This document shows, one piece after another, positions 1-45,728 of a stretch of 45,728 bases of DNA. The position numbers and the translations under genes are program-made. Each line of letters opens with the position of its first letter. The first letter of the stretch is position 1. Below the pieces are notes generated by a model. The model was not told where the DNA came from, ran no database searches, and saw only the letters and a program-made list of their open reading frames with translations. Source of the stretch: Sciscionella sediminilitoris (GTDB lineage: Bacteria; Actinomycetota; Actinomycetes; Mycobacteriales; Pseudonocardiaceae); NCBI RefSeq assembly GCF_000737195.2, contig NZ_JALM01000099.1:1-45728 (forward strand), read 5' to 3'.

Positions 1-42
1 GCACGACCTTTTCCACAGCTGAGCGAACCGGCCCGGAGGGGG

Positions 43-2100
43 TCAGCCGCCGAAGGGGAAGCCTCCGCCCCCGCCGCCACCACCGCCGCCCGGCGGGGTC
101 GGCGTCGGCGGCGTGGGCTGTCCGCCACCACCGGCCTGGTACTTGCCGACCACGATGGTGATCGTGTCACTGGTGCTGGCCTTGGAGCCCGCACTCGGGT
201 TGGACTGCTGGATCTTGCCGTCCTGGCTCTGATCCGTCGTCGGCTTCTCGACCACGTTGAAGCTGCCCTGCCACTGCTTCCCGGCCAGGGTGCTCTGTGC
301 CTCGCTCTGGGTCTGGCCGGTCAGATTGGGCATGGTGAACTGGTTGCCCTTGGACACCTTCAGGGTGACCGTGGTCCCCTTCGGCACCTGGCCACTGCGC
401 GGGGACTGGCCGATCACCGTGCCTTCCTGCTGGTCGCTGTCCACATCCTGGCGCGAGGGGTTCAGGCCCATATTGCGCAGGTTGCTCGCCGCGAGGTCGT
501 ACTGCTGGCCGGTGAAGTCGGAGAGGCTGACCTTCTCCGTGGGCTTGCCGATGATCAGCGTGACCTTGGAGCCGCGGGTCAGATCGCTGCCCGCCTTGGG
601 ATCGGTGGCCACGACCTTGCCCGCGAGCGAGTCGTCGTCCACCTCGCGTTCCTGGGTCTGATCGGCGACCTGGAACCCGGCTCCGTTGAGCTTCTGCCGC
701 GCCTGGTCCTGGGTCGAGCCCTTGACCTGGGGCACCTGCTCCTCGCGCGGGGCCTTCCCGATACCGACCTTGATCTTGGTGCTGAGCGGATCGATCTTGG
801 CGCCCGCCGCCGGATCGGTGTTGACCACATTGCCGATCTGATCGGGTCCGCACGGTCCTGGTGCGCCGTTCGGCTGCGGCTCGCAGAACACGTCGGTGAT
901 CGTGTACTGCATGTTCTTCTCGCTGAGCTGGCGGACCGCGGCGTCCTGCTTCTGGCCGACGAGGTTGGGCACGGCGACCTTGTTGCCGTCGTCCCCGCCG
1001 AGCAGATAGGTGGTCAGCCACGCGGCACCGGCGAGCACGATCAGGCACAGCGCCACGATGCCGACCCGTTTCCAGCCCTTGCGCCGCCTGCGCTGCCGCT
1101 CGAGCTCGGCGGCCTCGTCGTAGTCGTCGTACTCGTCGTCGTAGGGCCGCGCGTCGTCGAAGAACTCGGTCTGCCCTGCGGCCATGGCCGTGGTGGCGCC
1201 CTCACCGGCGATGATCGAGGTGCGATCCGCATCGGTCATCACCATCGGCGCGTCCGGCGCCTTCCCGGAGAGCACCTTGACCAGGTCGGAACGCATCTCG
1301 GCGGCCGTCTGGTACCGGTTGGCCGGGTTCTTCGCGAGCGCCTTGAGCACGATCGCGTCCAGCTCCGGGGTGACCTCGGGGTACACCGAGGACGGCGGGT
1401 TCGGGTCCTCCCGGACGTGCTGGTAGGCCACGGCCACGGGCGAGTCACCGGTGAACGGCGGCTGCCCGGTGAGCAGTTCGTAGAGCACGCAGCCCGCGGA
1501 GTACACATCCGAACGGGCGTCCACGGCCTCGCCGCGCGCCTGCTCCGGGGAGAGGTACTGCGCGGTGCCGATCACGGCCGCGGTCTGGGTCATCGCGGCC
1601 TGCCCGTCGGCGAGCGCCCGGGCGATGCCGAAGTCCATGACCTTGACCGCGCCGCCCTTGGCGATCATCACGTTCGCCGGCTTGACGTCCCGGTGCACGA
1701 TCCCGTGCCGGTGGGAGAAGTCGAGCGCGGCCGAGACGTCCGCCATGATCTCCATGGCGCGCTTGCCCTCGACCGGGCCGTCGCCCTTGACGATGTCCCG
1801 CAGCGTCCGCCCGTCCACGTACTCCATGACGATGTAGGGCAGCGGACCGAAGTCGGTCTCGGTCTCCCCGGTGTCGTACACGGCGACGATCGCCGGGTGG
1901 TTCAGCGCGGCCGCGTTCTGCGCCTCACGCCGGAACCGCTCCTGGAACTGCGGATCCCGCGCCAGGTCGGCACGCAGGATCTTCACCGCGACCTCACGCC
2001 CGAGCCGCACGTCATGGCCGCGGTGCACCTCGGACATGCCGCCATAACCGAGCGTCTCGGCGAGCTCGTAGCGGTCGGAAAGCAGTTGCGGCGTACTCAT
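43..2100 (-). CDS. pknB: Serine/threonine protein kinase PknB with four PASTA domains
   Basis: Membrane-anchored sensor kinase that phosphorylates cell-wall and division proteins in response to muropeptide or lipid II binding (family knowledge). The kinase domain spans about residues 11-280, with catalytic Lys40, the HRD motif Asp138 and the DFG Asp156, at the same numbers as in mycobacterial PknB. Activation-loop Thr171 and Thr173 are also conserved. An acidic, Asp/Tyr-rich and then Arg-rich juxtamembrane stretch leads to one transmembrane helix (about 345-368). Four PASTA repeats follow, beginning VPNLVGQ, VPQVKGS, LSDFTGQ and MPNLTGQ. The protein ends in a Pro/Thr linker and a run of ten glycines, an unusual tail. 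The ATG start matches the family N-terminus. It is last in the operon, 46 bases after pknA. Confidence 0.97.
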   Translation of the reverse strand: MSTPQLLSDRYELAETLGYGGMSEVHRGHDVRLGREVAVKILRADLARDPQFQERFRREAQNAAALNHPAIVAVYDTGETETDFGPLPYIVMEYVDGRTLRDIVKGDGPVEGKRAMEIMADVSAALDFSHRHGIVHRDVKPANVMIAKGGAVKVMDFGIARALADGQAAMTQTAAVIGTAQYLSPEQARGEAVDARSDVYSAGCVLYELLTGQPPFTGDSPVAVAYQHVREDPNPPSSVYPEVTPELDAIVLKALAKNPANRYQTAAEMRSDLVKVLSGKAPDAPMVMTDADRTSIIAGEGATTAMAAGQTEFFDDARPYDDEYDDYDEAAELERQRRRRKGWKRVGIVALCLIVLAGAAWLTTYLLGGDDGNKVAVPNLVGQKQDAAVRQLSEKNMQYTITDVFCEPQPNGAPGPCGPDQIGNVVNTDPAAGAKIDPLSTKIKVGIGKAPREEQVPQVKGSTQDQARQKLNGAGFQVADQTQEREVDDDSLAGKVVATDPKAGSDLTRGSKVTLIIGKPTEKVSLSDFTGQQYDLAASNLRNMGLNPSRQDVDSDQQEGTVIGQSPRSGQVPKGTTVTLKVSKGNQFTMPNLTGQTQSEAQSTLAGKQWQGSFNVVEKPTTDQSQDGKIQQSNPSAGSKASTSDTITIVVGKYQAGGGGQPTPPTPTPPGGGGGGGGGGFPFGG

Positions 2101-2146
2101 TGCTGCCCTCCAGTCATACCCGCCTCAATGCTGCGTTCGCATCTGT

Positions 2147-3604
2147 TCATTGCTCGCCGTCCTCGTCCCCGCCGGGTGCGCACAACACGATGACATGCGA
2201 ACCGGACGGAACCTCACCGTTCGGGATTATGGATGTGACGCGACAACCACCACGATCTGACGAACCCCCGCCCCTGGCGACCCGCATCGGCCGGAGCCCC
2301 TCCTTGCGCAGCTCATGGACCGCCGCCCCCGCCGGAAAGCCCTTGAACTGGTCATTCGGCACCTGAACCGATGTCGTCCGATCGGGTGTCGTCGTTTCCT
2401 CTTCGGTCCTCGTTGTGGTCCGCGTCTCGTGGGTGCGCTGCTGCGTCGTGGTGCGCTCGGGCTTCGTGGTGCGATCCGGGGTCGGCGTCGGCGCGTTCGA
2501 CGGCGCGATGACCCCGTTGCCCGAGCCCTTGTTCCCGAACAGCAGGAAGGCGGCCAGCACCGCGACCGCGACCAGCGCGATCGTGCCGAGTACCCAGGCC
2601 CAGGTCTTCGAACCGCGCTGGGCGGGCGGCTGCGCGTAACCCGCCCCGGTCGGCGGGTACTGGGCGCTGGCGGGCATCGCCTGGGTCGGCATCGGCGGGC
2701 CGGGCAGCATCGCCGTCTGCGGCTGCTGATACCCGCGCGGGGGCGGCGGCATCTGGCCGGTGCGCACCAGCGCGATGGCCGCGGCGAACTCGCCACCGGT
2801 CGCGTACCGCTGCCGCGGGTCCTTGGCCATGCCGATCTCGATCAGCACCCGCACCTGCGCGGGAATGTCCGGGGGCAGCGGCGGCGGGGCGTCCCGGATG
2901 TGCTGCATGGCCACGGTGACCGCGTGGTCGGAGAGGAAGGGGCGCCGCCCGGCGAGGCATTCGTAGCCGCACACGGCGAGCGAGTACACATCCGATGCCG
3001 GGCTGGCCTCGGAACCGGTGGCCTGCTCCGGGGCGATGTAGTGCGCGGTGCCCATGACCATCCCGGACCGGGTCACCGGGGCGGCGTGCGCGGCCTTCGC
3101 GATACCGAAATCGGTGAGCTTGACCGAGATCTCGCCACCGGGCCTGCTCGCGATCATGATGTTGCCGGGTTTCACATCCCGGTGCACCAGCCCGCTCTCG
3201 TGCGCGGACTGCAGCGCGTGCGCGGACTGCTCGAGCACATCCAGGGTGAAGTCCACCGAGAGGCGGCCGTAGTTGGCAAGCAGCGCGGCCATCGGCTCGC
3301 CGTCCACCAGCTCCATCACCAGGTAGGCGGTGTCGTCCGGGCCGCCTGCCGTGGACGCGGTCTCGCCGTAGTCGTGCACCGCGGCGACGCCCTTGTGGTT
3401 GAGCGAGGCCGTGGTGCGGGCCTCGGTGCGGAACCGGTGCACGAACTCCGCGTCCCCGGACAACTCCGCCTTGAGCACCTTCAGCGCCACCTTGCGGTCC
3501 AGCCGGGTGTCCTGGGCTTCCCAGACCTCGCCCATCCCGCCGACGGCGATACGCCTCGTCAGCCGGTAGCGATCGGCGAGCAACTGACCGTCAGCGAGCA
3601 TCAT
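2147..3604 (-). CDS. pknA: Serine/threonine protein kinase PknA with a C-terminal PASTA-like domain
   Basis: Second kinase of the pair controlling cell shape and division. The kinase domain covers about residues 12-275 with the VALK lysine, HRDVKPGN catalytic loop, DFG and GTAHYIAPEQA segment. A Pro/Gln/Met-rich linker, one transmembrane helix (about 338-358, WAWVLGTIALVAVAVLAAF) and a Thr/Arg-rich extracellular stretch follow. The last 65 residues (from VQVPNDQFKG) look like one divergent PASTA domain with two cysteines that could form a disulfide; mycobacterial PknA lacks this. The start is a double ATG. The second base quartet overlaps the stop of pbpA (ATGA), so translation is probably coupled. 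PknA identity rests on order between pbpA and pknB. Confidence 0.93.
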   Translation of the reverse strand: MMLADGQLLADRYRLTRRIAVGGMGEVWEAQDTRLDRKVALKVLKAELSGDAEFVHRFRTEARTTASLNHKGVAAVHDYGETASTAGGPDDTAYLVMELVDGEPMAALLANYGRLSVDFTLDVLEQSAHALQSAHESGLVHRDVKPGNIMIASRPGGEISVKLTDFGIAKAAHAAPVTRSGMVMGTAHYIAPEQATGSEASPASDVYSLAVCGYECLAGRRPFLSDHAVTVAMQHIRDAPPPLPPDIPAQVRVLIEIGMAKDPRQRYATGGEFAAAIALVRTGQMPPPPRGYQQPQTAMLPGPPMPTQAMPASAQYPPTGAGYAQPPAQRGSKTWAWVLGTIALVAVAVLAAFLLFGNKGSGNGVIAPSNAPTPTPDRTTKPERTTTQQRTHETRTTTRTEEETTTPDRTTSVQVPNDQFKGFPAGAAVHELRKEGLRPMRVARGGGSSDRGGCRVTSIIPNGEVPSGSHVIVLCAPGGDEDGEQ

Positions 3605-5082
3605 CCGCCCCCGAGGTACGCCTTGATCGCCGCATGCCCGACCGGACCGCCCAGCTTGGCGCCGACGGTGCTCTGGCCGTACGGGCTGCCGTTGCTCACC
3701 ATCACCGAGACCGCGATCTGCGGGTTGTTGGCCGGGGCCATGGCGGTGTACCAGCCGTAGGGAACGGTGGCCTTGGAGTTGATGCCGTGCTCGGCGGTAC
3801 CGGTCTTGGAGGCCACGTCGAACTTGTCCCCGACCCCGTCGGAGAAGTGCGACATCTTCTCGGACTGCTTCATCATCCCGATGATCTGGCTGGCCACATC
3901 CGGGCTGGTCGCCTCGCCGAGCTCCTTGGGGTCGTAGTCGGAGATCGAGGTCAGATCGGAACCCAGGATCTTCTTGACCAGCTGCGGCTGCATCCGGACA
4001 CCCTTGTTCGCGATCGCGGCGGTGATCTCCGCGCTCTGCAACGGGGTGAACTGCACGTTCCGCTGACCGATCCCGGTCTGGTAGAGCGCCGCGGTCGAGG
4101 GAATGTCGCCGAGGGTGGAGGCGGTCGCCGAGATACCGGAGACGTCCTGCTTCTCCTCGACTCCGAACTTCTTGGCCTGCTCGATCAGCGCGTCCTTACC
4201 GACCGCCCCGGCCAGCGAGGCGAATGCGGTGTTGCACGAACGGGCCAGCGCCTCGGTCATGGTGACCTGGTCCCCGCCGCTGCCGCAGTGCGAACCGTCG
4301 TAGTTCTCCAGGGTCGTCTTGGTCCCGGGCAGGGTGATCCTGGACTCGGCGGTCAGCTTGCTGTCCGGGTTGAACTTCCCGGAACCGAGCGCGGCCGCGG
4401 CATCGATCAGCTTGAAGGTGGAACCGGGCGCAAGCGGGTCCCGCATCGCCCGGTTGAGCATCGGCTGCGACTTGTCCTTGCTGTCCTTCTGCCAGGCCTG
4501 GGTCTGGTCCTTGGTGACGTGCGAGGCGAACGGGCTCGGATCGAACGAGGGAGTGGACACCATGCCGAGCACCTCGCCGGTGGACGGCTTGATCGCGACG
4601 GCCGCGCCGGTGTAACCGCGATCGGCGAGCGCGTGGTACAGCGCGCTCTGCACCTTTGCGTCGATCGTTGTCTGCACGTTGCCCCCGGCCGGATTGCGCC
4701 CGGTGATCAGATCGGAGAGGCGCCGCACGAACAGCCGGTCATCGGTCCCGTTCAGGATCGTGTTCTGCGAACGCTCCAGTCCGGTCGAGCCGTAGTTCAT
4801 CGAGTAGAACCCGGTGACCGGGGCATAGGTCGGCCCGTCCGCGTAGGTGCGCAGGTACTTGTACCGGTCCTCGGTGGCCTTGGCAGAGGCGATCTTCACA
4901 TTCCCGCTCGAGTCCAGGATCATCCCGCGCGGACGCGAGTACTCGTCGAGCAGGGTGCGCTGGTTGCGCGAATCGTTGCGGTACTCATCGGCCTTGATGA
5001 CCTGCACGTACGTGGCGTTCGCCAGCAGCAGGAACACCATCACGAGCATCGCCATGCCGACGCGGCGGATCGACTTGTTCAT
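3601..5082 (-). CDS. pbpA: Penicillin-binding protein PbpA (class B transpeptidase)
   Basis: Septal or elongation peptidoglycan transpeptidase that works with a SEDS glycosyltransferase. It has a short cytoplasmic N-terminus, one transmembrane helix (about residues 8-28) and a periplasmic dimerisation region. The catalytic domain carries all three penicillin-binding motifs: S221-T-F-K224, S282-C-N284 and K426-T-G428. Its 493 residues match the mycobacterial protein. The ATG overlaps the end of rodA by four bases and the stop overlaps pknA by four bases, so rodA, pbpA and pknA form one translationally coupled block. The pairing of a SEDS protein with a class B PBP is the usual functional unit. 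Confidence 0.96.
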   Translation of the reverse strand: MNKSIRRVGMAMLVMVFLLLANATYVQVIKADEYRNDSRNQRTLLDEYSRPRGMILDSSGNVKIASAKATEDRYKYLRTYADGPTYAPVTGFYSMNYGSTGLERSQNTILNGTDDRLFVRRLSDLITGRNPAGGNVQTTIDAKVQSALYHALADRGYTGAAVAIKPSTGEVLGMVSTPSFDPSPFASHVTKDQTQAWQKDSKDKSQPMLNRAMRDPLAPGSTFKLIDAAAALGSGKFNPDSKLTAESRITLPGTKTTLENYDGSHCGSGGDQVTMTEALARSCNTAFASLAGAVGKDALIEQAKKFGVEEKQDVSGISATASTLGDIPSTAALYQTGIGQRNVQFTPLQSAEITAAIANKGVRMQPQLVKKILGSDLTSISDYDPKELGEATSPDVASQIIGMMKQSEKMSHFSDGVGDKFDVASKTGTAEHGINSKATVPYGWYTAMAPANNPQIAVSVMVSNGSPYGQSTVGAKLGGPVGHAAIKAYLGGG

Positions 5083-6548
5083 GAGGACCGCTCCACCATG
5101 ACGGTGTGCGCCTGGCTGATCGGGGTGTTCTGCATCCCCGGGCGCGACGGTGTCGACTTGGGCCGCCGTGCCGCATCCGAGATGCGCAACAGGATGGCGA
5201 CGAGAATGTAGTTCGCCAGCAGTGAAGACCCTCCAGCAGACATGAACGGTGTGGTCAGACCCGTCTCCGGGATGAGTTTGGTCGCCCCGCCCACGACCAC
5301 GAACACCTGCCAGGCCAGCGAGAAGGCCAGCGCGCCGCCGAGCAGCTTGCCGAAGGTGTCCCGCACGGCGACCGCGCTGCGCATCCCGCGCATGGTCAGT
5401 ACCAGGTAGATCAGCAGCAGCGCGGCGAGCCCGATGAAGCCCAGTTCCTCACCGATACCGGAGACGATGAAGTCGCTGTTCGCCTCGGGCACGAGTTCCG
5501 GGCGGCCCGCACCGAGCCCGGTACCGAAGATCCCACCGGTGCCGAGCCCGAAAAGCGACTGGGCCAGCTGATATCCGCCACCGGCCCCGGAGTAGTTCGA
5601 GAACGGGTCGATCCAGTTGGTCACCCGCTGCTGGACGTGGGTGAGCAGCTTGTACGCCACCACACAGGCCGCGATGAACGGGATCAGCCCGATCAGCACC
5701 CAGGCGAACCGCTCGGTCGCGATGTAGAGCAGCACCAGCACCACACCGAAGATCAGCAGCGAGTTACCCAGGTCCTTCTCCAGCGCGAGCACCCCGACCG
5801 AGGCGGCGAGCGCGAACAGCAGCGGCCCCAGATCGCGCAACCTCGGCAGCTCGAGCCCGAGGAAGGTGCGGCCCGCGTTCATGAACAGGTCCCGCTTCGC
5901 CACCAGGAACGAGGCGAAGAAGATGAACAGCATGATCTTGGCGAACTCACCGGGCTGCAGCCCGATGAGCCCGGGGATGCGGACCCAGACCTTCGCCCCG
6001 CCCGCTCCGGAGATGCTCGCGGGCAGGATGCCGGGCAGGATCAGCAGCGCGAGCCCGACCAGGCCGAGCGTGTAGCCGTAGCGGGACAGCATCCGGTGAT
6101 CCCGCAGGAAGTACAGGAACACCGAGAACAGGATGATCCCGATCGCGGTGAACATGACCTGGCTCGGCGCGGATCCGGAGAACGCGCTGGAGGCGCGCGC
6201 GGCCGCGGCGGCCTTCGCCAGGTCGATGCGGTAGATCATCACCAGCCCGAGCCCGTTGAGCAGGGCGACACAGGGCAGGATCAGCGGATCCGCGTACGGC
6301 GCGAACTTGCGCACCACCACGTGCGCGATCCCGAACATCGCCAGGTAGGCGAGCGCGTAGAACAGGATCTCCGGCTTGAGCTCCTGGGCCTGATTGCCCT
6401 GCACGAGGATGAACGCACCGGTCACCAGGACCGTGGCGAACACGAGCAGCATCAGCTCTACGCCGCGCTTGGTCGGCACCTTGTTCGGTGGAGCGGCGGC
6501 GAGGTCACCGACGCTCGACTGCTCGGACTGGCCCGAGGGGGTCGACAC
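5079..6548 (-). CDS. rodA: SEDS-family peptidoglycan glycosyltransferase RodA/FtsW
   Basis: Integral membrane protein polymerising lipid II into glycan strands, partner of the adjacent PbpA. The 489-residue sequence has a cytoplasmic N-terminal tail, about a dozen hydrophobic helices and the SEDS hallmarks, including the QPGEFAKI segment and the late GIGEELGFIG and TTPFMSAGGSSL regions. The start is GTG at 6546-6548, directly abutting the TAG stop of pstP with no spacer. A TTG or GTG further upstream would lie inside pstP. The soluble C-terminal tail is Arg/Pro/Ser-rich. In mycobacteria the gene in this place is called rodA; sequence alone does not separate elongation from septation function. 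Confidence 0.94.
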   Translation of the reverse strand: MSTPSGQSEQSSVGDLAAAPPNKVPTKRGVELMLLVFATVLVTGAFILVQGNQAQELKPEILFYALAYLAMFGIAHVVVRKFAPYADPLILPCVALLNGLGLVMIYRIDLAKAAAAARASSAFSGSAPSQVMFTAIGIILFSVFLYFLRDHRMLSRYGYTLGLVGLALLILPGILPASISGAGGAKVWVRIPGLIGLQPGEFAKIMLFIFFASFLVAKRDLFMNAGRTFLGLELPRLRDLGPLLFALAASVGVLALEKDLGNSLLIFGVVLVLLYIATERFAWVLIGLIPFIAACVVAYKLLTHVQQRVTNWIDPFSNYSGAGGGYQLAQSLFGLGTGGIFGTGLGAGRPELVPEANSDFIVSGIGEELGFIGLAALLLIYLVLTMRGMRSAVAVRDTFGKLLGGALAFSLAWQVFVVVGGATKLIPETGLTTPFMSAGGSSLLANYILVAILLRISDAARRPKSTPSRPGMQNTPISQAHTVMVERSS

Positions 6549-7877
6549 CTATTGCCCCTTTCGACAGTCCACACCTGGCCGTTGCCCGTGTTGCGCGTCG
6601 CCTCCCGGGGCCGGCTGCTGGGGTTGCTGGCCTGGCTGGCTACACGCGGGGAGGAGCTGGTCCTGATTGAGGTCGACGATCTTGCGTTGCGCCGCCTGCA
6701 GGCCGCCCTGCACCGGAATGCCCTGCCGGAGCTGGTCCCGGGCACCGAGCTTGAAGTCGTTGAGGAACCGGCGCTCGCAGTTGCCGGTGCCCTGTTCACA
6801 GGTGCCCTGGACCTTCTGGTGCAGCGAGATGCCGAGGAATTCCCCGCGCACTCCCTGGTACACCGAGATCTCCCCGCTCTGCGGATCCGCGCCGACGTAG
6901 TACTGCTGCAGCACCAGCCAGCGGGTGAGCACCACCCCGGCGCCGAGCACGAGCAGTACCACGACGAGTATCGCCAGCAGCCGAAACCGTTTACGGCGCT
7001 TCGCTTTTGGGTCCGGGCCGTCCAGCTCCGGCTCCACCCGCTGCGGCTCTGGGCGCGGTGCGGTGATCGCCTGTGCCCGCGCGGCCGAGGAGTTCGGCGG
7101 CGGTGCGTCGTCGGTGCCGTCACCCGCGGCGCCACCCACGATCGGTGCGTCCTCGCCGAACTCCACATCGACCACATCGGCGATGATCACGGTGACGTTG
7201 TCCGGGCCGCCCGCGCGCAGGGCGAGCTCGATCATCCGATCCGCGCACTCCTGCGGATCCGGCATCTTGATGGTCTCGGTGAGCGTCTCGTGCGAGACGA
7301 ACCCGGAAAGGCCGTCCGAGCACAGCAGGTACCGGTCCCCGGCCTGCGTGGTGCGGATGGTGAGGTTCGGCTCGACCTCGTGCCCGGTCAGCGCGCGCAG
7401 CAGCAGCGAGCGCTGCGGATGGTTCTGCGCCTCGTCCTCGGTGATCCGTCCCTCGTCGACGAGGGACTGCACGAAGGAGTCGTCGTGCGTGATCTGCGTG
7501 AGCTGGCCGTTGCGGCACAGGTAGGCACGCGAATCGCCGACGTGCACCAGGCCCAGCCGGGTGCCCGCGAACAGCACCGCGGTCAGCGTGGTGCCCATCC
7601 CGTCCATATCGGGATCGCTGGCGACCAGTTCGGAGATGGCGCCGTTTCCGGCGAAGGTGGCATCGCGAAGCTCACCGAGCAGGTCGTCGCCCGGATCGTC
7701 ATCGTCGAGCGGGGCGAGCGCGGCGATGACCACCTTGCTCGCCACCTCGCCCGCGGCATGGCCACCCATACCGTCCGCGACAGCGAGCAGTCGTGGGCCC
7801 GCGTACACCGAGTCCTGGTTATTGGAACGCACCAGGCCGCGGTCACTGCGGGCAACGTAGTTCAGCACCAGAGTCAT
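6549..7877 (-). CDS. pstP: PP2C-family protein phosphatase PstP
   Basis: Metal-dependent Ser/Thr phosphatase that reverses PknA/PknB phosphorylation. The PP2C domain covers about residues 5-240 with RSNNQDS, VADGMGGHAAGE, GTTLTAVLF, VGDSRAYL, CSDGLSGFV and GGPDNVTVI, the metal-binding and core motifs. A charged linker, one transmembrane helix (about 298-320) and an extracytoplasmic domain of roughly 110 residues follow; this outer part has two cysteines near CEQGTGNC and a Gln/Pro-rich end. The ATG start overlaps the fhaB stop by four bases and the stop abuts rodA. Confidence 0.95.
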   Translation of the reverse strand: MTLVLNYVARSDRGLVRSNNQDSVYAGPRLLAVADGMGGHAAGEVASKVVIAALAPLDDDDPGDDLLGELRDATFAGNGAISELVASDPDMDGMGTTLTAVLFAGTRLGLVHVGDSRAYLCRNGQLTQITHDDSFVQSLVDEGRITEDEAQNHPQRSLLLRALTGHEVEPNLTIRTTQAGDRYLLCSDGLSGFVSHETLTETIKMPDPQECADRMIELALRAGGPDNVTVIIADVVDVEFGEDAPIVGGAAGDGTDDAPPPNSSAARAQAITAPRPEPQRVEPELDGPDPKAKRRKRFRLLAILVVVLLVLGAGVVLTRWLVLQQYYVGADPQSGEISVYQGVRGEFLGISLHQKVQGTCEQGTGNCERRFLNDFKLGARDQLRQGIPVQGGLQAAQRKIVDLNQDQLLPACSQPGQQPQQPAPGGDAQHGQRPGVDCRKGQ

Positions 7878-8347
7878 GAGCGCAGCTCGATCACCGTCTT
7901 GCCGATTCGGATCGGGACGCCAAGTGGCACCCGTAGCGGTGCCGTGACTCTAGCCCGATCGAGGTAAGTACCGTTCGTCGAGCCCAGGTCTTCCACATAC
8001 CAGTCGTTGCCCTGCAGGGATAGCCGGGCGTGCCGGGTCGACGCGTAGTCGTCGTCGAGCACCAGCGTCGAGTCGTCCGCCCTGCCGATCAGGATCGGGC
8101 GCTCGTCGAGGGAGATCCGGGTTCCGGCGAGCGCGCCGTGCGTGACCACGAGGTGCCGCGCCGAGCGCGCGGGCCGCTTGCCGGTCTTGTCCTTCTTGCC
8201 GCCGCCGCGCCGGAAACTCGGGATCGAGACCCGAAGACCGGAGGCCGCGTACAGATCCGAACGCACAACACGCAACGCGGCAAGCACGAACAGCCAGAGC
8301 AGGACTAAAAAGCCCACCCTGGTCAACTGCATCACCAGCTCTGGCAC
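7874..8347 (-). CDS. fhaB: FHA domain protein FhaB (FipA-like)
   Basis: Small membrane-tethered phosphothreonine-binding adaptor for PknA/PknB signalling in septation. An N-terminal hydrophobic helix (about residues 8-26) is followed by a basic linker and a C-terminal FHA domain with ILIGRADDS, YASTRHARL and DLGSTNGTYLD, the phosphothreonine-binding loops. The length (157) and N-terminus (GTG, then PELVMQLTR) closely match mycobacterial FhaB. The stop overlaps the pstP start by four bases. A 128-base gap separates it from fhaA. Confidence 0.95.
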   Translation of the reverse strand: MPELVMQLTRVGFLVLLWLFVLAALRVVRSDLYAASGLRVSIPSFRRGGGKKDKTGKRPARSARHLVVTHGALAGTRISLDERPILIGRADDSTLVLDDDYASTRHARLSLQGNDWYVEDLGSTNGTYLDRARVTAPLRVPLGVPIRIGKTVIELRS

Positions 8348-8475
8348 GTGGCTCGTCCGCTCCTGCCTCGTCGGTCCCCGGCGGCCCGGGGCGACGCGTC
8401 ATCGACCCGCCTCGCACTGGGCCGTTTCTCCCGTGACACGGCGGCGCACCGCCGTGCCTTGCTCCTGGCGAGTGG

Positions 8476-9801
8476 TCACCCTTGCACGTGGAACACCATC
8501 GATGAGTGCCCGATGCGGATCACATCGCCGTCCTGCAACTGCCATCCCTGCTGGACCGGTGTGTCGTTCACCGTCGTCCCGTTGGTCGAGTTCAGGTCGT
8601 CAAGTGTGGCACTCTGCCCATTCCAGTTGATCTCCAGGTGCCGCCTGGACACCCCGGTGTCCGGGAGCCGGAAGTCCGCGTCCTGGCCGCGGCCGACGAC
8701 ATTGCTGCCCTGACGCAGTGCGTGACTGCGATTCGTACCGTCAGTGAGCTGCACCGATGCCGCGAGCGGGCGACCACCGGGCATCGGGGGCTGCTGCACC
8801 GGCGGCTGCTGCGGGGCACCCATCGGCGCGCCGTAAGCCTGGTTCGGGTCCATCCCCGGCTGGCCACCGGGCGGGGTGCCGTACTGCTGCGGCACCGGTC
8901 CCGACGGCGGCTGGCCGTAGCCCTGGTCGTAACCGCCCTGCGGGGGCTGGCCGTACGGGTCGAACCCGCCCTGCGGGGGCTGCTGGCCATAGGGGTCGTA
9001 CCCACCGCCCTGGGGTGGCTGCTGGCCGTAGGGGTCGTAGCCCTGCGGGGCCTGCTGGCCGCCGTAGGGGTCGTAACCGGGCTGCTGGCCGTAGCCCTGG
9101 TCGTAACCGCCCTGCGGGGGCTGCTGGCCGTACGGGTCGTAGCCACCGCCCTGGGGAGGCTGCTGGCCGCCGTACGGGTCGTAGCCGGGCTGCTGGCCGT
9201 AGCCCTGGTCGTAGCCCTGCTGAGGTTGCTGCTGGCCGTACGGGTCGTAGCCGGGCTGCTGACCGTACCCCTGGTCGTAACCGTACTGACCCTGCTGCCC
9301 GTACGGGTCATAGCCGGGCTGCTGACCGTACGGGTCGCCTGGATACTGGCCGGGAGGCTGGCTCATGGATCGGTCCTCTGCTCGTCGGGATGGTTCCGCC
9401 CGTTCCCCCGGCGGCGCGGCGTCGGGGTCGACGGACGATTCCGTACGGAATTGTCCGGTGTGTAGTGTCTCTGAGCGCTCTATCGAGACTACGACGTCAC
9501 CGTATGTCTGATAGCCCCGTTCCGCGAGATGTTCCGCGAGATACGTGGCCAACTCAATGCAGATCCGTCGTTCGTCCTCGTCACCGCCCGCGAGGCGCTT
9601 GTGGTCGGCGGGTCCGAGCTGGACCGCGAAGACGTTCGGGGCGAGCAGGTGGCCGCCCGCGAGCCGCTGCACCTTACTCTCCGCCTCACGCTCAAGGTGC
9701 TGCCGAAGCTCGGTCGGAACCACCTTGCCGCCGAACACGCGCGCGAAGCCCTGCTCGACGGCCGACTCCAGCCGTCTCTCGAACCGGTCCGCACGCCCCA
9801 C
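8476..9801 (-). CDS. fhaA: FHA domain protein FhaA (DUF3662 plus FHA)
   Basis: Cytoplasmic adaptor that binds phosphorylated partners of PknB; in mycobacteria the FHA domain binds the MviN pseudokinase domain (family knowledge). Residues 1-120 form the DUF3662 domain ([11 protein letters not shown] start). Residues about 145-335 are a low-complexity tract of repeated [13 protein letters not shown] units. Residues about 350-441 are the FHA domain with [20 protein letters not shown] and DLNSTNGT. The DNA behind the linker (8880-9350) is a set of degenerate tandem repeats and so is prone to length change. The GTG start fits the family N-terminus. It heads the operon and is divergent from the tRNA-Leu gene. 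Confidence 0.95.
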
Positions 9802-9911
9802 GCCCCACTCCCTTCACCTGACACTCCATCCGTGATTTTAACGATCCGACCAACCGGGTGGGGGTGGGATCATCGGCGTTCCCCCTTAGTGCTACTGTTT
9901 CCTCGTCGCTC
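9802..9911. promoter_or_regulatory. Divergent promoter region between fhaA and tRNA-Leu
   Basis: This 110-base gap must hold the promoter of the long fhaA-pknB operon (leftward) and that of the tRNA gene (rightward). It contains an A/T-richer patch (9836-9842) and GC-rich runs around 9858-9866. No consensus -35/-10 pair stands out with confidence. Assignment rests on position only. Confidence 0.5.
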
Positions 9912-9994
9912 GGGCGAGTGGCGGAATGGCAGACGCGCACGGTTCAGGTCCGTGTGTCCGAAAGGACGTGGGGGTTCAACTCCCCCCTCGCCCA
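9912..9994 (+). tRNA. tRNA-Leu (anticodon CAG)
   Basis: Acceptor arms GGGCGAG (9912-9918) and CTCGCCC (9987-9993) pair perfectly and are followed by discriminator A. The anticodon stem CACGG/CCGTG encloses the seven-base loop TTCAGGT, so the anticodon is CAG. A long variable arm (class II) and a T-loop with GGTTCAACTCC complete the cloverleaf. The CCA end is not fully encoded (ACCC). A tRNA-Leu next to fhaA is also found in mycobacteria. The accessory island starts just downstream, though no attachment-site duplication was seen. Confidence 0.95.
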
Positions 9995-10012
9995 CCCGAT
10001 TGGCCGGGGTGT

Positions 10013-10072
10013 GCCCACGGAAAACGTGGGCCACCATCGGCTGGTGATTGTTTATGGGGGCCTAGCCCCCAT
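10013..10072 (+). terminator. Two hairpins downstream of tRNA-Leu
   Basis: Two perfect inverted repeats lie in series. GCCCACG-gaaaa-CGTGGGC spans 10013-10031. ATGGGGGC-cta-GCCCCCAT spans 10054-10072. Neither is followed by a T-run, so they may be weak or factor-dependent terminators or processing structures for the tRNA transcript. The function is inferred from position. Confidence 0.5.
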
Positions 10073-10125
10073 GCCCCCTAGGTGCGGGCTTCTCTTCTTG
10101 ACTGCGTGGTTTCGTTGGGGTTTGA

Positions 10126-10187
10126 CCAGCGCGGCTTGGGGTTCTTTGAGGTTGGGCCAGCGCTGCCTTGGGTTCGTTGAGGTTGTG
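10126..10187 (+). repeat. Two-copy 31-bp imperfect tandem repeat
   Basis: Positions 10126-10156 and 10157-10187 are adjacent 31-base units that start CCAGCGC and end GAGGTTG plus two bases. They differ at only a few positions. A partial related unit (TTTCGTTGGGGTTTGA, about 10110-10125) precedes them. The gap between the tRNA and the next gene (9995-10259) contains only these repeats and the two hairpins, with no gene. Confidence 0.75.
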
Positions 10188-10259
10188 CGCGGCTCGGTAG
10201 TGGTGCTTTCGCCCGGTTGTCGGACGCGCCCACTCGATCAGGTGTCGTAACTTGGCTAT

Positions 10260-11006
10260 GTGTCCTTGCCGATACTGCACGCGTTCATCGACGAATCCGG
10301 GCAGCGGGCACACACACCGGCATCCAGTGACCACTTCGTCATGAGCGCGGTCGTGATCCCCGACGAAGAGCTCGCCAGATCACAGGACCTGCTCGCAGAG
10401 CTCCGGCAAGATCTGGGGCGCAATCCTGGCGACACGCTGCACTGGAAGAACATCCAAGGACACTCGCAACGGTTGCATCTGGCGAAAACACTCGCCGCCC
10501 AACCCTGGCTGACAGTGTCCTCGGTGATCGTCTGCAAGCGACATCTGAACGGCCCGCTGCTCGACGAGGACCCCGCCTACCTGTTGACACTTCGATACCT
10601 GTTGGAGCGATTGTCGTGGATAGCCCGCGAACGAGGCCGGCTACTCCGCTACACGCTGGCGCACATAGTGCGGTTCAAGACCTCCAGCCTCCGAGCGTAC
10701 GAGGCGGAATTGCGCGCCGAGGAGGAGTGTCAGATCGCCTGGCCACACCTCGATCCACGCGGCGGACACCTCGACCAGCCATCCCGCGTAGAACAACTGC
10801 AGTTGGCCGATGCCATCGCATCCGCCACCGGTGCGGCGTTCAATCGGGACAGGTTCGGTTACACCGAACAGCGTTATCTTCACGAGCTCCAGTCGATCGT
10901 CTATCGGCGCGGAGCGGGAGCGAATGCGCTCACCTCGTACGGCCTGAAGATGCACCCTTGGCATGAAACGGCTAGAGCCGCCTACCCGTGGGTGGCGGCT
11001 CTATAG
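10260..11006 (+). CDS. DUF3800 domain protein
   Basis: A 248-residue soluble protein of the DUF3800 type. The N-terminus carries the hallmark HAFIDESGQ (DESG at 11-14), followed by FVMSAVVIPDEE and a conserved central region with HWKN. DUF3800 proteins are predicted to have an RNase H-like fold and often sit in mobile or defence neighbourhoods, but their reaction is unproven (family knowledge). The start is taken as GTG 10260 because it gives the family N-terminus; an ATG two bases upstream is out of frame. It precedes the methyltransferase operon by 178 bases in the same direction. Its base composition is slightly less GC-rich than its neighbours. A role in the downstream system is conjecture. 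Confidence 0.75.
   Translation: MSLPILHAFIDESGQRAHTPASSDHFVMSAVVIPDEELARSQDLLAELRQDLGRNPGDTLHWKNIQGHSQRLHLAKTLAAQPWLTVSSVIVCKRHLNGPLLDEDPAYLLTLRYLLERLSWIARERGRLLRYTLAHIVRFKTSSLRAYEAELRAEEECQIAWPHLDPRGGHLDQPSRVEQLQLADAIASATGAAFNRDRFGYTEQRYLHELQSIVYRRGAGANALTSYGLKMHPWHETARAAYPWVAAL
10973..11003 (+). terminator. Strong hairpin over the last codons of the DUF3800 gene
   Basis: TAGAGCCGCC (10973-10982) and GGCGGCTCTA (10994-11003) are perfect inverse complements, with a short inner ACC/GGT extension. The structure ends at the base before the TAG stop codon, so it encodes the last residues of the protein. There is no T-tract, so it may be a transcript-end stabiliser or a weak terminator isolating this gene from the operon that follows. 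Confidence 0.6.
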
Positions 11007-11184
11007 CGTACGTCGACCGGCTGTGCCGCAATCGCGGGTGCTGATGTTTCCACCAGCAGACGATCATCCGTACATGTCTAGGCTAGCAGCACCCTGTCGG
11101 CGCGGCAACCAACCGGCGACTGTTCCTCGCTCTGTCGGTGGGTGGCCATAGGGTGGGCACTGACTCGGTGCGGGAGGAGGCAGC

Positions 11185-12489
11185 GTGGGTGCTTGGCGGC
11201 CGGTGCAGTATCTCGGCAGCAAGCTGCGGACGATCGAACACATCACCGCGGCCGTCGATGAGCTCGGTGCGCCCACGACGGTCTGGGAGCCGTTCACGGG
11301 CTCGACGGTGGTCGCCCAGGCGCTCGCGCAGCACGGCAACCGGGTGGTGGCCGGGGACGCCCTCGCGTCGAGCTCGCTGTTCGCGACCGCGGTGCTCGGT
11401 GTCGGCAGAACACGAACCACGCGGATCGGTGCGCTCGCCGAACAGGCCCTCGCGGCGGTCCAGATCCCGGAGGAGTTCGGGGGCTGGCTCAGCAGAGAGG
11501 ACTCGGCGCTCGCCGCCCAGGATGGGCCCGAGCTGCTGCGCATCGGCGCCGAGCTGCCCCAGCGCTGGCGGGTCACCGGCGCCGATTCCGCGCTCGCCGC
11601 CCTGTTCACCCGGATCGACACCGCCGCCGAACACGCCGAGCACACCGGAACGGGGCTGCTGAGCGCCACCTACGCGGGCACCTACTTCGGGCTACGCCAG
11701 GCACTCGCCCTGGAAGCACTGCGCGCGGCGATCGGCGAGGTCACCGAACCCGGCGGCTGGGCGCACTCCTGCCTGTGCACCGCGCTGTGCCACGCCGCGT
11801 CCACCGCCGTGTTCTCGCCGGGCAAGCACTTCGCCCAGCCGCACCGCATCCGGGAGGGCAAGAACCTGGGGTTCCACGCGAAACGGGCGCTCGCCGACCG
11901 GAGCGTGGACATCGGCGCACGGTTCCTGGACGCGGCACGCACCCTGGAGCAGGTGGCCGCCACGGGCACCGAAGGGCACCGCGCGCATCAGGCCCGGGTC
12001 GAGGAGGTCACCGCGGACGAGCTGCGTGCCTGGGGGGTGCGCGTGGTCTACGCGGACCCGCCGTATACCGCGCAGCAGTACAGCCGCTTCTACCACCTGC
12101 TGGAGACCCTGGTCACCGCCGTCCCGCCGAAGCTGCAGACCAAGAACGGGCAGGTGACCCGCGGTCTCTACCCGGAGGGCCGGTACCTCTCGCCGTACTG
12201 CTCGCGCACCAAGGCGCCCGGCGCGATCAGCGAACTCGCCCGCACCACGGCGAAAGCGGGGGCGCACCTGCTGCTCAGCTACTCCACCCGCGGCGGCCCG
12301 AGCACCGGCAACGCGCGTTCGGTCACCCTGCCCGAACTGGTCCGGCGCGTCGAGGAGGTGTTCGGGGCGGATAACGTGACGGTGCGGCCACTGGAACTGC
12401 GCTACCGCCAGTTCAACCGGACCGATGCCGAGGTCACCGGCCGCAACGACCCGGAATACCTCGTGCTCGGGAGGGCCAGTGCTTGCTAG
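11185..12489 (+). CDS. D12-class N6-adenine DNA methyltransferase 1
   Basis: Adenine-specific DNA methyltransferase of 434 residues. It begins with the D12/FokI-type signature VQYLGSKLRTIEHI (about residues 7-20), has SAM-binding motif I VWEPFTGST (33-41) and catalytic motif IV ADPPYTAQQYSRFYHL (DPPY at 291-294). The GTG start follows a GGAGGAGG-type ribosome site. It heads a five-gene operon and overlaps the next gene by 11 bases. A second separate methyltransferase of the same class follows. Each may protect one strand of an asymmetric site, as the two halves of M.FokI do; that is inference. The host-protection role follows from the adjacent restriction genes. Confidence 0.9.
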   Translation: MGAWRPVQYLGSKLRTIEHITAAVDELGAPTTVWEPFTGSTVVAQALAQHGNRVVAGDALASSSLFATAVLGVGRTRTTRIGALAEQALAAVQIPEEFGGWLSREDSALAAQDGPELLRIGAELPQRWRVTGADSALAALFTRIDTAAEHAEHTGTGLLSATYAGTYFGLRQALALEALRAAIGEVTEPGGWAHSCLCTALCHAASTAVFSPGKHFAQPHRIREGKNLGFHAKRALADRSVDIGARFLDAARTLEQVAATGTEGHRAHQARVEEVTADELRAWGVRVVYADPPYTAQQYSRFYHLLETLVTAVPPKLQTKNGQVTRGLYPEGRYLSPYCSRTKAPGAISELARTTAKAGAHLLLSYSTRGGPSTGNARSVTLPELVRRVEEVFGADNVTVRPLELRYRQFNRTDAEVTGRNDPEYLVLGRASAC

Positions 12490-13804
12490 ATACCTCGGGA
12501 GCAAGCAGGCCATCATGCCCGAGCTGCTGGCCACCGTGGAGCAGCACGCCGAGCCCGGTGCGCACGTGGTGGACGCCTTCTCCGGAAGCCTCGCGGTCTC
12601 GCTCGGGCTCAAACAGGCCGGCTACCGGGTGACCGCGAACGACATCAACCTGTTCTCCGCGGTACTCGCCGAGGCGTACCTGCTGCCCGCCGAACCACCG
12701 GAGACGGACGCGCACGCGCTGCTGCCCGCCCGCCGGGTGAAGGAATACCTGCCGGTGGCACGCCGGATCACCAAGGAATTGTCCGGCGAACCCGGCTACG
12801 CCTTCCTCGGTGAACCGGAATGGCGCGCCCGCTACGAGAATTACCTCACCGTGCAGACGCATCTGGCGAACCTCACCCCTGGACAATTGCCCGCGCGGCA
12901 CCGCAAGACGCATTTCTTCGACACCTACTGCGAGCTCGGCAGCAATTCCGCCTACGAGAGCTCGCGCGGCGCGAAAGGTCACCGGCGGTTCTTCACCCCG
13001 GAGAACGCGCACCGCATCGATCTGGCGGTGAACCAGCTGCGGGCCTGGCGGCGCGCGGACCGGATCGACCGGCAGACCTACGCGCTGCTGCTGGCGAACC
13101 TGATGCGCGCCGTGGAGAAGGTCTCCAACACCCAGGGCACCTACCACGATTTTCCGCGCGACCGCTGGGATTCCCGGGCGCTTCGGCCGCTGCGTTTCGA
13201 TCCGCCCGCGCTCGATCCGTATCTGGGCGGCGTCGGCGGGCACACCGTCGGCGTGGAGCGCGACACCCTCGATTTCATCGGCGAGGTGGACGGGCATTCG
13301 GTGCTCTACATCGATCCGCCGTACAATTTCCGGCAGTACACCGCCTATTATTTCCTGCCGAACGTGCTGTGCCGGTACCCGGAAATGGACGATGTCGACG
13401 AATACTTCGCCAATGTGCGCTATGTTCGCGGGCAGAATCCGGAGGACGATTTCACCTCGACGTTCTGCAAACCGAAACGGTTCATCGCGGACATGCACGA
13501 GCTCATCGAGCGCGCGGCCTGCCGGACCGTGGTCATCAGCTATTTCACCGGGGCCAACCACTGGAGCTCGTTCGACACCGGACCGAACGACACCGGAAGG
13601 GAACTGCTCAGCGAACTGCTCAGCGGGGACCTGTTCGAACCGGGCAGCCTCTCGGTGCTCGAGGTGCCGCGGCGCAACTACGCCAGCTACGGCGGCTACA
13701 CCGCGCGCACCGTGCACGAACTGCTGCTGGTCGCCGAGAAGAAGCAAGGCGAGGAACGTGGAACCACGAAACGCGCTGCGCGACGGCTTCGCCAACTGGC
13801 TTGA
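12479..13804 (+). CDS. D12-class N6-adenine DNA methyltransferase 2
   Basis: A second, distinct adenine methyltransferase of 441 residues with LARYLGSKQAIMPEL at the N-terminus, motif I VVDAFSGSLA (about 31-40) and catalytic YIDPPYNFRQYTAYY (DPPY at 279-282). I chose GTG 12479, preceded by GGGAGG at about 12470-12475, because the protein then starts at the family N-terminus. An open frame runs further upstream but reads through methyltransferase 1 in another frame. The 3' end overlaps the next gene by 47 bases. The protein is only distantly similar to methyltransferase 1, so this is not a recent duplication. Confidence 0.9.
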   Translation: MLARYLGSKQAIMPELLATVEQHAEPGAHVVDAFSGSLAVSLGLKQAGYRVTANDINLFSAVLAEAYLLPAEPPETDAHALLPARRVKEYLPVARRITKELSGEPGYAFLGEPEWRARYENYLTVQTHLANLTPGQLPARHRKTHFFDTYCELGSNSAYESSRGAKGHRRFFTPENAHRIDLAVNQLRAWRRADRIDRQTYALLLANLMRAVEKVSNTQGTYHDFPRDRWDSRALRPLRFDPPALDPYLGGVGGHTVGVERDTLDFIGEVDGHSVLYIDPPYNFRQYTAYYFLPNVLCRYPEMDDVDEYFANVRYVRGQNPEDDFTSTFCKPKRFIADMHELIERAACRTVVISYFTGANHWSSFDTGPNDTGRELLSELLSGDLFEPGSLSVLEVPRRNYASYGGYTARTVHELLLVAEKKQGEERGTTKRAARRLRQLA

Positions 13805-14495
13805 GCACATCGTGCAAGGTTCGCGGGTGCGGACGGGGCGCAGGCTCGAACCGTTCGGCACCTCGCTGCGCAACAGTGCGCGCCTGGTGCCCTGGCTCGG
13901 CCAGACCGAACGCGGCGAGGCCCTGACGGTCACCGACCGGGTCCAGGCGGTCGCCGATATGCGCGCCATGCACCTGGTGCTCGGCGAATACCCGCGCCAC
14001 CGGCTCACCGCGCTGGGCTCCGCGACCCTGGCGCGCTGGCGGGAACTGGGCGTGGACAACGAATCTCGGGACGACGAGATCGCGCGCTGTGCGGCCCTTT
14101 TCGGCCAGGCAGCCCGGCTCGGTGTCGGCGAATACCTTGACATGTACGGATTCTGGTGCGAACTCACCGCCATCCGGCCCGCGGAACACTGGCTCGCGGA
14201 CGTGTTCAGCCTCTACCTGCCCTCCTATCTCGACCAGTCCGATCCGAGCGGGTACAACCCGTTCCGCGTACTCATCGCGGCGACCGGCGGGGAACTGGGC
14301 AGCGAACAGGATTGGCGCGACTGGGCCGAATCCGAGCGGGACGCGAACCTCGCCGCCTTCGTGAACCGGATCGAGAAGGCCCGCCCCGGCGGACGGCGGG
14401 CGTTCTGCCAGGGCATGGAGGCCTACCGGATCGCCCGGACCGAACCACGCGCGCTGCCGGGGAAACTCGCCGAATGGGGAATTCCGCATGCCTGA
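13758..14495 (+). CDS. Unrecognised 245-residue protein of the restriction operon
   Basis: I do not recognise a family. The protein is soluble, largely helical in appearance, rich in Arg, Trp and Glu, and has no signal peptide or membrane helix. Visible blocks include FANWLEHIVQGSRVRTGRR, MHLVLGEYPRHRLTALG and DVFSLYLPSYLDQSDPSGYN. The start is GTG 13758, preceded by GGCGAGGA at 13748-13755; the 47-base overlap with the methyltransferase leaves little choice. It ends eight bases inside the AAA+ gene. BsuMI and LlaI-type systems also carry an extra restriction ORF next to the McrB/McrC-like pair. By analogy this could supply target recognition, since the AAA+ protein has only a short N-terminal extension. 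Confidence 0.8.
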   Translation: MEPRNALRDGFANWLEHIVQGSRVRTGRRLEPFGTSLRNSARLVPWLGQTERGEALTVTDRVQAVADMRAMHLVLGEYPRHRLTALGSATLARWRELGVDNESRDDEIARCAALFGQAARLGVGEYLDMYGFWCELTAIRPAEHWLADVFSLYLPSYLDQSDPSGYNPFRVLIAATGGELGSEQDWRDWAESERDANLAAFVNRIEKARPGGRRAFCQGMEAYRIARTEPRALPGKLAEWGIPHA

Positions 14496-15630
14496 ACAGC
14501 TCGAGATGCGCCTTTCCGGGGCCGCCGCCCGCACCGCTGCGGCCGTCGACTGGGCACCGCCGCCCGATCACGGCTGGACCAGGGAGGTCGTCGAGCCCGC
14601 GTTGCGGTTCCCCGATCTGGACACGGTGACCGCGCGGGTGCACGAGGAACTGGCCCGCGGGCACGTGGTGCTGCCGGACGCGGACAACCTCGTGCGCCGC
14701 TGCGTGCACGCGCTACTGGTCGGGCACCTGGTGCTGCAGGGACCGCCGGGAACCGGGAAGACCACCTTCGCCCGCGCGCTCGCCGCCGGATTCCGCGCCG
14801 AGCTCAGCGAATCGACCGCGACCAGTGACTGGACCCCGTTCCACGTGGTCGGCGGCCTGCGCCCGGACAGCGGCGGCGGATTCAGCGCCTCGCACGGGCA
14901 CGTCGTGGCGGCGGCACTGCGCTGCGCCGAATTAGTGCAGGCCGGGGGCGAGACCCAGGCGAACTGGTTACTGATCGACGAGTTCAACCGGGCGGATATC
15001 GACAAAGCGATCGGCTCCCTGTTCACCGTCCTCGCCAGCTGCGATGCGGATCATCTCCGGAAAACCCCGGTGGAGCTGTGGTTCGAGGCCGAGCCCGCGG
15101 CCCGCAAACTCTGGATTCCCGCGCGGTTCCGGATCATCGCGTCCATGAACGACCTGGACACCTACTTCGTGAACCGGATCTCGCAGGGGCTCACCCGCAG
15201 GTTCCAGTTCGTCACGGTCGGGGTGCCCGAGGAGACCGGGACCGCGGAACAACCGGTCACCGAGGAATTCCGGCAGGCCTACGCGAACGCGCACGACTGG
15301 CTGACCCGTACCTACGCGCTCGAGGTGCCCGCGGACACCGAATGGCTGGCCCGGCTGCAGTCCGTCGTGGACCGGCTGCGCCACCCGGAGAACGGGGCGA
15401 GCTGGCCGGTCGGCACCGCGCAGGTGGTGGATGTGCTGCGGGTGGTCCTGCTGCGGTTGGCAAGCGGGGCGCAGGTGTGGCCCGGGGTGGACGAGGCGAT
15501 CGCGGACCGGATGGTGCCGCAGATGGCCGGGATCGACGATGAACAGGCGAGCTCCTTCCTCGAGGTGTTCACCGCCCACGGACTGGCCACAGCGGCCCGC
15601 GAACTCCGGCATCTCATCGGCGCACCGTGA
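14488..15630 (+). CDS. McrB-like AAA+ NTPase, restriction subunit
   Basis: AAA+ motor of 380 residues in the McrB/MoxR branch. Walker A GPPGTGKT is at 85-92, Walker B LLIDEFNRAD at 161-170 and sensor 1 IIASMNDLDTYF around 217-228, followed by NRISQGLTRRFQF, which matches the McrB-type sensor and arginine region. McrB proteins hydrolyse GTP; whether this one uses GTP or ATP cannot be told from sequence. The N-terminal extension is about 80 residues, too short for a full DNA-recognition domain. Its stop overlaps the start of the nuclease gene by GTGA. It is expected to assemble as a ring with the next protein (family inference). Confidence 0.85.
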   Translation: MPEQLEMRLSGAAARTAAAVDWAPPPDHGWTREVVEPALRFPDLDTVTARVHEELARGHVVLPDADNLVRRCVHALLVGHLVLQGPPGTGKTTFARALAAGFRAELSESTATSDWTPFHVVGGLRPDSGGGFSASHGHVVAAALRCAELVQAGGETQANWLLIDEFNRADIDKAIGSLFTVLASCDADHLRKTPVELWFEAEPAARKLWIPARFRIIASMNDLDTYFVNRISQGLTRRFQFVTVGVPEETGTAEQPVTEEFRQAYANAHDWLTRTYALEVPADTEWLARLQSVVDRLRHPENGASWPVGTAQVVDVLRVVLLRLASGAQVWPGVDEAIADRMVPQMAGIDDEQASSFLEVFTAHGLATAARELRHLIGAP

Positions 15631-16892
15631 CCGTGGAGCCGGGCGCCACCCTGACCGAGGAGGGCAGGCTGGCCGCGATCGGGGCCAGCCTGCCGCTGCT
15701 CGGCCGGTATTTCGCCTCCGGCACCCAGCCGCTCGAACAGCGCGCCGCGCTCGGTTCCCGGGACCGGGGCGGGGACACCGAACTGACCGAGCTGCTCGCC
15801 GGACTGCGCCTGCGGGTCGCGCTCGCCGCCGCGCACCGGTTGCGCGAACTGCTCGACCGGATCGCCGCGGACAGCAGCTTCCGCTACCGGTTGCGCACCC
15901 TGGATCGGACCGGGGCGATCACCGGGCAGCTCGACGTGAACCGTTATCTCGCCCAGCTCGGCACCGGCGGGCACGGCAGCTTCCCGGTGCTCGAGGTGCA
16001 TCGCAGCGCGCACACCCCGGAGAACATTCTCGCCGCCTATGCCGCGCGGTGGCTGACGAACGAACTGCGCACCGCGCTCGCCGCCAGCGCGGCCGCCGAA
16101 GCCGGACCGGAACACGCGGCCGCCCGCTCCGCGATGCGCGCGCTCGGCGCACTGCTGCGGCTGCCCGAATTCGCCGCCTGCGTCCCCGAAGCCGCACGGG
16201 TGCGGCGCAAACACGGCGAGCGCGCGCTGCTCGGCACCGTGCGGCGCAGGCTGCGGCGGCGCGAGATCGCCAGCGGGGCACCGTATGCCGAGCTCGCCGA
16301 CTGGATCGAGCGGGTCATCGGCGGGGAACCGGTCGCGAGCGCGGGCGAGCTCGAATGGTCGTTCTACGGGGAACGTTTCGACACCAAGCTGTTCGAGCTG
16401 TGGTGCCTCCGGCTGCTCGCCACGGTCCTCGCGCGCGCACTCGGGATTCCGGAGCCGGACCCGGAAACGGGTTGGCGCACCGGGGATCCCGCCTATCTGC
16501 TCGGCGAGGTCGAGCTGTCCTTCCAGCGCTCGATTCCCGGCCGCGCGGCACGCTGGCTGCGCACCGGGAGCGGGCGGGCGCTCGGCGGGGTGCCCGATAT
16601 CGTCGCGCGGCACGGCGAGCGGATCAGCCTGATCGACCCGAAACTGCGCAGGCGGACCGGTCCGCCGACCGAGGAGCTGTACAAGATCCTCGGCTACTTC
16701 GAGAACTTCCGGCTCACCGAACGGCCGTGCGGGGCGATCCTCTACTACGCACCCGTTCCGGAACCCCTGCGCGAGTACCGGTACGCGCCCGAGGACGGCG
16801 AAGGAGCACTGTTCGCCATCGGCGTCGACCCGGCACGCCCGCGCGAGTCGGGCACCGCGCTCGTCCCGCTGGCGCAGGTCATTCTCGGCTAA
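15627..16892 (+). CDS. McrC-like/DUF2357-type PD-(D/E)XK nuclease
   Basis: Predicted nuclease of 421 residues. The N-terminal half is Arg/Leu/Ala-rich and helical. From about residue 250 the sequence follows the McrC/DUF2357 pattern: FDTKLFELWCLRLL, then GVPDIV (Asp324), LIDPK (Asp337, Lys339) and EELYKILGYFENF (Glu350, Lys353, Tyr357), the arrangement of a PD-(D/E)XK active site. The GTG start overlaps the AAA+ stop codon. It is the last gene of the operon and ends convergently with purC, the two stop codons sharing bases 16890-16891. Read with the AAA+ protein it forms an McrBC-like cleavage module. Confidence 0.75.
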   Translation: MTVEPGATLTEEGRLAAIGASLPLLGRYFASGTQPLEQRAALGSRDRGGDTELTELLAGLRLRVALAAAHRLRELLDRIAADSSFRYRLRTLDRTGAITGQLDVNRYLAQLGTGGHGSFPVLEVHRSAHTPENILAAYAARWLTNELRTALAASAAAEAGPEHAAARSAMRALGALLRLPEFAACVPEAARVRRKHGERALLGTVRRRLRRREIASGAPYAELADWIERVIGGEPVASAGELEWSFYGERFDTKLFELWCLRLLATVLARALGIPEPDPETGWRTGDPAYLLGEVELSFQRSIPGRAARWLRTGSGRALGGVPDIVARHGERISLIDPKLRRRTGPPTEELYKILGYFENFRLTERPCGAILYYAPVPEPLREYRYAPEDGEGALFAIGVDPARPRESGTALVPLAQVILG

Positions 16893-17722
16893 GGGTTCCA
16901 GGTGGTTCCGGTGATGCGTTCGTAGACCTCGCGGTACCGGGCGCTGGTTGACTCGGCGATGTCGGCGGGGATCTCCGGCCCTGGGGCGGTCTTGTCCCAG
17001 CCCGTTCCCGAGGCCCAGTCGCGGACCAGCTGCTTGTCGTAGGAGCGCTGCGGTCCACCCGGCTGCCACTCGTCCACGTTCCAGAACCGCGAGGAGTCCG
17101 GGGTCAGGATCTCGTCCGCGAGCAGCACGTTCCCGTCCGCGTCCAGCCCGAACTCGAACTTCGTGTCCGCGATCAGCACCCCGCGCTCCTTCGCGTACGC
17201 GGCGCCCTCGGTGTACACCTGGATCGAGTAGTCACGCAGCCGGTTCGCGAGCTCCGCACCGATCTGGTCGGCCACATCCGCGAAGGTGATGAACTCGTCG
17301 TGACCCTGCTCGGCCTTCGTGGTCGGGGTGAAGATCGGTTCCGGCAGCTGATCGCCCTCGACCAGCCCGTCCGGGAGACGTACCCCGGAGATCGCCCCAT
17401 CGCGCTGATACTCGCGCAGGCCGAGCCCGGTCAGGTAACCGCGCACGATGCACTCCACCCGCAGCATCTCCAGCCGCTTGCAGCGCACCGCCCGGCCACG
17501 GAACTCCTCGGGCACATCCTCGGTGGAGATCACGTGGTTGCCCACGATGTGCTCGGTCCTCCCGAACCACCACGCGGCGAGCTGATTGAGCAGCTTGCCC
17601 TTGTCCGGGATCGGCGTCGGGAGCACCACGTCGTAGATCGACACCCGATCGCTCGCGACCATGATCAGATCGTCACCGTCCGTGTACAGGTCACGGACCT
17701 TGCCCGAGTAGCTGTGCTGCAC
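16889..17722 (-). CDS. purC: Phosphoribosylaminoimidazole-succinocarboxamide synthase (PurC)
   Basis: Joins CAIR and aspartate with ATP to give SAICAR in purine synthesis. Family motifs are YSGKVRDLY (about 4-12), VASDRVSIYDVVL, IPDKGKLL, LEMLRVECIVRGYLTG, TPTTKAEQGHDE and IADTKFEFGLD followed by DEILTPDSSRFW. The 277-residue protein starts at a GTG directly at QHSYSGKVR and lacks the roughly ten extra N-terminal residues of most actinobacterial PurC proteins. No better upstream start was seen. It is a housekeeping gene and marks the right edge of the accessory island. Confidence 0.96.
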   Translation of the reverse strand: MQHSYSGKVRDLYTDGDDLIMVASDRVSIYDVVLPTPIPDKGKLLNQLAAWWFGRTEHIVGNHVISTEDVPEEFRGRAVRCKRLEMLRVECIVRGYLTGLGLREYQRDGAISGVRLPDGLVEGDQLPEPIFTPTTKAEQGHDEFITFADVADQIGAELANRLRDYSIQVYTEGAAYAKERGVLIADTKFEFGLDADGNVLLADEILTPDSSRFWNVDEWQPGGPQRSYDKQLVRDWASGTGWDKTAPGPEIPADIAESTSARYREVYERITGTTWNP

Positions 17723-17754
17723 GTGCCCAAGCCTAAGCCACCGGGTCAGGGGTG

Positions 17755-17798
17755 TTGTGAGTGCTTGTGTTGGTTAGAACCAACACAAGCACTCACAA
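17755..17798. repeat. Perfect 21-bp inverted repeat (dispersed repeat copy 1)
   Basis: Left arm 17755-17775 begins TTGTGAGTGCTTGTG and is matched perfectly by the right arm 17778-17798, with the two-base spacer AG. It lies in the 120-base gap between the divergent purC and AlgJ-like genes. Bases 45711-45728 repeat the first 18 bases of the arm with one mismatch, so the element occurs more than once. It could form a long cruciform or RNA hairpin. There is no T-run beside it and no transposase. Confidence 0.9.
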
Positions 17799-17842
17799 GA
17801 CCCATTTGTGCAGGTCAGAGGGCAATGATTTAGGGTGTCCCG

Positions 17843-19165
17843 GTGAGTCGACGCAGGCCCGTCCACGGTGCACCGGACGAGACGACGGTACCGATCGCGG
17901 TATACGAGTCGTGGCTGCCGCCCAAGCATCCGCTGCACCGGCCGCGGCACGGACGTACCCAGCGGGTGTCGCTGATCTGCGCGGTCGCCTTCCTGTTACT
18001 CCCCGCCATCGCATACGCGATCGGCATCCGCCCGACCGAGTTCGAGAACCACAAGCTGGCCGCCCTTCCCGGTCCGGACCGTGGCTTCGGCATGTTCACC
18101 GGCCTGGACAAGTGGGCAACGGACAACCTTCCGCTGCGTGAGGGCGGGGTGCGCGCCGAGGACGCGATCAGCCAGGGCATCTTCGGCGAGCTGCCGCCCA
18201 AGGGCGAGGGTTCCGGTGGTTCCCCGTTCGGCCCCTCCACGGGTGGCGCCAGTTCGGTCACCCCGGAGGCCGAGGTCGCCGCCAAGCGCAACCAGTACCC
18301 CGAGGTGATCCGCGGCAAGGACGGCTGGCTGTTCTACGGCATGGACGTCAGCATGAAATGCGTGACGGTGCGCTCGATGAACGACGTGATCGCCTCGGTC
18401 GCCCGTTTCGAGAAGATCCTCCGCGATTCCGGGCGCACCCCGGTCGTGCTCGTCCCACCGGACAAGTCGACCATTCTGAACCAGTACATGCCGGATCAGT
18501 ACGCGGGCAAGAAATGCATGACCGGGTACCGCGATAAATTCTGGCCCAAGATCGAAAAACAGGACCATATTCTCGACGTCCGCAAAACGCTCACCGATCT
18601 GCGCAAGGTGGACCCGGACGAGATCTATTTCAAGAACGACACGCACTGGGAGGACATGAGCGCGATCGCCGCGCTGCGTGCCGTCTGCGAACGGATCCAG
18701 CCCGGGGTCAGCAGGACCTGGAAGGCCGACAAGGTCACATCGACGACCCGTACCGGTGATCTCGCCCGGCTGCTCGGCAGCGACCAGACCGAGCCATGGC
18801 CGCAGTACCGGCTCAGCCCGGACGGGGTTTCCGGTGGCACACCGGAACAACCCACGAGCCTGCGCTCCGTGACCACCGTGCGGAACCAACCGGCCAAGGG
18901 CATGATCGACGAGCCCGCGGTCGTGCTCGGCGACTCGTTCAGCCTCCCGCTCGACAAATACGCCTCGAACATCTTCAGCAATGTCTCCTTCGGCGCCTAT
19001 GACGATATGGACGGCGGGCTGACCCAGATTCAGAACATGATCGTGAATTCCAAGGTCGTCGTGCTCGAAATGCTCGAGCGTGGCATGGCGACCGGGGAAG
19101 CCCCGCTGCTGCGCCCGAAACAGCTCGACAAACTCGAGCAGATGCTCAAGCAACACCCGAAATAG
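17843..19165 (+). CDS. AlgJ/AlgX-like membrane-anchored SGNH O-acetyltransferase homologue
   Basis: A 440-residue protein with a cytoplasmic N-terminal tail, one membrane helix (about residues 43-62, ICAVAFLLLPAIAYAIG) and an extracytoplasmic domain. The outer domain has the AlgJ/AlgX-type motifs: KDGWLFYG, VLVPPDKSTIL, NDTHWED (Asp266, His268) and the nucleophile block GDSFS (about 362-366). In that family these residues transfer acetyl groups to polysaccharide. A Gly/Ser/Pro-rich insert (about 115-140) is probably disordered. The GTG start was chosen to include the whole tail. No membrane-bound acyltransferase gene is adjacent, but the sugar acetyltransferase and glycosyltransferase operon lies immediately downstream on the other strand, so a surface-glycan role is plausible. 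Confidence 0.8.
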   Translation: MSRRRPVHGAPDETTVPIAVYESWLPPKHPLHRPRHGRTQRVSLICAVAFLLLPAIAYAIGIRPTEFENHKLAALPGPDRGFGMFTGLDKWATDNLPLREGGVRAEDAISQGIFGELPPKGEGSGGSPFGPSTGGASSVTPEAEVAAKRNQYPEVIRGKDGWLFYGMDVSMKCVTVRSMNDVIASVARFEKILRDSGRTPVVLVPPDKSTILNQYMPDQYAGKKCMTGYRDKFWPKIEKQDHILDVRKTLTDLRKVDPDEIYFKNDTHWEDMSAIAALRAVCERIQPGVSRTWKADKVTSTTRTGDLARLLGSDQTEPWPQYRLSPDGVSGGTPEQPTSLRSVTTVRNQPAKGMIDEPAVVLGDSFSLPLDKYASNIFSNVSFGAYDDMDGGLTQIQNMIVNSKVVVLEMLERGMATGEAPLLRPKQLDKLEQMLKQHPK

Positions 19166-19167
19166 GT

Positions 19168-19737
19168 TCAGAGTTCGCGAATGATGCGGGCCGGGTTGCC
19201 GACCGCGAGCACATTGGCCGGTAGGTCCTTGGTGACCACCGATCCCGCACCGACCACGGCGTTCTCCCCGATGCGCACCCCGGGGCAGACGATGACCCCG
19301 CCACTGAGCCAGGCGTTGTCGCCGATGGTGATCGGTTCCCCGGCTTCCCATTTGGCGCGGCGCTGCGCCGGATCGAGCGGATGGGTCGGCGTGAGCAGCT
19401 GTACCCCGGGCCCGATCTGCACATCCGCGCCGATATTGATCTTCGCGACATCGAGGAAGGTCGCGCCGAAATTGACGAAGGTGCGCGCGCCGATGCTGAT
19501 CCGGTAGCCGTAGTCCACATAGAGCGGTGCCCGGATCTCCGCATCCTCGCCGAGAAAACCGAGCAGTTCGCGGAGAACGGTCTGGCGTTCCCCGGGATTC
19601 CCCGCCGGGCAGGTGTTGAACCGCTCGCTCAGCAGTTCCGCGCGGGCCCGATCGGCGGCGAGCTCGGGATCCTCGGCGAGATAGGGCTCACCGGCGAGCA
19701 TGCGTTCCTTCTGGCTGCTCAACTCGGCCGCAGCCAC
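19168..19737 (-). CDS. Maltose/galactoside-type sugar O-acetyltransferase (left-handed beta helix)
   Basis: Acetyl-CoA-dependent O-acetyltransferase of 189 residues in the Maa/LacA/NodL group. It has the N-terminal KERMLAGEPYLAEDPEL block, hexapeptide repeats and the catalytic PTHPLDP segment. NAWLSGGVIVCPGVRIGENAVVGAGSVV and GNPARIIREL close the fold. The chosen GTG start overlaps the end of the glycosyltransferase gene by 19 bases; a later ATG (MLAGEPY) is possible but would remove conserved residues. It is the last gene of the 26825-19168 operon. It is cytoplasmic, so it probably acts on a sugar precursor, unlike the membrane AlgJ-like protein. Confidence 0.88.
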   Translation of the reverse strand: MAAAELSSQKERMLAGEPYLAEDPELAADRARAELLSERFNTCPAGNPGERQTVLRELLGFLGEDAEIRAPLYVDYGYRISIGARTFVNFGATFLDVAKINIGADVQIGPGVQLLTPTHPLDPAQRRAKWEAGEPITIGDNAWLSGGVIVCPGVRIGENAVVGAGSVVTKDLPANVLAVGNPARIIREL

Positions 19738-22700
19738 AGGGTGAGCAGCCCCGGTTCGCTCGCCCTGGCGCGCGCGACGAGCGCATCCGGATCACCGGCC
19801 TCGGTTTCCGGGCCGCTCTCGGTGACCGGAATGGCCGCATAGCCCGCTTCCCGGTAACCGTGCAGCGCGGCGCGCGGGTCATCGCCGAGTTCCTCGATGG
19901 CCTCGGGGCTGAACTCGACCACCAGCTGCGGGCGGTCGCGCTGGATGAGCCCGGCGAGCCCGGCGAAGGCACGGTGGTCCCTGCCCTGCAGATCGGTCTT
20001 GATCACGTCGACCCGTCCGGCGAGCACGCGGGACTGAGCGTCGAGGCGAACCGCGGAAACCCGGGTGCCGCCTTCTCCGGTGTGCACCCGGATGTCGCCG
20101 CTGTTCTCGGCCTCGACGCGATCGATCCGCACACTCGTCTCGGTGTCCCAAGCGGCGAGTTCCAGTACCTCGACCGCGCTGGCCGCCTCCGCGGGCAGGT
20201 TAACCGCGAGATTTCGCCGCAGCAGCAAGGCATTCAGCGGATCGGCCTCGACGGCCACGATGCGCCGCACCGCTCCGCGCCTGCGTACGAGCGCGAGACT
20301 GTGGTATCCGACGTGCGCGCCGATATCGAGGAAAGCACCCTCGCCCATCAGCTCGGCCATCAGTTTCGCTTCGGCGGTCTCCCAGCTGCGGTGGTACCGC
20401 AACCAGGGCAGGATCACCGCATCCCGTGGCACGAGCAGATCACCGGCGTCACAGCGCACGACCTCGGTGCCGTCCGGAAGCGGGGCGTGGCGCAGCCGTG
20501 CGGCCTCGTCCGCCGCGGTGAGCCGCCGGTTGAGTTCGGCGATCTGGTACTCGTCGTTGTCCGAGCGCGCATCGCGTTCGGCGAACTGCCGGTTGATATC
20601 CGCGAAGGTGGCCCCGACTTCCTCGGCATTGCCCGCGAATCCGGTGCGCAGTTCATCGAGATCGCGTTCCAGATTGCCGATCCGCACGGCATTCCCCGGC
20701 GCCTCGGCACGCAGTTCCCGGTAGCCGGTGTGCAGATCATCGGTGAGCGCGGTCAGCCGGTCGGTGTTCGATCCGGTCTCATCCGCCTTCGCACGCAAGG
20801 AATCCACCGTCGCCTCGAGCCACTCGATGCGTTGCAGCAGCCGCCGTGCGGTGTCCTGGCCACCACTGGTGAGTTCGCCGAGCACGGCACGCTGGTGCAC
20901 GTCGTAGTGATCGAGCAGCCGCAGCATCGCCTTGCGCACGGCGGGGGCGAGCGGATTGCGCGCGCTCGTCCCTGGTTCGGCGCGCCAGTCCAGCGCGGCA
21001 CGCGCGGAATCCAGTGGCGCCAAGGGATCCGGGATCGGTTCCGGCTCCGGCACGGGCTCCCGCCTGGCCAGCCAGGCGGCGTGCGCGGCGCGCAGCTGTT
21101 CGCCGACCCAGGTGGCGGCCGCGGTCATGGAGTGCTCGCGCAGCATGTACTCCCGCGCGGCCCGGGCCCGGCGCGCGGCCTCGGCCGGGTCGTCGGCGAT
21201 CCGGCGCATCGCCTCGGCGGCGGCGCGGATGTCCGGCTGCGCCCACAACGCGTCCTCGTGGTACGGGAAGCAGTCCTTGCCGACCGGAACCAGCGAATAG
21301 GGGATCGGCCACCCGGTCTTATCGTCCACGAACTCGGTCGTCGAAGAGTAATCCGTTGACACGACAGGGATTCCCATGACCATCGCCTGCGCAACGGTGA
21401 GCCCGAAGCCCTCACTGCGGTGCAGCGAGACATAGGCATCGCTGTCCGCGTACAGCGCCTGCAGGTCTTCCGGGGAGAGGTAGCGCTCGAGCAGCGTGAT
21501 CCGCTCGTCCCCGAGCACGGCCATCCGCAGCCGCTCCGCCGCGATCGGATGCAGATCCGGATTGATCGCCTTGAGCACCAGCCGCACGTCCTCGCGGTCC
21601 CCGAAGGCCTGCCGGAACGCATCCACCGCGCCCCAAGGGTTTTTGCGCTCGCCGACCGAGTTGAAGTCGAAGGCGAACAGGAATTGGGTGTATCCCTTGG
21701 TTTTCGGCTCCACGGAGGCGATCTCGCGCACCGGGGCGGGGAAGACCTTCACCGGCAGCGTGGTGTGCCGGCGGATCGCCCGCGCGCAGAACTCGCTGAC
21801 CGTCCAGATCTCGTCCACCAGTTCGAAGGCCGGATGCAGCCACTCCGGGAACTCCTCGAGCTCCCAGGCCCAGAACCCGATGCGGTAGCGGTCGGCGAAC
21901 ACCTCGGGATGCGCCTCGGCCATCACCTGGGTCTGGTCCGCGTTCACGCACAGCAGGCTCACCCCGTAGCGCGCCGCGCCCTCGGTCTCCGGGCGGGCGA
22001 GCGCGGTGCGGTTGGAGACCGCCTTCTCCTCGACGACCGAACTGATCGGAATCCCCGAGGCGGCGACCGCATCGTGCAGCAACCGCGCCATTTCCCCGAG
22101 TCCGAGCTCCGCGGTGAGGTAACCGAGCATGTTCACCCCGGGCCGCTTGTCCACCGCGACGGTCCGGGCTTCGGAGTGCGCGGGAAGGGCCCAGGAGGGC
22201 AGGCCGAACTCGGCCACCCCGGATTGCCCGCACCAGTACCGGAATCCGGCGTTGTCCTGCGCGTAGGGGCGCGGGAAGGCACGGCGCAGATCGGGCCGAC
22301 CGCTCCACACCGACATCAGCAGCCGGTTCAGCCCGCTGCGTTCCTGTGCCCGGTCCGCGGGTCCCGCGAGCCAGCGCGCGAAGGCGTCGGTGCCGTCGAA
22401 AGCGTGCGGTGGCACGGGTTCCACGGTTCGGGAACGCCGCGCGGAATCCGGGCGCTCCGCCTCGATCCACGCGCCGCGGAACAGCCTGCGCATAGCCGAG
22501 GTGATCGGAGTGCCGTCGGCCAGCCGTGCGAATCCATAGGGGATCGCCTCGAGGGTTTCCGCGTAGCCATTGGCTTTCAGCGCCGCACCATAGGAATCGC
22601 AGAGCTCGCGCAGGATCGGGTTCGCCGAGAGCACCACCCGAGGCTCGCGCGCGCAGTGATAGCTCAGCTGCCAGGGCCGCTCCGGGCGGTACCCGCTGAA

Positions 22701-23429
22701 GTGGAAGAACCGCAGCGGAGCGCCGTTCGCCAGGATCGCGCCGTCCAGGCCCTTCTCCAGCTCGCGCTCGTGCGCGTTCCAGTAGGCGATGTTGAAGCCG
22801 GGGTCGCGCAGCACCGTGTGCCGGAACAACGCGGGAACCTGGTCGACCCAGCGCTGATCGGTGAACAGCTGCTCCTCGGGGGCCGCGATCGCGTCCGTGC
22901 GCAGCCGTTCCGCCCAGAAATCCAGGAACGGTCCCGCTCCCGGTCCGCAGGCGAGGAAACCGAGGTTGAAGATCCCGGTTCCCATGATCACGCCCTCACC
23001 CGGTTCCTTGCCATCGCGCGGCATCGGGCCGAGCACGTGCGGGGTGAGCACCAGATCGTGCTCGATCGCGAGCTCGGTGAGTTCGGGCATCGGCGCGTAC
23101 ACCGTGATGTCCGGGTCCAGGAACACCGCGACCGTGCTGTGTTCGAGCAGCACCCGCAGCAGAAACGGCTTCACCGCGGTGGCCAGTTCGGTCACCGAGT
23201 AGGCGGTCGCCATGCGCAGGTATTCGTCTGGCTCGATGCCGAAGGCCGCGGGCCCGAGAATGCGCGCGCCCGCCTCGTACTCGTCGCGCTCGGCGGGTGC
23301 GTCGATGACCGTGATCCAGAACTCGTCACCGGGGTGAGTGGCGAGATAGCTGGCGGCGAGCACGCGTGCCGCGGGCAGATAGTTGGCCGCGACGACGGTG
23401 CACGCCGTTCGCCGCGCCGCCTCAGCCAT
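19719..23429 (-). CDS. Multidomain glycosyltransferase fused to FkbM-type methyltransferase
   Basis: A 1236-residue cytoplasmic protein with three apparent catalytic parts. Residues 1-300 resemble a GT-A glycosyltransferase, with VVAANYLPAARVLAASYL and the metal-binding DPD at 105-107. Residues about 430-790 form a GT4-like domain with GYLTAELGLGEMAR, GFWAWELEEFP and EGFGLTVAQAM. Residues about 830-980 are charged and helical, probably coiled coil. The last 250 residues are an FkbM-type SAM methyltransferase with FLDIGAHVGYHSLAL (near 1033) and VDVIKTDLQGRDHRAF. The ATG start overlaps the upstream gene by eight bases. Such fusions are known in glycan clusters; this one probably builds and methyl-caps a surface glycan (inference). 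Confidence 0.85.
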   Translation of the reverse strand: MAEAARRTACTVVAANYLPAARVLAASYLATHPGDEFWITVIDAPAERDEYEAGARILGPAAFGIEPDEYLRMATAYSVTELATAVKPFLLRVLLEHSTVAVFLDPDITVYAPMPELTELAIEHDLVLTPHVLGPMPRDGKEPGEGVIMGTGIFNLGFLACGPGAGPFLDFWAERLRTDAIAAPEEQLFTDQRWVDQVPALFRHTVLRDPGFNIAYWNAHERELEKGLDGAILANGAPLRFFHFSGYRPERPWQLSYHCAREPRVVLSANPILRELCDSYGAALKANGYAETLEAIPYGFARLADGTPITSAMRRLFRGAWIEAERPDSARRSRTVEPVPPHAFDGTDAFARWLAGPADRAQERSGLNRLLMSVWSGRPDLRRAFPRPYAQDNAGFRYWCGQSGVAEFGLPSWALPAHSEARTVAVDKRPGVNMLGYLTAELGLGEMARLLHDAVAASGIPISSVVEEKAVSNRTALARPETEGAARYGVSLLCVNADQTQVMAEAHPEVFADRYRIGFWAWELEEFPEWLHPAFELVDEIWTVSEFCARAIRRHTTLPVKVFPAPVREIASVEPKTKGYTQFLFAFDFNSVGERKNPWGAVDAFRQAFGDREDVRLVLKAINPDLHPIAAERLRMAVLGDERITLLERYLSPEDLQALYADSDAYVSLHRSEGFGLTVAQAMVMGIPVVSTDYSSTTEFVDDKTGWPIPYSLVPVGKDCFPYHEDALWAQPDIRAAAEAMRRIADDPAEAARRARAAREYMLREHSMTAAATWVGEQLRAAHAAWLARREPVPEPEPIPDPLAPLDSARAALDWRAEPGTSARNPLAPAVRKAMLRLLDHYDVHQRAVLGELTSGGQDTARRLLQRIEWLEATVDSLRAKADETGSNTDRLTALTDDLHTGYRELRAEAPGNAVRIGNLERDLDELRTGFAGNAEEVGATFADINRQFAERDARSDNDEYQIAELNRRLTAADEAARLRHAPLPDGTEVVRCDAGDLLVPRDAVILPWLRYHRSWETAEAKLMAELMGEGAFLDIGAHVGYHSLALVRRRGAVRRIVAVEADPLNALLLRRNLAVNLPAEAASAVEVLELAAWDTETSVRIDRVEAENSGDIRVHTGEGGTRVSAVRLDAQSRVLAGRVDVIKTDLQGRDHRAFAGLAGLIQRDRPQLVVEFSPEAIEELGDDPRAALHGYREAGYAAIPVTESGPETEAGDPDALVARARASEPGLLTLWLRPS

Positions 23430-24516
23430 CGGCGGGAACGGCCTTCAGCTGGTCCTGCAGCACCTTGGTGAACTGCTGCTGCACGGTGGCGAAGTCCGGA
23501 CCGTAGACGTGCACCCGCACGATCTCCGTGCCATGCGCGTAATGCGCGCGGATCTCGCTGTTCTCGCCCGCCTTGTTCGGCTGGACCTGTGCCGCGGCGA
23601 CGCCCTTCGGCTGACCGTCGAGCTTCTTCATGCCGTTGGACAGCTCGGCGTCGTTGAGCTCCTTCACCGCTTCGGTCGCACCCTGCGGGGTGCTCGCTTT
23701 CGCCGCGACCAGTGCGAAGGTGTTCTCGCCCTGGTGGCTGACCTTGAACACGGTCTTGCCGACCACCGCGTTCGTATAGGCCTGCTGTTCCTGCGGGTTG
23801 AGGTAGTTCGCGCCGGAAAGGCTCTGCAGGTCCTTCACGTTCGCGTGGTCCTCGGGCTGGCCGGGCGGATCGATCAGGCCGAGCTGATCGGGCTTCGGTT
23901 TCGGCTTCGGCTGTTCCCCGCCGCCCTGGCCCTGGGCGTTGTTCTTGTCCCCGCCCGCCTGCGGCGGCTGCGAGCCCGAGCTCTGGCCGAACAGCAGCCA
24001 GGCGCCGACGGCGAGCACCACGATCAGCACGACCCCGGCGACGATGCCGATGACCTTGCCGCGGGCACCCTTGTTCTGCTCACCGGTTTCCGGTCCCTGC
24101 TTGACCCACTCGGAGCTGCCCGCGGCCAATGGCGGGAACTCGTCACCTGCCCACGGCGGGTCGTTGTCCTCCTGCGGCGGCTGATCGAACATGCCCTGCT
24201 GCGGCTGCTGAGGTTGCTGGTAACCCTGTTGATAGCCCTGCTGGTAGGCCTGCGGCTGCTGGCCGGGCTGCCATTGTTGTTGCTGGGGCTGCTGGGGTGG
24301 TTGCTGCTGCGGCTGGCGCCCGACGACCTGGGTGGCGTCCGCTCCGGTGTCCGTGATCGGCGGGATGAACTGGGTGCTGTCCATCGAGGTGTCCGGCGGC
24401 GGGGACGCGTTCGCCGAGCTGAGCAGCTGGTCGCGACGGATGCGGTAGTCCTCAGCCGAAACCCGGCCGTTCACCAGGTCATCCTCTAACCTGCGCAGCT
24501 CGTCCTGCCAGGTCAT
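23422..24516 (-). CDS. WQDEL-type single-pass membrane protein, copy 1
   Basis: No named family recognised. The protein has 364 residues. It opens with MTWQDELRRLEDDLVNG and RIRRDQLL, a short helical module resembling SHOCT-type short domains. A Gln/Pro-rich disordered stretch of about 90 residues follows. One membrane helix (about 175-198, VIGIVAGVVLIVVLAVGAWLLF) leads to an extracytoplasmic domain of about 165 residues. I start at ATG 24514-24516 because of the AAGGGGG ribosome site and the match to the paralogue; the longer frame adds 17 unlikely residues. It is co-directional and overlapping with the glycosyltransferase gene. Confidence 0.8.
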   Translation of the reverse strand: MTWQDELRRLEDDLVNGRVSAEDYRIRRDQLLSSANASPPPDTSMDSTQFIPPITDTGADATQVVGRQPQQQPPQQPQQQQWQPGQQPQAYQQGYQQGYQQPQQPQQGMFDQPPQEDNDPPWAGDEFPPLAAGSSEWVKQGPETGEQNKGARGKVIGIVAGVVLIVVLAVGAWLLFGQSSGSQPPQAGGDKNNAQGQGGGEQPKPKPKPDQLGLIDPPGQPEDHANVKDLQSLSGANYLNPQEQQAYTNAVVGKTVFKVSHQGENTFALVAAKASTPQGATEAVKELNDAELSNGMKKLDGQPKGVAAAQVQPNKAGENSEIRAHYAHGTEIVRVHVYGPDFATVQQQFTKVLQDQLKAVPADG

Positions 24517-24604
24517 CGCGGCCCCCTTTGCGAAAAAATCCGTGAGCGTGTTCGACTCATTGTGCACCGCGCCACGATCGAGTGATCGAGCGGGCCGACT
24601 CAGC

Positions 24605-25723
24605 TCAATTGGGTGGTAAAGCCTTGGCCACGGACTTACCGAAGCCCGCGTAGCCGGACTTGAGGCTGTCCGCCTTGTCCAGTTTCGCGGTGGCGGAGGC
24701 GACGAGCACGGTCATCCGGTCCGAGCAGTACGCGCCGCGGTAGTACACGCCCTGCTTGTTCGAGAGGTTCAGCGTGCTGGTGTTCGCGCCGAGCATCCCG
24801 TCGTGGGTGTCGGTGAATCCGAGCGAGCGCTGGAAGTCGTTGAGCCCGGCAGCCGTGAGCTGGCAGTTGCGCTGACTGGTGCTCGGGATGACCGCGAGCA
24901 GGTAGACCTCGGTACCGGACCGCACCGACTGGCGCACCAGCATCGATTTCGGGCCGGCCTTCTGGATGTTCTGCGCGATCTGCTCGGTGTAGTACCCGGC
25001 CTTCACGATCGAGTCGATCGGCTGCATGTCCGGGGCCTTCAGCGGAACCCCCGGCAGCTTCGGCAGGCGTTCGGCGAGCCCGGAGGGGAGCACGGCGGGA
25101 CCGGTTGCCTCGGTGCTCGCCGGGGACGGGGGCGGAGCCTGGCGCTGCGGCGCGGACTCGGACACGTTCCGGAACGCGAGCAGCCACACGAGCAGTGCGA
25201 TGAGCGCGAGCACGAGCACCCCGCCGACCCCGGCGAGCAGGAGCTTGCCGGACTGGGAGAGCTTGCGGCGCGGTTGCTTCGGTTCCGGCAGTTCGGGGAC
25301 CGGCGCGGAGGGCTGTCTCTGCTGGCGCTGCCACGGCGGCTGCTGCACGGCCTGGGGCACCGCGGGCTGGGGCACCGGAGGGAACGTCGGCTCCTTCGCG
25401 GGTTCCTTCTGCGGTTCGACCGGGGGAACCGGCGGGATCGGATTGGTCAACTCCTGCGGAGTCTGTTCCGGTACCGGTTTCTTCTCCGGTTCCGCCTCCG
25501 TTTTCCCGACCGCAGGACCGCGTTCCCACGGCGGGCGCAGCTGCTGGGTGTCCCGTTCGGCGTTGCGGCTCGGCGACTGCGAACGCCAGCCCGCCGCCGG
25601 ACCCGCGGTCGGCCCGGAAGCGCCCGCGAGCAGATCGTCCGCGCGGCGGCGGTGCTCACCGGCGTCGATCTTGCCCTCGGCCAGTTCGTTGTCCAGCTGC
25701 TCGAGCTCGTCCTGCCAGCTCAT
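24605..25723 (-). CDS. WQDEL-type single-pass membrane protein, copy 2
   Basis: Paralogue of the next gene in the operon, 372 residues. It starts MSWQDELEQLDNELAEGKID and has HRRRADDLL, a long Pro/Gln/Glu-rich disordered cytoplasmic part, one membrane helix (about 160-185, LLLAGVGGVLVLALIALLVWLLAF) and an outer domain. The outer domain carries two or three cysteines (CQLT, YCSD) that could pair. The ATG at 25721-25723 is supported by the shared WQDEL start; the open frame upstream lacks paralogue similarity. No catalytic motif is visible. Tandem location next to glycosyltransferase and methyltransferase genes suggests an envelope role. Confidence 0.8.
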   Translation of the reverse strand: MSWQDELEQLDNELAEGKIDAGEHRRRADDLLAGASGPTAGPAAGWRSQSPSRNAERDTQQLRPPWERGPAVGKTEAEPEKKPVPEQTPQELTNPIPPVPPVEPQKEPAKEPTFPPVPQPAVPQAVQQPPWQRQQRQPSAPVPELPEPKQPRRKLSQSGKLLLAGVGGVLVLALIALLVWLLAFRNVSESAPQRQAPPPSPASTEATGPAVLPSGLAERLPKLPGVPLKAPDMQPIDSIVKAGYYTEQIAQNIQKAGPKSMLVRQSVRSGTEVYLLAVIPSTSQRNCQLTAAGLNDFQRSLGFTDTHDGMLGANTSTLNLSNKQGVYYRGAYCSDRMTVLVASATAKLDKADSLKSGYAGFGKSVAKALPPN

Positions 25724-25763
25724 CGTCGTCTCGGATCCCAGTCTTATCGGCGCTTGTCGGCTC

Positions 25764-26825
25764 TTATCGGCGGATGAGGTACGTGCGGCTGTGCCACGGC
25801 TCGCCCGCGAAATTGTCCTGTACCGCGCACAGCACTCGTGCACCGCAGTGTTGCACCAGTTCACGCACGAGGGAATCCGGCATCGGGTGCATCTCGATCC
25901 CGCCGTCGGGATCCGCGGGGCGCTCGACCGGGTCCGGGGCTCCCTCGGAGACCTCGACATCGAGCCGCGCCACCGGGGAACCCGCTTCCGCGAACCAGCG
26001 CACCAGTTCCTGCACCAGATCCAGTTCCAGGACGTAATTCCCCGGCCGCTCCGGCGCGGTGACCTCGAGCTCGAGCACCGTCACCGCACCCGGTTCCACC
26101 GCGTGCCGCAGACCCGCGCGGCCATCGTCCCGCACGAGCATCCGCTGCCCGCTGCGCCAATGGTTACCGAGCAGGATCCCGGATTCCGTTGGCCAGACGG
26201 CATCGCCCCGATTGGTCACCTCCACCCGGAGCATCGCAGTCTGACCAGCCAAGATGCGTTCCGGCGCGGCGAGCACCCGCAACTGCGCCCGGCTCGCCGA
26301 CTCCGCGAGCGGGCCGGGGACCCGGGGCGCGATCGGCACCTGCACCACGACCAGACCGCCGGAAGCCACCACCCGCAGCATCTCCAACAGCGCGGTGACC
26401 TGGATCGGCGGCGGTAAGTGCTGGAGCACCACGAGACTGACCGCACCATCGAACGCGCCGTCCTCGAACGGGAGCGTGCGCCCGTCGTAGGCGTGGAACT
26501 CCGCACGCGCACCGACCCGGTTGTAGCGCCGCGCGAGCGCCACCATGCTGCGCGAGATGTCCGCCCCGGTCACCCGATGCCCGCGTTCGGCCAGCGCACA
26601 GGAAAGGCGGCCCACCCCACAACCGAAATCGAGCAGCCGCTCACCCAGTTCCAGACCGTTGTCCGCCAGCTTGCGGTGCAGCCACGCCGCATTGCGCACC
26701 CCGGTCGCCATGAACTCCTCGAGGTCCCAGCCACCGTTGCGCCGGTCCGGTTCACTGAACACCGCCCACAGCGGGTCACGGGTGCCCATCGCCTCCCAGA
26801 CCGCACGCAGCCGCTCGACGCTCAC
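25764..26825 (-). CDS. SAM-dependent methyltransferase with C-terminal beta-sandwich domain
   Basis: A 353-residue protein. Residues 1-220 form a class I methyltransferase with motif I LLDFGCGVGRLS (about 64-75), VTGADIS and the post-motif FDGAVSLVVLQHL. The last 130 residues resemble the Nbr1-like or Ig-like domains found at the ends of glycan enzymes: LRVEVTNRGDAVWP, LGNHW and PGNYVLELDLVQELVRWF. The start is GTG at 26825, only 24 bases from the divergent msrA start, so both promoters lie in or overlap the coding starts. It is the first gene of the glycan operon. The substrate is unknown; a sugar or glycolipid is likely. Confidence 0.85.
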   Translation of the reverse strand: MSVERLRAVWEAMGTRDPLWAVFSEPDRRNGGWDLEEFMATGVRNAAWLHRKLADNGLELGERLLDFGCGVGRLSCALAERGHRVTGADISRSMVALARRYNRVGARAEFHAYDGRTLPFEDGAFDGAVSLVVLQHLPPPIQVTALLEMLRVVASGGLVVVQVPIAPRVPGPLAESASRAQLRVLAAPERILAGQTAMLRVEVTNRGDAVWPTESGILLGNHWRSGQRMLVRDDGRAGLRHAVEPGAVTVLELEVTAPERPGNYVLELDLVQELVRWFAEAGSPVARLDVEVSEGAPDPVERPADPDGGIEMHPMPDSLVRELVQHCGARVLCAVQDNFAGEPWHSRTYLIRR

Positions 26826-26849
26826 CCCACTTGCCCCTAACCTTGACCT

Positions 26850-27527
26850 ATGGCGCTGTTCGGACGTGACAAGACCAAAACTGTAACCGCAGCCGAGGCA
26901 CTGCCCGGCAGGGACGAGCCCATGCGGATACCGCCGGCGCACGCCGTCCACCCCGATCGGCGCATCCTGCCCCCATTCCCCGAAGACACACGCACCGCCG
27001 TGTTCGGAATGGGCTGCTTCTGGGGCGCCGAACGGATCTTCTGGCGCCTCGACGGCGTCTACTCCACCGCGGTCGGGTACGCCGGCGGATACACCCCCAA
27101 CCCCAGCTACGAAGAAGTGTGCAGCGGGCTCACCGGCCACACCGAAGCCGTACTCGTCGCCTACCGGCCCGGGGACATCGACTACGCCGAACTACTGCGC
27201 ATCTTCTGGGAAAGCCACGACCCCACCCAGGGCATGCGCCAGGGCAACGACATCGGCACCCAATACCGTTCCGCCATCTACTACGTCGGCGAGCAGCAGC
27301 GCGCCGCCGCCGAGAACAGCGCCGCCCGCTACGGCGAAGCCCTGCGCGCCGCGGGCAAGGGCGAGATCAGCACCGAAATCGCGCCGCTGGCCCAGTTCTA
27401 TTACGCCGAGGAGTACCACCAGCAGTATCTGCACAAGGTGCCGAACGGGTACTGCGGAATCGGCGGCACCGGGGTGAGCTGCCCGGTGGGCCTTGCTGTG
27501 GATGCACCGAGCAGCGAGGGCGGGTAG
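26850..27527 (+). CDS. msrA: Peptide methionine-S-sulfoxide reductase MsrA
   Basis: Reduces methionine-S-sulfoxide in proteins. The catalytic GCFWGAER block places the reactive cysteine at residue 56. [30 protein letters not shown] and [14 protein letters not shown] follow. Recycling cysteines are present near the C-terminus ([14 protein letters not shown]). Length 225 and the N-terminal extension of about 50 residues are normal for actinobacterial MsrA. The gene is divergent from the methyltransferase operon. Confidence 0.97.
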
Positions 27528-27838
27528 CGGGACAGCCAGGTACGCGGCGCTGTCCCAGGTGGCCCAACTGTCCCGGTAATGGGGCATCTTGCCGGACGCC
27601 GCAATACTCGCTGTGACCTGCTGAAACCCCAACTTCTCCGGTCGGGCCAGGGTGTCCCAGCCACGGAAATGGGCCGGAATTCAGGTGTTTCCGATCGGGG
27701 CAGTGCGGCCTGTCCCGGTGTCCCGCGCACGGGTGTTGCGCATATTTCTGCCCTCGGTTGAGTAGTTCTACTCATGTCTTCTGCGCATTCGATCGTTTAC
27801 CCTCGGCAGTGGGTGGTCGGAATTGCGTGGAGGGAAAT
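27528..27838. promoter_or_regulatory. Gene-free region with operator-like palindrome
   Basis: I see no convincing gene in these 311 bases. Five copies of TGTCCC occur at 27551, 27569, 27653, 27711 and 27719. A perfect 16-base palindrome, TGAGTAG-TT-CTACTCA, sits at 27759-27774, 65 bases upstream of the next start codon, well placed for a repressor or activator site controlling the following cluster. GGAGGG at 27829-27834 is the ribosome site of the next ORF. Confidence 0.65.
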
Positions 27839-28131
27839 ATGCCTGGTGACCTTGGGGTGGTCTCACCTGCGATGCGCGCATATGCGCAACGAGCGAGCGC
27901 GGCTGGCGGGAAGATCGGCGGTATCGATCTGGCCAGTGGGTTCGGCAAGGTCGGGTCCGCGTTGCCCGTGGCACCGCTGGCGCCGCCGCATCAGGGTGTT
28001 CGCTGACGCAGGACGTACCCGCGTGGGGCAAGGCGATTGCTACCCAGGGGACGAAGGTGGGCGCCGCAGACGCCAGCTATTCGGCGAACGAACTCGACAG
28101 CAGCGACCGGTTCAAGCACGGGGGTCGCTGA
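27839..28131 (+). pseudogene. Small type VII secretion-like (EspC/WXG-like) gene with a frame break
   Basis: ATG 27839 with a good GGAGGG site opens a 55-codon frame (PGDLGVVSPAMRAYAQRAS...) that stops at TGA 28004-28006. The minus-one frame takes over at the same place and continues to TGA 28129-28131 with TQDVPAWGKAIATQGTKVG and YSANELDSSDRF. Joined, the two parts give about 97 residues with the helical, Ala/Gly-rich look and length of EspC/WXG-like partners. The stop lies four bases before the ATG of the hydrolase gene. This is either a one-base frameshift mutation, a sequencing error or programmed slippage; no classical slippery heptamer was seen. Confidence 0.55.
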
Positions 28132-28134
28132 AAC

Positions 28135-29844
28135 ATGGTTTCCATCAGCGATATCCGGAAGTGGAACGCCGACCAACTCGAACAGGCCCGCAGCGAAGTC
28201 CAGCGCGAACTTCAAATACTGACCAGCGAGGGCGATGACTTCGCCGGGGCGAAAATCAGCGAAGGCGACTGGACCGGCAAGAGTTCCGCCAGCGCGATGG
28301 CCGTGCACGACAAACTCGTCCAACAAGGGGACCGCCACGCGGCAGGGCTGGCCGCGATCGTCAAAGGCCTGGCGCAGGCATCCGATGCGGTGAGGCCGCT
28401 GCCACGACAGATCAACGAAGCCGAAGAGTTCGGTCGCAAATACGGCTTCGAGGTCGGCGAGAACGGCGAAGTCACCGACACCTTCGCCGGGAAACCACTC
28501 CCGCCGGACATGCACCCCGAAGACCGCGAAGGCGCCAAGCAGGAGATCACCGCCAAGCTCGAGCAAGTCGTGCGCACCGCAACCGATATCGATGCCGATC
28601 TGGCGGGTGTGTTCGGCAAGGCGGGCGCAGGTCAATACGGAGTCGGGCAAACGGGGAACCTCACCACCGCCGCCGCTGCGGGTACCGCCGCAATGGCGCT
28701 CACTACTCCCGATCCGCCAGCAGGTGGCACGGCAACTCAGAACGCCGCGTGGTGGGGCACCTTGTCCAAAGCCGAGCAGGGCGCGGTCATCGGAGCGACC
28801 CCGGACAAGATCGGAAACCTGAACGGGCTTCCCGCCGCCGCACGTTCGAAGGCAAACATGAACCGTATCCCGGCGATGCGAGCACGGCTGTTGCAGCAAC
28901 TCAAGAACAGTGGCAGCGTTGACGAGATCAAAAACATCGAGGCAAAGCTCAAGTCGCTCGACAAGATCAAAGAAACCATGCACCGTGGCAACCGATCGCT
29001 GCTTGTGCTCGATGACACCCATCCGCGAATGGAAGCAGCGATCGGAATCGGCGACATTGACGGCGCGAAGAACGTCAACGTCTTCGCCCCCGGTTTTACC
29101 ACCACAGTCGACGGCTCCCTTGAGGGATATGACGCCAACATGGCGGATCTCGTGCAGAAGGAGAACAGCATCAACCAGGCTGTCGGAGACGACAGTACGA
29201 ACGCGGCCGTAACCTGGATCGGGTATCAAGCGCCCCAAGTCGATGAGATCGCGAGCAGTCAGTCAGTGGCGCTTCCGCAAGCGGCACAGCACGGCGGCGA
29301 CAAGCTTGCAGGGTTCCTCAACGGAGTGGGCGCGGCACACGAAACCAACAACGCACCACTACACCTCACTGCGCTAGGACACTCGTATGGATCCACCACG
29401 ACCGGCGAAGCGCTCGGCCACAACACACCCGTCAACGATTCCGTCCTCTTCGGATCACCTGGCGAAGGCTGGAATAAGCCCCATGTCAACGGTGGACATA
29501 TCTACAGCGAAGAGGCTGCAACCGACTACGTACCCGCAGCCGGCCGGACATCAGATCTGTTCCAGTTGCCCACAGGCCACGGTGGGCCACTTGGACCTGA
29601 CACCTATAGTGATCCCAATATTCAACACCTGAGCACCAACATCAAAGGCAGTCCGACTGGAGGAGATCCGTTGGCCCCCGCGTTTGGTCATAGCGAATAT
29701 CTACACGACGGGACCACCAGCCAATACAATATCGCGGCCGTTGGATCTGGCCACCCTGATCTTGCCATGCCCGACACACAGGCTGATCGAGCGATACGCG
29801 ACGGCAGCTATTTCATACCCGGACTTGCGTTTGGAACACCGTAA
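28135..29844 (+). CDS. DUF1023-type alpha/beta hydrolase with WXG-like N-terminus
   Basis: A 569-residue protein. Residues 1-100 are helical with a DWTGKSSASA turn, like WXG100/LXG modules. The C-terminal 260 residues match the DUF1023 alpha/beta hydrolase type: FAPGFTTTVDGSLEGY, VTWIGYQAPQ and the nucleophile elbow LGHSYGSTT (GHSYGS at 415-420). HLSTNIKGSPTGGDPLAP and FGHSEYL lie where the acid and His are expected. The true substrate of DUF1023 proteins is unknown. There is no signal peptide, and the pairing with a small WXG-like gene suggests type VII export (inference). No secretion-machine genes are present here. Confidence 0.8.
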   Translation: MVSISDIRKWNADQLEQARSEVQRELQILTSEGDDFAGAKISEGDWTGKSSASAMAVHDKLVQQGDRHAAGLAAIVKGLAQASDAVRPLPRQINEAEEFGRKYGFEVGENGEVTDTFAGKPLPPDMHPEDREGAKQEITAKLEQVVRTATDIDADLAGVFGKAGAGQYGVGQTGNLTTAAAAGTAAMALTTPDPPAGGTATQNAAWWGTLSKAEQGAVIGATPDKIGNLNGLPAAARSKANMNRIPAMRARLLQQLKNSGSVDEIKNIEAKLKSLDKIKETMHRGNRSLLVLDDTHPRMEAAIGIGDIDGAKNVNVFAPGFTTTVDGSLEGYDANMADLVQKENSINQAVGDDSTNAAVTWIGYQAPQVDEIASSQSVALPQAAQHGGDKLAGFLNGVGAAHETNNAPLHLTALGHSYGSTTTGEALGHNTPVNDSVLFGSPGEGWNKPHVNGGHIYSEEAATDYVPAAGRTSDLFQLPTGHGGPLGPDTYSDPNIQHLSTNIKGSPTGGDPLAPAFGHSEYLHDGTTSQYNIAAVGSGHPDLAMPDTQADRAIRDGSYFIPGLAFGTP

Positions 29845-29877
29845 CCATGAAAACAACAAAACCATGAAAACAACAAA
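29844..29877 (+). repeat. 17-bp tandem duplication spanning the lipoprotein start
   Basis: ACCATGAAAACAACAAA is repeated exactly at 29844-29860 and 29861-29877. Each copy holds an ATG. The first ATG (29847) gives only MKTTKP before TGA at 29865-29867, which overlaps the second ATG (29864), the real lipoprotein start. The hydrolase stop TAA ends at 29844. Confidence 0.9.
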
Positions 29878-30436
29878 AATTTCCTTGGCTACCGTATCCG
29901 CCGCAGCGATGCTGTCCGTGTCTGCGTGCGGTGCTGTAACCGATCAGCCAGCTTCGGAGGGGGTCGACATGAACAATCCAAGCGCAGAGCACGACCGGCT
30001 CTCGAAGATGCCGACTATTGACGAGGCAGTACAACGTTACGAGCAGATGGAACAAGCGATCAAGCAGCAGCTGACGCAATCGATACCGAGCCTCGCCAAT
30101 TGGGAAGACACCCACGACAGTGTGGGTCGGGCGGGATGCCTGAATGGTGATGGCGAGACGCACAACCTGTCGAATCAAATCGTTCGCGTGCAGTTACCCG
30201 ATCAGCAGTTCGAACAGGCTGTCAAAGCGGTCGGCGAAGTCGTGAAGCAATACGGATTCAACGAGAAACCCACTCAATTTCGGAATTCGCCGGGCAAGCA
30301 CTTCACCTCATTCCAGAACCCAGCCGATTCCAGCTCAGTCTTCTTCGCGGCGAGTAAACGTGTTGTTGTACAAGTCAAGGTAGGGTGTCACCTGACGGTC
30401 GACGCCAAAAAGCGCGGCCAGCCGCGAGAATCGTAA
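29864..30436 (+). CDS. LppA-like lipoprotein
   Basis: A 190-residue exported lipoprotein. The signal peptide MKTTKISLATVSAAAMLSVS ends in lipobox VSAC (Cys22). The mature part contains MPTIDEAVQRYEQMEQAI, NWEDTHDSVGRAGC and a C-terminal segment with KVGCHL, the layout of LppA-type lipoproteins whose function is unknown. The start is ATG 29864; the upstream open frame reads the hydrolase gene out of frame. The gene lies 19 bases after the hydrolase and is probably co-transcribed. Its GC content is visibly lower than that of the flanking housekeeping genes. Confidence 0.82.
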   Translation: MKTTKISLATVSAAAMLSVSACGAVTDQPASEGVDMNNPSAEHDRLSKMPTIDEAVQRYEQMEQAIKQQLTQSIPSLANWEDTHDSVGRAGCLNGDGETHNLSNQIVRVQLPDQQFEQAVKAVGEVVKQYGFNEKPTQFRNSPGKHFTSFQNPADSSSVFFAASKRVVVQVKVGCHLTVDAKKRGQPRES

Positions 30437-30641
30437 CCCCCTCACACGATCGCGCCCCAAGGGCGGACACCTTGATGGAGCAGCAGAACCAGCAGCTTGT
30501 GGGATACGGCCTTCACCGGCGACTCCGCTGCATAGCGGACCCGCAGCGCACTGGCGGCAAGACGTGGTAGCCAGCACAGCACAGGACGCACGCGCGATGG
30601 TCGGCGTTTCACCGAGTCGCCCCATCTGTTATCGTCTAGAC

Positions 30642-30701
30642 ATGTCGTTATCTGATTGGCACATACTCGCCGAGCACCGCAGGGCCGGGGCGCCGGGGTG
30701 A
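30642..30701 (+). CDS. Possible 19-codon leader ORF
   Basis: ATG 30642 starts MSLSDWHILAEHRRAGAPG and ends at TGA 30699-30701, which overlaps GTG 30698 of the next gene in a GTGA junction. No strong ribosome site precedes it, and TTATCGTCTAGAC just upstream could be a -10 region of a leaderless transcript. It may be a translation-coupling leader. The evidence is only the arrangement. The remaining 205 bases upstream (30437-30641) show no gene. Confidence 0.3.
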   Translation: MSLSDWHILAEHRRAGAPG

Positions 30702-31732
30702 GCCGGTCCGCGGGGCCGTTGTCCGGATTGATGGCGACCTGCGCATGGGTCGATACCCAGGCCGGTTGGGCACCGGGAACGGCGCGGGCGAGGGTCGCTG
30801 ATCGGTGGTCGCGACTGGACGTGCAGACGGTGCATGAACGCAACACGCGCCGCGCGGGAATCAGCCGCGAGGCAATGGCGCGGACGCTCGGCGAGTACTA
30901 CGGAAGCGAGGCGCTCCACCGGGTTCGTTTCGGCGAGAAGAGTGTCGCCACCACGATCACGACCGGGCCGGAATGGCTCAGCGGCCCGCCGGACGCGACA
31001 ATGTTCGTTGCGCCGGAAGATGTTCGCGGGATCGAGTTGGATGATGCCGCGACGCAGGCGGTCATCGAGCGGCTCGCCGAAGGAATCGTGCTCGACACCC
31101 AAGACAGGGCGGTTTTCGGTCCGTCTCGTCTCACGGAGTATGCGGTCGCGAGTGGTCTCTTGGCGGCCGAGCTCGCGGATTGTGTGACGCGCAACGAGAA
31201 TATGCCGTTACGGGATCGATGGCTTCCGGACCTGGCGACCGTGCTCGACCTCAGCGGCCGTCCGTGCGTGGGCAGAGTGGCAACCCTGTATGCGTTCGCC
31301 CGGCGCCGGGCCGAACCGGACCATGTGCTCGTGCTCCCGAACGGTTTCCACCGCCCGATGATCGACCCGCACGCCGCTTTCGCGATCGAGGAGACGGTAC
31401 GCCGCGAGTTCGAAGAGCAGCTGGCGCACCCGAATCACCTCCCCGAACCGATACGCCGGCCGATCGAACACGGTGCCCCGCACATCGAACGCACCGGCTT
31501 CGGGATCGATCTCGTCAACGGAAACTACGAATTCACCGCCCTCGCCGCGATTCACGATCCGGAGTTCTGGGGCCAATACGGGAATGCCTTGCAAACCAAC
31601 CGGGAAGCGACCGGACTCCAGCTCTGTTCGGCCCGCGACCACGCTGCCTTGGCCGAACTGCTCGCGGACGAATCACGCGGCAGCGCGGAGCTTTTCACAC
31701 TGTTGCAAGGCCTGGATCGACTGAATAGCTAA
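30698..31732 (+). CDS. Unrecognised 344-residue protein
   Basis: I do not recognise this protein with confidence. It is soluble, with no signal peptide or membrane helix. Visible blocks are YYGSEALHRVRFGEKS, LDTQDRAVFGPSRLTEYAV, PDHVLVLPNGFHRPMIDP and GFGIDLVNGNYEFTALAA. GTG 30698 is the favoured start because it makes the coupled junction with the leader ORF; a TTG at 30656 and internal ATG codons are alternatives. The gene is flanked by the lipoprotein and a small membrane protein on the same strand. The C-terminal part could be a ligand or nucleotide binding fold, but that is a guess. Confidence 0.7.
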   Translation: MSRSAGPLSGLMATCAWVDTQAGWAPGTARARVADRWSRLDVQTVHERNTRRAGISREAMARTLGEYYGSEALHRVRFGEKSVATTITTGPEWLSGPPDATMFVAPEDVRGIELDDAATQAVIERLAEGIVLDTQDRAVFGPSRLTEYAVASGLLAAELADCVTRNENMPLRDRWLPDLATVLDLSGRPCVGRVATLYAFARRRAEPDHVLVLPNGFHRPMIDPHAAFAIEETVRREFEEQLAHPNHLPEPIRRPIEHGAPHIERTGFGIDLVNGNYEFTALAAIHDPEFWGQYGNALQTNREATGLQLCSARDHAALAELLADESRGSAELFTLLQGLDRLNS

Positions 31733-31789
31733 TCAGGCCTCGGCGGGTTATCGTGCGGATACGCAGACGAACGCGCAGGGGAGAGCCAC

Positions 31790-32224
31790 ATGTCGAATCC
31801 GGATGGCAGGGAACACGGCAACCGGATGGGGAATGCCGCCGAAGTTGCCTGGGACGTTAATCGAGTCCGCAAGTACATCACCTACAGCGCCATCGTGTGG
31901 ATTGTCGGCTCGGTGATCGGCCTCACCTCCGCTGTCGTCGGTGCGCTCCTGATCCAGGACGCCACGTTGACCGGGATCCTGGTGGGGATCAGCGCGGTGC
32001 AAACAGTTCTGGCCATTCCCGCGGCGATCGTGTTGCACCGCACCCACGCGAACTGGGCCCGAATCCTGCTATGGATCCTGGCGTTGCTCTCCATCGCTTC
32101 CCTGTATCAGAGCTTGAAGGCAGGAGCATGGCCATCGTTGATCCTCAACCTGGTTCTCGGCTCGACCCTCGGCACGCTGTCCGATCGTCATGTCCGTGAC
32201 GCCTGCCGATACCGAACCCGATAG
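31790..32224 (+). CDS. Small four-helix membrane protein
   Basis: A 144-residue integral membrane protein with four hydrophobic segments (about residues 31-56, 62-82, 88-105 and 110-128) after a polar N-terminal tail of 28 residues. AGGGGAGAG just upstream supports the ATG start. No family motif or charged pore residue was recognised. It lies 57 bases after the 344-residue protein and may share its transcript. It converges on the TetR gene with a six-base gap. Confidence 0.75.
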   Translation: MSNPDGREHGNRMGNAAEVAWDVNRVRKYITYSAIVWIVGSVIGLTSAVVGALLIQDATLTGILVGISAVQTVLAIPAAIVLHRTHANWARILLWILALLSIASLYQSLKAGAWPSLILNLVLGSTLGTLSDRHVRDACRYRTR

Positions 32225-32230
32225 CCCGCT

Positions 32231-32935
32231 TTATTGACCCTGCACAGCGGTGATTCCGGCGAGCACGAGATCGATTCCGGCGAGGAACTGTTCGCGGTCG
32301 TCGTGTTCGCGGGCCTGATCGGCGACGGCGCGGGTGAAGGGGTATTCCTCGGGGTCGAGTTCTTCCCATGCCTTGGCTACGGCTTCGACGAATTCGGCGC
32401 GTTCGTCCTCGGTTCGAAGGAGGCGGACGCTTGCGGCGTTGGCGGCGTTCTGTCCGGCGGCGCCGAGTATGTAGTGCACGAGCCCGGATGTCGCGGTGAA
32501 CCAGTTTTCCTTGGGCACACCGAGTTCCCGCACTTGCCTGCCGATGCTTTCGAAGATTCGCGGGGTGACGGGTCCCCATGGTTTGCGGGAGAACTGGGCG
32601 GCGAGCTGGGGGGCCAGCCAGGGGTGCCGGTCGATGGCCTCGAACAGGCCGAGCGCGATGGCGCGGATCCGGTCCCGCGGTGAATCCGCCTGCTCAGCGG
32701 GTTCCGCGGCAAGCGCGGCGGTGATGACCCCATCGGTGGCGGCTTCGAGCAGTTCGCCTTTGTTCGCCACATGCCAGTAGATCGCCCCCGGACCGGTGGC
32801 GAGGCGCTCGGTCAGTGCCCGGAAGGTCAGCCCGCCATCGCCTGCCGAATCGAGCAGTTCGACGGCGACCTCGATGATGCGCTCGCGCGAGAGCGCTTCG
32901 GTGCGCCGCTGCGTCCGGCCCGCCCGCGTTGCCAT
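32231..32935 (-). CDS. TetR-family transcriptional regulator
   Basis: A 234-residue repressor. The N-terminal helix-turn-helix reads RERIIEVAVELLDSAG, LTFRALTERLATGPGAIYWHV, close to the TetR class of drug-responsive regulators. The ligand domain covers the rest. ATG 32933-32935 was chosen; an open frame extends 16 codons upstream without similarity. A near-palindrome 20 bases upstream may be its own operator. It is 51 bases after the sugar porter gene on the same strand, so it may control that transporter or be autoregulated. Confidence 0.9.
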   Translation of the reverse strand: MATRAGRTQRRTEALSRERIIEVAVELLDSAGDGGLTFRALTERLATGPGAIYWHVANKGELLEAATDGVITAALAAEPAEQADSPRDRIRAIALGLFEAIDRHPWLAPQLAAQFSRKPWGPVTPRIFESIGRQVRELGVPKENWFTATSGLVHYILGAAGQNAANAASVRLLRTEDERAEFVEAVAKAWEELDPEEYPFTRAVADQAREHDDREQFLAGIDLVLAGITAVQGQ

Positions 32936-32954
32936 GCAACCAGTCTGACACACC

Positions 32955-32969
32955 TGGAGCGTCGTTCCA
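32955..32969. promoter_or_regulatory. Candidate TetR operator
   Basis: TGGAGCG-T-CGTTCCA is an inverted repeat with six of seven matched pairs, placed 20 bases upstream of the TetR start codon and 18 bases before the porter stop. The assignment rests on symmetry and location. Confidence 0.45.
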
Positions 32970-32986
32970 ACCAGGCGGAACACGGC

Positions 32987-34372
32987 TCAGCGCTGCACGG
33001 CGCTCGGCCACTGCCCGTTGTTGTTCCAGTAGTCGCGGATTTCCTCCAGGGTGCGGTGTTTGGTTTCCGGTGCCATCCGGTGCATGAAGATCCACGCGGC
33101 GACCGAGAGCACCATGAAGACACCGAACGCCCAGGCGCCACCGAGCGCGTCGAGCATTCCGGGGAAGGCGAAAGTGGCGATGAGGTTGGCGATGAAGTCG
33201 GTGATCAGCAGTGCCGCGGCGCCGACACTGCGGAGTTTGGCGGGGAAAGCCTCACCGCAGTAGACCCAGATCAGCGAACCGATACCGAAGTAGAAACCGA
33301 CGTAGAACAGGCCGATCGCGCCCACCGCAACGTATCCCATCGCCCCCGACGGTCCGCTGGCGAACACGATCATCATCACCGCGTGCCCGATGATCATGCC
33401 CGCGCCGCCGAGCAGCAGGGGCCTGCGGCGGCCCCAGCGATCGACGACGAGCATGGAAAGCACGACACCGACGATGGAGAACACCTGCACGATCGCGGAC
33501 ACCAGGATGGAGTTCGATGCGCTGCTGATTCCGGCCTGCTGGAAGATCAGCGGGCTGTAGTACAGGATCGTATTGGTGCCGGTGATCTGCACGAAGAAAC
33601 CGAAACCGATGACGAACAGGGTTGCCCGCGCATACTGACGGGTGAAGATCTCCCGGAACCGCCCGGTCTCCCCACCCGCCACATCGGCGCGGATATCGGC
33701 GAGGCGCTGCTCGGCGACATCCGGATCGATGCGGCGCAAGGTGTCGAGCGCGTCCTCGAACCGGCCCCGCATGGCATACCAGCGCGGGCTGTCCGGGAAC
33801 CGGATGATCGCGGCGAGCACGGCGACCGCGGGAATCGCGGAGAGGCCGAGCATGAGCTCCCAGGAACCGCTGTCCGCCAGCCCCCAGTCGACGAGCAGCG
33901 AGATCACCACACCCGCCGAGGTGAAGAACTGGTACGAGGTACCGAGTTTGCCGCGCTGATGTTCCTGGGCGAATTCGGAGATGAAGATCGGGGCGACCAC
34001 AGTGGACAGTCCGATCGTGACACCGAGGAACAGGCGCACGACGGTCAGCCACACGATGCCCCACGGCACCGCACTGAGCGCGGCGAACAGGGCGAACCCG
34101 ATGGTGATCACGACCATGGTGTGTTTACGGCCGAGCGAATTCGCCATACGTGGCCCGATGATCGCGCCGAACAGGCTGCCCACCACGACGATCGAGGTGA
34201 TCACCGAAACCCACAGCGTGCTCAGCTGGTACTGCTGCTTGAGCACGACAAGCGCACCACCGATGGAACCGCTGTCGTAGCCGTAGATCACGCCGATGAC
34301 CGCGGCGATGAGCGCCACCCGGGTGCCCAGCCGCGTTGTGGTGCGGGAGTTTCCGGCGAGCATCTCAGGCAT
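32987..34372 (-). CDS. MFS sugar porter family transporter
   Basis: Twelve-helix proton symporter or uniporter of sugars or polyols, 461 residues. Sugar-porter signatures are present: GYDSGSIGGAL in helix 1, the loop 2 NSLGRKHT motif, RLFLGVTIG, PDSPRWYAMRGR after helix 6, DRWGRRRPLL and the terminal PETKHRTLEEI. ATG 34370-34372 overlaps the end of the dehydrogenase gene by eight bases, which supports it over the longer frame. It is co-transcribed with the Gfo/Idh/MocA enzyme, so the pair probably imports and oxidises a sugar or inositol. The substrate cannot be read from sequence. Confidence 0.93.
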   Translation of the reverse strand: MPEMLAGNSRTTTRLGTRVALIAAVIGVIYGYDSGSIGGALVVLKQQYQLSTLWVSVITSIVVVGSLFGAIIGPRMANSLGRKHTMVVITIGFALFAALSAVPWGIVWLTVVRLFLGVTIGLSTVVAPIFISEFAQEHQRGKLGTSYQFFTSAGVVISLLVDWGLADSGSWELMLGLSAIPAVAVLAAIIRFPDSPRWYAMRGRFEDALDTLRRIDPDVAEQRLADIRADVAGGETGRFREIFTRQYARATLFVIGFGFFVQITGTNTILYYSPLIFQQAGISSASNSILVSAIVQVFSIVGVVLSMLVVDRWGRRRPLLLGGAGMIIGHAVMMIVFASGPSGAMGYVAVGAIGLFYVGFYFGIGSLIWVYCGEAFPAKLRSVGAAALLITDFIANLIATFAFPGMLDALGGAWAFGVFMVLSVAAWIFMHRMAPETKHRTLEEIRDYWNNNGQWPSAVQR

Positions 34373-35402
34373 GGGACACCGCGCTCGTTCCGGCCAGGCT
34401 CGGGGTGATCGGTGTCGGCGCACCGGTTTCGAGCGATTCGAGGATCGCGAGCACCACGTCGGTCACCATCGCGCCGTCGGCAATCCCCGGTCCGACGGGA
34501 GCGCCATCCAGCAATCGCGCGGCGAAGGACTGGACCATCCAGGTCGGCGGGCCCTGCAACCGCCCGTCGAGTTCCCCGCCGAGCAGCCCCGGCCAGCTGT
34601 AGTCCTCGGCGGCCAGGCGCACACTCTGGTCCTGCAGGTCCACATCCACAGCGGCCTCGGTGCCGACGACCTGGTACTTGAAGTCCACAATGGACGGTTC
34701 GGAATCGGGCAGCACCCAGGTCGAGGTGAGGTTCGCGGTGGTGCCGTCGGCGAAGGTCAGCAAGGCGTGGATGACATCCCAGGTGTCGATACCGAGCGAG
34801 GCCAGTCGGCCGCGCGAACCACGGGCGACCACCGAGGTGATCGCCTTGTCCGCGACCCAGCCCGCGGCATCCACGGTGTGGCTCATCAGGAACCACGCGG
34901 GCGAGGACTTCGCCGCCCAGGACAGCATTTCCCTTGGCACGTAATAGGTATTGGACAACAGGATGTTCTGGGTGAGCACCTCGCCGAACCGCCCCGCAGC
35001 GGAGAGCTCGCGCAGCCGCCGGATCGCCGGGTTCCACCGGTTCTCGAACCCGACGAGGCACTGCACGCCCGCCGCCTCCACCGCCTCGTGGATCGCGCGA
35101 ATGTCCTCGCGGGTGGTGGCGAGCGGTTTCTCGATCAGCAGGTGCGCACCGGCCTGCGCGCTGTCCACCGCCACATCCCGGTGCGCGAAGTCCGGAGTCG
35201 CCACGATCACCGCGTCCAGTTCGGAGTCCGCGAGCATCCGCCGATGATCGGTGAACGCGGCCGCGCCGAACTCCTCGCCGAGCTGCCGTGCGCTGGACTC
35301 GTCGAGGTCGCACACCGCGGCCACCCGGACCCCGGGTGCCTCACCCAGCGAACGGGCGTACATCCGGCCACGAATCCCGCTTCCGACGATGCCGAACCTC
35401 AT
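34365..35402 (-). CDS. Gfo/Idh/MocA family oxidoreductase
   Basis: NAD(P)-dependent dehydrogenase of 345 residues. The Rossmann start MRFGIVGSGIRGRMYARSL, then AVCDLDES, VIVATPDFAHRD and the EKPLATT lysine motif are diagnostic. The C-terminal domain has the expected length. I prefer ATG 35400-35402, with AGGTGG five bases upstream, over a GTG three codons earlier. It is the first gene of the dehydrogenase-porter-TetR set and is divergent from the ROK repressor. Members oxidise sugars or inositols. Confidence 0.92.
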   Translation of the reverse strand: MRFGIVGSGIRGRMYARSLGEAPGVRVAAVCDLDESSARQLGEEFGAAAFTDHRRMLADSELDAVIVATPDFAHRDVAVDSAQAGAHLLIEKPLATTREDIRAIHEAVEAAGVQCLVGFENRWNPAIRRLRELSAAGRFGEVLTQNILLSNTYYVPREMLSWAAKSSPAWFLMSHTVDAAGWVADKAITSVVARGSRGRLASLGIDTWDVIHALLTFADGTTANLTSTWVLPDSEPSIVDFKYQVVGTEAAVDVDLQDQSVRLAAEDYSWPGLLGGELDGRLQGPPTWMVQSFAARLLDGAPVGPGIADGAMVTDVVLAILESLETGAPTPITPSLAGTSAVSHA

Positions 35403-35557
35403 CACAGCCACCTCGCTACAGCCACATTGCCTTGGATCCCAGTATGTTTACTCTCTGAACTAACCTAGGTCAAGAGCTCACTCACAATGACTCTGGCCAG
35501 CCAATTCGCTACGTTGTATGTTGAATACGGAACAAAACCAGCGAGGCGAGGGGTCGA
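35403..35557. promoter_or_regulatory. Divergent control region of dehydrogenase and ROK genes
   Basis: This 155-base gap carries promoters in both directions. It is much more A/T-rich than its flanks. TAACCTAGGTCA at 35461-35472 is a near-perfect palindrome and GTTTACTCTCTGAAC lies just before it. Either may be the ROK operator; GCGAGGCGAGG ahead of ATG 35558 is the ROK ribosome site. Confidence 0.5.
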
Positions 35558-36742
35558 ATGGCAGCCGAGGCACCGTTGATCTCGCCCACGGTGGCCAGCG
35601 AGGTCAACCGGGCGCGGATCATGCAGGCCCTCTACGACACCGGACCGCTCTCCCGCGCCGAACTCGCCCGGCTGACCGGGGTCTCCCGCGCCACGATCGG
35701 CAGTATCACCGGGCAACTGATCGACAACGGCTTGCTCGCCGAGGGGGAGAGCCGGCCGAGCAGCGCGGCGGGCGGCAAGCCCTCACGGCCGCTCTGGTTC
35801 GCCGAGAACGCCCCGCCGATCGCGAGCGCACACCTGTTGCCCGGCACCGTCGAGGCCGCGCTCATCAGCGCCGGGGGCACCCTGCTCGCTCACACCCGGC
35901 GCGAGTACGACGTTCGGGTTCCCGGCGGCACGCCCGCGCTCGAAGCGCTCACCGAGGCGCTCACCGAGATCCGCGCGGCGGGTAGCACGGAACCGATGGG
36001 GATCGGGGTCGCGATCGGCGGCATGGTCGACACCGACAGCGGCAGCATCGTGCACATCGCGCTGGCTCCCGCGCTCGACGGGCTGCCCGTCGCCGAGCAT
36101 CTGCGCACCACGCTTGGACTGCCCACCTGGATCGACGTGCATCCCCGGGTACAGGCGCTCGGGGACCGCTGGTTCGGCCAGGGACGCGGCCGGTCCGGTT
36201 TCGCCTCCCTCTACACCGGCGAGGCACTCGGCGTCGGCCTGGTCATTGGCGGCAGCGTGCACCGCGGACCGGGCGGAACGGGCGGCGAGGTCGGCCACAC
36301 CACCGTCGATCTGCACGGGAAACCGTGCCACTGCGGACGAACCGGCTGTTGGGAGACCATCGCCACGCACACCTGGCTACGCACCGAGGCCCTGGAAAAG
36401 GGGCTGCCCGGAGCCGCCACCCTCACCGCGGGACCGCTCGCCCGCCTCGCGGCACGCGATCATCCGCACGCCGCCGAACTTCTCGACGAGTACGCCCGCA
36501 ATCTCGCCATCGGCATGGCGAATCTCCATCAGACCTTCGCCCCGGGACTGTTCATCCTGCACGGGGACGCCGTGGCCGCGGGCGAAACCCTGCGCGGTCG
36601 CATCGAGCACCATCTGCACCGCGGCATTCCGCCGCATCCGGCAGGACCGCCTCAGGTCGCGTTCACCAATCTCGATGACCACGCCACGCTCCTCGGCGCG
36701 GCCGGGCTCGTGCTCTCGCACACGCTGCACATCGCGATCTGA
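35558..36742 (+). CDS. ROK-family transcriptional repressor
   Basis: A 394-residue regulator. An N-terminal winged helix (RIMQALYDTGPLSRAELARL, VSRATIGSITGQL) is followed by a sugar-kinase-like ROK domain. The zinc motif CHCGRTGC begins at residue 257, and IGVAIGGMVD, GVGLVIGGSVHRG and GGEVGHTTVD are family blocks. It probably represses the divergent dehydrogenase and porter genes until a sugar or sugar phosphate binds (inference from layout). It converges on dnaX with a four-base gap. Confidence 0.93.
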   Translation: MAAEAPLISPTVASEVNRARIMQALYDTGPLSRAELARLTGVSRATIGSITGQLIDNGLLAEGESRPSSAAGGKPSRPLWFAENAPPIASAHLLPGTVEAALISAGGTLLAHTRREYDVRVPGGTPALEALTEALTEIRAAGSTEPMGIGVAIGGMVDTDSGSIVHIALAPALDGLPVAEHLRTTLGLPTWIDVHPRVQALGDRWFGQGRGRSGFASLYTGEALGVGLVIGGSVHRGPGGTGGEVGHTTVDLHGKPCHCGRTGCWETIATHTWLRTEALEKGLPGAATLTAGPLARLAARDHPHAAELLDEYARNLAIGMANLHQTFAPGLFILHGDAVAAGETLRGRIEHHLHRGIPPHPAGPPQVAFTNLDDHATLLGAAGLVLSHTLHIAI

Positions 36743-36746
36743 GCGC

Positions 36747-38828
36747 TTATTCGTCCCCGCCGATCTTGCGCGCGCCGAGATGTTCGGTGAGCAGATCGAT
36801 CGCCTCGTCCTCCGGGGTCCGCTGGTTCGCCCGTTCCTCATCGGTCATCGGGCGCGCGGCCTCGGCGAGCATGGACTCGTCGTCCATCGGTTCGGGTGGC
36901 TCGGGCGGTTCCGGCTCGGGCTCCGGCGGCGGGGGTTCCGGATCGGGTTCCCGGCGCTGGGTGCGCTTGGGCGGTTCGAAGCTCGGCTTCTGCTTCGGCG
37001 GCGCCGCCTGCTGAGCCGGTGCCGCGGCATCACCGTGCACCCAGCGCACCTGCCAGGTTCCGCCGAGCGCGTCGGTGAGCGCGGCGGCGACGACCTCCAC
37101 GTTGTGCGGTTCGGACAGCCGTCGTACGAGCGGCGCCGCCGGATGGGCGAGCACGATCGTGTTGCCCTCGACGGACTGCACGGTTGCCGCGGCGAGCATC
37201 GCCTGCACGGGGCGGCTGCGTTCACGGAGCGCGGAGGTCACCTCGGACCACACGCTGCGCACCCCGGCCGCGTCCATGGTCCCGGTGCTCGTCGGCGGGA
37301 CCTGACCGGCGACCGGTTCCGGATCGGGCGCCCGGACCGGCTCGGGTTCCGGTGCGGGTTCGGGGCGTGGTGCGGGTTCGGGTTGCGGCTCCGGGGCGGG
37401 CTCGGGTGTGCTCGCCGCCACCGGCTCGGGCTGCGGCACCGCGGGTTCCGGCGCTGCGGACTCTGGGGCTGCGGGCTCGGGGGCGGGTTCGGATACTGCG
37501 GGTTCGGGCGCGGGTTCCGGTGCCGGAGGTTCCGGTGCCGCCGGAGCAGCAGCCGGTTCCGGAGCGGGGGCCGCGGCCGCCCGCTCACTCGGGCGCTGAT
37601 ACTTGGGCCGTTCCGGCGGGGCCTGCTCCTGCGCCTGTCCCGGCTGTGCCGCCGCGGCCGGAACCCCGGCGGCGACCCGTCGCTCCAGACGCTCGACCCG
37701 TTGCAGCACAGCGGATTCCGTGTCACTGGAGGAGGGCAGCAACATCCGTGAGCACAGCAGCTCGAGCAGCAGCCGGGGAGCGGTGGCCCCGCGCATCTCG
37801 GTGAGCCCGGTGTGCAGGATCTCGGCGTACCTGGTCAGGGTGGCCTGCCCGAGGTCACGCGCCTGCTTGTCCATGGTGGCCAGCTGGTCCTCGGGCACCG
37901 CGACCAGACCGCGCTCCGCGGCACCGGGCACCGCCTGCAGCAGCAACAGATCACGGAACCGGTCGAGCAGATCGGAGGCGAACCGGCGCGGATCGTGCCC
38001 CGCCTCCACGACCCGTTCCACGGTGCCGAACACGCTCGAACCATCGGTCGCGGCGAGCCCGTCGACCAGCGAGTCGAGCAGCGTGACATCGGTGACCCCG
38101 AGCAGCGCGACCGCGCGCTCGTAGGTGACCCCGTCCGGACCGGCACCGGCGAGCAGCTGGTCGAGCACCGACTGGGTGTCCCGTGCCGAGCCCCCGCCCG
38201 CGCGGATCACCAGCGGGTACACGGCCGGTTCGACCGGAATCCCCTCGGCCTCGCAGTTCTTTTCGAGCAGCGCCCGCATCGGCTTCGGCGGGATCAGCCG
38301 GAACGGATAGTGGTGCGTCCGCGAACGGATGGTCGGGAGCACCTTGTCCGGTTCGGTGGTCGCGAAGATGAAGATCAGGTGTTCCGGCGGTTCCTCGACG
38401 ATCTTGAGCAGGGCGTTGAATCCCTGCGTGGTGACCATGTGCGCCTCGTCGACGACGAACACCCGGTAGCGCGATTCGGCGGGCGCGTAGAAAGCCTTGT
38501 CCCGCAGTTCGCGCGCATCGTCCACACCGCCGTGCGAGGCCGCGTCGAGCTCGACCACATCCACCGAACCGGGACCGTTCGGGGCGAGCGCGATACAGGA
38601 ATTGCACTCCCCGCACGGCTCGTCGGTCGGGCCCGCCGCACAGTTCAGCGAGCGGGCGAGGATGCGCGCGCTCGAGGTCTTCCCGCAGCCGCGCGGGCCG
38701 GAGAACAGGTAGGCGTGATTGATCCGCCCGGCACGCAGCGAGGCCCGCAGCGGTTCGGTGACGTGCTCCTGACCGACAACCTGGGCGAAAGTTGCCGGGC
38801 GATACTTACGGTAGAGAGCCAGAACCAC
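36747..38828 (-). CDS. dnaX: DNA polymerase III subunit gamma/tau
   Basis: Clamp-loader ATPase of the replisome. LYRKYRPATFAQVVGQEHV leads into Walker A GPRGCGKT (44-51), the zinc cysteines C63, C72, C75 and C78, VDEAHMVTTQGFNALLK and sensor regions. Residues about 390-510 are an unusually long Pro/Glu/Ala tract (repeated PEPAPEP-type units). A tau-like C-terminal domain and acidic end follow. Length 693. The GTG start fits the family. No frameshift signal for a short gamma product was noticed. It lies ten bases after pepP. Confidence 0.96.
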   Translation of the reverse strand: MVLALYRKYRPATFAQVVGQEHVTEPLRASLRAGRINHAYLFSGPRGCGKTSSARILARSLNCAAGPTDEPCGECNSCIALAPNGPGSVDVVELDAASHGGVDDARELRDKAFYAPAESRYRVFVVDEAHMVTTQGFNALLKIVEEPPEHLIFIFATTEPDKVLPTIRSRTHHYPFRLIPPKPMRALLEKNCEAEGIPVEPAVYPLVIRAGGGSARDTQSVLDQLLAGAGPDGVTYERAVALLGVTDVTLLDSLVDGLAATDGSSVFGTVERVVEAGHDPRRFASDLLDRFRDLLLLQAVPGAAERGLVAVPEDQLATMDKQARDLGQATLTRYAEILHTGLTEMRGATAPRLLLELLCSRMLLPSSSDTESAVLQRVERLERRVAAGVPAAAAQPGQAQEQAPPERPKYQRPSERAAAAPAPEPAAAPAAPEPPAPEPAPEPAVSEPAPEPAAPESAAPEPAVPQPEPVAASTPEPAPEPQPEPAPRPEPAPEPEPVRAPDPEPVAGQVPPTSTGTMDAAGVRSVWSEVTSALRERSRPVQAMLAAATVQSVEGNTIVLAHPAAPLVRRLSEPHNVEVVAAALTDALGGTWQVRWVHGDAAAPAQQAAPPKQKPSFEPPKRTQRREPDPEPPPPEPEPEPPEPPEPMDDESMLAEAARPMTDEERANQRTPEDEAIDLLTEHLGARKIGGDE

Positions 38829-38838
38829 GTCAGCGAGC

Positions 38839-40248
38839 CTACCGAAGCCCGCTGACCCAGTCCTCGATGCCGTTCGCGGTAATCGGCAGCCCGTCGGAGA
38901 GCACCCGGTTGCCGGTCCCGGTCACCACGAGGTCGTCCTCGATGCGCACCCCGATCCCGCGCAGTTCCTCGGGGACGGTGAGGTCGTTCGGGTGGAAGTA
39001 CAGCCCCGGTTCCACGGTCAGCGCCATCCCGGCCTCGAGCTTGCCGTCGTGGTACGCCTCGGCGCTGGAGCGGGCGCAGTCGTGCACGTCGATGCCGAGG
39101 AAGTGGCCGACCCCGCACACGATGTAGCGGCGGTGCTGCTGCCCCTTCGCCTCGAGCGATTCGGCGACGCTGACCGGAAGCAATCCCCAGTCGTGCAGCC
39201 CGGTGGCGAGCACCTCCATGGCCTTGCGCTGGAACGCCCGGTACTCCGCGCCCGGTTTCACCTCGGCCATCGCGGCCACGTGCGCCTCGTGCACGAGTTC
39301 GTAGACCTTGCGCTGGGCCTCGCTGAACGTCCCGGAAACGGGGAAGGTGCGGGTCACATCGGCGGTGTAGAAGGAGTTCATCTCCACCCCGGCGTCCAGC
39401 AGCACCGCGGCGTCCTCGGTGAGCGCGCCGTCGTTGCGCACCCAGTGCAGCACCGGCGCGTGCGGTCCGGCGGCGACGATCGAGGCGTACCCGACGCCGT
39501 TGCCCTCGGTGCGCGCCCTGCGGTCGAAGGTGCCCTGCAGCCAGCGCTCCCCGCCGTGCCGCAGCGCCTCCGGGATCGCGCGGGCGACATCCGCGAACGC
39601 GAGATTGGTCGCGTCCACGGCGGCCTGCAACTGGCCGATCTCCCAGTCGTCCTTGATGCGGCGCAGTTCGGCGAGCACCTGGCGCAGCTCCGCGCCGTCC
39701 CCGAGCACCAGCGCGTCCAGCAGCGGCTCGATGCCCCTGGTCGCGAGCACCGGCGGGTAGTTGCCGCGCAGCGCGTTCGGCAGCTCCTCGATGGGGCGGC
39801 AGGTGATGCCGAGTGCCTGTTCCCATTCGGCGAGCCCGGGAACCGCACCGATCCACAGCTCGCCGTCCCGGGCGCTGGCGAAGAAGTCCGCCTCGCTCGG
39901 GCCCGCCGGGGCACGCAGGTAGAGCACCGCGTCGTGGCGGTCCCCGCTCGGGTGCATGACCAGCACGGATCCCTCGGCGCGGCAGCCGGTGAGCCACACG
40001 AAGTCCGAGTCCGGCCGGAAGTCGAAGTCGGTGTCGTTCGCCCGGACCGGCGCCCGCCCTGCCGCGACCGCGATCCGCTGCCCGGCGAATTCGTGGGACA
40101 GGCGCGCCCGGTGCTCGGCCGCCGCAGCGGCCTGCCCGTCGAGCACGCTCGGCGTCCGGTCGGCGGCGCCCCAGCCACCCGCGACGAACTCGCGGAACCC
40201 ATCCGCCTCGGTCAGCTTGCTCGGATCCCGGCGTGCTGGACGGTTCAC
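38839..40248 (-). CDS. pepP: Xaa-Pro aminopeptidase (M24B)
   Basis: Removes N-terminal residues preceding proline. The creatinase-like N-domain (residues about 40-190) is followed by the pita-bread domain with metal ligands in DAGVEMNSFYTADVTRTF (about 286-303), GVGHFLGIDVHD, EPGLYFHPND and the RIEDDLVVT segment. Length 469 and GTG start are normal. The SRP RNA gene lies just upstream on the same strand. Confidence 0.94.
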   Translation of the reverse strand: MNRPARRDPSKLTEADGFREFVAGGWGAADRTPSVLDGQAAAAAEHRARLSHEFAGQRIAVAAGRAPVRANDTDFDFRPDSDFVWLTGCRAEGSVLVMHPSGDRHDAVLYLRAPAGPSEADFFASARDGELWIGAVPGLAEWEQALGITCRPIEELPNALRGNYPPVLATRGIEPLLDALVLGDGAELRQVLAELRRIKDDWEIGQLQAAVDATNLAFADVARAIPEALRHGGERWLQGTFDRRARTEGNGVGYASIVAAGPHAPVLHWVRNDGALTEDAAVLLDAGVEMNSFYTADVTRTFPVSGTFSEAQRKVYELVHEAHVAAMAEVKPGAEYRAFQRKAMEVLATGLHDWGLLPVSVAESLEAKGQQHRRYIVCGVGHFLGIDVHDCARSSAEAYHDGKLEAGMALTVEPGLYFHPNDLTVPEELRGIGVRIEDDLVVTGTGNRVLSDGLPITANGIEDWVSGLR

Positions 40249-40276
40249 CTGTGCCCCCTGTGTGTAGGCAAAAAAA

Positions 40277-40368
40277 GGGGACCCCGTGCACCCGCCAGAG
40301 CCCGCTTATCCTTGCTGCCTTCCGGCCCTGGGGAGGTTCACAGGATGGACGCCGCACGAGGTCCGCCA
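40277..40368 (-). ncRNA. ffs: Signal recognition particle RNA (4.5S, small bacterial type)
   Basis: On the minus strand the conserved Ffh-binding loop reads CCAGGGCCGGAAGGCAGCAA. The ends GGACCTCGTGC and GCACGGGGTCC pair with one G-U, and seven T residues (40270-40276) follow as a terminator. Its place upstream of pepP-dnaX and beside a tRNA-Ser matches other actinobacteria. The exact 5' end is estimated. Confidence 0.9.
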
Positions 40369-40438
40369 TCAAGTGTAGTCACCATCGGCTGTCGATGCCC
40401 ATGTGGGTGCGCGAAACCCGGCGCGTATACTTCTTCGC

Positions 40439-40523
40439 GGAGGATTCGCCTAGTGGCCTAGGGCGCACGCTTGGAACGCGTGTTGGGTTAACACCCTCGC
40501 GGGTTCAAATCCCGCATCCTCCG
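40439..40523 (+). tRNA. tRNA-Ser (anticodon GGA)
   Basis: Acceptor arms GGAGGAT (40439-40445) and ATCCTCC (40516-40522) pair, with discriminator G. The anticodon loop CTTGGAA within ACGC/GCGT-type stem arms gives GGA. A long variable arm (TGTTGGGTTAACACCC region) marks a class II tRNA, and GGTTCAAATCC is the T-loop. It is divergent from the SRP RNA. Confidence 0.95.
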
Positions 40524-40533
40524 CCCTGAGCCG

Positions 40534-40561
40534 AGGGCCCGGTGCTCGAGCACCGGGCCCT
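40534..40561. terminator. Perfect 28-bp palindrome after tRNA-Ser
   Basis: The sequence from AGGGCCCGGTGCTC (40534-40547) is exactly self-complementary to its second half (40548-40561). It begins 11 bases after the tRNA and is followed by only a short T pair, so a tRNA transcript terminator is likely. Confidence 0.7.
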
Positions 40562-40682
40562 TCCGGCCGGGACCAAAGTCATCCCTTGCTTCACCGGCCG
40601 GTTTTCGTCGGTGCCCGGGTCTATCTTCGACACACCAGCCCGGCGGCGAGCAGCCGGGCGCGTATCGCAACGGAGCGAGAAG

Positions 40683-41471
40683 ATGACCATCGGCGAACGT
40701 GTATTCGCACCGGGGACACCCTGTTGGATCGACCTGTTCACCTCGGACAAGCAACGGGCGAGACAGTTCTACGAGGGCCTGCTCGGCTGGGCGGTGGACC
40801 CGGACAACGAGGAGTTCGGCGGGTACTCGAGCGCCCGCGCGGACGGGGCTCAGGTCGCCGGTCTGATGGGGCACGATCCCAGCGACGGTATCCCGGACTC
40901 CTGGAGCACCTACTTCGCGACCGCGGACATCGGGGCGTCCGCCGCGGCCGCGAGCGAGCACGGGGCGACGGTGACCGTCGAACCGATGCCGGTCGGCGAC
41001 CTCGGCAAGATGGCGGTGCTCACCGATCCGCTCGGCGCGGCGTTCGGCCTCTGGGAACCGGGGAGTTTCAACGGTTTCGAGAAGGTGGCGGAGAACCAGT
41101 CGGTGGTGTGGACGGAGTACCACAGCGCCGATTTCCAGCGGTCCGTGGACTTCTACGCCCAGGTACTCGGGGGCGTGTTCGAGTCGATGGCCGACAGCGA
41201 GGAGTTCCGCTACTCGACCATGCGTATCGGCGAGAACATCGTGGCGGGTATGGCGGATCTGCGCACCATGGAACCCGATCCGCGCACCTCGCGGTGGCTG
41301 AACTACTTCGGCATCGAGGACGTGGACGGCGCACTGGCCCGGGTTCCCGAGCTCGGCGGGACGGTGCTCAGCGCCGCCGCGGACAGCCCGCACGGCAGGC
41401 TCGCCGATGTGGCCGACCCGACCGGCGCCGCGTTCCGGCTCATCGATCCCAGCAGGGCGACCACCACTTAG
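40683..41471 (+). CDS. Two-domain VOC (glyoxalase/bleomycin-resistance-like) protein
   Basis: A 262-residue cytoplasmic protein with two vicinal-oxygen-chelate repeats. The first starts CWIDLFTSDKQRARQFYEGLLGW, the second VVWTEYHSADFQRSVDFYAQVLG. Each ends in a D(P)xGAAFxLW or DPTGAAFRL block. ATG 40683 was chosen from the GGAGCGAG site; upstream frame continues through the terminator without similarity. Related proteins include antibiotic-biosynthesis-associated and hydroxylase-like members, so the substrate is unknown. It converges on the nuclease gene with a four-base overlap. Confidence 0.88.
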   Translation: MTIGERVFAPGTPCWIDLFTSDKQRARQFYEGLLGWAVDPDNEEFGGYSSARADGAQVAGLMGHDPSDGIPDSWSTYFATADIGASAAAASEHGATVTVEPMPVGDLGKMAVLTDPLGAAFGLWEPGSFNGFEKVAENQSVVWTEYHSADFQRSVDFYAQVLGGVFESMADSEEFRYSTMRIGENIVAGMADLRTMEPDPRTSRWLNYFGIEDVDGALARVPELGGTVLSAAADSPHGRLADVADPTGAAFRLIDPSRATTT

Positions 41472-43294
41472 CGCCGCGGCCGCAGGCGGGCCACCTGGGG
41501 ATCGTGATCGGAGACCTGATCGGCGAACTCCGCGTTGAGGTGCACGATGTCGTAATCCGGCCTGCCAAGGCCCGGACTGGTGAGGATGTGATCGAGGACC
41601 TGCGAATTCCCTTGGTACACATAGGAATACCGCTGCGCGGGCGGCAGCGTGTCGACCAGGTCGGTCAGGGCGCCGCCGGTGGTGAGGGTGCGCACGGCCG
41701 GTGAGAACTGGTAGTCGTTCAGGTCGCCGAGCACGACGATGTTCGCGAGCGGATCCTTGGCCTCGAGCTCACCGACGAACCCGCGCACGAGCCCGGCCTG
41801 GGCGAGCCGTTGCGATTCGGAGGACCGCTGGGGTGGTTGGTAGCGACCGGCGAGCGGCTGGTCGCCGCCCTTGGAGTTGAAGTGGTTGCCGACGACGAAC
41901 ACGCGTCGACCGCGGAAGAGGAACTCACCGGCGAGCGGTTTCCTGCTGTCCAGCCAGGCCGAGTCGCGCGGCGCGATCCGGCCGGGAGAAGCGGAGAGCT
42001 CCGGCCTTCCGGGCTTGCCGAGCACCCGCACGGGTTCGGTCGCCGAACCACCCGGACGGTCCACAAAGGACACTCGCGCGGGGTTGTAGAGGAACACATT
42101 GCGGATGTTCCCGCCCGGCTGGCCGCCATCGGCTCCGTCGGCCGGATCGATCTGGCGCCACCGGTAGCGCGGGCCGCCGGCGGCCGCGATCGCCTCGGTG
42201 AACTTGTCCAGGGTGACTCCGGCGGAGGTGACCCCGTCATCGGTCGGTCCGTCGTCGTCCTGGATCTCCTCGAGCGAGACGATGTCCGGCCCAGCGAGGT
42301 TGCCTGCGATCCCCTCGGCCAGCCGGTCGAACTTGGCCGGATCATCTTGCGGGGAAAGGTTTTCCACGTTGTAGGTGGCGACCGCGAGCTCATCGCTGCC
42401 CTGCGCCCGGGTCGTCTCCCGCGCCAGGCCGCCGTGCCGTAAGGCGCCGAGCCGTGCCGCGCGCAGCTCGTAGCCGCCGAACTGCGAGTAGCCGAGCGGG
42501 CCGACGGTCAGGCCACCGAGCCGGTCACCGATATCGGCCGCGGGCAAGGGTGCGGTTCCGGGGAGCGGGCTCACCAGCAGCCGTCCCGAATTGGGCCGCG
42601 CATAGGACCCGTAACGGGTACCCCCGCGCGGGGTCGGGTTGTCCCGTTCGCGCGCGGTCACCCACAACTCGCCGTGTGAGTTGGTCGGCCCGACCACCCG
42701 CGCATCGCGCACCGCGACGAGTTCGCTCTCGTGCGCCTTGTAGAAATCGAGCGCGTACCGATCGGGGCGCAGCTGGTGGTATTCGATGCTGCGGCCACCG
42801 GCGGACGCGGTGAACGCACGGGGCACCGTGTGCTGATCGAGCAGGACCGGGGGAGGAACCGGAGCGCTCCCGGTCACCGTCCAGGAGGCCGCGGTGATCT
42901 CGGTGAGCGGCAGATCGAGGCTGCGTTCCGGGGCCGCATCGGCGAAGTAGTCGGTGACCGTGCCGGACACGCTGACCACGTCCCCGGTCCGCACCCGAGG
43001 AGTCTGCGCACCGGTGAGAACGAACAGCGCGGAGCTCGACCGCGCGGCGCGGGCGGGGTTCGCGAAGGTGAACCCCCGCGCCTTTCCCTGTGTGGTGACC
43101 GAAGTCACAACTCCGCGCACGTTCGCGACCCGCTGCCCGTCATAGGGCGAACGGAAGGTCGTGCCGTGGATCTGCTGGATACTCGGCGCCTCGCTCGCCA
43201 CCGCCGAAGGTGCCGCGGTCACCGTGCCGGCGAGCAGCAGGGCGCACACGAAAAACCCCCGGCGAATCGGAATCCGCCGGGGGTTTCTCATCAT
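41468..43294 (-). CDS. Secreted endonuclease/exonuclease/phosphatase-family nuclease
   Basis: A 608-residue exported protein. The signal peptide has n-region RNPRRIPIRRG, an h-region around FFVCALLLAGTVTAA and a likely cleavage near AVASEA. An N-terminal OB-like region (VRGVVTSVTT, DVVSVSGTV) precedes a C-terminal EEP domain with ATYNVENL, IVSLEEIQD, VVGNHFNSK, VVLGDLNDYQFSP, LDHILTSP and SDHDPQ, the metal and catalytic motifs of extracellular DNases. It starts at a double ATG only 13 bases after the cold-shock gene. The first codons also encode the cold-shock terminator hairpin, so expression from that promoter should be attenuated. Confidence 0.9.
   Translation of the reverse strand: MMRNPRRIPIRRGFFVCALLLAGTVTAAPSAVASEAPSIQQIHGTTFRSPYDGQRVANVRGVVTSVTTQGKARGFTFANPARAARSSSALFVLTGAQTPRVRTGDVVSVSGTVTDYFADAAPERSLDLPLTEITAASWTVTGSAPVPPPVLLDQHTVPRAFTASAGGRSIEYHQLRPDRYALDFYKAHESELVAVRDARVVGPTNSHGELWVTARERDNPTPRGGTRYGSYARPNSGRLLVSPLPGTAPLPAADIGDRLGGLTVGPLGYSQFGGYELRAARLGALRHGGLARETTRAQGSDELAVATYNVENLSPQDDPAKFDRLAEGIAGNLAGPDIVSLEEIQDDDGPTDDGVTSAGVTLDKFTEAIAAAGGPRYRWRQIDPADGADGGQPGGNIRNVFLYNPARVSFVDRPGGSATEPVRVLGKPGRPELSASPGRIAPRDSAWLDSRKPLAGEFLFRGRRVFVVGNHFNSKGGDQPLAGRYQPPQRSSESQRLAQAGLVRGFVGELEAKDPLANIVVLGDLNDYQFSPAVRTLTTGGALTDLVDTLPPAQRYSYVYQGNSQVLDHILTSPGLGRPDYDIVHLNAEFADQVSDHDPQVARLRPRR
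43251..43283 (-). terminator. Rho-independent terminator inside the nuclease signal-peptide codons
   Basis: On the minus strand CCCCCGGCG (43283-43275) and CGCCGGGGG (43264-43256) form a nine-pair GC stem followed by TTTTT (43255-43251). The loop is ten bases. This is a classical terminator 25 bases past the cold-shock stop codon, yet it lies inside the start of the downstream nuclease frame. TTT on the other side makes it possibly bidirectional. Confidence 0.9.
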
Positions 43295-43307
43295 GCGAAG
43301 TTCGGTA

Positions 43308-43511
43308 TCAGAGGGCGCGAACGTTCTGCGCCTGCGGACCCTTCTGGCCCTGACCGACCTCGAACTCAACGCGCTGGTTCTCCTCGAGGGTGCGGAAGCC
43401 GCTGCCCTGGATCTCCGAGTAGTGCACGAATACGTCCGAGCCGCCGCCCTCCGGGGAAATGAAGCCGTAGCCCTTTTCCGCGTTGAACCACTTCACGGTG
43501 CCCTGTGCCAC
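43308..43511 (-). CDS. cspA: Cold-shock protein, CspA family
   Basis: A 67-residue single-stranded nucleic-acid chaperone with RNP1 KGYGFI and RNP2 VFVHYSEI, plus [11 protein letters not shown] and [20 protein letters not shown] 43509-43511 with GAGGAG upstream gives the exact family length; a longer frame adds 32 unlikely residues. A strong terminator follows, so it is probably mainly a monocistronic message with occasional read-through to the nuclease. Confidence 0.96.
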
Positions 43512-43726
43512 TGTTGTCTCCTCACAACATGCCGGCGAAACAATAAGAAGCCGAGGGTTACGGCTTCCTGGTCGGAGTGTCAAACCGCGACTTCTCCGAA
43601 TTGACATCTGGAGGAAAGCTACGACTTACCACAATATTTTCGGACCCCCGCACATGGCGTGCACGGCGATCCGATACGACCAAGGCCATCTAACCATGAG
43701 CCAGCGGGTTTCGCCACGCCCTGAGC
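43512..43726 (-). promoter_or_regulatory. cspA promoter and hairpin leader region
   Basis: No gene is seen in this 215-base gap. On the minus strand TTGACA (43583-43578) lies 17 bases before TAACCC (43560-43555), a possible promoter. A perfect seven-pair hairpin GAAGCCG-loop-CGGCTTC (43567-43547) overlaps the -10 side and could be a regulatory site or leader structure. Confidence 0.5.
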
Positions 43727-44404
43727 TCACTCATCCGCCTCCGGCGGGGGCGCCCACACCTTGCCGTCCATCAGGTTCCCGAACCCGGCCCAGACGACAT
43801 TCATCATGCGCTCGGCCAGATGCCGCGCCGACTCCTGCGGATTGTCCAGCCACCAGTCGGCGAGCGACTCACCCGCGCCGACGACCGCGGCCGCCAGCGA
43901 CTCACCCGTGCGCTGTGCCGCCGCGCCGATCTCGCTGTGCTCCGAACGCCCGGCGGCACTGATCACCAGTGCCGCGACGAGCTCGATCGCCCTGGTGCGC
44001 AGCAGGCGGTGCTCCGCGGCGAACGGGCCACCGTGCTCGCTCGCCTGCCGGTGCAGCACCGACCAGGAGTCCTTGTTCGCCCCGATGAACTCGAAGAAGG
44101 CCAGCACCCCGTACCAGAGTTGCTGATCGGCGGGCAGTCCCGGCTTGGCCCGGTCCGCGATCGCCACGAGCAGGCGATCGAGTTCGCGGCGGATGCACGC
44201 GGCGAACAGGTCCTCCTTCGAACCGAGGTAGGAGTAGATCATCGGCTTCGAGATCCCCGCGGTCGCGGACACCTCGTCCATCGAGGCCGCGTGGTAGCCA
44301 TGCGCGGAGAACACACTCACCGCGGCGTCGAGGATCTGGCGCTCCCGAACCTCTCTCGGCAACCGCTTCGGACGCCCCGAGGCCTCCTCGTTGACCAGCT
44401 CCAT
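43727..44404 (-). CDS. TetR-family transcriptional regulator
   Basis: A 225-residue repressor with N-terminal helix-turn-helix RQILDAAVSVFSAHGY, SMDEVSATAGISKPMIYSYLGSKEDLF and a C-terminal ligand domain. It is divergent from the SCP2-like gene over a 93-base gap and probably regulates it, itself, or both. The ATG start fits the usual basic N-terminal arm (PKRLPREVRER). The ligand is unknown; a lipid-like molecule would suit the neighbour. Confidence 0.92.
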   Translation of the reverse strand: MELVNEEASGRPKRLPREVRERQILDAAVSVFSAHGYHAASMDEVSATAGISKPMIYSYLGSKEDLFAACIRRELDRLLVAIADRAKPGLPADQQLWYGVLAFFEFIGANKDSWSVLHRQASEHGGPFAAEHRLLRTRAIELVAALVISAAGRSEHSEIGAAAQRTGESLAAAVVGAGESLADWWLDNPQESARHLAERMMNVVWAGFGNLMDGKVWAPPPEADE

Positions 44405-44445
44405 TCCTCAACCCCTCGCAAGTTGCACAGGCCGATGCGTGAACA

Positions 44446-44458
44446 CGGTACTTTACCG
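44446..44458. promoter_or_regulatory. Candidate TetR operator
   Basis: CGGTA-CTT-TACCG is a perfect palindrome in the 93-base divergent gap (44405-44497) between the TetR and SCP2-like genes. A second weakly symmetric patch, TACCTACTCGACAGTA, follows nearer the SCP2-like start. Confidence 0.45.
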
Positions 44459-44497
44459 CCTTGAAAGCCGTACCTACTCGACAGTAAGTTTATTGGC

Positions 44498-45175
44498 ATG
44501 GCGAACAACGACCGTGCCGAGGCGCTGGCGAACCCCGCGTCGCTGCGCACGAAGCAGCTACTCGACCTTCTGGACACGCTCGGACCGGAGAGCCCGGAGC
44601 TCGCTGCGCTCGACACCGAGGCCGTCGCGGCCAACATCGACCCCAACACGCTGGGCAAAGGCGACCTCACCCGGCTGCTGCTCGCCATCGACCGGCTGAG
44701 CTCCGGCGGCGGGAACGTGGACGTCACCCAGGTACAGCCGGCCACCTTTGCCAGGCTCATCGGCCGGGCAAGTAAAGGCCAGCTGGCCGACGTACTCGGA
44801 AAGCCGCGCCTTCGCACGGTCATCCTCGACGAGATTTTCCGCCGAATGGGTGAACACCTGCGGGCCGATCGGGCGGCGGACACCCGGGCCGTCGTGCACT
44901 GGCGCTTCACCGGCGGATCCGGAGAGGGCGGCTACGACAGGTACGAGACGGTCATCGAGAACGGCAGCTGTGCGGTCACGAAATCGCCGAATGCGCACGG
45001 GAAGGGGGCGACACCGCGGGTGAGCATCACGCTCACGCCCGCCGACTTCCTCCAGCTGATCACCGGGAAGGCCTCCGCCCCGCTGCTGTTCGTGACCGGC
45101 AAGCTCAAGGTCAAGGGCGACCTCGCGTTCGCGGCGGGGATGATGGGCCTTTTCGACCTGCCCAAGGCCGACTGA
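44498..45175 (+). CDS. SCP2 sterol-binding domain protein
   Basis: A 225-residue cytoplasmic protein. The N-terminal 100 residues are helical (SLRTKQLLDLLDTL, FARLIGRASKGQLADVL). The C-terminal half is SCP2-like, with VVHWRFTGGSGEGGYDRYETVIENG, TPRVSITLTPADFLQLITGKA and LKVKGDLAFAAGMMGLF, the lipid-binding fold. The ligand is likely a fatty acyl or sterol-like lipid. The ATG start lies soon after the putative operators. Confidence 0.88.
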   Translation: MANNDRAEALANPASLRTKQLLDLLDTLGPESPELAALDTEAVAANIDPNTLGKGDLTRLLLAIDRLSSGGGNVDVTQVQPATFARLIGRASKGQLADVLGKPRLRTVILDEIFRRMGEHLRADRAADTRAVVHWRFTGGSGEGGYDRYETVIENGSCAVTKSPNAHGKGATPRVSITLTPADFLQLITGKASAPLLFVTGKLKVKGDLAFAAGMMGLFDLPKAD

Positions 45176-45180
45176 CCCGG

Positions 45181-45669
45181 TCAGCTCGGCGGCAGCTCGA
45201 TCACCGTGTGCTTGTCCGCGGGCCGGTCCTTCCGTTCGCCAGGAGTGTCCGCGGGCATGTCCACGACCTCCCCGTCCACCACGGTCCCGGTGCCCCGCAT
45301 CCGTGCGGTGCGCAGACCGGGGGAGCGCCGTTCCAGCCGCCGCAGCCAGTACCCGCGCAGCAGCTTGCGGGTCGGCGGCAGCAGGAACGCGAAGCCGAGC
45401 AGATCGCTGAGGAAACCGGGCAGCATGATCGCCACCCCGCCGATCGCGATCAGCACGCCATCGGTCAGCTCCTCATGCCCCGTGCCACCCGAACGGGTCG
45501 CCGCGCCGAGCGCCGCGAACGCCCTTCGCCCCTCCCGGCGGGCCAGCCACGAACCGAGCAGCGCGCCCACGATCAGGGCGAGCAGCATCCACCAGAACCC
45601 GATCGCCCAGCTCACCGCCGCGATCGCGGCCAGTTCGAGCACCACATAGACAAGCAGAAATACGGCCAC
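45181..45669 (-). CDS. fxsA: FxsA-family membrane protein
   Basis: A 162-residue inner membrane protein with hydrophobic segments at about residues 2-20, 22-42 and 72-97, including the family blocks LLALIVGALLGSWLARREG and LIAIGGVAIMLPGFLSDLLG. The C-terminal 55 residues are charged and cytoplasmic. In Escherichia coli FxsA relieves phage T7 exclusion by F plasmid; the normal function is unknown. GTG start at 45667-45669. Confidence 0.9.
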   Translation of the reverse strand: MAVFLLVYVVLELAAIAAVSWAIGFWWMLLALIVGALLGSWLARREGRRAFAALGAATRSGGTGHEELTDGVLIAIGGVAIMLPGFLSDLLGFAFLLPPTRKLLRGYWLRRLERRSPGLRTARMRGTGTVVDGEVVDMPADTPGERKDRPADKHTVIELPPS

Positions 45670-45710
45670 ATCCGGTCAACGAACGAACCGGCCAAATCGC
45701 TCCCGAGACC

Positions 45711-45728
45711 TTGTGAGTGGTTGTGTTG
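45711..45728. repeat. Dispersed inverted repeat, copy 2 (cut by window edge)
   Basis: The last 18 bases match the first 18 bases of the left arm at 17755-17772 with one change (C to G at the tenth base). The rest lies outside the window. It is upstream of fxsA. Confidence 0.8.

Follow-up and report, generated by a model that had tools for sequence, protein, structure and literature searches.

Gene layout and conservation of the locus

Positions 11185-16892 of the 45,728-nucleotide stretch of Sciscionella sediminilitoris DNA analysed here (the window) carry five ORFs on the plus strand, M1, M2, mid, AAA and nuc, which overlap successively by 11, 47, 8 and 4 bases. ORF calls and start regions confirmed both the five overlapping genes and the overlap lengths given in a preliminary description of this DNA. 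AAA starts with ATG and the other four genes with GTG, and a purine-rich stretch lies 5' of the GTG of M1 (GGAGGAGG), M2 (GGGAGGG) and mid (AAGGCGAGG). Sciscionella marina carries all five genes in this same position, with 92-98% protein identity. Comparison of the two Sciscionella species gave dN/dS values of 0.18 for M1, 0.07 for M2, 0.27 for mid, 0.10 for AAA and 0.24 for nuc, demonstrating purifying selection on all five genes; for mid, the wrong frames gave 1.09 and 1.98 against 0.27 in its own frame. These values, and the intact motifs described below, make it very improbable that the locus is a decayed or inactive restriction-modification relic, even though the great rarity of the system would suit such a reading: mid is present in only two of the 390 genomes of the family, four weak matches being discounted. 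The latter (8e-5 to 8e-4) were ORFs of 687-763 aa which, from reading their sequences, resemble FAD-dependent oxygenases. No exact repeat of the tRNA-Leu of 12 bases or more was found elsewhere in the window (longest, 11), so an origin as an integrative element is unsupported.

Adenine methyltransferases and an McrBC-like module

M1 (11185-12489, plus strand, 434 aa) and M2 (12479-13804, plus strand, 441 aa) were both identified as D12-class N6-adenine DNA methyltransferases. They matched Pfam PF02086 (MethyltransfD12) at 9.3e-13 and 1.3e-20, respectively, and contain the catalytic DPPY motif (residues 291-294, 12055-12066 in M1; residues 279-282, 13313-13324 in M2), accompanied in M1 by FTGS. 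The earlier claim of two separate D12 adenine enzymes was thereby borne out. Comparison with one fused FokI-type enzyme did not establish M1 and M2 as the two halves of a split FokI/LlaI enzyme: M1 (2e-6) and M2 (1e-20) both matched its N-terminal half, and the best E value for the C-terminal half was 0.19; the M1 orthologue of E. coli plasmid pTE_T100_3 (L015) matched both halves of the one fused enzyme compared (8e-10 and 4.7e-5). Counterparts of M1 and M2 on this plasmid showed 27% and 31% identity, and those on IMG/VR contig 3300048833_000622 (L036) showed 32% (1.6e-45) and 31% (1.3e-69). The diverged pair has been kept together in both, as would be expected if each strand has its own enzyme. 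At both loci the pair adjoins an McrBC-like module, so this combination is not unique to Sciscionella. These two loci differ from the present one in having a true LlaJI-type (PF09563) nuclease, which did not match nuc (1.0%), and a motor of 599 or 621 aa that includes an N-terminal part of its own and runs convergent to the methyltransferases. In plasmid records, we found 48 matches to M2 and 14 to M1; among the eight examined (H9, H10, H25, H26, H30, H31, H33 and H36, with H4-H6 left out), four had an McrBC-like module (L015, L033, L038 and L040) and the other four had none.

The last gene, nuc (15627-16892, plus strand, 421 aa), encodes an McrC-type PD-(D/E)XK nuclease. Its profile matched that of McrC at 97.1% (E = 7.3e-11, 270 columns) with the PD...DxK residues aligned, compared with 0.7% for a reversed-sequence control, which upheld the nuclease type first proposed. 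In the presumed catalytic motif P323-D324...D337-P-K339 (16593-16643, plus strand), located by alignments, D324, D337 and K339 were invariant in both alignments, and P323 was not conserved in the relative L014. We assign nuc to the McrC family, with an intact motif, by profile comparison, although it lies outside the Pfam family: PF10117 (McrC) was unmatched by all nine members of the nuc family examined, and L014 matched it at 6.9e-4, below the cut-off. The RE_LlaJI nuclease family, PF09563, had no match in nuc or in the entire genome (profile, 1.0%), and a LlaJI/BsuMI-type nuclease, as originally suggested, gave way to the McrC side. The gene falls into an annotation blind spot, since Pfam gave only PDDEXK_1 at the chance level of 0.23, and PADLOC and NCBIfam gave no match. 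The nuclease profile found nothing in the PDB at E ≤ 1, and no nuc relatives were found in viral contigs. Three nuc matches in the class search, with E values of 7e-4 to 8e-4, were treated as chance.

AAA (14488-15630, plus strand, 380 aa) is an McrB-type AAA+ motor that does not have a long N-terminal domain, with only 84 residues ahead of its Walker A motif GPPGTGKT (residues 85-92, 14740-14763, plus strand). The assignment to McrB, anticipated in the preliminary description, was sustained by an AAA_5 match of 1.8e-18 and by a search of the PDB with the motor family profile, in which the top five matches were all McrB structures (best, 2.1e-16; all 2.1e-13 or better). The NxxD signature of McrB-type motors is present as MNDLD.

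Relatives of the motor-nuclease pair and the role of mid

In other Actinobacteria, the motor-nuclease pair recurs in the company of three further methyltransferase sets and three further recognition parts. Among these relatives are the MTaX1-linked systems (L012, L013, L020-L024, L026 and L027) of Arthrobacter-type plasmids, Rhodococcus, Gordonia and two actinobacterial MAGs. These have the same parts as here, at 40-43% for the motor and 34-39% for the nuclease (eight loci, without L024), but differ in having two N6_N4-type methyltransferases of about 600 aa, a PF20296 protein in the mid position and a nuclease extension of about 240 aa. Methyltransferases were found in all 13 relative loci that were uncut by a contig end at motor or nuclease. 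This observation bears on whether the locus is instead a type IV McrBC, which would depend on modification and attack modified foreign DNA, the two methyltransferases upstream of it being unrelated. Such a reading gains from the grouping of nuc and AAA with McrC and McrB, and from the frequency of PF10117 (McrC-family) genes in the order, where they are not rare (18 of 200 genomes). However, type IV systems have no linked cognate methyltransferase, whereas two methyltransferase genes lie here within the same overlapping run, and the five genes all overlap and are conserved together. Moreover, 14 of the 15 McrBs identified at 20 PF10117 control loci of the order, not all of them proven type IV (a crude ORF filter missed five), place Walker A no earlier than residue 436, in contrast to AAA. 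We consider the type IV reading to be improbable.

In order to relate the motor's N-terminus to its neighbours, 19 methyltransferase-linked loci were assembled by hand from annotation and BLAST, a script doing the measurement only. In all 14 loci where the motor has fewer than 90 residues ahead of Walker A, a separate non-methyltransferase ORF lay directly upstream of it, these 14 loci representing only about five lineages; none of the five motors with at least 246 such residues had one. L019 and L025 (cut by contig ends) and L016 (the same stretch as L017) were excluded from this set; L024 was counted, yet is absent from the tree because its nuclease spans two ORFs. At L036 the upstream region of the motor covers only 689 bases, and the L038 motor is a weak assignment (McrB E = 0.007; no AAA family). 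Among the controls, L063, L067 and L069 have an ORF of about 1300 aa with a PPY-like motif directly upstream. The McrB of control L082 has Walker A at residue 109 and a transposase upstream, with no candidate recognition gene there; it either contradicts the complementarity between N-terminus and upstream ORF or is an interrupted gene.

Because short motors have an upstream ORF and long ones do not, mid (13758-14495, plus strand, 245 aa), the unknown subunit of the preliminary description, is best read as a detached recognition domain of McrB. In this capacity it would recognise the target for the restriction complex as a separate subunit, as suggested by its position and by the way it complements a motor that lacks the N-terminal domain. 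The methyltransferases of L021, where mid was confirmed as MTaX1, are encoded downstream on the other strand, yet its mid gene still overlaps the motor gene, and we therefore assign mid to the restriction half. Against this reading stands the fact that mid has no detectable homology to known recognition domains or to other mid proteins. It had no Pfam family at E ≤ 1, MTaX1 (PF20296) included, no detectable relatives beyond the genus and none in viral contigs, and profile comparisons with MTaX1 (0.4%, L021 left out), class B N-terminal, LlaI (0.1%) and Cryobacterium proteins gave 0.1-0.4%. A search of the PDB with mid returned two aminotransferases (E = 0.48 and 0.91), which were disregarded. 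A by-eye alignment between mid and the N-terminal region of the L015 and L036 motors looked promising but was rejected, since 35 and 234 of 300 shuffles, respectively, aligned equally well or better (hhalign, 0.1%).

An alternative keeps the restriction-modification system but places recognition in AAA or nuc and takes mid for an assembly factor or a regulator, such as a controller by which restriction is delayed. It is in keeping with the predicted pI of mid, 6.25, i.e. not basic, with its lack of a recognisable DNA-binding domain, with the 84 residues that AAA retains before Walker A, and with the expression control known for LlaI and LlaJI. Acidic mid proteins also occur in the LlaI and Cryobacterium systems, and the eight in-frame MTaX1-type ones are basic (pI 9.0-9.7). 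Nevertheless, the association of separate ORFs with short motors and their absence beside long ones speaks against a regulator, as does the position of mid downstream of both methyltransferase genes and overlapping the motor gene, which we would not expect of an early regulator. We judge this alternative unlikely, though less so than a type IV system, and retain mid as the candidate recognition subunit.

Known systems and the proposed mechanism

LlaI of Lactococcus plasmid pTR2030 shares with this operon the order methyltransferase, small ORF, short McrB-like protein and nuclease. A LlaI-like locus, L033 on pUCCL629C, has an McrB-like protein of 337 aa and, by annotation, an adenine methylase, as with the D12 enzymes here; its methyltransferase gene is in fragments. 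LlaI has one fused methyltransferase, in contrast to the separate M1 and M2, and its nuclease was unmatched by the nuc profile (0.1%). The methyltransferases of BsuMI from Bacillus subtilis are of the C5-cytosine type, while those here are D12 adenine enzymes; PF09563 was detected in B. subtilis and is absent from the Sciscionella genome. BsuMI methyltransferases are paired, as here, according to PMC2614495, whose definition of McrBC-like type II systems, restriction genes with paired methyltransferases, fits this operon. Section 5 of PMC1459862 describes restriction cassettes of three ORFs with a short McrB-like protein for both LlaI and BsuMI (343 aa in the latter), and the Sciscionella operon likewise has such a cassette. 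The extra restriction ORF and the short McrB-like protein are consequently not new, and the operon is a variant of known McrBC-like type II systems.

LlaJI of Lactococcus plasmid pNP40 also has two methyltransferases and an McrBC-like two-part nuclease, and its site is asymmetric; according to PMC1459862, specificity resides in the R1.LlaJI subunit, and McrB binds DNA through its N-terminus. It differs in its 5mC methyltransferases and in having recognition within R1 itself (585 aa), and the C5-cytosine methyltransferases of the LlaJI family have no counterpart in M1 and M2, both MethyltransfD12 proteins with DPPY. In PcaI, as described in PMC8989522, a cognate methyltransferase protects against an McrBC-like nuclease; PcaI differs in having one Dcm-like methyltransferase, a DUF2357-annotated nuclease and a motor protein with an unrelated DNA-binding domain.

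Collectively, the families, motifs and paired methyltransferases support the broad interpretation, with which this study began, of the locus as a restriction-modification system of the McrBC-like type II kind. We consider it probable that 11185-16892 is a chromosomal operon of this kind, with recognition by mid, an NTP-driven motor and an McrC-type nuclease. As predicted from sequence, M1 and M2 would each methylate one adenine, on opposite strands of an asymmetric site, and mid would direct the motor to its target site on the DNA. The motor ring would be driven by NTP hydrolysis, which would also activate the nuclease, and incoming DNA, such as that of phages in a defence role, would be cut by the latter.

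It is quite possible, and we suggest it tentatively, that the McrB-McrC pair is a common chassis on which separately encoded recognition subunits are swapped together with matching methyltransferases, in the manner of HsdS, and that mid belongs to a novel type of protein for site recognition. A detached McrB recognition domain may likewise be what the third ORF of LlaI and BsuMI encodes, which is given without a function in section 5 of PMC1459862. This operon offers a small, self-contained test case for the idea; if it is true, the target of an McrBC-type nuclease should change when one 245-aa protein is swapped along with its methyltransferases.

The Sciscionella operon and its neighbourhood

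The operon (11185-16892, + strand) comprises genes for two methyltransferases (M1 and M2), a 245-aa protein (mid), a motor (AAA) and a nuclease (nuc), in that order, and their overlaps of 11, 47, 8 and 4 bases match the preliminary description exactly. The genome is in 215 contigs, and the closest relative found was Sciscionella marina DSM 45152 (loci L016 and L017) of the same genus, with 94-96% DNA identity across the shared region. As the operon has the same location in both species, with a tRNA-Leu/DUF3800 segment on one side and a purC-like gene on the other, their common ancestor probably already carried it. Against S. marina, dN/dS was 0.18 for M1, 0.07 for M2, 0.27 for mid, 0.10 for AAA and 0.24 for nuc, and all five genes are under purifying selection. 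Wrong-frame readings of mid gave 1.09 and 1.98, and mid is therefore a real gene. Its ratio was the highest of the five, while dN itself was slightly greater in nuc.

Immediately upstream lies a DUF3800 gene (10260-11006, +; Pfam 2.7e-8), whose S. marina copy (L017 4689-5403) lacks about 70 bases and has a broken frame. Further away are a putative FHA-domain-like protein with a Gly/Gln/Tyr-rich repeat tract (8476-9801, -; 441 aa, against 419 aa in S. marina) and a 1236-aa protein with putative glycosyltransferase domains joined to a putative C-terminal FkbM-type methyltransferase (19719-23429, -). G+C reaches its minimum, 0.578, at 29001-30000, within a stretch (28135-30436, +) around putative alpha/beta-hydrolase-like and lipoprotein-like ORFs.

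Enzyme families and their relatives

The sequences show the enzyme families, the gene order and an exchange of partners. M1 and M2 are D12-class amino-methyltransferases that bear FTGS or FSGS plus DPPY motifs and resemble each other only locally (30% across about 70 residues). M1 has counterparts with 27% identity on E. coli plasmid pTE_T100_3 (L015) and 32% on an IMG/VR contig (L036), and M2 with 31% in each. Since each enzyme has its own counterpart at both loci, the pair is an old unit, which would be expected if one enzyme protects each strand of an asymmetric site. In the one FokI-type fused enzyme tested, both M1 and M2 matched the N-terminal half and neither the C-terminal half; M1 of L015 matched both halves.

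The motor was confirmed as McrB-like: the five best PDB matches of its family profile were McrB structures (2.1e-16 to 2.1e-13), and GPPGTGKT, DEF and MNDLD motifs are present. For nuc, no Pfam family scored above chance, and no match was found in PADLOC, NCBIfam or PDB. A profile of 11 nuc relatives nevertheless matched that of 13 McrC-family proteins (97.1% probability, E 7.3e-11, 270 columns) with PD...DxK aligned, against 0.7% for the reversed sequence and 1.0% for two LlaJI nucleases. D324, D337 and K339 were invariant in both alignments made. Nuc is an McrC-type nuclease and does not belong to the LlaJI family.

A pattern scan of genome contigs from 84,980 species gave 22 matches, 12 of which encode motor-nuclease relatives, in 11 loci; a plasmid search found relatives in 7 of 72,556 records, and a profile search of 392 genomes of the phylum none besides the window's own. 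Within the sensitivity of these searches, the family looks rare. Class A (nine loci) has two N6_N4-type methyltransferases of about 600 aa and an MTaX1-type protein, found by Pfam in L012 and L021 and labelled by BLAST elsewhere. In one such system (Gordonia otitidis L024, 9857-11922) the nuclease lies in two ORFs, through a frameshift or sequencing error. Class B (L011, L018) has a motor with about 200-220 additional N-terminal residues and, on this same motor family, a single N6_N4 methyltransferase, which suggests a symmetric target where other classes may have asymmetric ones. In class C (the window and L017) the orphan mid accompanies two D12 enzymes, and in class D (Cryobacterium L014) an orphan of 389 aa accompanies two enzymes of N6_N4 type. 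Classes B and C group together in a single clade (99% in the motor tree, 99% in the nuclease tree, 100% joined), and their sister motors are 53-58% identical. Both methyltransferase type and recognition part have therefore changed between these motors. The class A clade had 94% for the motor and 80% for joined data, and was broken in the nuclease tree, with L021 outside. A nuclease extension of about 240 aa at the C-terminus is found in classes A and B and is absent from class C.

The place of mid

We assembled by hand 19 methyltransferase-linked loci, drawn from the motor-nuclease family, LlaI and LlaJI-type systems and two other McrBC-like ones. Where Walker A is preceded by fewer than 90 residues, a separate non-methyltransferase ORF lies directly upstream of the motor in 14 of 14; it overlaps the motor gene in 13 of these, by 4-11 bases, and is at 187 bases in LlaI. 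Where 246-323 residues precede Walker A, none of five motors has such an ORF. These counts are not independent, since they represent only about five and three lineages. Among 20 PF10117 (McrC family) control loci from the same taxonomic order, McrB was found in 15, with Walker A at residue 436 or later in 14 (upper bounds, from longest-ORF starts); the exception, L082, has it at 109, beside a transposase. Three controls have a large PPY-motif ORF directly upstream, so type IV status is not proven for all of them.

In L021 the methyltransferases follow the nuclease on the opposite strand and the mid gene overlaps the motor gene nonetheless, so that mid belongs to the restriction half. It occupies the place where McrB and R1.LlaJI have their recognition domain. 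R1.LlaJI is described as the sole specificity subunit, and McrB DNA binding as specified by its N-terminal 160 residues (PMC1459862). McrB-type N-terminal domains vary in fold (DUF3578, YTH, B3; PMC7680126), hence it is unsurprising that the mid proteins lack homology to one another. The pI of mid, 6.25, is of no help here; a recognition role is suggested by context, its own sequence giving no proof.

Relation to known systems

LlaI and BsuMI are described as having three-ORF restriction cassettes, in which the McrB-like protein is short (337 and 343 aa, respectively; PMC1459862). A LlaI-like locus on Lactococcus plasmid pUCCL629C (L033) has the order of the window: methyltransferase, 252-aa ORF, 337-aa AAA and nuclease. 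Its methyltransferase (6538-7317) is annotated in fragments, and the three restriction ORFs are whole. LlaI, BsuMI and LlaJI are treated as one subfamily among the relatives of McrBC, whose members cleave DNA lacking methylation and have type IIS methyltransferases in pairs (PMC2614495), and methyltransferase association is noted in several McrB-like GTPase branches, with details deferred to later papers (PMC11090510). Another layout, all in one run, occurs on Pimelobacter simplex plasmid pA-N39 (L040, 4763-11626): D12 enzyme, 712-aa Eco57I-like methyltransferase, 187-aa orphan, AAA, McrC and endonuclease VII domain protein. A search of the open-access literature, which included neither REBASE nor the original LlaI and BsuMI papers, found no account of an McrC-type nuclease together with two D12 enzymes, and none of a mid-type protein as a recognition subunit.

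The operon is best read as an McrBC-like type II restriction-modification system with a detached recognition subunit. We infer that mid would serve as that subunit in a restriction complex, that the McrBC-like module would cut in an NTP-driven manner while M1 and M2 would each protect one strand of an asymmetric site, and that the operon may act in phage defence. Since the three-ORF cassette, the subfamily and the methyltransferase links are already published, it is a variation within the known McrBC-like restriction-modification systems.
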